Assembly: GCA_905221605.1 (NCBI GenBank)
Contig: CAJNDS010002494.1
Location: forward strand, 26,001 to 90,000
DNA length: 64,000 nucleotides
Direction of reading: 5' to 3'
From: Symbiodinium natans
Lineage: Eukaryota; Sar; Dinophyceae; Suessiales; Symbiodiniaceae
Made by a program: the position numbers and the translations under genes. Under the pieces are notes generated by a model. The model made no database searches. It was not told where the DNA came from and worked only from the letters and a program-made list of their open reading frames with translations. Below, piece after piece: positions 1 to 64,000 of the stretch (its first letter is position 1; each line of letters starts with the position of its first letter).

Positions 1-60
1 CTTCGCCTCATTTGCCGCTGCACCTAGGCTCAAGTACTGGTTTCATTGGGCGGCCTTAGT

Positions 61-78
61 GGGGGGGGGGGGGGGGGA
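61..78. repeat. G homopolymer tract
   Basis: An uninterrupted run of about 18 G. Similar tracts recur at 4721-4738 (C), 12483-12506 (G) and 17440-17465 (G). The rest of 1-270 shows no gene or recognisable element. Confidence 0.9.
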
Positions 79-272
79 TGTAGCACTTGCCCGAGTTCTC
101 TGGCTTCTAAGCACCATGCAGCTCCAGGCAAGGTCTCATAGCTACCCTGCCCCAGGATCCGGAGAATTGCCCCTGGGAGAACGCGACGAACCCTGGACAA
201 AAAGAAGAAGCGCTCTTGCTGGGTTTAAGAATGCTTGAAGGCTAAAGCCTGCTTGGGATGCTGCGTCAGGAT

Positions 273-374
273 CTACTATTAGCTTAAGAACCCCAAAGGA
301 ATAACATTAATAGTCCCTTCATTACCCTCAAGAAGGAAGAATACTTTTTTTCGGGGTTCTTAAGCAATTAGTAG
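273..374. repeat. Short hairpin element, family C copy 1
   Basis: The left end CTACTATTAGCTTAAGAACC is matched by its inverted complement on the right, GGTTCTTAAGCAATTAGTAG, giving imperfect terminal inverted repeats of about 22 bp around an AT-rich centre. A shorter relative with the same termini lies at 4651-4709. The size and lack of coding capacity suggest a MITE-like non-autonomous element. No target-site duplication could be defined. Confidence 0.7.
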
Positions 375-712
375 GGATGGTTGAATTGAAGGGGAGGGTG
401 GCCTGAAAGCTGTGTTAGGGCGTTCTGGGCTTCGGGTTTGCTGTTCTGTGACAGGGCTTGCCGGACGTTTTGCCGGGCTTTGCTGCTTCTCGGCTCTTAC
501 GCGCAACATGGCCCCAGCAAAGAGAGCAAAGAATAGAGAACCCCCTGAGCCCTGCAAACCCTGTAACACCCTACACCCCCTAAACCCTACAGGCATCTAC
601 AAAACCTGCAAACCAAGAAATTCAGAGCACTGGCTCCAGACTTGGACTCCATTCACACCCTTGACCGACCAGCTTGGGTTAAAAATGCTGGCCGCCATGC
701 AGGGGTTCAGGG

Positions 713-713
<1 letters not shown>

Positions 714-745
<32 letters not shown>
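714..745. repeat. (TA)n microsatellite
   Basis: About 14 alternating TA units. It has no visible relation to a gene. The surrounding 375-1070 shows no convincing exon, although 830-900 (reading RSRRERLANP) has coding-like composition. Confidence 0.9.
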
Positions 746-748
<3 letters not shown>

Positions 749-1075
749 TCAGAGTCTAGAACATCCCACCACATGGGTTTTCCTCCAAGCCGGACCCGAA
801 ACCGAAAGCCCCCTAATCACGAGAGACTCCACGCGCAGCGCAGTCGCAGAGAGCGCCTCGCCAACCCTCGGGCTGATGGCCGAGGCGAGGTCGGGCGCCT
901 AAATCCTGTAGCCTCTACTAGCCTTACATCTCGTAAACCTGCCCACCAAGCCCACAAAGCCCTATGTACACCACATATGCCCAATGCCCCATGAGCCCCG
1001 ATACACCCCAAGGAAGCCTAAGCTACCCAACGCACCAAAAAACCAACGAAACCCTCAAACCGCAAACCGCCCTCA

Positions 1076-1135
1076 AGGCGGATGAGGGTGGCGAAGCCTT
1101 GGCATCTCTGGTGGCCGAGAACGAGGCCGCCATCA
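1076..1135 (+). CDS. Possible coding exon upstream of the SURF2-like gene
   Basis: After an AAG acceptor-like site the + strand reads ADEGGEALASLVAENEAAII, an alanine- and glutamate-rich helical segment of exon-like composition, directly followed by telomere-like TTTAGGG units. It could be a 5' exon of the SURF2-like gene at 1.69 kb or the end of another gene. No family was recognised. Confidence 0.3.
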
Positions 1136-1686
1136 TCGCACGTTGGGGTTTAGGGTTTAGGGTTTTTTGGAAAGGGGTTCGTTGAGGACTTGGCAGGCCA
1201 GGGGCTTCTGCAGGGTGGATAGGTTTTCAAGATGTCAGGGCTTTAGAGGGGCTTGTGGAAGGTAGGGTTATTAGGGCCTTGAGCTGTAAGGTTGGGTGCT
1301 CATCGGCCTCTAGAGCGGGCTCGCAGATGATTACAGGTTTTGGTAAGGCTCAGGGCCTTGTGAGAGGGCTTTTTCAAAGGGTCTCTTCTTGTATCTGAGA
1401 ACCTCCGACATGAGCAGGATCTCGAGTTCAAAGAGGATGGCAGCGGCAAGGTCGGGCATGCGAAGCTTCATCGTCGACATTGACGCAGGTTAGACTTGGC
1501 TGACTGCAGTTGCACGCTGCTGAAGGATGCAAGGAGAGACACCTCAGGCATTCCCCATAGACCTAGGTAGCCCTGAAAGGGCCCCTAGAAACCCTAGAAA
1601 CCCTACAAATTCTATGAACCCTATTAACCCTATAGAACCCCCAGCCTCCTAAAACCTAAACCCATCAGGGTCTCCCCTGTCGCCAG

Positions 1687-3150
1687 GTTGTCGTGAAGTC
1701 AACGGGTCACGAGATGCCTCCCAGGCTCGAGGTTGCTGGGACGCAGCTGCGAGTAAGGAGCCTTAGGGTAGTAGGCTGCGCTTTAGGATTTCGGGTTTAA
1801 GGTTAAGGGTCTTTACGCTCTTTAAGATTTGCAGTAGGGTGTTTAAAGGTTGTAAGGTTCAGGGTTTTGTAGAATTTAGAGTTCAAGATTCAAGGCGGTT
1901 TGGGGCGATTCGGCTTCAGCTGATGTCGCTGAGGTGGTCAAAACCTATCTGAGTGGTGCCAAGTACCGCAAGGCAGGGCCTTTTGTGCTTCCAGCTTGCA
2001 TAAGCCCCTTAGGGGCTTCAGCCCCAAGAAACAAAGGACGTCAAGCCTGGTCTTCCCAGCTGCTTGTCCACGCCCCCAAAACCGCAGGCGCGCGATTGGT
2101 ATGGCTTTGACTTCAGCAAGTTCGAGCCCTACATTATCCCGCCGGGGCCCCGGGAGGGTTCTTGGGTTGAAGTGATCCATGATAGGGTTTAGTGTTTTGG
2201 GTTAGGGCAGGACCTGGAGGGGCTTTTGTGTTGGGTGCTTGCTGTGGGCTTCATGGGCTGCGGGGTTGAGGTCGGTTGAAGCACCCTAAGCCGTAAACCC
2301 TAAACATCTTCCGACTGCGCCGCCTTTTCCAAGGCACGAGAAGCAGAAGAAGTTTCTGTTCTGCACGGCGCGGTGCCCGGCATGCTGATGCAGCCCTGAG
2401 TCTCTGAATGTTTAGGGTTTAGGGTTTGGGGTTTAGGGTTTAGGGCTTGGGGTTTAGGGTTTAGGGTTTAGGGCTTAGGGCTTGGGGTTTAGGGTTTGGG
2501 GTTTAGGGTTTAGGGTTTAGGGCCCTGAGTCCCTGAGAGTGATCGTTCGTCATTTTGGTGCCACGCAGGTGACAGGAACGACTTTGCCCATGCAGCCCAA
2601 GAAGGCTGGCAAAACTGGTAGGTTCAAAGCACCAGCTCTCTGAATTATGCTTCCTTTCTGCCTTATTGTAGCCGAAATCCCAATATACAGGACCATGGTT
2701 CTCTGAATTATGGTTCCTTTTCTGCCGTATGGTCAGTCGGAATCCCAATATATACAGACCATAAAAACCCTAAACCCTAAACCCTAAACCCTAAACCCTG
2801 AGTGCATCGTGACTCAGTGTTTGGAGAGTCCAGGTTGAGCGGCACGTCGAAAGCAAACGCTACAAGGACCGATGTGCACCGCACTGCGACGACACGTAAG
2901 GGTTTAGGGTTTGGGGTTTGGGGTTTAGGTTTAGGGTGTAGGGTTTAGGGTTTAGGGTTTAGGGTTTAGGGTAGGATCAAGGGCCGATGAGTTTCTCTCT
3001 AACCTCTGCCTCGCCATGGTACCTTCCCGAAGAAAACGGACGAAGACTTCAGGAGCTCCTCCGGGTGAAGGAGGAGCAGACCAAGAAGAAGGCGGAGAAG
3101 CAAGAGCTGAAGAAGAAGCGCAGGCGGACCTGGGACTCATGTGTTAGGTT
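1687..3150 (+). CDS. SURF2-like protein, multi-exon gene (minimum extent)
   Basis: Conceptually joined exons resemble Surfeit locus protein 2, a small basic nucleolar/ribosome-associated protein. Exons seen: 1687-1731 (reads VVVKSTGHEMPPRLE, matching the SURF2 'TGHELP-RL' motif), 1934-1972 (VVKTYLSGAKYRK), 2088-about 2156 (ARDWYGFDFSKFEPYIIPPG, the 'FEPHIVP' motif), 2341-2367 (KQKKFLFCT), 2569-2604 (VTGTTLPMQPKK), 2834-about 2866 (VERHVESKRYK, the 'HTQGRRYQ' motif), and a Lys/Arg/Glu-rich coiled-coil exon at about 3037-3130, like the basic SURF2 tail. Donors after 1972, 2367 and 2604 are GC; after 1731 it is GT. Introns hold TTTAGGG arrays. The first exon and stop were not located. Identity is inferred from motif order, not from a search. 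Confidence 0.68.
2409..2521 (+). repeat. Interstitial telomere-like array, TTTAGGG
   Basis: About 16 units of TTTAGGG with variants (TTTGGGG, CTTAGGG, CTTGGGG), inside the intron between the 2341-2367 and 2569-2604 exons of the SURF2-like gene. Confidence 0.95.
2764..2800 (-). repeat. Interstitial telomere-like array, CCCTAAA
   Basis: Five CCCTAAA units in the next intron of the SURF2-like gene, in the opposite orientation to the array at 2409-2521. Confidence 0.95.
2898..2972 (+). repeat. Interstitial telomere-like array, TTTAGGG
   Basis: About ten degenerate then perfect TTTAGGG units in the intron before the basic coiled-coil exon of the SURF2-like gene. Confidence 0.95.
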
Positions 3151-3199
3151 CTGTTGTTGGGCAGTGCCGGATAAAACGTCCACATCATAATCGCTACTC

Positions 3200-4640
3200 A
3201 TGTCCCTTTTCCATGCCACAGTACCTCAAGCACAGGAACTGGGAAATGCTGGCAACCATCATCCACGCAATCCTTCATCAAGTCTTGCAGGCCATATATC
3301 ACGGTGGCTAGACTTCACTTGACTCTATCCTCGCCAATTCAAAGGCCGACCTTGCTCTACACGCTCCAGAGACGCCTGCTCTTGACATCTTGCGTTCGGG
3401 TTCAGGATTCAGGGTCTAGGGTTTAGGTGTAGGTTGACGATTTAAGGGTGTAGGGTTAAGAGTTGAGGGTTAGGGTTCAAGATAAAAGGGTTTCAGGTCA
3501 AAAGTCTAGAGTGTCAAATCAAGGGACTCTGCCATTTAATCGACCTTGGACTTCTTCGGCCCAAAGGCCCATAAACCTAAAACCTTCGCTCACGCCGGTC
3601 TCCAGATCCTGGCCTCCTCCCTCGAGCCGGGTTTTGGGTTTAGGGTTTCGGGTTTAAGGTGTGGGGCAAGGTTTAGGGTTTAGGGTTTCGGAGCTGCCTG
3701 CCAGGGCCCAGGCCAAAGGCAAAGTGAAGGCGAAAGGGGCGAAGGTGGGAGGGCCACATGCGCCAGTATTCACGCACCGCCCCCCCCATTGTCTCCCCCT
3801 CCCCCCTCAGCAGTTCATTCATGGTGGGTTTCGGGTTGAAGGTTTAGGGCTCAGGGTGGGGCTGCGGAGGCTCTTGGTCCCCCCCCCACTTCAAAGAAGG
3901 CTTACGGCTTGAAGATGCCGGGGATTTTGGACCCTCGCGTGCGTGTTCGTTTGTTCAGATGAGCCGCAAGGGGCTCCCTTCCAAACTCGAGCACCTCTCC
4001 AGCCCTGAACTTTCAACCAGCCGAAGCTCCACCCCGCCTTCTTCAACTTCAACCGCCTCAGCCTTCAGTTCCTCTCAACTCCGTCAGCCTCCCAAACCTA
4101 CCCCAACCTCCCGAACACCCTCCACCTTGACCTCCCCCAAACCCCCTGAAAGAGCATCCAAGAACATCAGGCCCTCAAGCCCAAGTCCACCAAAGATGCC
4201 CAAGCCTGGGCGCTCAGCCAGATTTAGGGGTTCAGGGTCGAAAGATGAATTCTACTTTGCGTAAGAGCTCCGCGTTTACACGGGGCTTAACCAAACAGAG
4301 GCTACTTGAAATCCGGCCCGAAAGTGAATGACTTGAAGCGGCCTCGCACTTTAAAGCAGTTGGGCCCCAGTGGCCCTAGTAGGGATTAATTTAATTTCAC
4401 TCATACTTGTATATACTGGGCTTTCAAGAGCAAGGCTTAGAAATTCATGCCGAGCTTAACAGTAGGCGCATTCGCAGTCTCAGCATGTTGCAGCTGCCTG
4501 AGCCCCTTGAAAGCACGGCCTATAAGCCCTCTGAAACACCTAAGCTGCTGCTGTCGGGACCTCGGTGGTGCGGGCCCGTACCCTCAACCCAGATCACCCA
4601 GGCCCAAACACACTGAGCCGGGGCTTGCAGGGCCTTGGAA
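3200..4640. other. No confident gene; sparse telomere-like units
   Basis: The stretch contains scattered single TTTAGGG motifs (3410-3480, 3640-3690, 3830-3850) and Pro/Ser/Thr-rich open frames (3959-4264) typical of low-complexity non-coding DNA. A lysine/alanine-rich frame at 3697-3750 could be a further coiled-coil exon but has no clear splice context. Nothing else was recognised. Confidence 0.5.
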
Positions 4641-4650
4641 GGGCAATGTA

Positions 4651-4709
4651 CTACTAATTGCTTAAGAACATTATTTCTTATTCTTTTGGGGTTCTTAAGC
4701 AAATAGTAG
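4651..4709. repeat. Short hairpin element, family C copy 2
   Basis: The left arm CTACTAATTGCTTAAGAAC pairs with the right arm GTTCTTAAGCAAATAGTAG around about 20 bp of AT-rich DNA. The termini match the element at 273-374, but the centre is shorter. It is followed at once by a run of about 18 C. Confidence 0.75.
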
Positions 4710-4857
4710 TGTAGGGGTTGCCCCCCCCCCCCCCCCCCCTCTCAGTCTTTTGAAGAAGGTCCCAGCACTTCGCTTGCAACTTGAGGCCGTAAGCAGCCCA
4801 GATGCCAAAGGCCAGGGTCAGAGACTATTGTGCTTTATGATAACCATATTATGCGAT

Positions 4858-4921
4858 TACCATACTACTATTTCTACAATTATGGTTTTACCATACTACT
4901 ATTTCTACAATTATGGTTTTC
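4858..4921. repeat. Tandem duplication of a 32-bp unit
   Basis: Two head-to-tail copies of an AT-rich unit containing CATACTACTATTTCTACAAT followed by TATGGTTTT. No gene is visible around it, and a short TTTAGGG run follows at 5058-5079. Confidence 0.85.
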
Positions 4922-5504
4922 ATTATCATTCTTTGTACTTGCTAGTGTCATCATGTTTTTGTGATCACGGTCAATCCTTGATATCAGAAGCAGTACGGTC
5001 ATCATTAAGGGTTGCATGATCGGTCGTGGCGCTTTTTGGGTTTTTTGGGAGTCGAAGGTTTTAGGGTTTAGGGTTTAGGGCGAAGGGCGGAGGGGCTTCC
5101 AGGCTCAGAGTTTCGGGGTGCTGCCTGCCGCTGGAGAGGCTCAGCTGACGCAGGGAAGGCCAAGAAACAGCCTGCCAGAAGCCGCTGCCCCTGGGGATGT
5201 AGGGGCATTTAGGGTTTAGGGTTGAGGGTTGGGGGTTTAGGGTTTAGGGCGTTAGGCTGTTGCAGTATTTGAAGTTGCGCACCTCGACATCACGAAAGCC
5301 AGCACTGTTGAGGCAAGCTGCTGAAACGAAAGAAGGACATGCCGCAAGGAGCGGCCTGAATTTCTCTGCTACAGTTGCTACAGCCTCCATGGGCTTCATT
5401 CATGCCCATTGCGGCCAGGCGTGATCAAGAAGACAGCGAAAAAAAGCAAGCAGGTGGGTCTGGAGAGTCTGTGAGCACCAGCACATCTGGAAACAAAGTG
5501 CAGA

Positions 5505-6085
5505 CATCAAGTGCCAGGCGTGACAGCGACGCAGCGACGCCCCCTCCATGCCCGCGTTGCTGCCAAAATCCCGCAGCTGCACGTGCACAGATGTGGCATT
5601 CATGGTTCAGCATGCAAGCTTCTAACCTCGTCAATTTCATCATGGTCTCAGCACAGCTCACGGCTTCGTGTGCAATTGCAGAAACCGTGGTGTAAGTACT
5701 GAGGGCACTGCACGGCTGAGGCTAACAATGAGCATGGAATGTGGGGACTTCTGCTCTCAAGAGCTCCAAGCTGTCGAGCCAGACTTGACTAGCATGTTCG
5801 GAAGAATTTATAAGCACCGGAAAGTCAGGTTTTGCAGGGCTCTGGCTCCCATGACGAAGTTGACGAGCAGCTAGCAGTTGGTACGCACTTCCCACCTATG
5901 ACAGACGTGTGTCGTGGCATGTGAGCTCTTGCCTAGCTAGCCGCGACATGGCCAGCATGGCGAGGGCGGAGGCCAAGCGTCCGGGGCCAATGTGGTGGTG
6001 GCCTCGGTTCAATTTTCAAACGCTTGCACCTGCAAGCTGAGCTGCCTGGAGGTTTGAAAGGTCTGATTCCTTCAACCCCCACCCC
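5505..6085 (+). repeat. Long direct repeat, copy 1, left of the ADP-ribosyltransferase gene
   Basis: This block aligns base by base, with substitutions and small indels, to about 9505-10048. Shared landmarks in order are GTGCCAGGCGTGACAGCGA, the segment around CACAGATGTG, AAGTACTGAGGGCACTGCAC, GGCTGAGGCTAACAATGAGC, GGTCAGGTTTTGCAGGGC-type sequence, and TCTTGCCTAGCTAGCCGCGA. Copies 1 and 2 have the same orientation and bracket the intronless gene at 6346-8433. It has no convincing reading frame. It could be a dispersed transposable element, an LTR-like terminus, or duplicated gene-cluster spacer. Confidence 0.8.
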
Positions 6086-6345
6086 TTAGAGCAAATTTAA
6101 GTGCATCTGCCGGACGGGGCGAGGCTGCCTGAGCTTCGGCGCCCGGCAGCTCGCACCCAGAGGCCTTCCAGGGTTGAGAAGCTTGAATTCCGCCTGGTTT
6201 GCACAGCCTGCTGTCCGCTACTGGTAGTCAGCTGAAGGTGTTGCTCCTGGTGCAGGACTCCGCTGCAGGGAGGGATTGTTTGTGTCAGTGAGAAGAGTAC
6301 ACCGCAAACCTATTGCACTGTTGTTGACGTTGTCTGACTTTGTTG

Positions 6346-8433
6346 ATGTCTGACGAGAAATTGTGCGATATTGTGGCAGCTCGAAGAGTCCTGCTTTCCT
6401 GCGCACCGTCGAGACCCTCGGCAATGCCGGCCGACGGAACTGATCAGCTCCCTTGGAGCGTCATTGTTCACAATGCCGGGTCCACAGCAGCTGAGAGCTT
6501 CGAGCAGCACATGCGCTCTGCATACAGCAAGGCCCATCTCCACAAGTGTATCTTGCGCATTTGCAGGGAAGTTGATGGTCAAGACTACATCATGAAGTCA
6601 AAGTTCAGGCGTGAAATGTTCCGGCGTGTGGAGACAGTTTTGCCTGACCAGCTTGTTCGAGAGTTCGACAGGGTCTTGCAAGAGCTTCTGCAGACACTTG
6701 AAGAGACTCTGGCGGCAGCGGTCACCACTGTCAATGGTGATGATGTTCGGATGCCTTTGCAGCAATGCCTGCAAAGGCTTCGAAGAGAGCTGAATGAAGC
6801 TGTCCAGGTAGAAGAAATGGAAAACTTTCGAAAGAATCTTGCAGCTGTGGGCATCGTATTTGTGGCGTCCTTTGGAATTGCTACTGCTGTGGGAGCAGGA
6901 GCTGGACTAGGTCCGTTTGCAGCACCGCTTGCAATTGGTGGTGCGGCAGCAGGAGGAGTCTGGCTTGGATCTCAAGCAATTTGGAGTGAAGACGACGAAA
7001 GAGCTCGCTTTGTGGATGCGCTCGTGGAGGAGATCTTGCCAACCTTGGACATTGGAAGGCTGACAAGGCGTGTGAAGAGCCTCCTGAAGAGCCACATGTC
7101 GAGCTTGGAAAAGCTTGTGCATGACGCCCCCAAGGATCCCTTACTTGAGTCGCTGTGGACTCCTGTGGATGGTGACGCGCAGGCTCCATCTCAGCCGGGA
7201 GCCTCATCCGAGCATGGCAGTGCACAGGCCGACGTTCCAGAGCAGGCTGCCAAGAAGTACATACCGTTTAGAAGTGCTGTGTGGCATGATCCAAGAATTG
7301 ACAACCCCGAGAATCAGTCTTACTTGGGCTTGCTGCGAGAGACGTATGCGGACTTGGTGTGCTCCGATGACTTTATGCATGCTGCTGAGGAGGTGAAGAA
7401 GAACCCGCTCACAGCGTTCACAATCATCACCTCCGGAGCCAAAGCTAAAGACTTGGTGCCTCTGGTTGGCAAGCTTGCCAATGTCACTGCCATTCACGTC
7501 TTCTGCAGCAACCCGGCCTACCACAAGAAGCAGCCATGGTTTTTGCAGAACTGTATGGAGAAGGGAAAGGTTGTGGACATCTACACCAATGTTGGCCAGC
7601 TTGTGAATGGTCTGAAAAGGGTGCCGGAAATGCCTCGCGTGGCATTCATCAATGCAGAGGAGGTGGCTGCATCTGTTGACGAGGCTAAGCGTGTTTATTT
7701 ACAGTCAGATGTTCAAGACTACGTTGAGCAAACATCCTTTACTGAAGCAGTTGCCTACTTGTTAAAGTTGCGGGAGAACAAGCACGGCATACGTGCTGCC
7801 AGTGATGAGGGTGTCCGATTGGCCAAGATCTTTGACCCCTCGCATGGCAAGTTCGAGGAGCTTCTCAAGGTGTACACACAGGAGGACATACACGTTTATG
7901 ATACCCTAAACTCCGCCCTGCGCGTCAAAGAGCGGACACAGGGGCTGCTCAAGCTGGCCAAGCTTGCAGAAGCCTTCCTTTTCGCAATGCAGAAGGCAGC
8001 TGTAGCGGAGCCGTCCCTGGCTTTCTCAGGAATGACTTACCGTGCAATGTGGGTTTCAGATTCCGAGGTCGCGCAGTATGAGGCCAGCAAGGACGATTTC
8101 ATCTTCTTCAGAGCATTCACCTCAACTTCCCGGGACAAGCAAAAGGCTGCAGACTTCGCAGAGCGGAGCTGGTGCAAGAAGGGCAAGCGAGGCATGAAAC
8201 TCATGATGCGCATTGATTGCTCAACTCTTGATGCAGGAGTGTCGTGTGTCCGCCCAATGAGCATCATGAAGTTTTCAGCGTTCGCGCATGAGCAGGAGGT
8301 TCTCATTCCGCTTCTTTCAGGCTTCCAGGTGGTGAGCGTGCAGCGCCGCGGCGAGTTTTGGCTGGAGGTACGCTTGAAACTGGCATTCTTGATGCCTGAT
8401 ATGACGGCAGCTTTCATCTATGCATTCCTCTGA
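6346..8433 (+). CDS. Putative ADP-ribosyltransferase (ART, R-S-E class), intronless
   Basis: A 695-codon uninterrupted frame with GC-ending codons. The first ATG is at 6346; a second possible start lies at 6424. Residues about 60-160 are helical and charged. Residues about 166-212 form a Gly/Ala-rich hydrophobic stretch long enough for one or two membrane passes. Residues about 352-395 carry the 'TIITSGAKAKDLVPLV...AIHVFCSN' module, which I recall preceding ART domains in some eukaryotic proteins. The C-terminus has the arginine-type ART signature: Arg566 (YRAMW), Ser593-Thr594-Ser595 (FTSTSRD) and Glu649-Gln650-Glu651 (AHEQEVLIP), the R-S-ExE triad expected to bind NAD and transfer ADP-ribose to protein. 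Target and location are unknown. Unlike neighbouring genes it lacks introns and nearby TTTAGGG repeats, which suggests retroposition or transfer. Confidence 0.8.
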   Translation: MSDEKLCDIVAARRVLLSCAPSRPSAMPADGTDQLPWSVIVHNAGSTAAESFEQHMRSAYSKAHLHKCILRICREVDGQDYIMKSKFRREMFRRVETVLPDQLVREFDRVLQELLQTLEETLAAAVTTVNGDDVRMPLQQCLQRLRRELNEAVQVEEMENFRKNLAAVGIVFVASFGIATAVGAGAGLGPFAAPLAIGGAAAGGVWLGSQAIWSEDDERARFVDALVEEILPTLDIGRLTRRVKSLLKSHMSSLEKLVHDAPKDPLLESLWTPVDGDAQAPSQPGASSEHGSAQADVPEQAAKKYIPFRSAVWHDPRIDNPENQSYLGLLRETYADLVCSDDFMHAAEEVKKNPLTAFTIITSGAKAKDLVPLVGKLANVTAIHVFCSNPAYHKKQPWFLQNCMEKGKVVDIYTNVGQLVNGLKRVPEMPRVAFINAEEVAASVDEAKRVYLQSDVQDYVEQTSFTEAVAYLLKLRENKHGIRAASDEGVRLAKIFDPSHGKFEELLKVYTQEDIHVYDTLNSALRVKERTQGLLKLAKLAEAFLFAMQKAAVAEPSLAFSGMTYRAMWVSDSEVAQYEASKDDFIFFRAFTSTSRDKQKAADFAERSWCKKGKRGMKLMMRIDCSTLDAGVSCVRPMSIMKFSAFAHEQEVLIPLLSGFQVVSVQRRGEFWLEVRLKLAFLMPDMTAAFIYAFL

Positions 8434-9500
8434 CGAAAGAGTGATGCCGTCGTGGTTTATCTTTTGCTTTTGACGCTCCAAAGCGATCCCTTGATCCCTT
8501 GATACAAAGCGGCGGTATGCCTGACAGACAAGCTTTTGTTAACATTGAATGCATGTATGCTGTGGTCTGATCAGTGTCTAAGCTAGTAGCGAGCGTCATC
8601 AATTCAGGAGCCAAACAGCCAGGCACATGCGCCGCAGTTTGCGACAAGGTGTGTTTGGGCGATGCTTGGTAGGCCCCATTTCGCATTCACCTTGTGGGCA
8701 CTCTGGTGTGTTTGGCTTCTCTGCAAGCCTTCTGCGTGGTGCTCTCAGAGGCAGAGCCCTGGACGGCTGGACCGCCACAGCAGCAGTGCAGCTGGCATCA
8801 GATAAAGTATCGCATCAGCCGTGCTGTTAAGGTGAAAGGTCAGCTGTGTTTGGCAATCGTGTACGGTTGGTCTGGTTGAGTTGCCATCTGCATGCACTGC
8901 AAGCCTCCATCCACCCCCCCCCAATCTTGTGCGAAGGAGCGGCGTGCCCTCAGGGCTTTCGTGTTGAAGGTGGGCCTCATTGAAGCAGAGGTGGGTGCAG
9001 TAGGAAAGGATAGACTAGCGAGTGGGCACGTGTCGCAACTGGCTTTTGCATCTTAGTTGGGAGACTTACCCGGGCTCAAGCTACTGAGGATCCATTTTCT
9101 GGAGGCCATAGATTCGGTGACATCCGCTTTTTTCTGAGGAGCGTAAGCATCGCTGCAGCATCACTCTGGAGCAAATAGTAAAGCAAGTCCGCGCATTTCC
9201 CCACAAGGGCGCTTCGGGTTCTGGTGAAACTGCCTCCAAAGCGCCAGCTTTGCAGCAGGCGTCCCAAAGCAAAGTGCAGATGTCCAGCAACAGACATTAC
9301 AGCGACGCCCCTCCCATGCGTGCTGGCGCCAAAGAAGCCGCAGGGCCCCTCCGGGGGCTATGCTCGCCGTGTGAGAGAGAAGGAGAGAGAAGTTCCACCG
9401 GCGTCGGTGAAAATACCCAACAGAGGCCACAAGGGCACTGGGCGCGGGCATACTTCCAGCAGCATGGGCTGCTTTAGCAAGCAGTGTTTGCTGCGACACT
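8434..9500. other. Spacer downstream of the ART gene, no gene seen
   Basis: Mixed-composition DNA with no telomere-like repeats and only short, incompatible reading frames. The 9240-9330 part (CAAAGCAAAGTGCAGATGTC, then ACAGCGACGCCCC) partly repeats sequence found again at about 5497-5550, so it looks like an additional fragment of the flanking repeat. No poly(A) tail or spliced-leader relic was recognised after the ART stop codon. Confidence 0.5.
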
Positions 9501-9504
9501 AGCG

Positions 9505-10048
9505 CCAGGCGTGACAGCGATGCCCCCTCCATGCGCGTTGCTGCCAAACTCCCGCAGCTGTGCGTGCACAGATGTGTGGCGTTCATGGTTCGTCATGCAA
9601 GCTTTTAGCTTCGTCAACTTCGTCAGCACAGCGCACGGCTTCGTGTGCAGTTACAGGAACCGTGGTGGAAGTACTGAGGGCACTGCACGGCTGAGGCTAA
9701 CAATGAGCATGGGATGTGGGGACTTCAACTCTCAAGAGAGTGGCTTTAAGCTGCCTAGCCCGACTGGACCGACATGATGACATGATCAAAGGGATCCAAA
9801 AGCACCGGAAGGTCAGGTTTTGCAGGGCCCTGGCTCTCATGAGGAAGATGACTACAAGCAAGCAGCTGGCACGCACTTCCCGACGTGTGTAATCGCATGC
9901 AGTGCACTGCGGTGGCATGTGATCTCTTGCCTAGCTAGCCGCGACATGTCTCGCATGGCTACGGCGGAGGCCAATGGTCCGGGACCATGTGGTGGTGACC
10001 CGCAAGCTGCGCGGTTTGACAGGGTGGATTCCTTAAAGCCACTTGCCT
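9505..10048 (+). repeat. Long direct repeat, copy 2, right of the ART gene
   Basis: Same-orientation partner of 5505-6085, about 4.0 kb downstream from start to start. It keeps the same landmark order and ends in the conserved TCTTGCCTAGCTAGCCGCGA region and a GATTCCTT motif. The divergence (many substitutions, small indels) shows the duplication is not very recent. Confidence 0.8.
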
Positions 10049-10049
10049 A

Positions 10050-10151
10050 ATTAGTAGTAGAGTAGGCAACCTTTAACCTTTTAGGGGTGGTAGAATCCTT
10101 ATATTGCCCAAAGGTTAACCTTTAATTCCGCCAGGTTACTGGACAACTAAG
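10050..10151. repeat. Hairpin element, family A copy 1
   Basis: A 102-bp element beginning TTAGTAGTAGAGTAGG and ending ACAACTAAG. Inside, AACCTTTAACCTTTT pairs with AAAGGTTAACCTTT. Near-identical elements lie at 20917-21019 and 30006-30108. The termini (CTTAGT/ACTAAG in the other copies) are inverted complements. It is MITE-like and non-coding. Confidence 0.8.
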
Positions 10152-10750
10152 TTTGTCTCCCAAGGGCTTGAGCTTGGCTTGATTCCACAGTGGCCAGGAG
10201 CATGTTTAGCATCGGAGCGATTGCTCAAGCTTTGAAGGCCTTCAATCCTTCTTGATTCTTGACCCTGACCAAACCACCCAAAATTATGTCAAGATGGTCC
10301 CAGAAGTCAGGCAGATTCCGCCTGCCCTTCCTATTGTTCCACTCATGGCTGTGTCTCAAATGCCATGCAAGTCAGCTTTATCCAAAGTGCTACTTCAAGA
10401 GGAAATCAGGAAGGAAGGAGAAGGAGGAAGAGGGATCCCCCGAAAGAAAGACGCAGAGCGAGCTGGAAAGAAGGAAGTTTGGTCTTCTTCTCATATGCAG
10501 CATGGCTTGGTGGCGTGTTATATGTGAAATGCGGCGGTAAACTGCCGCAAATCGGACAGTCCTCCAAAGTTTGATGACAGTTCTTGTTATAAGAGCCTGG
10601 ACTGTGGCCTACTGTGGCCTCTGCGTTCATCTTGCATTCCTTAGGAATGCCTTGTGACTGGAAATTATGCGCAGCAAAGCGACCGTACCGACATGGTACC
10701 AAACAGTGTGCAATGCATTGCGGCGTTGCTTGCCCGCATGTGCAGGTGAC
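10152..10750. other. Spacer, no gene recognised
   Basis: Telomere-repeat-free DNA with a purine-rich patch (10400-10480). The overlapping short frames here have no exon-like boundaries or recognisable domains. Confidence 0.5.
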
Positions 10751-11080
10751 TGACCACACGGCACAGCGCCAGGTGACCACCCCGAGGGTAGCAATGGGTA
10801 GTGACTAAAAGCAGTGCACGGCTGAGACTGACCATGACCATGAGATGTGGGGATTTCCGCTCTCAGGAGATTGGCTCCAAGCTGCCTAGCCAAACTGGAC
10901 CCGCATGTTTAGAGGGACCCATAAGCACCAGACAGTCAGATTTTGCTGGATAAGCAACACAGCCACAGGCGGTACAAGGCATTGGCAGAAAAAGAATCTA
11001 TCAGTTGCCCTGCCGCGAGACGGGAGATGGCCAGCATGGCTCGGGCGGAGGCCTTGAATGTAGGCCCCAAACCCCTTGGG
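10750..11080 (+). repeat. Long direct repeat, copy 3 (partial, diverged)
   Basis: The segment around GCAGTGCACGGCTGAG, ATGTGGGGATTTCCGCTCTC, AAGCTGCCTAGCCAAACTGG and ACGGGAGATGGCCAGCATGG follows the same order as 5505-6085 and 9505-10048, with larger gaps. It marks the right edge of the telomere-repeat-poor island. Confidence 0.7.
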
Positions 11081-11638
11081 CACGATAACTCCTTGAAAGC
11101 TCCCTACCCCCGTCTCAACATCGGAGCTAAGCGCACGCACCATCGGGAAACTCGGAGGACTCGGAGAAGTCAGACTTCTGGGAGCAAGGCTACCTGAGCT
11201 TCAGGGGCTTGCTAGCACCGGAGGCGCCGTGGGGTGGTTCAGGTTTTGGGGTTTGGGGGTTAAATCAACTAGGGCAGATATACATAAATGTATCTATGGT
11301 TGAAAGGGATGTTTGGGAGTTTGGGGTATACAGAGTTTCTTTCGGTTGGGACCTGCTTGGAATCATAGATCAGCACGGACATGGTCCTGAGTTCGCCCTT
11401 GGCCCCCGAATCCGACGTGAAGCCTCGTTGGCCGCGAGGCTCCGGCGATCCGAGCGCGCATGGACTTGATGATGAGCCTCGTGCGGAGAGAAGACACCGC
11501 AGGGTCTCGCTTGCTGATAGATGTCTGCACTTTAGGAGAGGCACACGTAGATTGTATAGATTGGCGTTCCGTCGTGGTGCCCCAAGAGACCCCCCGGCCC
11601 AGCTGCCCAGCAGATCTCAGCTGCCTTGCAGCACAGGA

Positions 11639-11922
11639 AGGATGCACCTGCTGCAACGGCGGACTGGAATGCCGTGGATGCTGGCGGGGCTTCTTTCGTC
11701 CTGGCCGTGGACGACAAGGGCCAGACAATCCCTGGGCGCATTCTCAAGGCCGCCTATAAGCCATGAAGGCCCCATGAGAAGCTGTGAAGGTGTGGCGGAT
11801 GTGGAGGTCTCAGAAGTCGGGAAGGTGAAGTTTCCCCGAACCCTATAAACCCTGAACCCTAAGAGGTCCAAGCTGCGGCCCTCGCCTCCAGCGCCGTGCT
11901 GGAGGCCCACGAAGCCTCCCTT
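11639..11922 (+). CDS. Two coding exons, probably upstream part of the dioxygenase gene
   Basis: Exon 1 (about 11639-11748) reads KDAPAATADWNAVDAGG then ASFVLAVDDKGQTIPGRILK and ends at AAG followed by GC. Exon 2 (about 11866-11922) follows a GAG acceptor and reads VQAAALASSAVLEAHEAS. Both have GC-rich third positions and clean splice contexts, and the intervening DNA holds CCCTGAACCCTAA-type repeats. A further candidate exon at 12075-12100 reads PAVVAKVKELLG. They could encode the N-terminal part of the PhyH-family protein that follows; the join is unproven. Confidence 0.5.
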
Positions 11923-12479
11923 TGAGCTGCGCGCGTGGGAGCTTTACCCTAAACCCTAAACCCAACCCTAACCCCCAAACAGTTGGAGGAATTTGGGGGA
12001 TTCAGGGGATGAAGAGGATTTGAGCAAGTAATGAGGGGCCCGCAGCGCGCTTTCCTGCAAGGTCTTCCGGTCCCCTGCCGTGGTCGCAAAGGTTAAAGAG
12101 CTTCTTGGGTCAAAGAGTTTCTACTGTAGCTGCCTCCTTCCCCGATTCGCTCTGCTAAAAATCGGCAAGCTGCCTCTTATGTATTTTTCCTGATTCCAGG
12201 CCATCAGAGGCATCCCAAGGGGGTTGGCACAGGAGGCTTCGGGTTTCGGTTTGTCTTGCTTGTAAGTGAAGGCTCTGGGTTTGATGGCGGCCGTCCGATT
12301 TCTCAAGCGCTGTGCTATTGTTAATTTGGCCTTGACTTGGCCTGCGTGCCCCATGCACGCATTAGTTCTATGCTGTCCACCCCCATCCCTTGATCTGTCA
12401 ACTTTTTTTGTTTCGAATCGCATGTGCTTCTTTCTTTCTTGCCTTGTTCATCTTACACATCTTCCAACAAGGCGTGAGT

Positions 12480-12506
12480 GACCGGGGGGGGGGGGGGGGG
12501 GGGGGG
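12480..12506. repeat. G homopolymer tract
   Basis: About 24 G, interrupted once by C near its end, just before a candidate exon of the dioxygenase gene. Confidence 0.9.
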
Positions 12507-12525
12507 CGGGGCGATTCTGCAAGAA

Positions 12526-13596
12526 AGAATTGGAACCAGTACGAACCTGGACTGATGCCCGTGGACATCTTCAAAGCTCTTCCAGTTTGAAAGATGTTCA
12601 CAGTTTCTGCCCGTACTTTAAGTGTGTGTGTGTGTGTGTGTGTGTTTGGTTGCTTACCTTCCCTTCGTGCATGCTTCTTGACCTGACTGAGGCTGTACAG
12701 CTTCTTGGGTCACGATGTCCCCGAGCACGTGGATGTGTTTGGGACGAAATTCTTCCCCATGTGGCCTGGTGGGGTTTCTGTTGATTGGCACCAAGATTGC
12801 CACTACTTTGGCACGGCTTCGTCGAGGATAATATCCTGCGGAGTCTACCTCGAAGAGACAGATGAGGAGAAATTTTGGGAAACTCGATGACCACATGTCA
12901 GAACTGCAAAGGATCATGGTACTCAGAAGATATGTTAGAATCTGAACCCGCAGCCAAATCTGAAGCCCTTGACACGCACCCATTGATAATGAGCCTCCGT
13001 TCGCAGGGCTACATTCTGCTAGAGTTGGGAGGGCCGGTTTCATTTGGGGAGGAGAACGGTTGCCTCCAAGTCGTGCCGGGGTCCCACACCTCGGACTTCG
13101 AGCACAAACCTGGTAGCGGCTTGCACGCGCAGGGCGAGTGGGTCACACCAGGCTGGGTGGTTCATGATGGCTTTCGCATCCTACCAGGGTTCAAGGGTGA
13201 CTTTGCCTCAGAATCTAAACCCCACCAAACCCGACAAGAAACCGTACGAAGCCTGAACCAAACTTAACTTACTGTTGGTTAGCAGAAAATGGGGAATGAG
13301 GATGAATGAGGTACCCTATATAATCCCGTAAAGGGTATATGTATATGTATATATATATATATATAGGGCCCTAAGTCCCTCGTTCCCTGCTAGCCAACAA
13401 TAAGTTAAAACTCAACCCTGCAGATACCTCTGCAACCGTGGTGGACATCGTGGTCCCGGCGGGGTCGGTAGTGCTCTTCAACTCCCGGCTGCTCCACGCA
13501 GCAAGGCAGAACAAGCACGCCGCCCGCACGCGCTACTCTCTGCGCCTTGGCTGGAGGCGGTCGAAGTATGAAGTAGGGGGCCTTTCGAGAGTTTAA
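12526..13596 (+). CDS. Phytanoyl-CoA dioxygenase (PhyH)-family protein, multi-exon
   Basis: A predicted Fe(II)/2-oxoglutarate-dependent dioxygenase. Exons: about 12526-12588 (reads NWNQYEPGLMPVDIFKALP), 12692-about 12863 (includes GHDVPEHVDVFGTKFFPMWP and VDWHQDCHYFG), about 13052-13140 (ENGCLQVVPGSHTSDFEH) and about 13425-13593 (VVDIVVPAGSVVLFNSRLLH then AARQNKHAARTRYSLRLGW), with stop TAA at 13594. The family metal triad is visible: His and Asp of WHQD and the distal His of RLLHAA; the Arg of RTRYSL fits 2-oxoglutarate binding. The 12.86-13.05 intron has no GT donor: GAGGAGAA occurs at both ends (12864-12871 and 13049-13056), implying a GA-AG intron. The last intron carries a hairpin element. 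The substrate cannot be told from sequence. Confidence 0.85.
12624..12645. repeat. (TG)n microsatellite
   Basis: About 11 GT units in the intron before the WHQD exon of the PhyH-family gene. Confidence 0.9.
13266..13406. repeat. Hairpin element with long inverted termini in the PhyH-gene intron
   Basis: The left arm AACTTACTGTTGGTTAGCAG followed by a GGGGAATGAGG segment pairs with the right arm, which has CCTCGTTCCC then TGCTAGCCAACAATAAGTT. The centre contains TACCCTATATAATCCC and a (TA)n run. It is 141 bp with no coding capacity, so MITE-like. The GGGAATGAGG motif is shared with the arms of the element at 38790-38965. Confidence 0.8.
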
Positions 13597-13599
13597 AGG

Positions 13600-15100
13600 G
13601 TTCGGCGGCGGAACAACATGAACGTTCTGAGCCCGATGCGGCAGTGCTTTGGAGCCTGAGGGTTCATGATGTACCGTTTGGTGGGGGGTGGGGGGGGGGG
13701 GTTGGGGGGGTGGAGATATATTTCAAGCTGCGGGTTGACTGCGCGAAGGTTTGGACATTTCGTCCCTTCAGAGCTGGACTTCAGCTGGCGGGGCACCGAC
13801 TTCTCGCATGGGAAGTATCTGGATCGGCATCAGATTTACTGAGCTGGGCACGGAAAAATGCTGCGCCCTGGCTTCCTTACAGTAGATGCCTGCCATGCCA
13901 ACGTCAAGCTCCAACCGCTGAATCGAAGATAATGTTTCGTAGTCGGGGCTTCAGGGCGTAGTCATGATCACGATCATGACAAGAGCAACCGTAGCCATAG
14001 CAATCGTTTAGTGATCAAGGATGCTGGAAATACTACTGAGGCTGATGCACGTCGATGCGGCGGGGGCCGGGGGGTTTACTGACCTTATTGCTTTCTCGTC
14101 TGCCGGCTCGAGGGCGGAATGCCCAAGCAGCTGTTTGCTGGTAGGGCGTGGCTTGAAACCCGCAGGCAGCAAGCGCAGCACCAGTCTCCCACCCACCCCT
14201 ACGCCGTACGCACAGTGGCGCAGCGAGATCAATACCCTACATGACCCTGTTGCGCAATTTACGCGCCCTTAGTTCAGAGCCGCGAAGCGCCTCTGCACAA
14301 CCCGCCGACGGCAGCGTGGGGGAAGGCCTCAGCCCAGACCTGTACTTATGTGGGGTTCGTTGTACATCATGCGTCTTTTTGGATTCCGCCGTGGTGTACT
14401 GTGTATGTACTTTTGGTATCGCTCCATATCACATCACTCCTAAAGTCCGAAATTCTTAGAGTTTGGGTGCCAAACAGAACCTTTGAGGGCTGCTACCAAG
14501 TCTGCGCCAGGCCTGGTCTAGTCATGGCGGCCGCGCAAGAGAGGACCCTGAGACCAGGCGTGCAATTGTGTGTGCGCGTGGGGACGTTGTAATTTGCGGC
14601 CATTGCCTCGTAGACCTATGTGATTGTTGCGACAAGTGAGTCAGGGCGGGCATCGAAGACTCCAACCATTGCCAAGAGCCACTCGCTTTCCTCGTTGAAG
14701 CAGGTACAGTCGGGAACTCAGGCGCTTCCACCCAAGGACTCGTCGGTAACCTTTTCTTCCACTGGTACGTGGTAGATGGCAGATAGACCAGGTATTGGAA
14801 AGCACCCCCGCCCCCGCCTCCCCACGGGGGATGAGTCACGCCCAGAATATTGGCATCAGCATCCTGATGATGCTACTACAAGCATCAGCATCGGGGGATC
14901 GTCATATTCCCCATGTGCTGAGTTCTGTCGACATCCGACGCCGAGTCTTAGCAGCGGTGGATAAGCCTGAGCCTCAGAAGCAGGTGGTTACAGCAAGGAA
15001 GTCAGTGGAGTTGCGTGCCTCTGCTCTGGGCGGGTGCTAGGGCCCCCAAAGGCGCCAAGAATCCAGAATCAGTAGAGCTCGGTACCCCGCAGCTTCTCAG
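13600..15100. other. Intergenic stretch, no confident gene
   Basis: It holds a G-rich patch (13681-13710) and mixed-composition DNA without telomere arrays. Short frames at 13644-13961, 14021-14272 and 14776-15040 overlap on both strands and lack domains or splice context. The stretch separates the PhyH-family gene from the coiled-coil exons that begin near 15.1 kb. Confidence 0.5.
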
Positions 15101-15117
15101 AGATCTCGGCTTCCCAG

Positions 15118-18100
15118 GTACCCGGGCCTGAAGAGCGCCGAGGAGTACGTTGCGGCCCGGTCCTTGGAGTAGGATTGTGTGGCAGCAGCTGCAACGGCGC
15201 TGTCGATGGCTTCTGGCCGCAATGCGGCCGTGGGGGAGCTAGCGAAGAGTAGAATAGGACTTGTGGGGCAGAACCCACCTTAGGGGCACCGAGATACTCC
15301 GAGGTCTGCGGGATTCTTTGCAGGGTTCGCTGCGGGTGGGCGCTCCAAGGATACTCTGCAGGATTCTCTCCAGGGTTCCCAATTAGTGGGAGGAAAAATC
15401 CCATGCCAGGAGAGTGCAAGGAGAAGAGCTGAGTTAGCAGCCCAACAGCCCCAAAAAGGGGGGGGGGGGTGGGAACAACCTAAGCTTCATAAACCCCATA
15501 GACCGCACAAACCCTATGAACCATATAAGCCCCAAACCCAAAATCCTCAAACCTTAAGAACCCCTTAAAACCCTATATATATATATAAACCCTTTAAGTA
15601 ACAAACACCCTTAGATTTCGCTTAATGCGGAGGCCAAGGCCGGAGCGGCCCGGGAGAAGGACCGTCAGGCGGAGAAGGAGCAGCTTGGCTCAATTACACT
15701 TTGGGCTTAGGGCTTGGGGCTTTGGGTTTGGGGTTTGGGGTATAGGGTGCTCTGCTGTTCTTCGTTTTAAAGAGCATGTTGTTAAGTTGTGTGTTGAAGT
15801 ATGGTTTAAGGTTTGGTTGCGATATTTTGTGATCCTTCAACACTGCGGGTTTCGAAGCTTGGCCCGTGGGAGGTTTTCAAGTTGCTGAGAAGCCTGGCGC
15901 AATGTCCAACATAAACTTTGGTTCAAGCACAGGTATTGGGCGAATCTGAAGAAGTTCAAGGATGACGCTTCGTCCTGAGTTCTGAGTCGAAACACAGATT
16001 TTGCTTCGGGCACGCCAAGCTGGCTCCTCTCGCAGGTCAAGTCCGTGTTCAAACTTCCGTCCGACAGCTATGCAGGCAAAAGAAGTGTGCAGGAGGCGTG
16101 ACGCAAGACTCTCCTGAATCGGTTGAGCCTTTTGATGATGACCTGTTCGTAGCGGTTCGCACAGGAGATCATGGAGAAGGCTGGGACTTCAGTCGCGCTG
16201 CCCTGCCCAAATTGTCACCTGCTTGTGCTCGTACGCCCCGTATGTGTGCACAAATGAGGTGCTTAGGCGAATCGGGAGTTCGGCCTCCAACGTACAGAAA
16301 AACCCCTAAACCTTAAAGCCGCAGCCCTATACCCCAAACGCTTTCACCTCCTGATCTTGCTAATTTATATTTTTATTCTGATTATTGATTACTAGTATTA
16401 TTATTATGATTATGAGTATACCCAGAAGGCTCCCCTAAACTTACCCGAAACCCGAAGGTGGAGAAGGGCCAAAGAGCCTTGCAAGAGACGGATGAGGCCT
16501 ACAAGAGCCCCGGCTGCCATATGCGTATTGCCCTCCTCTACCACACGAACGAGGAAAAGCCCTACAAAACTGTCCCTAACATGTGATTATCATTAATATT
16601 CTATTGCTATTCTTCTTAGTATTATTGCTATTATTATCATTATCATTAAGTTCTTCTTATTATTATTATTATCATCATGATTATTATGAGTATACCCACA
16701 CTGCTCCCCTAAACCCGAAACCCAAAAATTGGGGGGGAGTTCGAGCGTTCTACTCGACCTTTTTGGGGGGATTGAGTCATGAACCCCAGCAGCCGAGGAT
16801 GTGGCTCCAGGCCAGGGCGCTCAGCAGAATGGGGAGGAAGGGTTTAGGGTTTAGGGTTTAGGGTTTAGGGTTCAGGGTTTAGGGTTTAGGGTTTAGGGTT
16901 TAGGGTTCAGGGTTCAGGGTTTAGGGTTCAGGGTTTAGGGTTCAGTGTCTGTTGGGGGGTATCCTGGAGCACTGCCACGTCCATTCCTGCAATAGTTGCT
17001 AGGACTTGGGCTTGCTTGGGTTGAGCCAGCAAGCCTGCAGTCTGGCGGGATCCGACAAGTTTCAGGGCAGGGTGTATAGGGTTTATAGGGTTTTTAGGGT
17101 TCATAGGGTTTATGGGGGTTGTAGGGGTTGTAGGGTTTATAGAGTTTATAGGGTTTAGGGTTGGAACATGTGGGGTGGCCAGGCAATGCAGGAGAGGGCC
17201 GAGGAGAAGAAGCAAGAGAAGATCCAACAGAGGCAGGAGAGCACCCCCCCCCTTGCCTCCTCCCCCCCGTGCCTCTTCCTAGGGCACCTCGGAATTTCTA
17301 GGTTCTTGAATGAATCCTCAACTTTAGGGTCTTGGACCCTAAACCCTAAACTCTCAAACTTAGATACGCCCCCTTCCAAAAAACCTGGGCCTCTGACCCC
17401 AAAGAAGAGCCTGCCGCAGTTCTGCAGTTGCAAGGCTCGGGGGGGGGGGGGGGGGGGGGGGGGGGAAGGGGGGGTGGGTTTATGTAGGCCTTGTAGGGTT
17501 CAGGGTTCAGAGGGCCAATTCGGATTTAGGGTTTGGGGTTTAGGGTTTAGGGTTTAGAGGGCTGGTTGGAGTGGAAGGTTTCAGCCTTCTTTAGGGTTTC
17601 AAAAGGGTCTAGGGCTGAGGCGTTTAGTTTTTTTGCCCTCCGCCGGAAGGAAGCTCGACATCGAGGAGGCGGCACAGCGCAAGCTGGCGACGCAGCGGCA
17701 GTTTTTGGCTTCCGAGTTGGGGTTAGGGTTTAGGGTTTAGGGTTTAGGGTTTAGGGTTTAGGGTTTAGGGTTTAGGGTTTAGGGTTTAGGGTTTAGGGTT
17801 TAGGGCACCGGGCCGAGGAGGCGTTTCGTGTATTTGGGGGGTTACCTTCTTGAACCTTAAACCCTACAAACCCAAAGCCTGAACCCGACAAAAGCACTCA
17901 ACCCTACAAGCCCCAAGCCCCTAACTTCCCCCCATAGACCCTCGAAACCCTCGAACTCCTCCAAGCCCCCTTAAACCCTCTCTCCCAGCCACCCCGAAAC
18001 CACCCCGAAATCCTCTAAAAGTCAAGAGCCTTTCCGGGACTTCGGGTTTAGGCGGTTTAGGGTTTCGGGGCCAAGTTTGGGGTTTCAGGGTTTTCAGGGC

Positions 18101-21100
18101 CGCATCTTACTAGCGTTGAACCCTGGGAGCCACGCCTTGCAGTCTCAAGGGACTCAAGGGGGAACCCTTGTACGGGACCTTAGGGGTTTTTGGGGACTAT
18201 TTAGGGGCTACTTAGGTACATAGGGACTATGTAAGGTATATATGGGGCTATGTAGGGGAATAAGATAACCGGCCCCTCCTTATACCCCTTGACAGTCCCA
18301 AAAAGGAACCATGCTGTACTACGCGCACGCACTGTCAGAGAACTTGCGCTCAACCCCTAAAATGCTCCAAAAGAGACCCCGGACTTCTAGAAAAAGCGCC
18401 CCCTCCCAGGATCTTCAGGCCAGTCTACAGAAGGACAGGAACACTCCGAAACTGACGGCTTCAGTAGGAAAGGGTAAGGGCATGAGGCATCGTAGGAAGG
18501 TTTGGGGCTTAAGGTTCAAGGGCGACTTGGGGGTTCATATGGATCTAGTTCGTCCCCGCGGAGCTCTGTACCCTATAACTCATGACTACATCATATGGCG
18601 GTCCTTGTTTCAAGAGGTTGGGTATTATTCGGATTCAAGGGCTTCAGGGTTGAGGATCGATTTCAGATGCCTTGGTGATGTTTATGGCTTCGCAGGGTGC
18701 GGAGCCATGAGCTGGGTTAGCACTGTCCCTCGCCATGGTACTGTCACCCGTATTCCTCTCATGAAGCCCCAAGCCCTAAACCCTGAAGCCTAGTTAGTGG
18801 AGATGGTTTCACCCTACGTTCCAGGAGCTTGCGGACAAGGCCGCCGGCTACAAGGCGGCGGGCCTTTTGTCGATATAGGGTGTGGTGGGTGGGTTGTAGG
18901 GGGTTTAGGGGCTTAGATTCTTGTGCAACCTACCTCGGTTGAGGTTCTGCGGAGGGTTTCATGGCTAGATTTTAGAGGTTTGGGGCTGGGTCACCTAGTC
19001 TTGTAGGTTGTCATGAGAAAGCCCCCAGAATTTCAAAATTCGGTGAGCAGCCGAAAGACAAGGTTTAGGAGGGTTTAGGGCGCGGAGCTCTCGTGGCACC
19101 TCGGGGCGCCTAGCACCATGCACACACCTCCACGAAATGAAACACCGCAACCCCCTAAACTTAGGGTTTAGGGTTTAGGGTTTAGGGTTTAGGGTTTAGG
19201 GTGCCTAGACATATCACCCTAAGTCTCCCACCCTAAAACCCCAAAATGGTCCAAGCCCGGAAGCCGGGAAGGAGAAGGAGAAGGCCTACTGGAATTGGTT
19301 GGCCGAAGCCAAGCAGGCTGGGCTGACTCTTGCGGAGTGGTTGAGGGTTTTGGGGACCCCAAACCCTGAACCCTGAGCTCTCTTTTGCAGAGTGTTTGAG
19401 AGTTTTGGGGACCCCAAACCCTGAATCCTGAACTTTAAGGGTGTTGAAGGAAACCCTGAACCCTGAACTCTAAACTCTTGAGCTTTGTAGGGGGTCCAGC
19501 TACAAGTCCCGAATAATTTAGGCCGTCAGGCCCCCGAGTGCCCTTCTGACGACAAGTGTCGCCTCGCCCGCTCACATCTCCGCACCGGCGCAAGCGCAAT
19601 CACAGCGCAGGTCGTGTTTTTAGCTTTGCAACCTCGATGCCTTTGCGGTGGCTGATGGATGGGAATGATGGGAATGATGGGAATATGACTCATGAGGCTG
19701 GCAGTCCTGCGAGTGGTCTGAAAGAAGCTACGCCCGCATTGGGCGGCCGGAGCTTGAAGGACCCAGGTGTAGCAGCACCCCCTGGGTGGCCCATGGAGTC
19801 AGGGAACAGCAGCAACAGCAACACGCCCACGCCCACCCATACAGAGGTTACAGGCTATGGCTCCTCGAGGAGTGAGGCAACAACGGTGGCCAGCAGGCAG
19901 GAGGGGGGTCATGATGGGACATCGCAGGCGAGCTATCCATTCTTGCCAGGTGTTGTGCAAGAAGTTCCGTGCAGATCCTTGCCAAAACGTTTTGGAAAGG
20001 CACAGGCTTTACACGGGATGGTGCATTCGCTCCAAGTCAAGCAAAGCGTTTGCAGCAAGCTCGCACCATCTTCGTCAAAGCTTTGCAGACTTGCCAGAGG
20101 TAACGAGGGGCTGCCGACGATCGATGCTGCCAGTCTGGCTGGATTGAAGAAGATTTTGGAACAGGTAAAAGCACACTTTTCAAGCTTGTCCATTTCCCCC
20201 ACGCCTCCTGTGCTGTTTCGGCACAACAACTTCTACACACCCTGTAGCCTCGAGGTTTGTCTGGGTCAGAAAGTGGAGTTGTGGCCGCTGGTATCTCACC
20301 CACCAGGCTGTTGCTTCGTGGTTGTACCGAAGCTTCCGCTTGGACTCGTTCTCGACGAGCGATCAGGCTTGGTGCATGGCAGGCCGCGCGAGCCAACCGC
20401 AGGGCAAGTGAAGTACCACGTGGTTGCCCAGATCCCGGCGCGATCTCCACCGAAGGCACATGTTGCATTTATCAAGCTCACGGTCATCGAGGGGTGGCCA
20501 GCTAGTGACGATGAGGGCTCACAGGCTGGAGGTGCTTCATCTTGTGATTAGTGTGCAGGGACAGATGGGACAGACCGCCCGAACACTCTGAATTGCCAGT
20601 TCAACAGCAAAACGTCAATCAGCTGAGGCACCTCCTGCTTTGCGGTCGGTCGTTTCCCCTTTCCATCTGGGAGCGTGGCAGACTTTGACCCCGCTGTACC
20701 TTTAAAGCCGCGGACCTGGGCTTCTCAATTCAAGCAAAAAAGGCTGCCCAGGTCCTCTGTCTTGACTTCTCGTCTCTCTGGCCTGAAGAATAAACACGAG
20801 CCAGGCGTCGCCGTGTCCGCTTGTTGTGATGCAGATCAACCACCACAACTGCTCGGCATCAAGCCTGCAGCGGCGTGGCGTCTGTAGAATATGCTTAGAG
20901 TCTGTTGCAGCAATGACTTAGTAGTAGAGTAGGTCTCCTTTAACCTTTTCGGGGTATTATATTCCCTACATAATCCCAAAGGTTCACCTTGAGTTCCCCG
21001 AGGATTCTGGACAGCTAAGATGATTGTTGCCACCCGGAAGAGTTTGAGCCGCGCAGTGGCGGTGCATTGTGCACCCCAGTGTGGGAACGCAGAGACTCGT

Positions 21101-24100
21101 TTCCGGCCTGTTTGGGGTTTAGGGTTTAGGGTTCAGCATCTCAAGTCCAAGCATACACTAGTCAAGCAATTACTCCAGGAAAATACCCACCCGCCCAAAG
21201 AATCCCACAACATTAAGAAAATATTTCACTTATAGAACGACCTTGCCCGTCAAAAAAATGACCTTGCCCAGTAAAAGAATGACCTTGCCCAGTAAAAAAA
21301 TGACCTTGCCCAGTAAAAAAAGTGACCTTGCCCAGTAAAACAATGACCTTGCCCAATAAAAAGATGACCTTGCCCAATAAAAAATGACCTTGCCCAGTAA
21401 CAAAATGACCTTGCCCAGTGAAAAAATGACCTTGCCCAATAAAAAATGACCTTGCCCGGTAAAAAATGACCTTGCCCAGTAACAAAATGACCTTGCCCAG
21501 TGAAAGAATGACCTTGCCCAATAAAAAATGACCTTGCCCAGTGCAAAAATGACCTTGCCCAGTAAAAAAAGGACCTTGCCCAGTAAAAAAAGACCTTGCC
21601 CAGTAACTCATAAACATTTAAATTATATATGAAAGAGAGGTTTAGGGTTTAGGGTTTAGGTTTAGGGGTGATTAGGGCTCGGTCGTTGCTCTTGAGCTCT
21701 TTGTCCGTTGCAAGCATACAAGTATTCACAACCTGCACGAATATGAATCGAGTCTTTGCCTTGGAGCCACAGTGGGTGACAAGGGGGTGACATTGTGTGG
21801 AACCGTGTCACAGCTGATGATGAGCCGCAATGCCTCCATAGTCGCGTTCGCCAGCACCGGCCGTCGCGCGGGAGGATGCAACAGGGGCTGTGTCCCGTTT
21901 CACGGCGAGTTGCTGTTGTGATCCAAGCCCAAAGATTTCTGAGCTTGGCAAGTCTGTTGTCTTTCAGCTTGGGTGTGTGAGAGGTGCCTGGAACACCCTG
22001 AGCCCTAAACCCTACACCCATTGATCAGAGTCTGAACTTTAAAGGGCCAAAGGTTGGAAGAAAAGGACTCCATTCATGTCCTGTGCCTTCGCTGCCTCAA
22101 GCCACCCGAATGACGTTGAAAGGCGCAAAGAGATACCTGACATCGTCTTTCAGATTCGAGCATGGCCACATATGCCCACGGATGCAAGCGGTATTGCCAT
22201 GGCTTATTTTGCTCCTACCTCTGAGAGCGTATGTAAGATGAGGAAGTGGTCGGTGCATTGGGCGTCCGCTGTGGCAGAGCACTGGCTCGATTCTGGCTTC
22301 TTGCGCACATGAGTTCTTGCGAATGTGACTCGCATCGCATCATACGAATGCGCCTGAGTCTTGTTTGGGAGTCGCACCATTGTGGGTGTGAGAGCTGTGG
22401 GTCTTTGTGACGTTTATGGAAGCACGTGCTGTTCACGACACTATAAGTGGTGAGCCGGAAAATGCCGTGCCTGAGCTTTCAGTGTTCACTTCGGAATTTC
22501 TGAAACCTTGGTGCACGATGGCCTAAGCTACTACAGCATGCTGCTACCGACCTGTGCACCCACAACGTCTCATCCTAAACCCGAAACCCTAAACCCGTAG
22601 CCCTAAACCCGAAACCCGCAACCCTAAACCCTAAACCACCCTAACCCTAAACCCGAAAACCTAAACCCGAAACCCTAAACCCTCGAACCCCCCCCTCGAA
22701 AACTTCGACATGTCTGGGAGGCGGTCGCTTCGCGGCCCGGCGTGGCGCCGCTCCACAAGTTCGAGGGCCGAAGCGTTGAGGACCACGAGTTCCGGGTTTA
22801 GGATTTAGGGTTTAGGGTTTAGGGTTTAGGGTTTAGGGTTTAGGTCTTCGTGAGTCCTGAACCCTAAGTCTAAGTGCCCTAAGTCCCTCAAACCTGAAGC
22901 TTCATTGGAGTTTAAAACGTGGCGGGGAATCGGAGATCCGAGAGCCCGGGCAGGAGCTCGTGGCGGAGAAGAAGGCAGCCTTGAACAAGGAGGCGCGCTG
23001 AAGGTGGAGGGGGGCTTGTGGCTTGTCTAGTAGAGGAGCCTTAATACTTAGAATAGGGTTTTGGGGGGTTATTATGGTATATTTATATAGCGACCATCAG
23101 GCAATACTATTCGTAATTGTTTCGGGTGTTTTCATGAGGGCTAAAGCTTGTTGGGGGTTTAGGGTAGGCCTTGGTAGGGCATAGCATCAGCCAAGACCAG
23201 ACCTGCGTTCCTGAGGCGGGGGTATGCATCGCTCACGGCAGTTGCCAACAGCATGAGTTCATTTCGGGCAATCTTTTGGTGCACAACTGGGCGTAAAAGG
23301 AAGATGTTAGCTGGAATAGGGACTACAAGGTAAGGCCTAAACAATCAGGAACTGCTCTGTCCTCATTGTTGGCGGCCTGCAGGGCTTAAGGCCACTCCTG
23401 AACCCTGTTGCGGTTTGATTTACAGGGTTCCTATAGAGCCTTCATCGGGCTTTTACAGGGCTTGCAGCGTTTATATGGGGTCTTTATATGGCTCGGGTTT
23501 ATATAGAGCGTTTATGGGGCGTTTACAGGGCTTTATAGGGTGTCATCAGGTTTTAACGAAGTTTATAGAGGACTAGCAGGGGCCTTTCCATGCCCCTGAA
23601 CCCCACAGCTGTCTGGGAGGTCACTGCCCGGGAGCAGGAATACAAGACGTGGCTGGCCCCTTGGCAGCCGCAGATTCGACCGTACAACCTTTCACAAAGA
23701 ACCCTAAACCCTAAACCCTAAACCACCCCCCCCAGTCACGAAGTGCCGATGCAGCTCTGCCTTGAGGCCGATGTCTATTCGAAGATCTCTTGGGCCCCTT
23801 TACAACACCACACGTCCCCCAAAATTGGGAGCCCTAAGCCCTAAGCCCTAAACCCTAAACCCTAACCCCTAAGCCCTAAACCCTAAACCCTAAACCCTAA
23901 CCCTAAACCCTAAACCCTAAACCCTAAACCCCAAACAGCCGGAAAAGTTCAACATCCAAGGAGTCCGTGAGCAAGCCGAAGTTCAAGCTGCCATCCCAAG
24001 CTGTCAACACGCCCGCGCCGGCAGCCCACGATGGGGGGGGGGCAAGGGGGGGGGGGGGTTTAGGGTTTAAGGTTTAGGGTTTAGGGTTTAGGGTTTAGGG

Positions 24101-26980
24101 TTTAGGGTTTAGAGTTTAGGTTTAAGGGGTTAAGGGGTTAAGGGGTTGAGGGGTTAGGGGGTTTGGGGTCTTGGGTTTTGGGTTTTGGGAAAGAGGGTTG
24201 GGGTTGAGGGTCTAGGGGTTGCTTGGGGGCATCTTGGGGGCTGTTCTGTGGGCATTTGGGGTATGAATATATACATATATAGTTGTTTTTTTTGTCTTAA
24301 TTTCATTTTTTATACATATATAGTTTTTTTTTTTAATCTTAATTTCATTTTTTATACATATATAGTTGTTTGTTTTTTTTTGAGAGGTCGGGGGGGGGGT
24401 TAGTGAGTTGAGGGTTTGTTTAGTGTTTAGGCTTAAAGTGGTTTGGGGTTTCAGGGGTTCCAGGACAGGGTTGTAGGCTTAGGAGTTACTACTTGTGGAC
24501 TTGACTAGCGGGTGGGGGGGGGGGGGTGGTGTCCTCAGCCAGGCATCTTATGTAGCCTGGAGTCTTTGCATTGGGGTTGGTAGATGTCCATGGCAGCCAG
24601 CCCGTCCTGAATTCTGTTCTGGGTGATCAACTTCTTTTCCCAAGCACACTCGAGGTATGCTTGGAGGTCGACGAAGGGTGTTGGCTTGAGAGCAGCATCT
24701 ACAGGTGCTGTCAGCGAAGTTCCACGCTCAAACCGAAACCCTTACACCCTTCACCATAAGCCCTAAGCCCGAAACCTTGTTCTTGCCACAGCCATCCGAG
24801 TATCGGAGAACTGCTGCGTTGCGACTGCCGAGGCAGCGGCAGATGATCATCGCAGAAAGTGCCACTCAGCAGCAGAGAGCTGGGCCAAGATGCAGAAGAA
24901 TATGAGCCTTGAACTGCTGCAAGCTCGTGAAGATTGTAGTAGATGCGAAACCCTAAACCTTCACTAAACCCTAAACCCTAAACCCTAAAGCCTAAAGCCT
25001 AAACCCTAAACCCTCTTGGGGCGGGGGCTTAGGGGCCGGGATTCAGGATTCAGTGTAGGGTCTGTGTCTGATGGTACTTCCGGCCCAAGGCCCTACGATC
25101 CCCCGCACTGATCCCTGAGCCCCAAGCTTGGGAGGGTTTCGGGTTTCTAGGGTTTAGGGTTTAGGGTATTAGGGTATTAGGGTATTGGGGTATTAGGGTT
25201 TAGGGTTTAGTTGTTCAGGGATGTGAGCTTGCTGGGTCGAACAACGTTGAGCTTGCGGCGCTGCTCCAGGCGAAACGTGGCTTGGAGAAGTTGAACACCA
25301 CCACGGCGGAGTATCAGAAGTGGGTGAAGGAGGGGGAGGGGGCTTGTGTGGCTTGGGTTCTGCAATCTGGAATTCGGGCTCAGTTCGGCGGGCTGGTGGG
25401 CCAAACACCTAGCTTGAGAAACGCGTTCACTCCCGCGAAGATCGCTCGCCTAGCATCGGCTATGGCTTGCTGCTCTTCTTGAAGAAGTCCCCTGTCATTT
25501 GTCATGCAAATATACTCCCTATCCTAGTAGTCAGGCAGGTGTCTCAGTTCGCAAAGCCTCTGCGCTGGAGGACATGGAGCAGGAGAAGCATGAGGCGATG
25601 ATGCAGAAGGCTGCAGGGCAGATGCAGACTGCGCTCGCGTGCAGATGCGTCGGACCCTGAAACCCTAAACCCTAAACCCTAAACCCTAAACCCTAAACCC
25701 TCAGTGCGAAGCGACTTCGGGGTTCAGTCTTCGTGCCCTTTCGGCCTTTCAGGTGAACGTTAGACCGAAACTTCCCCACGAGCCCTCAACCCTTAAGCCC
25801 TTCCTGCTCCCTGAACCCTGAACCCTAAACCCTAAACCCTAAACCCTAAACCCTAAACCCTAAACCCTAAACCCTAAACCCTAAACCCTAAACCCTAAAC
25901 CCTAAACCCTAAACCCTAAACCCTAAACCCTAAACCCTAAACCCTAACCCTAAAGCCTGAAGCCTGAACCCTGAACCCTGAACCCTGAACCCCTAAACCC
26001 TAAACCCCAAACCCTCAACCCTAAACCCTGAACCCCTAGACCGTAAAATCCCTGCAAGCAGGTCAAGGACAAGCTGAAGGCGGACCGCGAGGACATGGAG
26101 CGCCGGGAGTTTGCCATGCACGCCCTCGAGGAGCTTGGGATTTGGGTTTTTAGGGTTTAGGGTTTAGAGTTTAGGGTTTAGGGTTTAGGGGTGTTGGGGG
26201 CCCCTAAGTGCTATTGGTAGTATGGGGGCCTTAATAAATCGAAAGGTTATTATAGTAGGTACAAAGGGGCCATCAGGGATGACTGCCAGTAATTCCTCCG
26301 ACCCCTATTTCTACCCTTTGAACCGCAAAGGCTTCATGCACCAATGTACCCTAAAGCACCCTGAACCCCGAATGCTCAAGAACCTAATTCCGAAATCCTT
26401 AGGATACTCAGCTCCAAGCCCAACTCAGGGACTACACGGCCTGGTTAACGCACCCGCCCAAAGTGCCACAGCCCTCAAAGCTCGGACCTTTTTCTGTTCC
26501 CCGCAGCCTTGAACAAAGCACCCTAAACCCTAAACCCTAAACCCTGAACCCTAAACCCTAAACCCTAAACCCTAAACCCTAAACCCTAAACCCCCTAAAC
26601 CCCCTAAACCCCCTAAACCCCCTAAACCCCCTAAACCCCCTAAACCCCCTAAACCCCCTAAACCCCCTAAACCCCCTAAACCCCCTAAACCCCCTAGCAC
26701 CTTTCGATGAACATGTGATGGTCATCGGGGCCCATCTTTTTTGGGGCACACGAAGCCCCCTAGACCCCAAGCATCCCCTGAAATCCGTAAGCCCCAAAGC
26801 CGAAAGCCACTCAAACCCTGGTTTAGGGTTTAAGGTTCAGGGTTTAGGGTTCAGGGTTTAGGGTTTAGGGTTCAGGGTTTAGGGTTTAGGGCTTTGGGTT
26901 TAGGGTTTAGGGAGCAGGAAAAGATGGCTGAGAAGAAGGCGGAGGAGGAGTCTGATCGGCGACTGCTTGCATGGGGGGGC
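15118..26980 (+). CDS. Scattered exons of coiled-coil protein gene(s), function unknown
   Basis: Exon-like segments follow AG acceptors on the + strand: 15118-15169 (YPGLKSAEEYVAARSLE), 15633-15683 (AKAGAAREKDRQAEKEQ), 16458-16496 (VEKGQRALQETDE), 17183-17235 (AMQERAEEKKQEKIQQRQ), 17651-17701 (KLDIEEAAQRKLATQRQ), 18825-18854 (ELADKAAGYK), 19266-19315 (EKEKAYWNWLAEAKQ), 22708-22793 (HVWEAVASRPGVAPLHKFEG), 23611-23680 (VWEVTAREQEYKTWLAPWQP), 24791-24943 (AAADDHRRKCHSAAESWAKM), 25235-25335 (VELAALLQAKRGLEKLN), 25553-25620, 26063-26134 (VKDKLKADREDMERREF) and 26912-26965 (EQEKMAEKKAEEESDRRLL). The product is rich in Glu, Lys, Ala and Gln with heptad-like spacing, as in structural or axonemal proteins. 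No family is recognised. It may be more than one gene; start and stop are not located. GC donors are common and introns are loaded with TTTAGGG arrays. Confidence 0.5.
16840..16945 (+). repeat. Interstitial telomere-like array, TTTAGGG/TTCAGGG
   Basis: About 15 units in which TTCAGGG variants alternate with TTTAGGG, within the coiled-coil gene region. Degenerate GTTTATAGGG units continue at 17065-17160. Confidence 0.95.
17440..17465. repeat. G homopolymer tract
   Basis: About 26 consecutive G in an intron of the coiled-coil gene region. Confidence 0.9.
17719..17805 (+). repeat. Perfect interstitial telomere-like array
   Basis: Twelve near-perfect consecutive TTTAGGG units, starting about 20 bp after the exon that ends near 17701. 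Confidence 0.97.
19163..19202 (+). repeat. Interstitial telomere-like array, TTTAGGG
   Basis: Five to six perfect units in the intron upstream of the YWNWLAEAKQ exon. Confidence 0.95.
19637..20551 (+). CDS. Intronless protein with C-terminal putative-Ig (He_PIG-like) module
   Basis: A 304-codon frame from ATG 19637 to TAG 20551; an in-frame open stretch continues upstream to 19556 but begins with GTG. The N-terminal third is low complexity (NDGND repeats, Ser/Asn/Thr-rich). Near the C-terminus, PLGLVLDERSGLVHGRPREP followed by TAGQVKYHVVA matches the He_PIG pattern 'LPxGLxLDxxTGxIxGTP...aGxYxxxV', a beta-sandwich fold common in dinoflagellate and bacterial surface proteins. No signal peptide or membrane segment is visible. 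It lies between exons of the coiled-coil region, so it may be nested in an intron. Between about 19970 and 20140 the +2 frame also reads protein-like (LERHRLYTGWCIRSKSSKAF), which could mean an old frameshift. Its role is unknown. Confidence 0.55.
   Translation: MPLRWLMDGNDGNDGNMTHEAGSPASGLKEATPALGGRSLKDPGVAAPPGWPMESGNSSNSNTPTPTHTEVTGYGSSRSEATTVASRQEGGHDGTSQASYPFLPGVVQEVPCRSLPKRFGKAQALHGMVHSLQVKQSVCSKLAPSSSKLCRLARGNEGLPTIDAASLAGLKKILEQVKAHFSSLSISPTPPVLFRHNNFYTPCSLEVCLGQKVELWPLVSHPPGCCFVVVPKLPLGLVLDERSGLVHGRPREPTAGQVKYHVVAQIPARSPPKAHVAFIKLTVIEGWPASDDEGSQAGGASSCD
20552..20916. other. 3' flank of the He_PIG-like gene, nothing recognised
   Basis: Unique, telomere-repeat-free DNA running up to the family A hairpin element. 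No exon-like segment was identified. Confidence 0.5.
20917..21019. repeat. Hairpin element, family A copy 2
   Basis: A 103-bp element with termini CTTAGTAGTAGAGTAGG and CAGCTAAG. It contains CCTTTAACCTTTTCGGGG opposite CCCAAAGGTTCACCTTG, and the TATTCCCTACATAATCCC core shared with 30006-30108. Confidence 0.85.
21236..21606. repeat. Tandem minisatellite, about 19-21 bp unit
   Basis: About 18 head-to-tail copies of AATGACCTTGCCCAGTAAAA, with variable A-tract length and occasional CAATAAA or CGGTAAA variants. The unit is not a multiple of three overall, yet all three minus-strand frames stay open (reading GQGHFFTGQGHF or YWARSFF), which is a by-product of the repeat rather than evidence of a gene. 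A short TTTAGGG run follows at 21640-21665. Confidence 0.95.
21670..22560. other. No confident gene
   Basis: Unique-looking DNA with short frames on both strands (for example 22076-22312) that lack splice context or domains. It ends in degenerate CCCGAAACCCTAAA units at 22575-22690. Confidence 0.45.
22575..22690 (-). repeat. Degenerate telomere-like array, CCCTAAA/CCCGAAA
   Basis: About 14 units mixing CCCTAAA and CCCGAAA directly before the HVWEAVASRPG exon at 22708. Confidence 0.9.
22797..22845 (+). repeat. Interstitial telomere-like array, TTTAGGG
   Basis: Seven units immediately after the 22708-22793 exon. With the CCCTAAA array before that exon, the exon is bracketed by oppositely oriented arrays. 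Confidence 0.95.
23830..23934 (-). repeat. Interstitial telomere-like array, CCCTAAA
   Basis: About 14 units with CCCTAAG and CCCTAACC variants within the coiled-coil gene region. Confidence 0.95.
24058..24125 (+). repeat. Interstitial telomere-like array, TTTAGGG
   Basis: About nine units, opposite in orientation to the array ending at 23934, followed by degenerate GGGGTTAA units. A tandem repeat of ATTTTTTATACATATATAG-type DNA follows at 24265-24370. Confidence 0.95.
25806..25950 (-). repeat. Longest perfect CCCTAAA array
   Basis: About 19 consecutive near-perfect CCCTAAA units, with CCCTGAA variants at both edges, located between the 25553 and 26063 coiled-coil exons. It is interstitial: unique and coding sequence lies on both sides. 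Confidence 0.97.
26518..26590 (-). repeat. Interstitial telomere-like array, CCCTAAA
   Basis: About nine units that grade directly into the variant array at 26587-26697. Confidence 0.95.
26587..26697 (-). repeat. Homogenised variant array, 9-bp CCCCCTAAA unit
   Basis: Twelve copies of CCCCCTAAA with almost no variation, continuous with canonical CCCTAAA units on the left. The two added C per unit must have arisen once and spread by tandem expansion. Confidence 0.95.
26820..26912 (+). repeat. Interstitial telomere-like array, TTTAGGG/TTCAGGG
   Basis: About 12 units ending directly at the EQEKMAEKKAEEES exon. Confidence 0.95.
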
Positions 26981-27467
26981 TGGGAGGGGAAGCTCTTCTG
27001 AGGGTTTGGGGCGCGGAGGAAGGGAGTTTGCGGGCCCTGGCGGTTTAGGGGTTTTCGACTCCAGGTGAATCCCAACCCCGAAACCCTCTACCCAAAACAC
27101 CCTAAACCTACGCGTTTCTAATCGAAGAACTGGGTATCCCTGAACCCCCAAATACCCAAATACCTCCAAACTTAATCCTAGAGCCTCAAGACCCGAAATG
27201 CCTCAACACCCTAGATTCTACACCCTATAGACCCTAAATCTGAAACCCTACGAACCCTAGGCCCTGAGCGACTCCGGAGTGCTTCAGTTCCCAAGAACAC
27301 TGCCGCAGAGGTTGGCTCAATCCAGTGAAGCAATTCCCGAGTATGGGGAAGCGTATTTTATAACACATATTTGTACCAACACACTGAGCCGTGAACCCTT
27401 AAAGCCCTGCTAGCTGCGTCATGTTTATCGAGTATCAGGGGGGCCCTAAGCCCTTCCAGTCCCCAGA

Positions 27468-30400
27468 ATGCTGTGCCTTTGCTTGTCCTTGCTCGGCTTG
27501 GCGGCTGCCGTGCCCCGCGTGGCGGTGGTAGGCGCCATGTGGGCATAGCAGGAACCCCTCAAACAAAAGTCAGAACCGTGTGGAAGACAACCCCAAGACG
27601 TATGAAAAAATTGAGACCATTGTACTTAAGCCCTTCAAAGCCCCGAGTGATTCTCGAAGGATGGAGTAGCCTGCACGCTAAACCCTAAACCCTAAACCCT
27701 CCTACATTCCCTTCAGGCGCTGGCATCAACGGAGGCTCGGCAGTCCACTACCTCCGCGAGCTGCTGGGGAAGGGCATCGACATCACAGTGTACGAGGCCA
27801 GGTTGAGGGAGGTTCGGGTGCTTAGGGCATTGGGGGTTTCGGGGTTTAGGGTTTGGGGTTTCGGGTTTAGGGTGCGCAGTCACAGTGTAGTCAGACACCT
27901 TGGAAGCCTGCTGGAGTTCACCTTGGGGCAGCTTAAAGGCAGGGGGCCCATGGATGTGGCAGGCCAACAGCGAGCCGGGCGGTCGAACGTTGACAAGGAC
28001 TCCAAGTGTCCAGGGTTTTAGGGTTTAGGGTTTGGAGTTGCAAAAGGGTTTAGGGTTAAGGGTTTAGGGTTTAGTTTGAGAGGGAGGGGGGGGGGCTTGC
28101 AGGAATGTGTTCCATCTCTGCTTTGGGGGTGAAGATGGTCAAGAGCATTGGGCTTCGACCCCGGCTTTCTTGCACGAGTACCCCATACCTGCATCCGCTA
28201 CCTAAATCCTAAACCTGCTGAGAGAGGGACCCTGCCGTTTCGGGTTTAGGGGGTTGGGTTTAGAGTTACTATAAACAACTAAAAACCTAAGCCTGGTGAG
28301 CCCTGTATGAACAAGAAAGAGGAGCTTTGCCAATGTCACCGTGGACGTGGGGGGCACGGCGATCTATTCCAGGAACAGATATGTCTCAGGTTGCTTGGAG
28401 GCATTGCGGTTTAGTGCTTAGGGTTTTTTGGGTTGAGGGCTTGCAGTCTTATAGTATGGGGCTTGGGCTCAAAACCCCAAGGCCCAAAGCCTAAATATCG
28501 CTGGGTTTCACTTCGCCGCAACCGCGACTGCTGGCAATTCCCTTTTGTTGCTAAGGCCGCCCCCCAACCCGAAACCCCAAAACCCATCCTTGCCCGGTGC
28601 CCTGACACACTAACAGCCTGAAATTGCCTGAAGCCCAGAACCCAAACGTCCTGGACTCCTGGACCCTTCTCACCCTCACACCCTAACACCCTGAACAAGT
28701 TTGAAACCCCAAGCCCTGCGCCCTAAACCCTAAACCTAAACAACATGTTGTTGATTACCCGAAGCCATGCCGCCCTAAACCCAAAGCCCTAAACCCTAAA
28801 CCCCCGCTCTCATCTCCGAGGTTTCGCCAAGTCTTTCGGGCTGTCGCCCCAGACAGGGGACGAGGCTTGGCTTAGGGTGTTAGGGTTGTTACGGTGGTGT
28901 TAGGGGAGGGTGTCAGGCGTGAGGGTAAAGTGTCAGGAGTTTATTCGGGGCGTGAGGGTAAAGTGTCCTGAGGTGTCAGGAGTTTATTCGGGATACTCGA
29001 GGAACCCCCTGTATCATAGCCAGTCAGTGGAATACAGCTTCAGGAGCACCCCAAGAGCCTCATAAAGCTCTCCAAGACCGCCCCAAGTGCGCAAACGTGA
29101 GGGTCCACCTCCCCCTCCCCACAGATACTGCACGCAATTAAGGGCTGGGGCAGTTCTTCTCATCCGACCTGTATGCCCCAACTTCCGAGAGCTTCCCCTG
29201 CTCGTCGACAGCCGAGGATGGTGTGAACTCGGACATTGGCATCTGGGATGGCCAGAAGTTTCGCATCCAGGCCGGGTTTTCGGGTTTAGGATTGTCTGTT
29301 TCCCTGGTTTCAGAATCTGGCTCTGAAAACCCTGTCCTCGAAACAGAGAGTGCGTGAGTGAAAGGCCCTTCCTGCACGTGTCAAACCTATCTAAAGCTGC
29401 AAACTCTATACATCTCAGCATTGACCTCTCCAAACCTGTAAACTCTACAAATCTCGACCGCCGACCCTAAACCCTAAACCCTAAACCCTAAACCCTAAAC
29501 CCTAAACCGCCCTATGAGCTGCCAGTCGTAGGTTGATACCGACAGCAGCCTCGGCCTGGGCGCGAAACTTCTCTTCCGCACCTGGCCGTCATCTGGGTTG
29601 TCTGCCGTTTAGAGTTGGGGGTTTTCGAAAATAAGGGACCCCCAATATAGACCCCAAATAGTAGGAGTCCCTTTTCATAAGGACCCCAGAAAGGTACCCC
29701 CTAATTTCGGAAACCCCCAGTTGGGTCCGAAACTGTAGGCACCTGAGTGCCGTCTGACATGTCCGACCCACGGAATGTAAAGCTGCAGGATACGGGCTGT
29801 CTCCTCTTCACGTGCTTCCCGCGGTCCGCAGCGCTGTGGACGGCTTCGACCGGATCTATGACCTTCAGGAGCGGCAGCAGAGCTTTGAGAGCCCGGCAGA
29901 GCTTTTAGATGCCCTGGGCGTTTTCAACCTGACCCAAACGTCCGCCTACGACTACTTTGCAGGCCGTGGCGGCTTGGCCTCTTTAGAAGGGAGCGCTCAG
30001 TGCTTCTTAGTAGTAGAGTAGGTAACCTTTAACCTTTTTGGGGTGTTATGTTCCCTACATAGTCCCAAAGGTTAACCTTGAGTTCCCCGAGGATGCTGCA
30101 CAACTAAGGCCTCTGTATCCCTGTAGGAGATGTCTTGAGCATGGCCCAGGTGTGGACGCCAAGTTTGTGCGGGAGATGGTGGATGGAGCCTCCCGGTGCA
30201 ACTACAACCAGCCAGGTGCCTTCCCTGATAACGATGCAACAAGAGGGGCAGCAGTAATAGCAAGAACCTGAGTACTACGACTATATGATTATTGATGATG
30301 ATGATGACGACGACGAGGAGCAGTAGCTACTCAGTAGCTATCATAGTCGTAATCGTCTTACAATAGGCATAATCGTCAATATGGAGAAGAATATACCTGA

Positions 30401-33400
30401 CATGGCTGTCGATGTGTTGCGGAGCGATTGTGTTGGCACTACTCGCTCTTGCTCTTGGTTTGGGGTGTCAACCCCGATCAGGCACGATGAACAGCTTCGC
30501 AGACCTGATCTCGCTGGCTGGCGTGGGTGTGGGCGGCCACGTCTTCGGCTTGGCCAACGGTACTCAGGCTTTGCCTGGGGCGCAACCCAGGGTGTAGAGG
30601 GGCTTAGGGGCTTACAGCGCTGAGGATGTTGGCTTCCTGAGAGGATTTAGGTGCTTGAAAGCTTTGTAGGGCGAAAATCTAGTGTTGCAGTATAAAGGAG
30701 TATAAACGGATCAGGGATTACCGTAAGAACCCCGCAATCGACCCGAATGCAAAGAGAGCAGGTGAGAGAGCTCAGGACGGAAGGGCGTCCACCCTCAACC
30801 CTAATTCCCCAACAACCCCCTTGCTTTTTGACCCTAAGCCCTGAACCGCTATGAGGCCCTAAAGCCTCATCCCTAGACCCTCTACCGAACCTGACCTCCG
30901 GCAGGCCATCTCGCGCGGGCTTCTAAGATCTGCGTCCCGGGTGCGGCTCGGGGAGAGGGTGACGCAAGTCGCCTCCAATGGAACAGGCCGCCAAGCTTCC
31001 ATGAAGGGCTTTTGTCGGTTTTTCGGGCTTGCAGAGTTTTAGGGTTGTTTGGATCGACTTATGCCCTTTTAGGGGCTTCAATTGGGGTATAGGGGGGTTT
31101 GCAGAAGCCGCAGGCTACACGGTTCAGACCGTGAAGCGATCCGAGCAGTTTGACGGCGTCATCCTCGCCACGCCCATGGAGCTGACCGCCATCCAGCTGC
31201 CGGCGGAGGCCCTGGCAGCCCAGTGGTGCCCTTTTTTTTGTCTCCTTTTCTTTGGGTTCAGGGTGCCCTTGTAAAGTTACCAACCCAATAAGGGTAACCT
31301 TATTAGAATATGCTTTGCCCCTTTTTTTTTTGTTCAAGGTACCCTACTTGTAAAGTCACCAACCCCCAAAAGGGGCAGCCTTACATATTGTGTAATATGG
31401 CACTACTGGGCTACCGCGAGGCCAAGCGCGGCACGGGCAGAGGGAGGAAGCACCACGGCAAGCACTCGGGGGCTTGGGGTTTAGGGTTTAGGGTTTGGGG
31501 TTTGGGGTTTTAAGTTTAGGTGCATTGAAGTGTAAGCATCATCTGCAGCACCGACGGGAGCCGAGTTCAATCACGGCCTGAAGAAACCGGCGTAGACCGG
31601 CGTTGAAACAGACAGCCTTGTAGGGGCTGTACGGGTATTTCCCCAAGAGGGGTACCTTTAATGTACCCCCGAAAGTAGCATGATCCTGATTATCGGAAGC
31701 CCCCAACAGGGTACCCCTATTTTCGGAAACCCCCATATGCGGTTCTGGGCAACTGAGTGTCGGGTTTGTCAGTGCACCGGTGGCCCCCTGTGCAGCCCTG
31801 GTCAAGTGCATAACACCATCGGGGTGCTTTTGGGGTTTAGGATTTAGGGTTGGGGTTAAGGGTTTAGGGTTTAGGATGGTTTAGGGTTTAGGGTATAAGG
31901 ATTCTTCACTGCAGGCCACTGTAGGGCCTGGGTTGAAGTTCAGGGTCAGGGTTTGGGGACCTGGCAAAGGTATCAGACCACATACGTGACCTTCATCCAC
32001 GGGCAGCTGAATCAGACCTATTTTGGAGCTCGAGCGGGCGCCAACGCCAAGCCGATCCCGGGAACGATCCTCACAACGGAGGACTCTTCGTCTCCGTTCT
32101 CGTCCTTTGGAGCGCGGGGCTGAGGGATTCGGATTTAGTAAAATTTAGGGGCTTGCAGGGCTCGAACGAAGGAGGCTGTGAAAAGTACCTACGCTGGGGT
32201 TTCAAGTTTAAAGTCAACACCTACTTGGGGGGGGCCCGGCCCAACTCGCCATGGTTTTGAGCCCTGAGCTGCCATTCCGAGGTTCACAAGGTGCTTCCTG
32301 ATGGCTCCATGGTTGCGGGGGCCTCCAGCACACGGCACATTGCACTTGCATGGAATCGCAGTGAGTGCACCGAGATGCGTGCCCCAACGTGAAGGTAAAG
32401 CTGTTTTCACGGCGGCACTTGAACGACGCGGACATCCAGCCACTGTTTCCGAGAGTGCCGCGCCTAACCCATCACTGAGCATGGCTTGGAGACATCATTT
32501 CAACTTGGAGAGCAACACTCTGAAACTATATTGTTTGTCATGCAGATCGCTTCTGAAGGGGAAGGAGGTGGAGGTGCAGGGATTGATAGAAGTCCCACGC
32601 CTTCGTTGACGAACCCTTGCCGAAGTCTTCCCTCTGACACCATTGCAAACTTTGCATGCTAGGTGCTGCTTTGCTTGAGCAACCCTCTTATTCACAGTCG
32701 ATGCCAGAGTTTGGCATCATAGCCCTAGAAATCCACGGGCTGGTAGCACACCAGCTGACCTCGGAGAGCTCACTTCGGTGCGACCCTTGCAGGGTACGCT
32801 CGCACAGGAAGACGGGAAGAGAGCGTGCAGTAAGACGTGTTCGAGGGGAAGGTGGGGACGGCGCCAGAGCGTGGCCCACAGAGGGCCAGCGGCCAACTGC
32901 CAACCACAGGGGAGCGGAAGAAGGCGAGCAGGAGGAGGAGGAGGAGGAAGGAGAGGAGGAGGAGGAGGAGGAGGAAGGAGGAGGAAGGAGGAGGAAGGAG
33001 CTCCGCAGCCAGAGTTCGCTGAACTCCACACAGGATGGTCGTCCTGAGGGGTTTGCAGTACATGCAAGGGTTGATCGGGCAAAATCAGGTTGTCGGGAGG
33101 GGATCTGACCCCAAGTCGGGGGTCACAACGCGCAGATGCAGTGCAAGAGAGGGGGGGAGATGGATAGGTCGCGCTACCCTGCGGACCACCCATGTGAAGG
33201 GCGCACGACTGCGCAGGGAGATTGGGTCCTGCCTTGAGCCCGGATCCCCTTACCTTATTAAGAAAGGAGAAGAAGAAGAATGAGAAGAATGAGAAGAAGA
33301 AGAAGAAGAAGAAGAAGAAGAAGAAGAAGAAGAAGAAGAAGAAGAAGAAGAAGAGGCGAAGAATAACAATAATAAGAATAAGAAGAACGAGAAAAAAGGA

Positions 33401-34834
33401 AGAAGGGGCGAGAGACGACACGATGAGGAAAGACACGAAAGATTGCGCACATTGATTTTCCGCCTCGAGGGCCTGGATGCATATTGAAAGGTCTCCAGCG
33501 CATGATCAGACGCAGGGCCCACGTCAACTTAAGGTCTTCCACATGTTCAAGTACGTTTGGTCGGCCTACCCCAAGCTCCAGCCACTGGCCCGCGCGGACT
33601 GGGCTAGCTTCAGGCCCCGCAAGCTGTCGTTCGAGTTTTCATATCACGCTCTCTCTGTCTCAGTCTCTTGGTCTCACTGTCTCACTAGCTCTCTCCCAAT
33701 CTCTCTCACACTCTCCCACTCTCTCCCACCCTCCCCTCTCCCTCTCCCTCTCCCTCTGCCTCTCCCTCTCCCTCTCCCTCTCCCTCTCGCTCTTGCTTCC
33801 CTTGCAGGGAAGCCAACAAAGATGTTCACATACAATCTTAGGAATCTCGAGTTTGAGGGGTTTGCGGGGCCTAGGGCTGGCAATTCGCAATGCGAACGTG
33901 GGAGCGCTGCGCCGTGGGCACCTCTATCTTCACAGCGCCCTAAACCCGAAAAAGGTCTAAGCTCAATGGCAACATGGCCATTGTCGCGGTGGCGCAAGAT
34001 CTGAGATGGGGTTTTGAAAATTGACCCTACACGCCCTAAACCCTAAACCCGAAACCCGAAGCCCTAAACCCTAAACCCTAAACCCTCTGGGGCAACAGGG
34101 TACAGCATCTGTGCCCAAGCACATCACTCCGACGGGGCGAGCCGCGCTCGCAGGCTGGATGGCCGAGCATTGTTCTACACCTCCGGCCTCGAGACAGGGG
34201 CGTCAGCCATGGAGGCCCGGGCACCTAACAGGGTTTGAGCATTTCTGACTTAGGGTTTAGGGGTTTAGGGTTTTAGGGTTTGGGGGCTTAGGGGTTTAGG
34301 GTTTTCAGGGTCTAAGGGCTGAGTAACGGGCAGAGGCCATGGTTTCGGGATGGGTGTATATCTATCTATGGATTCATGGGGGTCAAGGTTCTAATGTATT
34401 GCCTATGGTATGTGCAGGCCTGTGGACTTGCACCCCCCCCAAGCCCTGGCCAACGGACCCCAAGTCACATCTTTGAGCTCTTGCCTGCCGCCTTTAAGCC
34501 CCTAAATCTCAACCCCCAAAGCGACGAACATCAAAGCCGACCTAAACATGCGGACGAAACAGTTGCGAGCTGTTCATGTTCTGAAATCATTGTTCTATAA
34601 GCCCCATAGAGCCTGTAAATCATATAAGCTCTATAAACTCTCTATATATGTATAAATAAATAAATATGTATATGTATATATGTATTTATATACATATATA
34701 GAGAGAGAGATTATATACATATATATATACACACATACACACACACATTATTGCATATTCTTTTGGAGAATCCTTAAAGACCTCCCCGAGGTCGCTGCCA
34801 TCGCCGGTCGCAATGGCGCCCTGCTGATGCGGGA
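27468..34834 (+). CDS. Prenylcysteine oxidase-like FAD protein, about 16 exons
   Basis: The joined exons match prenylcysteine oxidase (PCYOX1), a lysosomal/secretory FAD thioether oxidase that releases Cys from farnesyl- or geranylgeranyl-cysteine. Exon 1 (27468-27531) gives a signal peptide, MLCLCLSLLGLAAA, running into PRVAVVG. Exon 2 (27717-27796) completes the FAD-binding GAGINGG and ends at ITVYE. Later exons: 27963-27987 (ANSEPGGR), 28321-28388 (FANVTVDVGGTAIYSRNRYV), 28821-28864 (GFAKSFGLSPQTGDE), 29217-29270 (IGIWDGQKFRI), 29532-29596 (LGLGAKLLFRTWP), to 29962 (SPAELLDALGVFN), 30150-30211 (FVREMVDGASRCNYNQ), 30482-30559, 30905-30978, 31114-31223 (FDGVILATPMEL), 31970-about 32111 (YQTTYVTFIHGQLNQTYFG), about 33530-33640 (KYVWSAYPKLQP), 34154-34214 (LFYTSGLETGASAME) and 34791-34834 (VAAIAGRNGALLM). 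Stop not located; one or two exons at 32.1-33.5 kb may be missed. Confidence 0.85.
29463..29508 (-). repeat. Interstitial telomere-like array, CCCTAAA
   Basis: Six units in the intron before the 29532 exon of the prenylcysteine oxidase-like gene. Confidence 0.95.
29614..29722. repeat. Hairpin element, family E copy 1
   Basis: The left end TGGGGGTTTTCGAAAATAAG pairs with the right end ATTTCGGAAACCCCCA. The interior has CCCCAATATAGACCCC and AAGGTACCCC motifs. It lies in an intron of the prenylcysteine oxidase-like gene. Relatives are at 31632-31737 and nested in 38813-38911. Confidence 0.75.
30006..30108. repeat. Hairpin element, family A copy 3
   Basis: A 103-bp element with exact CTTAGT/ACTAAG inverted ends and inner arms GGTAACCTTTAACC and AAAGGTTAACC. 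It occupies most of the intron between the 29962-ending and 30150-starting exons of the prenylcysteine oxidase-like gene, so it inserted in, or created, this intron. Confidence 0.85.
31632..31737. repeat. Hairpin element, family E copy 2
   Basis: It starts near GGGTATTTCCCCAAGAGGGG and ends with ATTTTCGGAAACCCCCA. The right third is nearly identical to the right end of 29614-29722; the left arm is diverged. Confidence 0.6.
32925..33010 (+). repeat. (GAG/GGA)n purine-rich repeat
   Basis: Imperfect GGAGGA and GGAAGGAG units in an intron of the prenylcysteine oxidase-like gene. The open frames across it are repeat artefacts. Confidence 0.9.
33262..33355 (+). repeat. (GAA)n trinucleotide repeat
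   Basis: About 28 GAA/AGA units, followed by a degenerate AATAAGAATAAGAAG tail, in the same intron. Confidence 0.95.
33700..33795 (+). repeat. (CTCTCC)n pyrimidine repeat
   Basis: CTCTCACTCTCC grading into CCCTCTCCCTCTCC units just downstream of the KYVWSAYPKLQP exon, ending in CTTGCAGGG. Confidence 0.9.
34640..34750. repeat. TATATA/ACAC microsatellite cluster
   Basis: Compound (TATG)n, (TA)n and (CA)n repeats in the intron before the last recognised prenylcysteine oxidase-like exon. Confidence 0.9.
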
Positions 34835-35344
34835 GGCCTTGGCGAAAACTTCCCAGGCCCAGGGGTTAAGGGGTTAAGGGGTTTAGGGTTTGGGGTTGAG
34901 GGTTTGGGGCTTGGGGCTTGGAATTTAGGGTTTAGGGGTTGGAGTTTAGGGTTTAGGGTTGGGGAACAAGTCGTAGGTCCGAATTAATTCCTACATTCCG
35001 TACATAACGTAGCTTCTACACAGGGTCATGCGCTGGGACCCTCGCCCTGACATTGTCTGAAAAATCGCTGCCGCAGTATGTTAAAATACAAGATCTCCAC
35101 AGTGCAGTGGCAAAAGTTGCTCCTGAGAGCTGGCTCGTGCAGATCTCTGGTTGCGAGGTGCCGCGAGCAGGCAGAGACCCTGCAAGCATGTTCGTTTGAG
35201 AGGCCAAAAAAGAGCGCTCCTGTCTGCTTTTGCGTGAGCACGTCGACCTGCAGCTGCGTCCCCGCTAAAGGGTTCAATAAGTGTAAGATTTAGGGTTTCG
35301 GGTTTAGGGACCCCAAACCCTAGGGTAGGGTTTCCCATCGTCTA

Positions 35345-36880
35345 GGACCGAAAAGCCAAAGAGTCGAAGGAGGAGGTCCTCCGAATGTATCACAAGGCAC
35401 CGGGACAAGGGCGCCATCTGTTGTGGAATCAACCTGGGCCTTTCCCCAAAATAGGGCCTTACTTAAGATTCCCGGTATCACCGCATACTCGAATCCTTAT
35501 CACATATAGGAACCGCCAATCAAGGGTGCCCGTATCTTTGGGAAACCCTCACAGGGGTTGAAGTGCCGATGCCCTCTACCCTAAACCCTCCCAACCCTCG
35601 ACCCGAAGAATCCTAAGAATCCGAAGAGCCCGAAGAACCCTAAGAGCCCCAAGAACCTTAAGAATCCTAAGAACCCTACCCTAAACGCCAAACCCCAAGA
35701 ACCGCAAGAACCCTAGGAATCCTAGGAGTCCTAGGAATCCTAGGAATCCTAAGAATATTAAGAACCCTGACACCCTTCACAGTGCTCGCAGCCATGCCCT
35801 GCAAGGTGCATTCGAAGCCCCTCCTCATTGAACAAGCCTACGACTACGGCCGGGTCTTCAAGTGCCCTGGCTTGCCCGCAATGGGGTTGAAGGGGTTCAG
35901 GGTTTGGGGTTTAGGGTGCGCTTGCTGCGTCTCGGCAAAGGCAGGCGAGTCATCTGGGACCTGTCCACTGACACCGTGAGACCGGGGAAGCTCTAGAACT
36001 CCTACCACAGCGTTTCGCAGCCTGGCTTTCCTGCGCGGCGGTTTGACCTGCAAGGGCCCCCCATGCAACAGATTGACTATGACTGGCTATAATAGTAGCT
36101 ACTCTTGGATCAGCAAGAAGGAGCTACCAGACTGCTTGAAGGCAAGCTGGCTACAGATCGGCGACTGTCAAATGCCTCTCGTTTCTATATCGCCGGCCAT
36201 GTATACTAGGCTCGATTCTGACGAGCTGGGTGTGCCAAACAGTTTAGGGTTTAGGGTTTCGGGTTTAGAGAACTTGTTCTCAGAATGGTGCCCTGCAGAC
36301 TCCCTAGAATTCCCTAAAACACTGGCCCGTGCGGGAGCTCGTCGTCACGTCGACCGGCTTTCTGCCCGCGAAGCGGGAGCAAGACCTGTCCGCACGCCTA
36401 AGGTGTGAAAACGGCTTCGGTGTTTTTACAGTAGGGCTCCTGTTCATTTGGTGTGTGTTACGGCTGCCGAGTCCCTTGTCGCCTTAAGAATGCGGCAAGA
36501 TGGATGCCGCAGACAGTGTCTCAGCCGCTTGAATTTGGCGATGTCCTTGGTGGCTCGACCGGGTCGGTGGACTATCACGTGCACCGGCACCTGGCACACA
36601 TCTGTACACGCCTGGCCCGGACATGCGTTGTTGCTTTGGGCATGGCTTTCACGAAGGAGGGCGTCTTGCGGCTTCAGGTTTGGCTCAGTGAAGTGTAGAG
36701 CTGGGCCAGCTCCCGACGAACTGCGCTGGGCCGGCCGCCATGTCGCAGCCCGAGCTTTGCATAAGCTTTCATTTCAGGTTTTCTGAGATTTTCAAGGGTT
36801 CCTCCTCTGAGCTTTCGATCTAAGGTCCAGCAAGTTCGCGAAGCAGTACCAGGACGGGGACCCAGAGGGAGTTTGCAAGC
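35345..36880 (+). CDS. Unassigned coding exons between two recognised genes
   Basis: Exon-like segments on the + strand include about 35347-35400 (DRKAKESKEEVLRMYHK), about 35790-35875 (MPCKVHSKPLLIEQAYDYGR then VFKCPG), about 35915-35978 (VRLLRLGKGRRVIWDLSTDT) and about 36000-36057 (SYHSVSQPGFPARRFDLQGP), with possible pieces near 36330 and 36838 (KFAKQYQDGDPEG). They have GC-rich third positions and AG acceptors. They may be the 3' end of the prenylcysteine oxidase-like gene, the 5' part of the RIIa/EF-hand gene, or a separate small gene. No family was recognised. CCTAAGAAT-type degenerate repeats fill 35600-35770. Confidence 0.4.
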
Positions 36881-36932
36881 ATTGCAACTGATTGCACCGA
36901 GTGCCATGTGAGATGCGCAAAATCCTGATGAG

Positions 36933-39900
36933 GTTCCACCGGAGTTCCCTGACATTCTAAAGGACAAGGGTATGGGAGAAAGAGTCCACAAACGACGGGA
37001 TGGGCACCACCAGCTCGATGGAGCTCGGAACCCAGCCCGCTGCTTCAGGACTTCACGCGGGAAGTCCTACGATCTCAGCCGGAGAACATCCATGAGTTTG
37101 CTGCCAAGTGCCCCTCCCGCAACCGCGGCGACTGGCAAGCTGAAGGCAATGTGCAGCTGCCCCCATGAGGTACTTCGAGTGCCTGGCCAGCGGCCTGCCC
37201 GCTGATGCTGGGCAGGCGAAGCGCCCGAAACCCCAAACCCTGCACCCTAAGCTTCCTATAAGCCCCCATCTACCTTAATCCTTTCACGCAACATGCGCAA
37301 CGGGGGTTGTTCGAAGCTAGGGCCCCTTAAAGGTGCCTCTTGGCAGCACTTTGGGATATTGACGGGGTGTAGTGGGCTTAGACGTTTTGGGTTAAGTGGC
37401 TTGTGGCCCCCGGACCTAAGGCAGCTGCGGCAGAAGATCTGGATATGCCAGGGCCATAGCCAGAAGCTGACATCCCAAAACCTACGCCAAAACCCTCCCA
37501 TGTTCATGCCGAAGAGGTTTACAGGTGCCTGGACAGTACTTAGGGTTTATCAGGTTTACGCCGAGTCACGGAATCAGACATGACGGCCTTCGAGGGTACT
37601 CGGGCCTGGCATGTGGTGGGACACCCGAACCTGGCACCCTAAGCCGTAAACCCTAAGCGCTAAACCTTAAGCCCTAAACCCTAAAGCCAGTTGCAAGTTA
37701 AACGCTCAAACCGGATACGGTGTCAGCGCACCACCACGGTGGGAGAACAAAAAGCCGGGTGACGATGTTCCTGAACAATTGCGAAGCTGACGAAAAGCTG
37801 ACCGAAACCTTACTAACTCCCCCCCCCCTTCCCCACAATGAGGTGTTTTGCCCTTGGGTTGCACGTAGATGACCTAGATGTGAACATGCTGTTGGGCTGC
37901 TTGCTTCTCTACAGGAGACAGGAGCGAATAACAACGATATATTATGGCTTGACATTTGTTCCATGTGGCATCAAGCTTGTGTTGGAAACCAAAAACCCTA
38001 AATGCCCATAATAGGGGTACCCTTTCTCAAAATGGGGTTGGGGTCCATTTCGGGAAATCCCTCTCTCCCTCCTCCCAAAAAAGCCAACATGATCCGATCC
38101 CATTGTGCGAGTATAGGCCCCAAACCCCAAAACCCGAAACCCCAAACTCAAACCCTTCAATTTCAACAGCGGCTTTTGCGTATGGAGCAAAACCCCGAAG
38201 GCAACCCGCCAGGAAGCTTGCAGATGCATGTAAGCTACTCCCAGCAGGGACCCGTTTTTTTCGTTTTTCTTTTCAGGGGGCTTGGGGTTCAGGGTTCAGG
38301 GCCTCCCTATACTAGCAGGGATCATAGTACACCCCATTATAATCCCTGTAAAGGACTGTTCGTACAAGGGGGAGCATCCCAGTTTAAAGTCCCGCAGCCA
38401 AGGTCCCTAGATGAGGTCGAGGGCATCATCCACGACCTCTTCAAGAAGTATGACAAGGCTTGGGGAGTCGGAGGATGCCATGACGGTGTCTCTAAACCCT
38501 AAACCTTAAACCCTCAACCCTAAACCCTAAGCCTTATAAACCCTCAACCCTAAACCTTATAAACCCTAAACACCCTACACCCTACACCCTAAACCCTAAA
38601 CCCTAAACCCTAAACCCTAAACCCTAAACCCTAAAGCCTAAACCCTAAACCCTAAACCCTAAACCCTAAACCCTAAACCCTAAACCCTAAACCCTAAACC
38701 CTAAACCCTAAACCCTAAACCCTAACCGTGGGCACTCCCAAGCCTTTCTGGACCCCTGAACCCCCACAATCACGAAACTTACTGGTTCCCAGTAGGGAAT
38801 GAGGGACCACACATGGGGGGTTTGCGATAATAAGGGACCCTAATATAGACTCCCAGGATCCCTTACAACGGACTCCAACAAGGTACCCCCTTTTTTCGTA
38901 AACCCCCATGTTTCCCCGAAATGGTCGCTTCTGTAAAATGTGTCTAGCTCCCTCATTCCCTACTGAGGCCCAGGAGGTAAACCCCCTTAACGCTCACTTT
39001 GGAGCGCCCTCAAGCCCTAAGGCCCTAAACCCTAAGCCCCCTAAACCCTAAGCCCTAAGCCCTAAACCCTAAACTCTAAACCCTAAACCCTAAACCCTAT
39101 GCGGTCTATGTTGCAGGATGGAAGCCAGTTCCTGGACCCACCAGAGTTCAAGTCTCTGATGGAGGACTTGCAGCCAACGCCCAAGCGGGGTTTCGGGGGT
39201 TTAGGGTGTAGGGTGTAGGGTTTAGGGTTTAGGGTTTAGGGTTATAGGGTTATGGGGTTTAGGGTTTGGGGTTTAAGGTTTTGCCTTGTCACGGGGGAGG
39301 AGAGGGGGAACCCTGACAACCGGGACGTGCAGCTTCATAGGATTGAGCATCGACCCCCGCAACCTGAGACCCCAAACCATACCCAACAATGGGGGTTCAG
39401 GATGGAAGCCCTAAACCCTGAACCCTAAACCCTAAACCCTAAACCCTCAACCTCAACCCGGGTTGGCATGCTTCAATCCGTCTTCGCAAGGCAGAGGCTG
39501 GACTTTCCCAAGGACGAGATCCTGCTCTTCTTGGCGGAGGCCTCTCGGCCTCGGGGGGTGGATACTGGGATGTTCATGGGTACTTAGGATTTAGGGTTGA
39601 GGGTTTAGGGATTGGGGATTGTGGGTTTAGACTTAGGGTGCTTATGACCCCCCAATGACGTGTGTACTTCTGAGCCCCCTAAGTTAAGTCCTCCAAGTAG
39701 GTTAGAAGCAGACGCATAATTAGGGTTATAGGTACCAGGTACCCATGAACCTCCAAGCAGGGGAAGCTCTCTAAACTCGGGTCTAGTACGCGTACCCTAA
39801 TGTAGAGAACTACTGTATCCTTTGGGGGAAGCCAGAGGTGAAGTTTCATAGGGCAAACAGGGCTTATCGTCAGATGCAGAAAGATACTGGGTTCTTGTAA

Positions 39901-42900
39901 GGGTTAGCATGAGATACTTAAAGCTTGACTGGGGTTCTGGACCCAATGCTCCCCAAACCCTGCACCTTAACACGCACTTGCCCAATGAAAGACATGAGGC
40001 CAGTAGTGTTCAGTGTCCTTGCAGGCTGACATGAACGCGGACGGTATGATCGAGTATGAGGACCCCTCAAGCACGAGCCCGGGATAAAGAATGCATCTGG
40101 TGTGCTCGTGGAAGCTCCGTGTCTCGGAAGTCATGGGGCTCAGGAGAGTATCTAAGGCCTCAGGGTTGTGAGGGGGTTGCAGGGAATGCTTCTTGGCCAC
40201 AGGAGTTCATCCCGCTGGCTTTGCAGATCATCCAGGGCATGCGACCCGCCAACATGACATGCGGTCTCTACTCACCAACCCTTGGATCCGGGAGTTTTGG
40301 TTCCTGGGCCAATAGGACTTGGGGGGGGGGGACCCATGGCCTGATATGATCCAGAGAGACCTAAGGTCACGCGAGACGGGCCCCCCCCCCCCCACATTTC
40401 GTTCGAGTTACAAGAGGCCTTGTTCCCTTCCCCTGACGTTGTCTCAGCCCCACCCCAAGATTTGCAGCTCATTGCGACATACTGTGCCTGGATGTCTGCA
40501 AGAAATGTAAGCTCAACGCGCAGACAAATTCTACAGCTTTGCGACTCCCCCCCCAAGTTCGAATCCTTTGCTGCCGCAACTGCACCGAAAAAAGAAACAA
40601 GTGCCGATAGAACGCTAACCCTTGGGCTCGTGGGCCGTATAGCGCTCAGGGCTCAACTTGCGCCCTGCATCACAAGCTGCGGCCTTCGTCAGGTACGCCA
40701 AGAAGCGACTGGAGCAGCACATCGCCCGGTTCTCAGGGATCTTGCGACGGGCCCAGGTGTTTAGGACTGAAGATGAGGGCCTAGAGGGCTTCGTATGCAG
40801 GACCAGAATTAGAAGGCCTAAGCCCAAACAAGCGCTAGGGCTGAGGCCTATCGGGAGCTTGGGGAAACAAGCCCTCAAACCCTGGATTCTCAGCCAACGA
40901 TTGTTCTCAAGGAATGCTTGTTCCAGACAAGTTTCGCTTATTTGCACCCAGAAGCAAAGGCAGGTTTCTTTTCGCAGTGCCGTGTTTCATTCCCATTCAG
41001 ACGAAAAAGCCCTGTGTAGGACCTAGGACGCTCTCAAGACACAAACCCCCCTGAGGGAGGAGATGTTACCCCTAGAGACCCTACATCCTAAACCCTAAAC
41101 CCATCTCAACCAGCGCTGCCCAGTCTGATGTGGACCTCCAAGCGGAGGAGCTTTTGGTCCACGGCATGTCCCGCGAGGCACGACTGCAGGGGCGAGGGTG
41201 GAGGGGTGGGATTTTTTCTGGTGTGTTTGGTTAATCTCTGCAAACATATAATATATGTTAATGTTATCCGAATATTTATTACTATTCTTATGATTATCAG
41301 TACTTTTTCATAGTATATATATATATATATAATATATATATATATCATATATATATATGTATATATGATATATATTATATTATATTATATTATATTATAT
41401 TATATTAAATTATATTATGTTATATTATATTATATTATATTATATTATATTATATTATATTATATTATATTATATTATATTATATTATATTATATTATAT
41501 TATATTATATTATATTATATGTATGGATAGATAGAATATATGCAAATTATACTGTATACTCCTGTTTCGGGAGGTTGCGATTGTTCGTATTCTCATCTTG
41601 CATTTCGACTGTTGGTGCTGTTCCCCGAGCAGTGTGGCAACGCCATCGGCTGCCAACGTTGGGCATTAGGAGGTTCCGGTTGAGGTGCCGCCGCGGTGCG
41701 TGCACGTGTGCGCATGCGCGCGGCCGGGCTTGCGGCGTGTGGCTCTCGCCGGGCATTGGAGGTCGCATTGACGCCAAGGTTTCGGTATCGCACAACGTGG
41801 TGCAAAGCGCGCTTCCGCCTCGCGCCGTGCGCGTTTTGAGGCTCTCAATGCTGCGTGTCGCGAAGAACGTGACCGGGGTCCGCATCCGCTCGAACACGAT
41901 GTGCATCTTGAAGAATTGAGCAGGGGTTGCTTGGGGTTCAAGGTTTCAAGTTCATTCTGAGGCCTAAACTTCCTGAAAACCCAACCTTTGCCAGCCAGGA
42001 GCTCACCTCGCTGGTCGGAAGCATGTTCGAGCGCATGGATGAGGCCGCGCTGGCCGGTTTGCGCGCACCCGCCAGGCTAGATGACCAGGCTGTAAGGTTG
42101 AGGGCTTACCGGATTTTCAAAAGCACCTTCAATTCCAGGTTAGCTTGTGTACTTACAAGTATTATCACCCCTAAGGCCTAAGAACTAGAAACTCTCGATC
42201 ATCCCAACAAGGAGCCTCGATCGAAACAGTCGGAACCAAGAACCCTTGTGAAGTCGGATGGCAGGACCGCAGTGGACAGCTGAACAAGCAGGCCATCTTG
42301 GCTCGGTTGAGGGGCTTTACGAGTTCAGGGTCTAGGCCTTCCGCTCCTCTTGTACTTGTTGGGCTGCGGGTTTTGATGTGGGGGAGGGAGGTCTGTAGAT
42401 ACCAGAACACAAGGGTTTCTCAAAAGTTTCTGACTCTCCCTGTCTTGCTCTCGTCCCTTCCCGGGCCCGACACGCCAAACCCCAAACCCTAAACCCTAAA
42501 CCCTGCCCGTTCCTGTCCTGCGGGGTGCGTTGGGGCTCAAGGACGCCCAGTCTTCCCCCCCCATTTTCGGCCCAATCGGAAGCCTGAACGCCTCAACCCT
42601 AAACCCTTTTCAGGCTGCTTCAGGGTGTAGGGTTTGGGCTGTAGGGTTTTGGGTTTAGGCTGTAGGGTTCAGGGTTTTGGGTTCTGGCCGAAGATCCTTT
42701 CCTGAACCTGTTTGACGTCCCTGCCAACCACTACAAAACCTTCCACCCCCAGGAGTTCGTCGCGGCTCTGACTTCCATGGAGCTTGGGTGCTGGCCTAAG
42801 ATCCTTTCTCGTTGGGGCCGAATTGCTTGTAGGATCCTACAAGGATCTGGGCTTCGGGCACCGTTGCTGCGAGAAAGCCATGGCTTTTTTGTCAGCATCG

Positions 42901-45900
42901 TTGGCCCCTCTATTTTAGATTCGAGCGCGTTCCGTCGTTCGGTGGCGCCACACTAGTTTCACTAACAACAGTCCGATTTCGAAATGATAAAGAATCGTCA
43001 AAACACTATCCAAGAGCAAGACCAGTGCTGCTAGCCTTGATAGCTCACGAAGAACGTTCATAGTAGCCATCATCGCAAGAATAGCTAACCTTCATCAAGC
43101 ATGCTGAAAGAGCTCCTGGGCCGCTCCCTTGGCAAGTTGCTTGGGGCCTTGTTCGTAAGGAGAACTTCTGAAAACAAATGAATGTTGATAGGATTCTCAG
43201 GTCTTGAAGCTTGAGGGCCTAAGGGCTCCAGGCCTTCTGATTCCTCAAGCTTTTCCTGTTTGGCCTTTCCGGGATCCTTGGCCTACGAAAGTTGCGGCCC
43301 GTTAGGGTTTGTGGTCTGCTCTGATTTCTGAATTCTACATTGTGGTCACTTTTGGGGGTTGTCCTTGTAGCAGATCATCTTATAGTTCACCCCTAACTTA
43401 GAGCAGCCCCCACTCCACACCTCGCCCCCGTAGTATTGTGGCCTCAAGCCCTAATGAATCAAAGGCGCTGGGGCGTCCAAGCTATGACTGCTGATCTGAG
43501 ACGTCGCAGGCTGACGCGACGAGAGATCAACGCCATCATGTTCCAGGTGGATCAGGCAGGGCCTTTTGAAGGGTTTTGGGTTAATTTGTAAGTTCCTTTT
43601 TTGGCCTCTATCCCTTACTTGCTGAGGGTGCCAAGAAGAGCGGCCCATGATTTCCAGCTGCTCTCCTCACCTGGGATTCCTGTTCCCCCAATCCGCAGAG
43701 CACCCGCGGAGTATCCCTTGAATACCAACTTGCAGAGGATCCCGCAGAGGAGTCCCTGGAATGCCCAATCCAGTCATATTATACGCAGTGGTTTAGGGTT
43801 TAGGGTTTAGGGATTAGGGTTGGCTATATTGGGGGAACCTTCTAATTCTAGAGGTACGACCTTAGGGGGTGCAACCCTGGAACCCTTGAGGATCAGGATG
43901 GCAATGTCTCCTACCGAGAATTTGTGCCGTTTGCCTTCGACCTGCTCCAGAAGATGGCATCGCCGACACCTCAGCCCAGCTCGTGGTTGAGGGCTTCGGC
44001 TTTAGGGATGGGAGTTAGTTTAGGGGCTTTAAGGGGGTTTAGGGGGGTTTAGGGGATTTAAGGGGGTTTAAGCGGGTTTCGGGCGAAAGCCCCAACTACA
44101 GTACACCCCTTGCAAACCGTACAGTGGCCCTCCAGTCCAGACCCCAAGCACTAAACCAAACCACTAAACCCCAAGCCTCCCAAACTCCTAAACCCCCAAG
44201 ACCCCCCGCCCACCCCCCAACACCCTGCAAACACCCCAAACCTCCCTCCCTAAACCCTTACTACCCGCCCAAAAACGGCCTCAAAGAAGCTCAAGTTGAA
44301 CTAGGCTCCGACTACTGGAGTCCGAGCTCGAGAACGACGAGCTGGCCCAGTACATCCTGGACCTCTTCAAAGCCAAGGCGCACAAAAAAAAACACTGTTT
44401 TTTTCATCGAGTTTTTGTAGGAAACAAAGTTGGGAGGTTCCCCCTTGTACTAGCAGTTCAATAGGGATTGTACCAGGGGGTACTAGAATCCCCATGAAGG
44501 ACTGGTAGTATAAGGGGAAACATCCCAAGGTCCAAGTAAGTGTTTATTGGGGCTTTGTTAAGGTTCTTTTTGAGTTATATCGGGTTTTGTTGTAGGATTT
44601 TTGATTGGGGGGGAGGGGGGTTCGGAGGGCTTAGAGGGACTGTAGAGTTAGGAAGGGAGGTCTCTCCCGGTGAGCTTGCAAGTTGTTGTTGGTAGGGGGC
44701 TTTCAATGGGCTTTTTTTGGACTGGAAGACTTATACTGTCGCATGCTTGTTCGCGAGTCTCCAATAATTTCAAGCCTCCCCTTGTTGGGGGCTCATGATG
44801 GTGTCCACGGGCACGACCCCCTGCCCTGAATTGGTTTTGTAGGTCCCCTAAACCCTAAACCCTAAACCCTAAACCCTAAACCCTAAACCCTAAACCCTAA
44901 ACCCCAAACCCCAAACCCCAAACCCCAAACCCTAAACCCCAAACCCCAAACCCTAACCCAGGATACCGAGATGTCGGGCCTCTTGGGCCTGGATGACATG
45001 AGGGACCTGCTGCATCAGGCCAACCCGCTCGCTCTTTAGGGTTTGGGCCCTAGGATTTAGGGTTTAGGGCTTAGGGTTTAGGGATGTTTAGGGTTCAGGG
45101 TTCAGGTTTAGGGTGAAGTATACGATCTTGGGCTCAGGGGTTGAGGGTTGATGCTTTGGGGTTGAGGAACCCGAAGCCCAAAATCCTCAAGGTCCATGGA
45201 ATGGGTTGTTGGGACTTGGGAGTTTGAGGTTGCCAAGCTGTCAAGTTCGAGACGCAAGGGTCTTGAGGACCTTAAGGGGCTTTCAGAGTACGTCACCTTC
45301 TTGGGCTTACAATGAGGATCTTGTGTGAAGTTTGGCAGCCCTATGCACCCTGCGGTGAAGCCCCCAGGAGTCGACCTTCAAGCGATCAAGGGATTTAAGG
45401 CTCACATCTCTAAGGTTGTGCCCCATAGCGTCTCCCTTAATCTACGCCTAACATGGCCGCCTGTTTGTATTTCCCTTAGAGGATCCTTTAAGAAGGGATC
45501 CCAAACCCAAGGCCACAACCTTACCAAGGTAGAACCCCATGACGCCAAGCATGGCGCCTTCAGGCGATGCTGGGACTCACGCGTATGCAGATCTACACCG
45601 TCCTGAGCGAAGCCGAGGCGCCGGACCGTGTCTGTAGATGTACTCAAGCCCATCCGGTCTTGGGGATTTTGGGGGTTTAGGGTTCTTGGGGTTTAGGGTG
45701 CTTGGGGTTTAGGGTTCTTGGGGTTTAGGGTTCTTGGGGTTTAGGGTTCTTGGGGTTAGGGTTCTTGGGGTTTGGGGTTCTTGGGGCTTGGGGTTCTTGG
45801 GCTTTGGGGTTCTTGGTGTTTGGGGTTCCTGAATTTAAGTGTTCTTGGGGTTTATAACTTATAGGGTTTGGGGCTAAAGTTTAGGGTTTAGGGTTCTTGG

Positions 45901-47457
45901 GGTTTGGAAGAAGGGTTATAATTCTTTCATGGCTCACATGGGTTGCGGGTTCTCCGGCGAGGTCAACGCGGACAACCTCATCTCCTACGCCAGCTTCGTC
46001 CCTCGCGCAGTGCCCTGGCGAGCTGCGAGGGGTGTTGGTTGTTATTTGGCGTGGTAGACCCTAATCCCGAAAACTTAAACCCTAAACCCTAAACCCCAAA
46101 CCCTAAACCCCAAGCCTAATCTTAAGCCGACTTCAGCCTTCAGCCAGCCCAATGAGAACCCTAGCCCTTACAAGCCCTCTAAAACCCCATGTGTTGAACG
46201 CGAGCCCCAGTTCCGAGAGTTCTTGAGGTTCCTGATCGGAGCCTCTTGAGCTTCAAATAAACCCTAAACCCTAAACCCTAAACCCTAAACCCTAAACCCT
46301 AAACCCTAAACCCCCCAAAAAAAGGTGTATAAGGCGCTGAGCGCCCTGTATATTGAGGGTACCCCCTCAAGTGTAATGTGTAGGATTGAGGGTCTTCAGA
46401 ATGTTAGGGCAGGCACAGCGACATGGATTCCTGCTTCCACGACATGACGCATGAGACTAGACGTGCAGTTTTCCTGAGTTGGGCCTCTTTTTGTTGTGGC
46501 TCCTGCGGTAGTAGGAAGCCTTGTGCATGAAAGCCTGCTGCCCGTTCGGTCCTAGTTTTGGGGGGGAGGGGTGGAGACGCGCAACTCCTCGCTTGTTGTT
46601 CTTTTTCGCTTGGGGTTTGAGGATTTGAGGCGATCAGGGCTTCGGGTCCTAAACCCTAAGCTAGGCCCCCCGAAACCTTAACCCCTAACACCCAAATTTA
46701 GATAGGCTTTCTATGGCTCGCACTTGAAAGGTCGGCCTCATCCGATCCATGCTCTCCTTTGAGACGCTGAGCGGCACCTTTTTGGGTTAGGGCTCAGGGA
46801 TGTGTAGGGTTTTTCGGTTGGGATGTTCCCCATTGTACTAACAGTCCTGAATAGGGATTTTCATGGGGTACTATAATTTCTATGAAGGACTGTTAGTATA
46901 AGGGGGAACCACCCAAGTTTTAGGGTTTAGGGTTTAGGGCCAGAAGATGCCAGAATCCTGAGTCCTGAATCCAAACCGCAAAGCTTGCATGCGCATTCCG
47001 TCCGCCGAGGAAGGCCATCGTGAAGAACGATTCAGCCGCACAGGCTTGAATCGGGGAATGAACCCTAAACCCACAACTTCGGATGTTCCCCCTTATACTA
47101 GCAGTCCTGAATCGGAATGATCGTACCCCCTATTGTAATCACCATTCAGGACTGTTAGTATACGGGGGAACATCCCAACGTGAAAACCCTGCACCGCTGT
47201 GTCCGAAGACTCATGACCATCCAGACAACCGACTGTGCTACTGGAAGCACAGTTGTTCCTGCTTATACGAACTGTCCTCAATAGGGATTATAGTACCCCT
47301 TATGATAATCCCGTAAGGACTGGATTTTAAATGGGCTACTGTAATCCCTAAGAAGGACCTGTTCGTATAAGGGGGAACATCCCAAGGCTGGGCCCTGATG
47401 TCTTGCCAAGAATCCCGGTCGCAGGACGAGGAGAAATTCTTCTCCACCTTGGACGAG
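36933..47457 (+). CDS. RIIa plus multi-EF-hand protein, radial spoke protein 7-like
   Basis: An RIIa dimerisation/docking domain is split over 36933-36962 (VPPEFPDILK), 37049-37107 (DFTREVLRSQPENIHEFAA) and 37170-about 37190 (YFECLAS). EF-hand exons follow: 38403-38457 plus 39117-39190 (loop DKDGSQFLDPPE), about 39465-39539 plus 40025-40060 plus 40203-40234 (loop DMNADGMIEYEE), about 41123-41177, 41999-42043 plus 42265-42291 plus 42753-42787 (loop DEDRSGQLNKQE), 43510-43555 plus 43897-43955 (VDQDGNVSYREF), about 44311-44377, 44962-45018 (degenerate DTEMSGLLGLDD), 45564-45617, 45962-46009, 46731-46763 and 47425-47457. RIIa followed by EF-hands is the layout of Chlamydomonas RSP7, an axonemal calcium-responsive radial-spoke subunit. 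At least ten donors are GC, two are GA and three are GT. Exons may continue to about 53.9 kb. Confidence 0.75.
38310..38380. repeat. Hairpin element, family B copy 1 (diverged)
   Basis: CCCTATACTAGCAGGGAT on the left and GGACTGTTCGTACAAGGGGG followed by AGCATCCC on the right, immediately upstream of the first EF-hand exon at 38403. Confidence 0.65.
38490..38726 (-). repeat. Interstitial telomere-like array, CCCTAAA
   Basis: A degenerate left half with CCTTATAAACCCT units, then about 21 near-perfect CCCTAAA units at 38580-38726, in the intron that splits the first EF-hand loop. Confidence 0.95.
38790..38965. repeat. Nested hairpin element
   Basis: The outer arms are CAGTAGGGAATGAGGGA and TCCCTCATTCCCTACTG. 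Inside them an inner pair, ATGGGGGGTTTGCG and CGTAAACCCCCAT (38813-38911), encloses a family E-like core (AATAAGGGACC, AAGGTACCCCC). It looks like one hairpin element inserted in another, or a composite element. It lies in the same intron as the 38490 array. Confidence 0.8.
39200..39280 (+). repeat. Interstitial telomere-like array, TTTAGGG
   Basis: About nine units with GTGTAGGG and GTTATAGGG variants, just after the FLDPPEFKSLMEDL exon. A CCCTAAA array at 39023-39100 precedes that exon, so it too is bracketed by opposite arrays. Confidence 0.9.
41308..41521. repeat. (TATAT)n pentanucleotide array
   Basis: A (TA)n block followed by about 30 TATAT/ATTAT pentamers in the intron between the 41123-41177 and 41999 exons. 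The open frames reading IYIILYYIILYY are artefacts of the repeat. Confidence 0.95.
44432..44526. repeat. Hairpin element, family B copy 2
   Basis: The left end GGGAGGTTCCCCCTTGTACT and the right end AGTATAAGGGGAAACATCCC are inverted complements, with inner pairing around AATAGGGATT and GGGGGTACTAGAATCCCC. The intronic position is between the exons ending at 44377 and starting at 44962. Confidence 0.85.
44843..44957 (-). repeat. Interstitial telomere-like array, CCCTAAA/CCCCAAA
   Basis: About 16 units in which CCCTAAA changes to CCCCAAA, ending at the acceptor of the DTEMSGLLGLDD exon (44962). Confidence 0.95.
45040..45115 (+). repeat. Interstitial telomere-like array, TTTAGGG
   Basis: About nine variable units shortly after the exon ending at 45018, opposite in orientation to the array before that exon. 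Confidence 0.9.
45664..45905 (+). repeat. Variant telomere-like array, 15-bp GGTTCTTGGGGTTTA unit
   Basis: About 14 units alternating TTTAGGG or TTTGGGG with TTCTTGGGG, a higher-order derivative of TTTAGGG, just after the exon ending at 45617. Confidence 0.9.
46258..46312 (-). repeat. Interstitial telomere-like array, CCCTAAA
   Basis: Eight perfect units in an intron of the RIIa/EF-hand gene. Confidence 0.95.
46820..46914. repeat. Hairpin element, family B copy 3
   Basis: The left end GGGATGTTCCCCATTGTACT and the right end AGTATAAGGGGGAACCACCC; CAGTCCTGAATAGGGATT opposes TGAAGGACTG. Confidence 0.85.
47081..47176. repeat. Hairpin element, family B copy 4
   Basis: The left arm GGATGTTCCCCCTTATACTA and the right arm TAGTATACGGGGGAACATCC are near-perfect inverted complements, followed inward by GCAGTCCTGAAT and ATTCAGGACTGT. 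It is the best-preserved copy. Confidence 0.9.
47251..47383. repeat. Hairpin element, family B copy 5 (expanded)
   Basis: The left end AGTTGTTCCTGCTTATACGA and the right end TTCGTATAAGGGGGAACATC. The interior has a second partial unit (GTAAGGACTGGATTTTAAAT then GGGCTACTGTAATCCC), as though two elements fused. It lies 75 bp from copy 4. Confidence 0.8.
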
Positions 47458-47999
47458 GCATGCATATCTGCCTTCATCCACCTTTGGGGTGATTAAGGGG
47501 CTGCTTAGGTATATAGGGACGTATCAGGTCTATGTAGGGGTTATATGTGTACCTTATTGGGGTCCTTATTATAAGGGAATCCTGCTATTTGGTGCTCTAT
47601 ACCCGGCTTCTACACAGCCCAATCTTCTCGCGTAAGCAAGTTTGAGCCGTCCGCTTTGCGCCCTAGGGCACTCTCTGTAGAGTCGTTTTTGAAGCTGCCA
47701 ACAATCAGTCTTGCCTCACAGGTTCAACGAGTCTAGGTTTTGGGGTTTAGGGTTTAGGGTGTAGGGTTTAGGGCAATAGGATGTCTGTGGTTGTGCACAG
47801 CCGACAGCCTCGTAGTTCGCAGTCGCAACTCGAAGCCCTTCCTTCCCAGGCCTTCGCTGGCAGCGAGCCCGTCCTGCCCCTGGCAGATGTCATGGCTCGC
47901 CTGTCCAGGCCGGGGCCCCCTGAGTGATGCCGAAGTTCTTGGCACCTAAAGGGGAGCCCGCCTCGAAGTTGATACGCCAAGCCCTTATAGCATCCCTTC

Positions 48000-50900
48000 G
48001 AGGCCCTTAAACATCCTGAACCCGAAAACCCCTAAACCCTGAGAAGTTCACTGAGAAGTTGAGACTCAATAGCACGGTGAGCCGCGTCGAAGGGAGAAGA
48101 TGCCGATTCTATCCCAGGTGCCTGGCCTTGTGAGAAGCCAACCCAGATGGTTGTGGTTGAGGGCTTAGGGTTTAGTCGGTTCAGGGGAATGCTAGAAACC
48201 CGCAAAGCCGAAGATTCTGAACAGACAAAACCTTCCAAACATCTCACGACTTCTCTGCGCCCAGTGCCGCGCTGCTGGACGGCAAGGACGTAGAAGCGTG
48301 CAGCCGGATGCTGGGCGCGGCACCCCAGAGTTTCGTGCTTATGGGCTCGGCATTTCACTTGCGGGTTCGGCGGATCAGGCGAAGTCAAGGAACTGAAGAA
48401 TGTCATGCAGTGTCGCCCATACAGTGGCAATCGCCAATATTCAGCCTGCGTTTTAAGACACGTGGGGCGGTGGGGGGGGGGGGTGCGTCCACTCCAACTG
48501 CCCTCCAGAGGATTCATAAGGCTTGTACCCGACTTAGTGCGTGCGGTTTGAGCTCTTGACTATTTGGGTTACTTGGTGACCCCGACTCCCAAATGTCGAC
48601 GTGACTGCTCCGTGGTCCGTATTTTTTGTGTCACCCAAGCACATCATCTTGTACTATCATCTTGAGACGGCAAGACGAGATGGAAAGAAAAACTGCGGAT
48701 CGGATAAGACAGGTAAGACAGGGGATCAGAAGGAGCGGCAGGTTAGACCGGCCTGTTGCTGCACTGCGCAGGCACTACCTACCCTGTGGACGAAATCCCT
48801 GTGGAGGAGGCAAGAGCATATCCTTAGCCCACCTTCCGTCGCGTACACGTCCTGCTGACTTCCCAAGTTGGATGACTAGCTACTGAGCCCCCAATCCCCT
48901 TCCGCAATGCCAAACCTCCTCAAGACCTAACAGAAGCATCCCATCCCAACCGATGGCCGAGAGTTTTGTAACAATTAATGGGCTCAACAGGGCCACTGTT
49001 GCCCTGATTTAGGGCCTTTTGGGGTTCTTGGGTTTTTTCCATTCTTTCGTTTGGGGATCAGGGTTAGCCAGCGGCCGACATGGGTTCTGAGCAGGCGAAG
49101 TCGCAGATTTGGGCTCTGGTGAAGAGTCTGCGCCGTGCCAAGTCAGGCGCGCTGTTAAGGAGTTATCAAGGGCTGTACAAAAGCCCTAAGTCTGGATCCT
49201 AAACCCTCAACCCAGAGTTCAAGCAAGCTTTGTGGCTCTGGGTGTTGGGGGCAACTGCAGGTGCAGGCGTTTGCTTTTGGGATGTTTTTTTTTCTCGGAA
49301 TCTTAGCCGTAGCTCGACATGTTCATCAAGACTGTTCGAGCCGCGGCGAAGGCTGATGGGCGGAGAGGTTGCGCTGACACGAATCCGAGTCGGCGAGTTG
49401 TGGGCAGGCACGTGCCCAATAGGGCAGGACCTGCGAAGGCGTCGAATTGACTGCTTCACAACGTGTCACCACTTGCACGCGCCACAGCTTTATTCGGTTG
49501 CGTGTTCCTCGGGTGCCATCATGTTCGCTCGAGCTAGCTCGCAGGGTAGGACCGTGTTTGTGAGGTGCTTGGTTGAAACTACCTTCGAGCTGCAATTCAT
49601 TATCCAGTTTCACCGAATGAGCAAGAAGCTGCTGCGCGTCTGCACTCATGGAAAATCTGCCAAAGAGGATACCCACCACCTGACAATGGCATGGTTTCCC
49701 CTCCTGCCTTGGCGCAGTTGTGTTGTCATACCAGGAGACAGGCTTGTTTTGATGTCGAAGCTGTCGTTCGGACTGCTAGCAGCCAGCCGTTTCCAATAGC
49801 TTCGACGAAGAGACCTGCAACCCCGCACTTCCTTCCCAGCCCTGCACAACATCACCCTTTGCAGCAACTTGGGTTGGGGGTTCATTTAGAAGCCCTAAAA
49901 TGCCCTAAGCCCTACAAACATTGCAAACCCTACAACCCAGCAAGCCGTGCCTAAACCGCAAGGAATTTACCTTCACCCTGAACCCCTAGGCCTTAAACGA
50001 AACCCACACCCTAAACCCTAAACCTAAACCTAAACCTAAACCTAAACCGCAAAAAACACCCTTTGTAGGGTTCGCAGGGCTGCACGCCGCCATGGCCGCG
50101 GAGGAGGGACCAGGAACCGCGAGCCAACCCTCAAGAGGCCACCCTTCTTGGGTTTAGGGTTGGGGTTTAGGGTTTATAGGGTTAGGGTTTAGGGTTTAGG
50201 GTATAGGGTATAGGGCTCGCCTCATGGGGTTTGCAGGCCCCCCAAAAAGGAGCCCGGTCTGCCCTTAGATGCGCTCCGTCTGTTCCTTTGCAGGGAGGCA
50301 GGGCGCACGTTCATGCTGGGGGTTAGTACCCCACATGTCAATGTGGTCCCTTGTTGGGTACCCCCCAGGCCCTGACACCAAAAATCATTAAATGCCGAAA
50401 CCCGCAAGGTTGAGCTGCCTTAATGCAGTTCAACTCGGGCTGTCCCAGCAGCTCGTTGCTTGAAGGCTCATGGGTAGTTGTAAGTGTTCTTTTCGTTGCG
50501 GAGTATAAAGTACCACAGACGAGGCTGCAACCAGTTCTCACTAGAGGTATAGCTACCCAAGCACATCCGAGCATAATTTCTCCTCAGCCCCAGAAGACAC
50601 CAGACTTGTAAACCCTAAAGCCCTAACCCGCTCTATAATGCCAGGTAAATCCAACTCCCTACACCCTCAACCTAAACCCTACACCCCAAACCCTAAACCC
50701 CACACCCATCCCGAACCTCCAAGCTTGCAGGGCCTCGACGCGCCACGGCGCGGTCGTGTGGGAGGCCCCACTTTCGAGTTCCGAGACCGCCCTCTACAGG
50801 TTTGTTACGGTTTATCCGACATTCTCTGACCAGGCCCTGCCCCCCCAAACCTGAATCGTCATGTCCCAAGACCCAAACCCTCAACCCTCGCCCTCCATTC

Positions 50901-53900
50901 CAGCAGGCTCTGGCCGCGCTGCGGGGCTTCCCTTGTCTCCGTGGCAGCGTGCGAGCCCGAGCTTGTGCGCGGGTTAGGGCCGCAAGGCCGTCTGGGGTTT
51001 TAGGGGTTTAGGGGTTTAGGGGGGTTTAGGGTTTAGGGGTTTAGGGGTGTAGGGGTTTAGCGTTTAGGGATTGGACTCAAGCTCCACACAGGCTCTGATG
51101 TGGGAGGTTGTGGGAGTATCCGGAAATCGGGTTGCTTTGTTTTGGGGCTTCCTAGAATCAGGATTGGCATATTTCGGGGGGTGTATGTTGGCACACCTGA
51201 GCGGCGTTTTTTTCTTTTCTTGAGAGAATGCTTACGTAAATGCGGAAATTACTCTTGGAACCGGGGCGCGAAAGTGCACGGGATGGTGGCTGCGGGAGCA
51301 CGCGGAAGGGTGGCGGAAGCACGTCTCTGCGGAAGCTGGGGCGGAAGCGACGACACAAATCCGCGAAGTTTGACGCAAACTCCACGGAAGCTCCGCGGAA
51401 GCTCCGCGGAAGCCTGCGTGCCGATCTCAAGGTCCAGACCCACCCCATTGAGTCCAGGCTCTGGCAAAGTCTCCGCAACACTACTGCCTTCCACCGCACA
51501 CAACACCACGCCCGCCCTTCCCTACATCATTGCGTGCGCGTTCCAAGCAGCAAAACCCCCGCCAGGTTCAGCAGTATTTCGTCGAGCTCGCTCTGGGCCC
51601 GAGGCGTGTTCGAGTTTATATCTTACAGACCTACTCGCGGAGGCAAGTTTTTCAAAACAGCGCTCAATCAGCTCGCGGAAGCGTCCGCGGAATCAAACGC
51701 AGCGGACGAATAGAAACAGTACTCGCGGAAGGACCGCGGAAGGGTTCCGCGGAAGGAATCGTTATTTCATAGAAAAACACAGCTGGGCAGCTACCAATGT
51801 TTCGAGACTCATGGGGGCGCGTGATGACAAGTTGAGCCCCTGGCTTCTCGAAGCCGTCAAAGCACAGCACACCTTATTCAGTTTAGGGTCTAGGGCTTAG
51901 GGTTTAGGGTTGAGGAGGCCATTGTGAAAATTAGCAGGCCGTGTGCATGAGCTGCCGGCGTGTCGTGAAAGCCAGCTCTCTACCAGCTTGCGTTCGCCTT
52001 TCTGGTCGCTGGTCGGGGAACGCTTAATGTGAAGCAAGTGAGGGTCTTGAGCCTCAATCGTCCAAAGTTGGGGTTTGAATTCGGGTTTAGGGGTCTAGGG
52101 TTTAGGCCGCCAAACTTTCTAAGCCAACCGCCTCTCCACCTCCAGGCCATTGCAGCTCCAACTCCTGGAATCCTAAACCCGAAGCCTAAACTCCTACCCC
52201 TAATCAACCCAAAGCCCTAAACTCTAAACTCTACACCCCGGAAGTGCATGCAGAACCCTAGGCTCTACTCTCTCGGCGACTGCTTGGGATTCATCCCGGG
52301 AACCGCGAGCGGCCCAGTTTCCCAGGTCTTTCTTGGGGGGTTCCGTTCAGTCCTGTGGCCTGGGGCTTTTTTGAGTGCCTTTGGTCCCTAGACCCGAATC
52401 TCGAAACCCTAAACCCTAAACCCTAAACCCTAAACACCCGAATCTCGAAACCCTAAACTGCCTAAGCCTAAGCCCTAAACCGGGAAAGGGCTCTCGTTAT
52501 CTTGTCAAGCGCAAGGCCTAAGAAGTCCCAGACCACAAGTCTCTTCTCCGGGGTTTAGGGTTTAGGGTTCCTAACCCTAAACCGCAAGCCCTAACTTAGG
52601 GTGACCCCTCAACTCTAAACCCTAAACCCTAAACCCTAAACCTTAAACCCTAAACCCTAAACCCTAAGCCCTAAACCCCTCAACTCTGAGATTCTTCTGA
52701 CTCTCACCCCCAAGACCCATCAAAACCCCCCCCTTTTCAACCCCTGGACACCCACGAAGTGCTTGAGAAACGGCGAACAGCGGCCGATGTGGGTCCAGGG
52801 AGTCTATCTTGGAACCTACGGGTGGTGCCCTTGGGTTTGGGGACCCTGTGTTTAAGATCCCTATGGAGGTAGAATAGGGACCAGATTAGGAGTATATTTA
52901 GGGGAACCTTTAGGGGTACAATGATAGGGTTGCGAGTCTTAGTCCCTTGGGTGGGGCTGTCATCTACCTGTTGCGAGGCCCTGAACCACAAGGAGTATAT
53001 GCAATAGTGACTCAATAGTGGAGAGCACCTGTGAAACTTCCGCTAGGGGTGTAGGGTGCCCCAAGCCCGAAGCCCGAAAGCGTAAGCTCCAACACCTCAA
53101 TATCCAAACCCAACACCCTCATCCCCAACACCCTAAACCCTAAACCCTAAACCCTAAACCCTAAACCCTAAAAGCCTAAACCCTTAAACCCTTAAACCCT
53201 TAAACCCTAAACCCTAAACCCTAAACCCTAAACCCTAAACCCTAAACCCTAAACCCTAAACCTTTCTTTTTTTCTCTCCCCAAAACCCCAACGTCGAGGT
53301 GCGGAGCCCGCTGCTCAGAGCCTGCCCGGCCTCTCCAGCTCAGAGGGGCTCGAGGAGTCGCACGGCCCAGCCGCCCTGACTTTCAGGGATTTCCGCAGCC
53401 GAATCTAGGGGTCGGAATAATTACTATAATGGTAATCGGGTTGTTTTAACACAGTTTTTGTTTCAAAACAACCCGAATAATTACTATAATAGTATTCCCT
53501 TATGGCCCCTTTTTATAACTATGCTAGAATTTAACCCCCAAAACCCTATTCTAATCATGAAGGCCCCTAAAAAGTAGACTGCATTGCCGAGCCCCTAAGA
53601 TTGTACCCTTGAAGGTTTCCCCGAATATACTCCTCATGTGGCCCTTATTCTACCTCCTTAGGGATCTTAAGACAGGGATTTGGGGATTCGCATACCCATC
53701 CTACCATAAGCCCCCTCTGAGGAAGACTCCGACTCCTGCACCCTCAACCTTCAGCTCCGTACTGATCAGTTCGCTAAAGTACGGTCACTTTTGTTTTCAA
53801 AGGGGCCCCCGAATCTCGAGGACCACTCAAAAGTTAATCCTACAAACCCTCCCATGCCAGATCATGTTCCAGCTGGACCCCTCGGACAACGTTCGGCCCT

Positions 53901-53950
53901 CGCAACTTCAAGGGTTTAGGGTTTTGTACGTAGGACCTTTCTGCTCTATT
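48000..53950 (+). CDS. Weak exon-like segments, perhaps the 3' part of the RIIa/EF-hand gene
   Basis: Candidate exons include about 48265-48310 (AALLDGKDVEACSRMLGA), about 49077-49140 (MGSEQAKSQIWALVKSLRRA), about 52744-52795 (LDTHEVLEKRRTAADVG), about 53310-53395 (SLPGLSSSEGLEESHGPAAL then TFRDFR) and about 53859-53915 (IMFQLDPSDNVRPSQLQ). The last resembles an EF-hand environment, compare IMFQVDQDGNV at 43.5 kb. They are on the same strand, spaced among TTTAGGG/CCCTAAA arrays as in the genes upstream. Their order, frame and membership of one gene are not established. The larger open frames at 49230-49799 and 51100-51900 look fortuitous. Confidence 0.35.
51300..51760 (+). repeat. Cluster of CGCGGAAG motifs
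   Basis: The octamer CGCGGAAG or close variants (TGCGGAAG, GGCGGAAG, TCCGCGGAAG) occur well over ten times in about 460 bp, sometimes as overlapping GGAAGCTCCGCGGAAGC palindromic units. No gene is recognised here. Confidence 0.7.
52400..52672 (-). repeat. Degenerate telomere-like arrays, mainly CCCTAAA
   Basis: Short runs of CCCTAAA (52405-52435, 52618-52672) with one TTTAGGG pair at 52554-52568. Confidence 0.9.
52845..52935 (+). repeat. Dispersed element, family F, forward copy
   Basis: It contains TTAAGATCCCTATGGAGGTA then GAATAGGG and AGGAGTATATTTAGGGGAAC. The reverse complement of this sequence recurs at 53605-53692. Confidence 0.8.
53130..53262 (-). repeat. Interstitial telomere-like array, CCCTAAA
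   Basis: About 18 units, with CCCTTAAA variants in the centre, between the two oppositely oriented family F elements. Confidence 0.95.
53412..53492. repeat. Inverted repeat around AATAATTACTATAAT
   Basis: GGAATAATTACTATAATGGT then AATCGGGTTGTTTT opposes AAAACAACCCGAATAATTAC and TATAATAGTATTCC. It is a hairpin of about 80 bp in the interval between the family F copies. Confidence 0.7.
53605..53692 (-). repeat. Dispersed element, family F, inverted copy
   Basis: Reverse-complement partner of 52845-52935 (GTTTCCCCGAATATACTCCT, TTCTACCTCCTTAGGGATCT). The pair forms a 90-bp-arm inverted repeat with about a 670-bp spacer. Confidence 0.8.
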
Positions 53951-53977
53951 TGGCTTTGCTCTCTGCCTGACTAACTT

Positions 53978-56900
53978 TTCAGGATTTTAAGGATTTTAAA
54001 GATTTTAAAAAGGCTTTAAAATCCTTAAAACCCTTAAAGTTTTTGGAAAATCCATTTCCTAAAACTTTAAGGATTTTAAGGGTTTTAAGGCCTTTTCAAA
54101 ATCTTTAAAATCCTTAAAATCCTTAAAGTTTTTGGAAAATCCATTTCCAAAAATTTTAAGGATTTTAAGGGTTTTAAGGCCTTTTTAAAACCTTTAAAAT
54201 CCTTAAAATCCTTAAAGTTTTTGGAAAATCCATTTCCAAAAATTTTAAGGATTTTAAGGATTTTAAAGATTTTAAAGGGGTCCCGGAGGCCCAGGGGCCC
54301 CGGGCCACCTTTTAAAATCTTTAAAACCTTTAAAATCTTTAAAACCCTTAAAGTTTTTGGAAAATCCATTTCCTAAAACTTTAAGGATTTTAAGGGTTTT
54401 AAGGCCTTTTTAAAACCTTTAAAATCCTTAAAATCCTTAAAGTTTTTGGAAAATCCATTTCCAAAAATTTTAAGGATTTTAAGGATTTTAAGGATTTTAA
54501 GGATTTTAAAGATTTTAAAGGGGTCCCGGAGGCCCAGGAGCCCCGGGCCACCTTTTAAAATCTTTAAAACCTTTAAAATCTTTAAAATCCTTAAAGTTTT
54601 TGGAAAATCCATTTCCTAAAACTTTAAGGATTTTAAGGGTTTTAAGGCCTTTTTAAAACCTTTAAAATCCTTAAAATCCTTAAAGTTTTTGGAAAATCCA
54701 CTTCCAAAAAGTTTAAGGATTTTAAGGATTTTAAAGATTTTAAAGGGGTCCCGGAGGCCCAGGAGCCCCGGGCCACCTTTTAAAATCTTTAAAACCTTTA
54801 AAATCTTTAAAATCCTTAAAGTTTTTGGAAAATCCATTTCCTAAAACTTTAAGGATTTTAAGGGTTTTAAGGCCTTTTTAAAACCTTTAAAATCCTTAAA
54901 ACCCTTAAAGTTTTTGGAAAATCCATTTCCAAAATTTTTGAAGATTTTAAGGATTTTAAGGACTTTAAAGATTTTAAAGGGGTCCCGGAGGCCCAGGAGC
55001 CCCGGGCCACCTTTTAAAATCTTTAAAACCTTTAAAATCCTTAAAATCCTTAAAGTTTTTGGAAAATCCATTTCCTAAAACTTTAAGGATTTTAAGGGTT
55101 TTAAGGCCTTTTTAAAACCTTTAAAATCCTTAAAATCCTTAAAGTTTTTGGAAAATCCACTTCCAAAAGTTTTAAGATTTTAAGGATTTTAAAGATTTTA
55201 AAGATTTTAAAGGGGTCCCGGAGGCCCAGGAGCCCCGGGCCACCTTTTAAAATCTTTAAAACCTTTAAAATCTTTAAAACCCTTAAAGTTTTTGGAAAAT
55301 CCATTTCCTAAAACTTTAAGGATTTTAAGGGTTTTAAGGCCTTTTTAAAACCTTTAAAATCCTTAAAATCCTTAAAGTTTTTGGAAAATCCATTTCCAAA
55401 AATTTTAAGGATTTTAAGGATTTTAAGGATTTTAAGGATTTTAAGGATTTTAAAGATTTTAAAGGGGTCCCGGAGGCCCAGGAGCCCCGGGCCACCTTTT
55501 AAAATCTTTAAAACCTTTAAAATCTTTAAAATCCCTTAAAGTTTTTGGAAAATCCATTTCCTAAAACTTTAAGGATTTTAAGGGTTTTAAGGCCTTTTTA
55601 AAACCTTTAAAATCCTTAAAATCCTTAAAGTTTTTGGAAAATCCATTTCCAAAAATTTTAAGGATTTTAAGGATTTTAAGGATTTTAAAGATTTTAAAGG
55701 GGTCCCGGAGGCCCAGGAGCCCCGGGCCACCTTTTAAAATCTTTAAAATCTTTAAAATCCTTAAAATCCTTAAAGTTTTTGGAAATCCATTTCCTAAAAC
55801 TTTAAGGATTTTAAGGGTTTTACGGCCTTTTTAAAACCTTTAAAATCCTTAAAATCCTTAAAGTTTTTGGAAAATCCATTTCCGAAAATTTTAACGATTT
55901 TAAGGATTTTAAAGGTTTTAAAGATTTTAAAGGGGTCCCGGAGGCCCAGGAGCCCCGGGCCACCTTTTAAAATCTTTAAAACCTTTAAAATCCTTAAAAT
56001 CCTTAAAGTTTTTGGAAAATCCATTTCCTAAAGCTTTAAGGATTTTAAGGGTTTTACGGCCTTTTTAAAATCTATAAAATCCTTAAAATCCTTAAAGTTT
56101 TTGGAAAATCCATTTCCAAAAATTTTAAGGATTTTAAGGGTTTTAAAGGTTTTAAAGATTTTAAAGGGGTCCCGGAGGCCCAGGGGCCCCGGGCCACCTT
56201 TTAAAATCTTTAAAACCTTTGAAATCCTTAAAATCCCTAAAGTTTTTGGAAAATCCATTTCCAAAAATTTTAAAGATTTTAAGGATTTTAAGGATTTTAA
56301 AGATTTTAAAGGGGTCCCGGAGGCCCAGGCGCCCCGGGCCACCTTTAAAAATCTTTAAAACCCTCAAAGTTTTTGGAAAATCCATTTCCTAAACCTTTAA
56401 GGATTTTAAGGGTTTTAAGGCCTTTTTAAAACCTTTAAAATCCTTAAAATCCTTAAAGTTTTTGGAAAATCCATTCCCAAAAGTTTTTAAGGATTTTAAG
56501 GATTTTAAGGGTTTTAAGGATTTTAAAGATTTTCAAGGGGTCCCGGGGGCCCAGGGGCGCCGGGCGCCCTTTTAAAATCTTTAAAATCCTGAAAAATCTT
56601 TAAAATCTTTAAAATCCTTAAATTTTTAGGAAATCCATTTCCTAAAACTTTAAGGATTTTAAGGCCTTTTTAAAATTTTAAGAAGGCCTTAAAATCCTTA
56701 AAATCCTTAAAGTTTTTGGAAAATCCATTTCCAAAATTTTTAAAGGTTTTAAAGATTTTAAGGATTTTAAAGATTTTAAAGGGGTCCCGGGGGCCCAGGG
56801 GCGCCGGGCAACCTTTAAAATCTTTAAAATCCTTAAAACCTTTAAAATCCTTAAAGTTTTTGGAAAATCACTTTCCTAAGTTTTGAAGGGTTTTAAGGAT

Positions 56901-57180
56901 TTTAAGGGTTTTAAGGTTTTTGAGGATTTTAAGGTTAAGGATTTTAAGGAAAAGCCTTAAAACCCTTAAAATCCTTAAAGCCCTTAACGTTTTTGGAAAA
57001 TCCCTTTCCGAAAACTTTAAGGGTTTTAAGGGTTTTAAGGATTTTCAGGGCGCCGGGCCACCTTTTAAAATCTTTAAAATCCTTAAAACCTTTAAAATCC
57101 TTAAAAAAAGTCTTACAATCTTTAAAATCCTTAAAGCGTTTGGAAAATCACTTTCCCAAAACTTTAAGGATTGTAAGGAC
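53978..57180. repeat. Complex satellite, about 225-252 bp unit, 12 or more copies
   Basis: Each unit has AT-rich palindromic filler (AAGGATTTTAAGG, CCTTTAAAATCCTTAAA), the landmark GTTTTTGGAAAATCCATTTCC, and a GC-rich block GGGGTCCCGGAGGCCCAGG that starts at 54277, 54520, 54745, 54979, 55212, 55464, 55699, 55932, 56166, 56311, 56537 and 56781. Spacing is 225-252 bp except one 145-bp truncated unit. A diverged relic block lies at 57491. Both strands show long open frames rich in Lys, Leu, Ile and Phe because the unit is made of short inverted motifs; I do not call them genes. Confidence 0.95.
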
Positions 57181-57207
57181 TTTTTAAAGTGATGGGCCTC
57201 CAGAAAG

Positions 57208-57301
57208 GCGCGGCTCGATTTGGCCAAATTTTGCCGGGCAGGCTCCGGGCAAAATTTGGCCCGGAGCCTGTCCGGCAAAATTTGGCCAAATCGAGCCGCG
57301 C
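57208..57301. repeat. 94-bp near-perfect palindrome
   Basis: GCGCGGCTCGATTTGGCCAA at the left end is mirrored by TTGGCCAAATCGAGCCGCGC at the right end. The inner CAGGCTCCGGGC pairs with GCCCGGAGCCTG around an 8-bp loop. It sits inside the AT-rich satellite but has quite different GC-rich composition. Confidence 0.95.
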
Positions 57302-57332
57302 ATTTCTCATCGCATACGAAGAGCAACCCGAT

Positions 57333-57388
57333 TTGGCCAAATTTTGCCCGGAGCCTGCCCGGCAAAATTTGGCCAAATCGAGCCGCGA
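57333..57388. repeat. Second, shorter copy of the GGCCAAATTTTGCC palindrome
   Basis: CGATTTGGCCAAATTTTGCC and GGCAAAATTTGGCCAAATCG flank CGGAGCCTGCC. It is the same sequence family as the 94-bp palindrome 32 bp upstream, with one inner arm missing. Confidence 0.9.
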
Positions 57389-57679
57389 CCTTGTGGAGGC
57401 CCGAAATTATTTAACTTCAAAATACTTAACATCCTTAAAGTTTTTGGAAAATATCTTTCCAAAAAATTTATCGATTTTAAAGATTTTAAAGGGGTCCTAG
57501 AGGCCCAGGGGCACCGGGCCACCTTTGAAAATCTTTTAAAATCCTTAAAACCTTGAAAATCCTTAAAATCCTTAAAGTTTTTGGAAAACTTTAAGGGTTT
57601 TTAAGGAATTTAAGGAATCCAAAAGATTTAAAAAAGAGCCGCCCAAAGAAGTTTAATCATTTAATTTAGGAATTTAAGG

Positions 57680-58430
57680 AAAACCTAAACCCTAAGCTCC
57701 TAAGCTTCTAAGCGCCTGGGCGCCTAAGCGCCTACCCCTTAAACCCTTAAACCCTTAAACCCTAATTCCTAAGGTCCTCAGCTCCTAAGCGCCTAAACTC
57801 CTAAGCGTCTACCCCCTAAATCCTGTAACCCGAAACCCTTAAACCCTAAACCCTAAGCTCCTAAGCTCCTAAGCGCCTAAGCTCCTAAGCGCCTACCCCC
57901 TAAATCCTCAAACTACCCTAAACCAAAACCATTAACTCCTAAGCTCTTAAGCTCCTCAGCGCCTAAGCGCCTACCCCATAGACCCTTAAACCTTACACCC
58001 TAAACCCTAAGCTCCTAAGCTCCTAAGCGCCTAGGCGCCTACCCCCTAAAACCTTAAGCTCCTGAGCGCGTAAGCTCCGAAGCGCGTACCCCCTAAATCC
58101 TCAAAACCTAAACCCTTAAACCCTAAACCCTAAGCTCCTAAGCTCCTAAGCGTCTAAGCGCCTGCCCCCCCTAAACCCTTCAACCCATAAACTCCTAAGC
58201 TCCTGAGCGCCTAAGCGCCTACCCTCTAAACCCTTAAACCTTAAACCCTAAAACCTAGGCTCCTAAGCTCCTAAGCGCCTAGGCGCCTACCCCCTAATCC
58301 CTTAAACCCTAAACCCTAAACCTCTTAAGCTCCTGAGCGCCTAAACACTAAACCCTAAACCCTAAACCCTAAGCTCCTAAGCTCCTAAGCGCCTAAGCGG
58401 CTACCCCCTAAACCCTGAGACCCCGGCACC
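57680..58430. repeat. Satellite of CCTAAGCTCCTAAGCGCCTA units with CCCTAAA
   Basis: About eight repeats, roughly 80-120 bp each, of CTAAGCTCCTAAGCGCCTAA followed by GCGCCTACCCCCTAAA and one or more CCCTTAAA or CCCTAAA units: telomere-like heptamers built into a longer satellite unit. Confidence 0.9.
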
Positions 58431-58714
58431 CCTTTTATCATTGAAAAATCCTTGCCTTCTTCTCTGCTGAGTTTTTTCTAAAGTTTAAGGATTTTACGGC
58501 TTTTAGTACTTGAATGGATCTTTCGTTTTTGAAGTTGAGGGCACCCTATGGTTTACCAAAGACCTTTGCTAGGGTTTGCAAAAAACTTCGCTTTAAAGTA
58601 ACGGGCACGCCAGGGTTTACAGAAAACCTTTCCATTGTGATTAATTTGGTGTTTTAAGCAAATTGTGCAAGCGTACGTCTGCGATAGGATTGTTTGAGTT
58701 ATTGCTCTTGCCAG

Positions 58715-59945
58715 TCTTCGAGGGGTCAAAACGTTCTGGGTCTGAAGGCTGGGCCCCTCGAGAGGTCAAAAAGTACTTGGTCTGAAGGCTGGGCCCCTCG
58801 AGGGGTCAAAAATGTTTGGTCTTAAGGCTGGGTTCTGGAGGGGTCAAACAGCTGTTGGTCTTAAGGCTGGGACCTTCGAGGGGTCAAAGCGTTCTGGGTT
58901 TTAAGGCTGGGCCCCTCGAGGGGTCAAAGCGTTCTTGGTCTTAAGGCTGGGACCCTCGAGGGGTCAAACATCTTCTTCGTCTTAAGGCTGGGCCCCTCGA
59001 GGGGTCAAAGAGTATTTGGTCTTAAGGCAACAAGTTTTTGGTCTTAAGGCTGGGCCCCTGGGGTCTTAAGGCAGGGCCCCTCGAGGGGTCAAAGCGTTCT
59101 GGTTTTTAAGGCTGGGCCCCTCGAGGGGTCAAAAAGTTGTTGGTCTTGAGGCTGGGCCCTTCGAGGGGTCAAAGCGTTCTGGGTTTTAAGGCTGGGCCCC
59201 TCGAGAGGTCGAAAGTTCTTGGTCTTAAGGCTGGGCCCCTCGAGGGGTCCAAAAGTTCTTGGTCTTAAGGCTGAGCCCCATCGAGGGGTCAAACAGTTGT
59301 TGGTCTTAAGGCTGGGCCCTTCGAGGGGTCAAAGCGTTCTGGGTTTTAAGGCTGGGCTTCTCGAGGGGTCAAACAGTTTTTGGTCTTAAGGCTGGGCCCC
59401 TCGAGGGGTCAAACAACTTCTTCGTCTTAAGGCTCGGCCCCCAGAGCGTCGAGAGGTCAAGAGTATTTGGTCTTAAGGCAAAAGTTGTTGGTCTTAAAGC
59501 TGGGCCCCTGGACTCTTAGGACTGGGCCCCTCGAGGGGTCAAAAAGTTTTTGGTCTTCAGGCTGGGCCCCTCGAGGGGTCAAAAAGTTTTTGGTCTTAAG
59601 GCTGGGCCCTTCGAGGGGTCAAAGCGTTCTTGGTCTTAAGGCTGGGCCCCTCGAGGGGTCAAAAAGTTCTTGGTCTTACGGCTGGGCCCCTCCGAGGGTC
59701 AAAACGTTCGGGGTCTTAAGGCTGGGCCCCCCAAGGCGTCAAAGAGTATTTGGTCTTACGGAAAGTTTTTGGTCTTAGGCTGGGCCCCTCGAAGGGCCAA
59801 ACAGTTGTTGGTCTTAAGGCTGGGTCCTTCGAGGGGTCAAAACGTTCTGGGTTTTAAGGCAGGGCCCCTCGAGGGGTCAAACAATTTTTTTTCTCAAGGC
59901 TGGGCCCCTCGAGGGGTCAAAAACTTGTTGGTCTTAAGGCTGGTT
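58715..59945. repeat. 40-bp tandem satellite with a CCCCTCGAGGGG core
   Basis: About 30 copies of GGTCTTAAGGCTGGGCCCCT followed by CGAGGGGTCAAAAAGTTCTT, with point variation. Successive cores end at 58880, 58920 and 58960, showing the 40-bp period. The 12-bp core is a perfect palindrome. Both strands are largely open as a consequence. Confidence 0.95.
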
Positions 59946-60300
59946 TTGAGGATGAGGGCACACCAAGGTGTACAAGAACCCTTTCGTTGTTGAGGTTGAG
60001 GACACACTAGGGTTTACAGAAAAACTGACGTTTTGACGTTACAGGCGCACCAGGTTGAGGGAAAAAACACTTTTCGCTTTTGACATGTTGAGGACATATC
60101 AGGCTTCAAATCGGACCTTCGTTAAAAATGATGGCACATGAAGGTTTGCAAAACAAAAGCGTTCGTTAACTTTGTTGAATTCTTACTTTTCAATCGTTTG
60201 AAATATTTAACAGGCTGCAGGAATATCATGATGTAAATAATATCATTGTTTGATGTCTTAGGTCTCCACGCTAAACTGAACAGTTTGAAGAAATGTCATA
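59946..60300. other. Spacer between satellite blocks
   Basis: AT-richer unique DNA with the recurring phrase AGGGCACACCAGGGTTTAC seen also at 58530-58620, so it may be an end fragment of a longer repeat. No gene was seen. Confidence 0.5.
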
Positions 60301-60319
60301 ACCATACCGCGTCAATAGC

Positions 60320-60835
60320 AGGGTGGGGGGGGGTTGTTGTTGTTCCCCCCCCCACTTGTTGTTGAACAACCCCCCCACCCACCCCCACCCATGACGTTCG
60401 AAGATCGCGGGACGGAGGGGGGGGGGGGTTTTGTTGTTCCCCCCCCCCCCCTTTGTTTGTGAACAACAAACCCCTCCCCCCCACATTAAGTCGAAGATGG
60501 GGCCGGAGGGGGGGGGGGGGGGGGGTTGTGTTGTTTACCCCACCACTTGTGTTGAACAACAAAACCACCCCCCCCCCCCAAGGAAGTTCGAGGATCAGGG
60601 AACGGAGGGGGGGGGGGGTTGTTGTTTTTCCCCCCCCCAGCCCCCACTTGTTGTTGAACAAAACAGCCCCCCACCCCCCCCCCTACTCCTCCCCTTATGG
60701 ACTTAGCAGATAACGGATGGGGGGGGGGGGGGGTTGTTATTGTTCCCCCCCTCCCGCTTGGATGTTTGAAGTTAAGAACAACCCCCCCCCCCCCCCTGGG
60801 GGTTGTTGTTGTTCCTCCCCCCCCCTCTTGACATC
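60320..60835. repeat. Array of G-tract/GTT palindromes
   Basis: Five or six units in which a run of 10-18 G leads into GTTGTTGTTGTTCCCCCCCC and then ACTTGTTGTTGAACAAC into a run of C. Each unit can fold on itself and has several G-runs long enough for G-quadruplexes. Related units reappear at 62232-62405. Confidence 0.9.
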
Positions 60836-60904
60836 TACTATATCAGGCGAACACGGTCTAGAAGAATTTGGTTTTCTCAGTATGGTAACTTGGAGCGAGT
60901 TCCA

Positions 60905-61745
60905 GAATCAGAGGAGAAGAGAGAAAGGAATTTATTCTAAATTCCACCCCCTCCTCGAATCTTCTTTTGTTTTTCGTATTTCGTTCTTCGAAAAATCAGA
61001 GGAGAAGTGACGGGACGATTTTTGTTTATAGAAGTAGACTTTATTTTAAATCACAGACGAGGGAGTGGGAGGAAGGGAGAAGCGAGAATGCGGAGTGGGA
61101 GGAAGGGAGAAGAGAGAAGGGAATGTATTCTAAATTCCACCCCCCTCGAATCTTTTTTTTTGTTTTATGTGTTTCATTATTCGAGAAATCAGAGGAGGAG
61201 AGAGAAGGGAATTTATTCTAAATTCCACCCCCCCTCGAATCTTCTTTTGTTTTTCGTATTTCATTCTTCGAAAACTCAGAGGAGAAGGGAGAAAGGAATT
61301 TATTCTAAATTCTACCCCCCTCGAATCTTCTTTTGTTTTTTGTATTTCATTATTCGAAGATCAGAGGAGTAGAGACGAGAGTGTTTTTGTTTCTAGAAGT
61401 AGAGAGCGGGGGGGTTGGGAGGGGCGCAGCCCCCCCCCAATTGCACTTCCAAGCCTTCCCCCTCGAATCTTCTTTTGTTTTTCGTATTTCATTCCTCGAA
61501 AACGCAGAGGAGAAGGGAGAAGGGAATTTATTCTAAATTCTACCCCCCTTCGAATCTTCTTTTGTTTTTTGTATTTCATTATTCGAAGATCAGAGGAGTA
61601 GAGACGAGAGTGTTTTTGTTTCTAGAAGTAAAGAGCGGGGGGGTTGGGAGGGGCGCAGCCCCCCCCCAATTGCACTTCCAAGCCTTCCCCCTCGAATCTT
61701 CTTTTGTTTTTCGTATTTCATTCCTCGAAAACTCAGAGGAGAAGG
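60905..61745. repeat. Tandem repeat, about 110-bp unit with larger duplication
   Basis: Six or so copies of AGAGGAGAAGGGAGAAGGAA followed by TTTATTCTAAATTCTACCCC and CCTCGAATCTTCTTTTGTTT. Two copies of a longer segment (about 61340-61500 and 61560-61740) include GAGCGGGGGGGTTGGGAGGG and CCCCCCCAATTGCACTTCCA. Confidence 0.9.
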
Positions 61746-61860
61746 GAGCACGTCAGAAAGTACAGAACTGGTTTATCCATTTCCTGGTTTCCAGGCGTTG
61801 GAGAGGGGGCTTCCAAGGGGGCTTCAGGAAAGTTTAACCTGGATTGAACCCTACTAGTAA

Positions 61861-61907
61861 GCAGTAGTAGTAGTCGCAGTAGCAGTAGCAGTAGCAGTAG
61901 CAGTAGC

Positions 61908-61961
<54 letters not shown>

Positions 61962-61962
61962 T

Positions 61963-61998
<36 letters not shown>

Positions 61999-62043
61999 AT
62001 AGTAATGGTAATGGTAATGGTAATGGTAATGGTAATGGTAATG

Positions 62044-62089
<46 letters not shown>

Positions 62090-62127
62090 GAGTAGTAATA
62101 GTAGTAGTAGTAATAGTAGTAGTAGTG

Positions 62128-62160
<33 letters not shown>

Positions 62161-62168
62161 ATAGTAGT

Positions 62169-62225
<57 letters not shown>

Positions 62226-62226
62226 A
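61861..62226. repeat. (AGT)n trinucleotide array
   Basis: About 120 AGT/TAG units with internal AGTAATGGTAATGGTA, CAGTAGCAGTAG and GTAATAG variants. All minus-strand frames are open as poly-Leu, poly-Tyr or poly-Thr; these are repeat artefacts. Confidence 0.97.
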
Positions 62227-62231
62227 TATAA

Positions 62232-62405
62232 AGGAGGGGGGGGGGTTGTTGTTGTTCGAATAACAAGTGGGGGGGGGGGGGGTGTTGTTGTTCTCCCCCC
62301 CCCCCCCCTCCCTCCCCTCCCTTCTATGAGAGGAGAGGGGGGGGGGGGGGGGGGGGGTTGTTGTTCGAATAACAAATGGGGGGGGGAACAACAACAACCC
62401 CCCTC
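62232..62405. repeat. G-tract/GTT palindromes, second cluster
   Basis: Two units of a G run followed by GTTGTTGTTGTTCGAATAAC, then a C run, like the array at 60320-60835. Confidence 0.9.
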
Positions 62406-62599
62406 ACCCCTGCTTATTGACGGGGTCTCGTCATAACTGAAACCGTTTACATCGTTCAGTTAAAGTGTTCTACGAAATGTTGATATCTTGAGCCTTCCAA
62501 ATAACAAATAAACAGCTGAATTGAAATATTCAAAATGTTTACATTATGGAGCCTCTAAAAGAATCAAAACACGTTAAATAGGTCGGCGTGTTTCTTTTA

Positions 62600-62620
62600 T
62601 TCATCGTTTCTCTCTCCCTC

Positions 62621-62655
<35 letters not shown>

Positions 62656-62825
62656 TTCTCTCTCTCTCTCTCTCTTTCCTGTCTCTTTTTTTTTTTTCCT
62701 CTCTCTCTCTTTCTGACCCTCTCTCCCTCCTTCCTTCCTTCCTTCCTTCCTTCCTGCCTTCCTTCCTTCCTTCCTTTCTCTTCCCCGCTTCCTTCTTGCT
62801 CTTTCCTCTTTCCTCCCCGCTCCTC
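62600..62825. repeat. CT-rich low-complexity tract
   Basis: TCTCTTTCTCTTTC and CTTCCTTCCTTCC runs covering about 220 bp. The opposing Glu/Arg/Lys-rich frames are artefacts. Confidence 0.95.
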
Positions 62826-62829
62826 CCGT

Positions 62830-64000
62830 TTTTTTTACGCGCCATTCAACAGTGAATGAAAGAACAAAGGTACTGACAAGAGAGGAGCAGGAGTTCTCCT
62901 TCAAGAGGGAAATGGAAGCAGAACGTCAAGGATGAGAAGGAAGAGTGAAGGTACTGACAAGAGAGGAATAATATAATCTGAAGAGAATTTAATATTAAAT
63001 TTTCAAGTGAGCGAATGAAATAAGCGATCGCGTGAAATTAAATATTAAATGAACGAAACCGAGGATGAAAGAACACTGTGAAGAGAATAATAATATAATA
63101 AAAGCGAAGCAAATGAATGTTCTCTTCTTGGAAATGGGAGGACAGGGCCTTCCTCACAGTCCCATCTTCTCTCAAACCCCTGGGAGGCGCTTTTAGGGAA
63201 CCCCTCGGTGCAGCCCCCTGCGAAAACTGCAGGCCCTGGTGGATATTGAAAAGGAGTGTAAATCACTGACAGAACGAGGGAAGGAGAACGACAGACGCGG
63301 AGCAAGAGAGAGAGAAACAGAAAAAAGGAGAGAGAAGCAACTGTCCTCTCCAAGCTGTTTTCAGAGTGACCCCAAAGACTCAGACCGTCCCTTTCTCCAC
63401 TCCCTTTCTGTCCACCATTCATTTTCGCTTGTTGCGTTTTTTTATCGTATCATTCTCAAAGTCTCTCTCCCTCTCTCTCGCCCGCTCTCCCCTTCCTGTC
63501 TCTTCTCCTCTTCATTCTCCTCCCGCTTGCTCCTCCCCATCCCGTGCCCCATTTCTCCTAGCCCCTCCAAGACGTGGGTCAAGGATAAGAGAGGAGACGG
63601 GAACGACAAGAAAGAAAGAGGGGTTCTCCTTGTTCCGTCTACCTTACTCTTTTTTTGTTCTTAAATTCGAAAGGGGTAGAAAGCGTCTTCCTCTCTCGCC
63701 CCTCTTCCCGATTTGAAGCTCTCTCTGGAAAGCCTCTCATTGGAAACCCCTGTAGGCTCCTGAGAAACAGACGTATGGCAAAGGGCTTTAGAAATAGGCA
63801 GTGAGGAGCACACCTGCAACGAAACGTTCATAAGGACGGATGTAGGTGAGAAGAATGGGGAAACTATAAATATACAGAAAGAGTAAGCGCAGACGGAGAA
63901 GGGAGACAGAGCGAGACACAGAGAAACATAGAGAAGAAGAGAGAAGCAATGAAGTGAATGAAGGAGGAAGTCAGTACAAAAAACAGCCTTTTGCTGCCTG
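62830..64000. other. Low-complexity purine/pyrimidine-skewed DNA, no gene seen
   Basis: It includes a repeated GGTACTGACAAGAGAGGA (62868 and 62952), AT-rich DNA around AAATTAAATATTAAAT (62990-63050), and alternating AG-rich (63240-63350, 63590-63620, 63860-63970) and CT-rich (63450-63540) stretches. No exon or recognisable domain is visible. Confidence 0.5.

Follow-up and report, generated by a model that had tools for sequence, protein, structure and literature searches.

Ecto-ADP-ribosyltransferases (ecto-ARTs) are secreted, GPI-anchored enzymes with an N-terminal signal peptide. In algae, arginine ADP-ribosylation seems hardly to have been described: the titles and abstract openings of the literature matches listed held no treatment of a dinoflagellate arginine ART, and no paper combining receiver domain, arginine ADP-ribosyltransferase and fusion was found. 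The window analysed here, a 64-kb stretch of Symbiodinium natans DNA, carries a gene whose product is read as a native, intracellular, arginine-type mono-ADP-ribosyltransferase of three modules, membrane-associated, single-copy in the searches made and uncharacterised in its architecture, a reading to which a probability of about 0.55 is given. All coordinates refer to the forward (+) strand of the window.

The coding sequence occupies positions 6346..8433 as a single open frame of 695 codons plus stop, running from ATG 6346 to TGA 8433. The longest stop-free run in the window was 701 codons, and in Markov-simulated sequences of 64 kb (n = 40) the longest run had a mean of 209 and a maximum of 286 codons; the 695-codon frame is thus far above chance. 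Since similarity to the relative P0002 starts only at residue 22, the alternative ATG at 6424 (M27) may be the true start. The stop codon at 8433 looks authentic, because the C-terminal tail, DxxAAFxYAF[LI], is common to the window protein and P0003, P0004, P0005 and P0006; this conserved hydrophobic tail comprises residues 682-695 (8389..8430).

Relatives are known from a EukProt transcript assembly and from environmental contigs. P0002 and P0006 (ENA) each lie on a 98,329-base contig, probably the same one, P0003 is a EukProt relative with a transcript-assembly name, and further relatives are P0004, P0005, P0007 and P0008, the last from Effrenium voratum. Identity to the window protein ranged over 19-48% for the N-terminal bundle (four relatives compared), 21-64% for the receiver-like module (five) and 23-74% for the ART domain (six), and as judged from these alignments the module plan is shown to be conserved in the relatives. 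At the sensitivity of the searches used, no relative was confirmed in prokaryote genomes, viral contigs, phages or plasmids, and no relative of the whole three-module protein was found in bacteria. In a library of viral structures, 42 entries matched with E of 0.001 or less, many of them named phage or giant-virus ARTs, and these matches are read as a common ART fold. The middle module may have relatives in rotifers and ciliates; among the relatives returned by the searches, no protein was labelled rotifer or ciliate. P0008 (235 aa) is a small dinoflagellate ART scoring 45.1 bits, with a C-terminal hydrophobic stretch (peak 2.32) that could be a tail anchor.

The C-terminal part had been proposed in the initial annotation to be an arginine-type ART with an R-S-ExE motif, and this assignment held. 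PF01129 scored 25.8 bits against a cut-off of 22.3 over residues 508-670, and the predicted structure has an ART fold that matches solved ARTs up to residue 681, so that the domain is placed at residues 508-681 (7867..8388). The motif residues, whose numbering was also right, align with those of solved ARTs, and in the HMM alignment R-S-ExE is in register with Vis. The catalytic-motif arginine R566 (8041..8043) was kept in all seven aligned ART domains, as were S595 and both glutamates of the ExE motif E649-Q650-E651 (8290..8298; E649, 8290-8292; E651, 8296-8298), and S593, the first Ser of the STS motif (8122..8124), was kept in six of the seven. The exception was P0005, in which Ala replaces S593 and the ART scored 20.1 bits, under the 22.3 cut-off; P0007 had no Pfam ART match. 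The missing serine of P0005, together with YRA in the window protein, P0003 and P0006 in place of the YRG or FRG of the other aligned ARTs, would fit a pseudo-enzyme that retains the ART fold for binding instead of catalysis, but the invariance of R566, S595, E649 and E651 argues against this explanation, which is considered unlikely.

The middle module (residues 306-432, 7261..7641), previously left uncharacterised, was recovered as a separate unit and is predicted with confidence to fold as a receiver-like (CheY-like) alpha/beta module. It has no phosphate-accepting Asp: no Asp or Glu occurs in residues 355-368, at the end of strand 3 as judged by the strand limits of the predicted model, and the phosphate-acceptor place holds T/S-S in all six sequences with this module. 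When the module was searched alone, Pfam did not list Response_reg even with E allowed up to 10. A weak match to DUF6861 was seen at E 0.027 in P0003 and at E 0.33 in the window part. Since P0003 has neither the first strand nor the first helix of the module, the module may be dispensable, or the P0003 assembly faulty.

The N-terminal part was modelled in two AlphaFold2 models as a helical bundle (residues 37-259, 6454..7122), containing a Gly/Ala-rich hydrophobic stretch (residues 165-212, 6838..6981) that is a candidate membrane-inserting loop; the earlier proposal of such a segment, joined with a separate middle module to the ART, thus reappears in the three-module plan. Hydropathy peaked at 2.18 over 19 residues starting at 165, model confidence was low in 174-212, and the full-length AlphaFold2 model, built from 8 sequences, had a mean pLDDT of 71 and a pTM of 0.57. 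The hydropathy peak of P0004 was weak (1.51), and P0007 is without the bundle. Membrane association of the window protein is plausible. The upper fold list of the bundle was filled by dynamin stalks, a level at which bundles match by arrangement, and Foldseek with the bundle alone found nothing at E 0.001 or better (best 0.045). A LeoBC profile matched three of five family members, but this sequence match did not exceed a reversed control: LeoBC was hit at E 9.6e-4 by the window piece in reversed order, a reversed P0005 piece giving no LeoBC match. The predicted bundle resembles dynamin-type stalks in arrangement, and resemblance is all that is claimed. A dynamin GTPase domain is absent, because the bundle, the receiver-like module and the ART occupy all 695 residues.

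The hydrophobic stretch could also be taken to serve entry or pore formation in a secreted or host-directed algal effector, since the best solved-structure matches of the ART were mostly secreted bacterial ARTs and pore formers, some of which rank low in the fold list of the bundle, are found among helix-hydrophobic loop-helix proteins. Solved ARTs are mostly bacterial, however, so their ranking says little about location, and by hydropathy no signal-peptide-like segment was present, with no 19-residue window near the N-terminus exceeding 1.4. This explanation is regarded as very improbable.

The initial annotation had attributed the intronless state of the gene to arrival by retroposition, a mobile element or lateral transfer. 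None of these was supported: neither a spliced-leader relict above background nor a long A/T run was seen, the searches made confirmed no prokaryotic, viral, phage or plasmid relative, and the GC content of the gene (53.1%) lies inside the range of the adjoining 2-kb blocks. Against a recent arrival, P0002, the nearest genomic relative, is open across about 510 of the same codons, and the ART part is unbroken in six other host loci. P0002 tracks the window protein up to residue 529 and then diverges, and P0006 resumes at residue 548; by this alignment the P0002/P0006 gene probably has one intron missing from the window gene, and the family would therefore have few introns in one or more species besides the host. 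We propose that the gene is unbroken because the family is intron-poor, rather than because it arrived recently. Single-exon genes make up 24-26% in two Polarella isolates and under 12% in Symbiodiniaceae, according to the part of the source consulted (PMC7245778).

In the host assembly (759 Mb, 2,543 contigs), one copy of the three-part gene was found. At least six other loci (L002-L007) exceeded the ART cut-off among the matches listed, a list from which the window gene itself was absent. Their ART matches cover 106-156 of 222 positions in stop-free frames of 235-971 aa, which indicate an uninterrupted ART part and say nothing on introns elsewhere in those genes; the L005 frame runs into a simple repeat. 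One of the six has an open frame of 943 aa counted from its first start codon, and L006 and L007 appear to be near copies of one another.

The probable intron of the relative, missing here, would also be expected of a retrogene, that is, of a spliced mRNA copied back into the genome with loss of its introns, and retrogenes are described as abundant in dinoflagellates in the portions seen of two reports (PMC12014239, PMC6050394). The 21-base dinoflagellate spliced leader had 205 exact copies in the assembly (104 forward, 101 reverse; reversed control pattern, 0), from which the host is taken to be a dinoflagellate. Inside the window none was present, even with 3 mismatches allowed. The best candidate relict upstream of the gene (5346-6424) had 6 mismatches of 15, not standing out from the best matches of 126 background stretches of the window (4-7 mismatches), and no A or T run of 8 or more occurred in 5301-10500. 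No second, intron-bearing parent copy was found in the host assembly, which is a weak point, because relicts decay and few retrogenes pair with parents; the part of PMC6050394 consulted gives assignable parents for just 6.4-9.8% of retrogenes in two species. An old, decayed retroposition may have occurred, although a retrogene is judged improbable, and the gene is taken as a native nuclear gene for which recent arrival is neither needed nor supported.

The gene is flanked by two direct copies of a 0.5-kb repeat, at 5510..6003 and 9501..10000, which are 79% identical over 519 columns and are the only two places found for it in the 759-Mb assembly; a partial third copy at 10811..11053 (10811-10949 and 11015-11053, 77% and 85% identity) went unlisted, so the genome search can miss partial copies. 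This flanking arrangement, and the single occurrence in the assembly of the 1,067 bases 3' of the stop codon, would be compatible with an old insertion that had the repeats as its borders and carried the gene as cargo. Against this, the 79% identity implies an old event, the partial third copy fits plain local duplication, and Pfam, with E allowed up to 1, matched none of the nine flanking ORFs (89-141 aa), so that neither a transposase nor a reverse transcriptase could be recognised among them. When 3000-6300 and 10000-13500 were searched by tblastn with the family proteins, the best E was 0.15, and hence no second ART remnant was seen. Local duplication is the best explanation of the repeats, with insertion between the copies possible; that the gene is insertion cargo is held to be highly unlikely.

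In the remainder of the window, said initially to consist of heavily split genes, a codon-score scan found nothing comparable to the ART ORF (158.9 versus 32.2 for the runner-up, a low-complexity segment, in a scan trained on the ART ORF itself and so biased towards it), which bears out that description only in part, and tiny exons in every other gene were not established. Of ten short segments scanned with Pfam, the exon-like 29821-29961 (47 aa) resembled Prenylcys_lyase at E 7.1e-5, its 22.4 bits falling short of the cut-off (27); the ORF at 19556-20551 likewise stayed under the cut-off for He_PIG (17.3 versus 24 bits). On visual inspection alone, the segment 31101-31223, in which Pfam matched nothing, resembles a later exon after 29821-29961, and weak EF-hand matches were seen at 39099-39173 (E 0.035) and 43885-43968 (E 0.2). 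Interstitial TTTAGGG telomere-type arrays numbered 65 across the window, on both strands, some adjoining exon-like segments (for example 39060-39096, beside the segment at 39099); a 6.7-kb TTTAGGG-free stretch around the gene was rejected as a signal, being too weak (P about 0.05 with 65 randomly placed arrays). Further repeats were an AT-rich tandem satellite at 53970-57600 (234-base unit, inverted copies, GC near 30-37%), tandem arrays at 58716-59946 and 21239-21606 (40-base and 21-base spacing), and a dispersed repeat of ~102 bases at 10051-10151, 20917-21019 and 30006-30108 (mutual identity 79-90%). Rfam had no match in the window.

In the proposed mechanism, the N-terminal bundle and Gly/Ala-rich stretch would tether the protein to an inner membrane. 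The receiver-like module would bind a partner or ligand and gate or recruit the enzyme independently of phosphorylation, and the ART, going by its family, would take ADP-ribose from NAD+ and attach it to arginine in a protein located at the same membrane. A more far-reaching version, in which a GTPase-less dynamin-like stalk is joined to a phosphorylation-free receiver-type sensor that switches the ART on at a membrane, defining a eukaryote-specific ART class that acts as an intracellular signalling or defence switch of dinoflagellates, is doubtful. An active enzyme would give dinoflagellates an NAD-dependent switch placed at a membrane, and the coupling of a receiver-like fold to an ART would be a new way of regulating such enzymes.

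The enzyme class, arginine-type ART, is already known, and the novelty lies in the architecture. With the NAD:arginine ADP-ribosyltransferases of PF01129 (mammalian ART2.2 type) the window protein shares the ART domain, but the solved ART2.2 chain is without bundle or receiver-like module, both of which are present here, and the ART part alone is common to the window protein and the Vibrio splendidus NAD(+)--arginine ART, Vis. Unlike the ecto-ARTs with their signal peptide, the window protein has by hydropathy no hydrophobic N-terminal segment. Its middle module is alike in fold to response-regulator receivers of the PorX and CheY type but is without their phosphate-accepting Asp, and its predicted bundle may be likened in helix arrangement to the stalks of the dynamin superfamily (MxB, MxA, SynDLP, Drp1) and to LeoA/LeoBC, a likeness for which kinship is not claimed.
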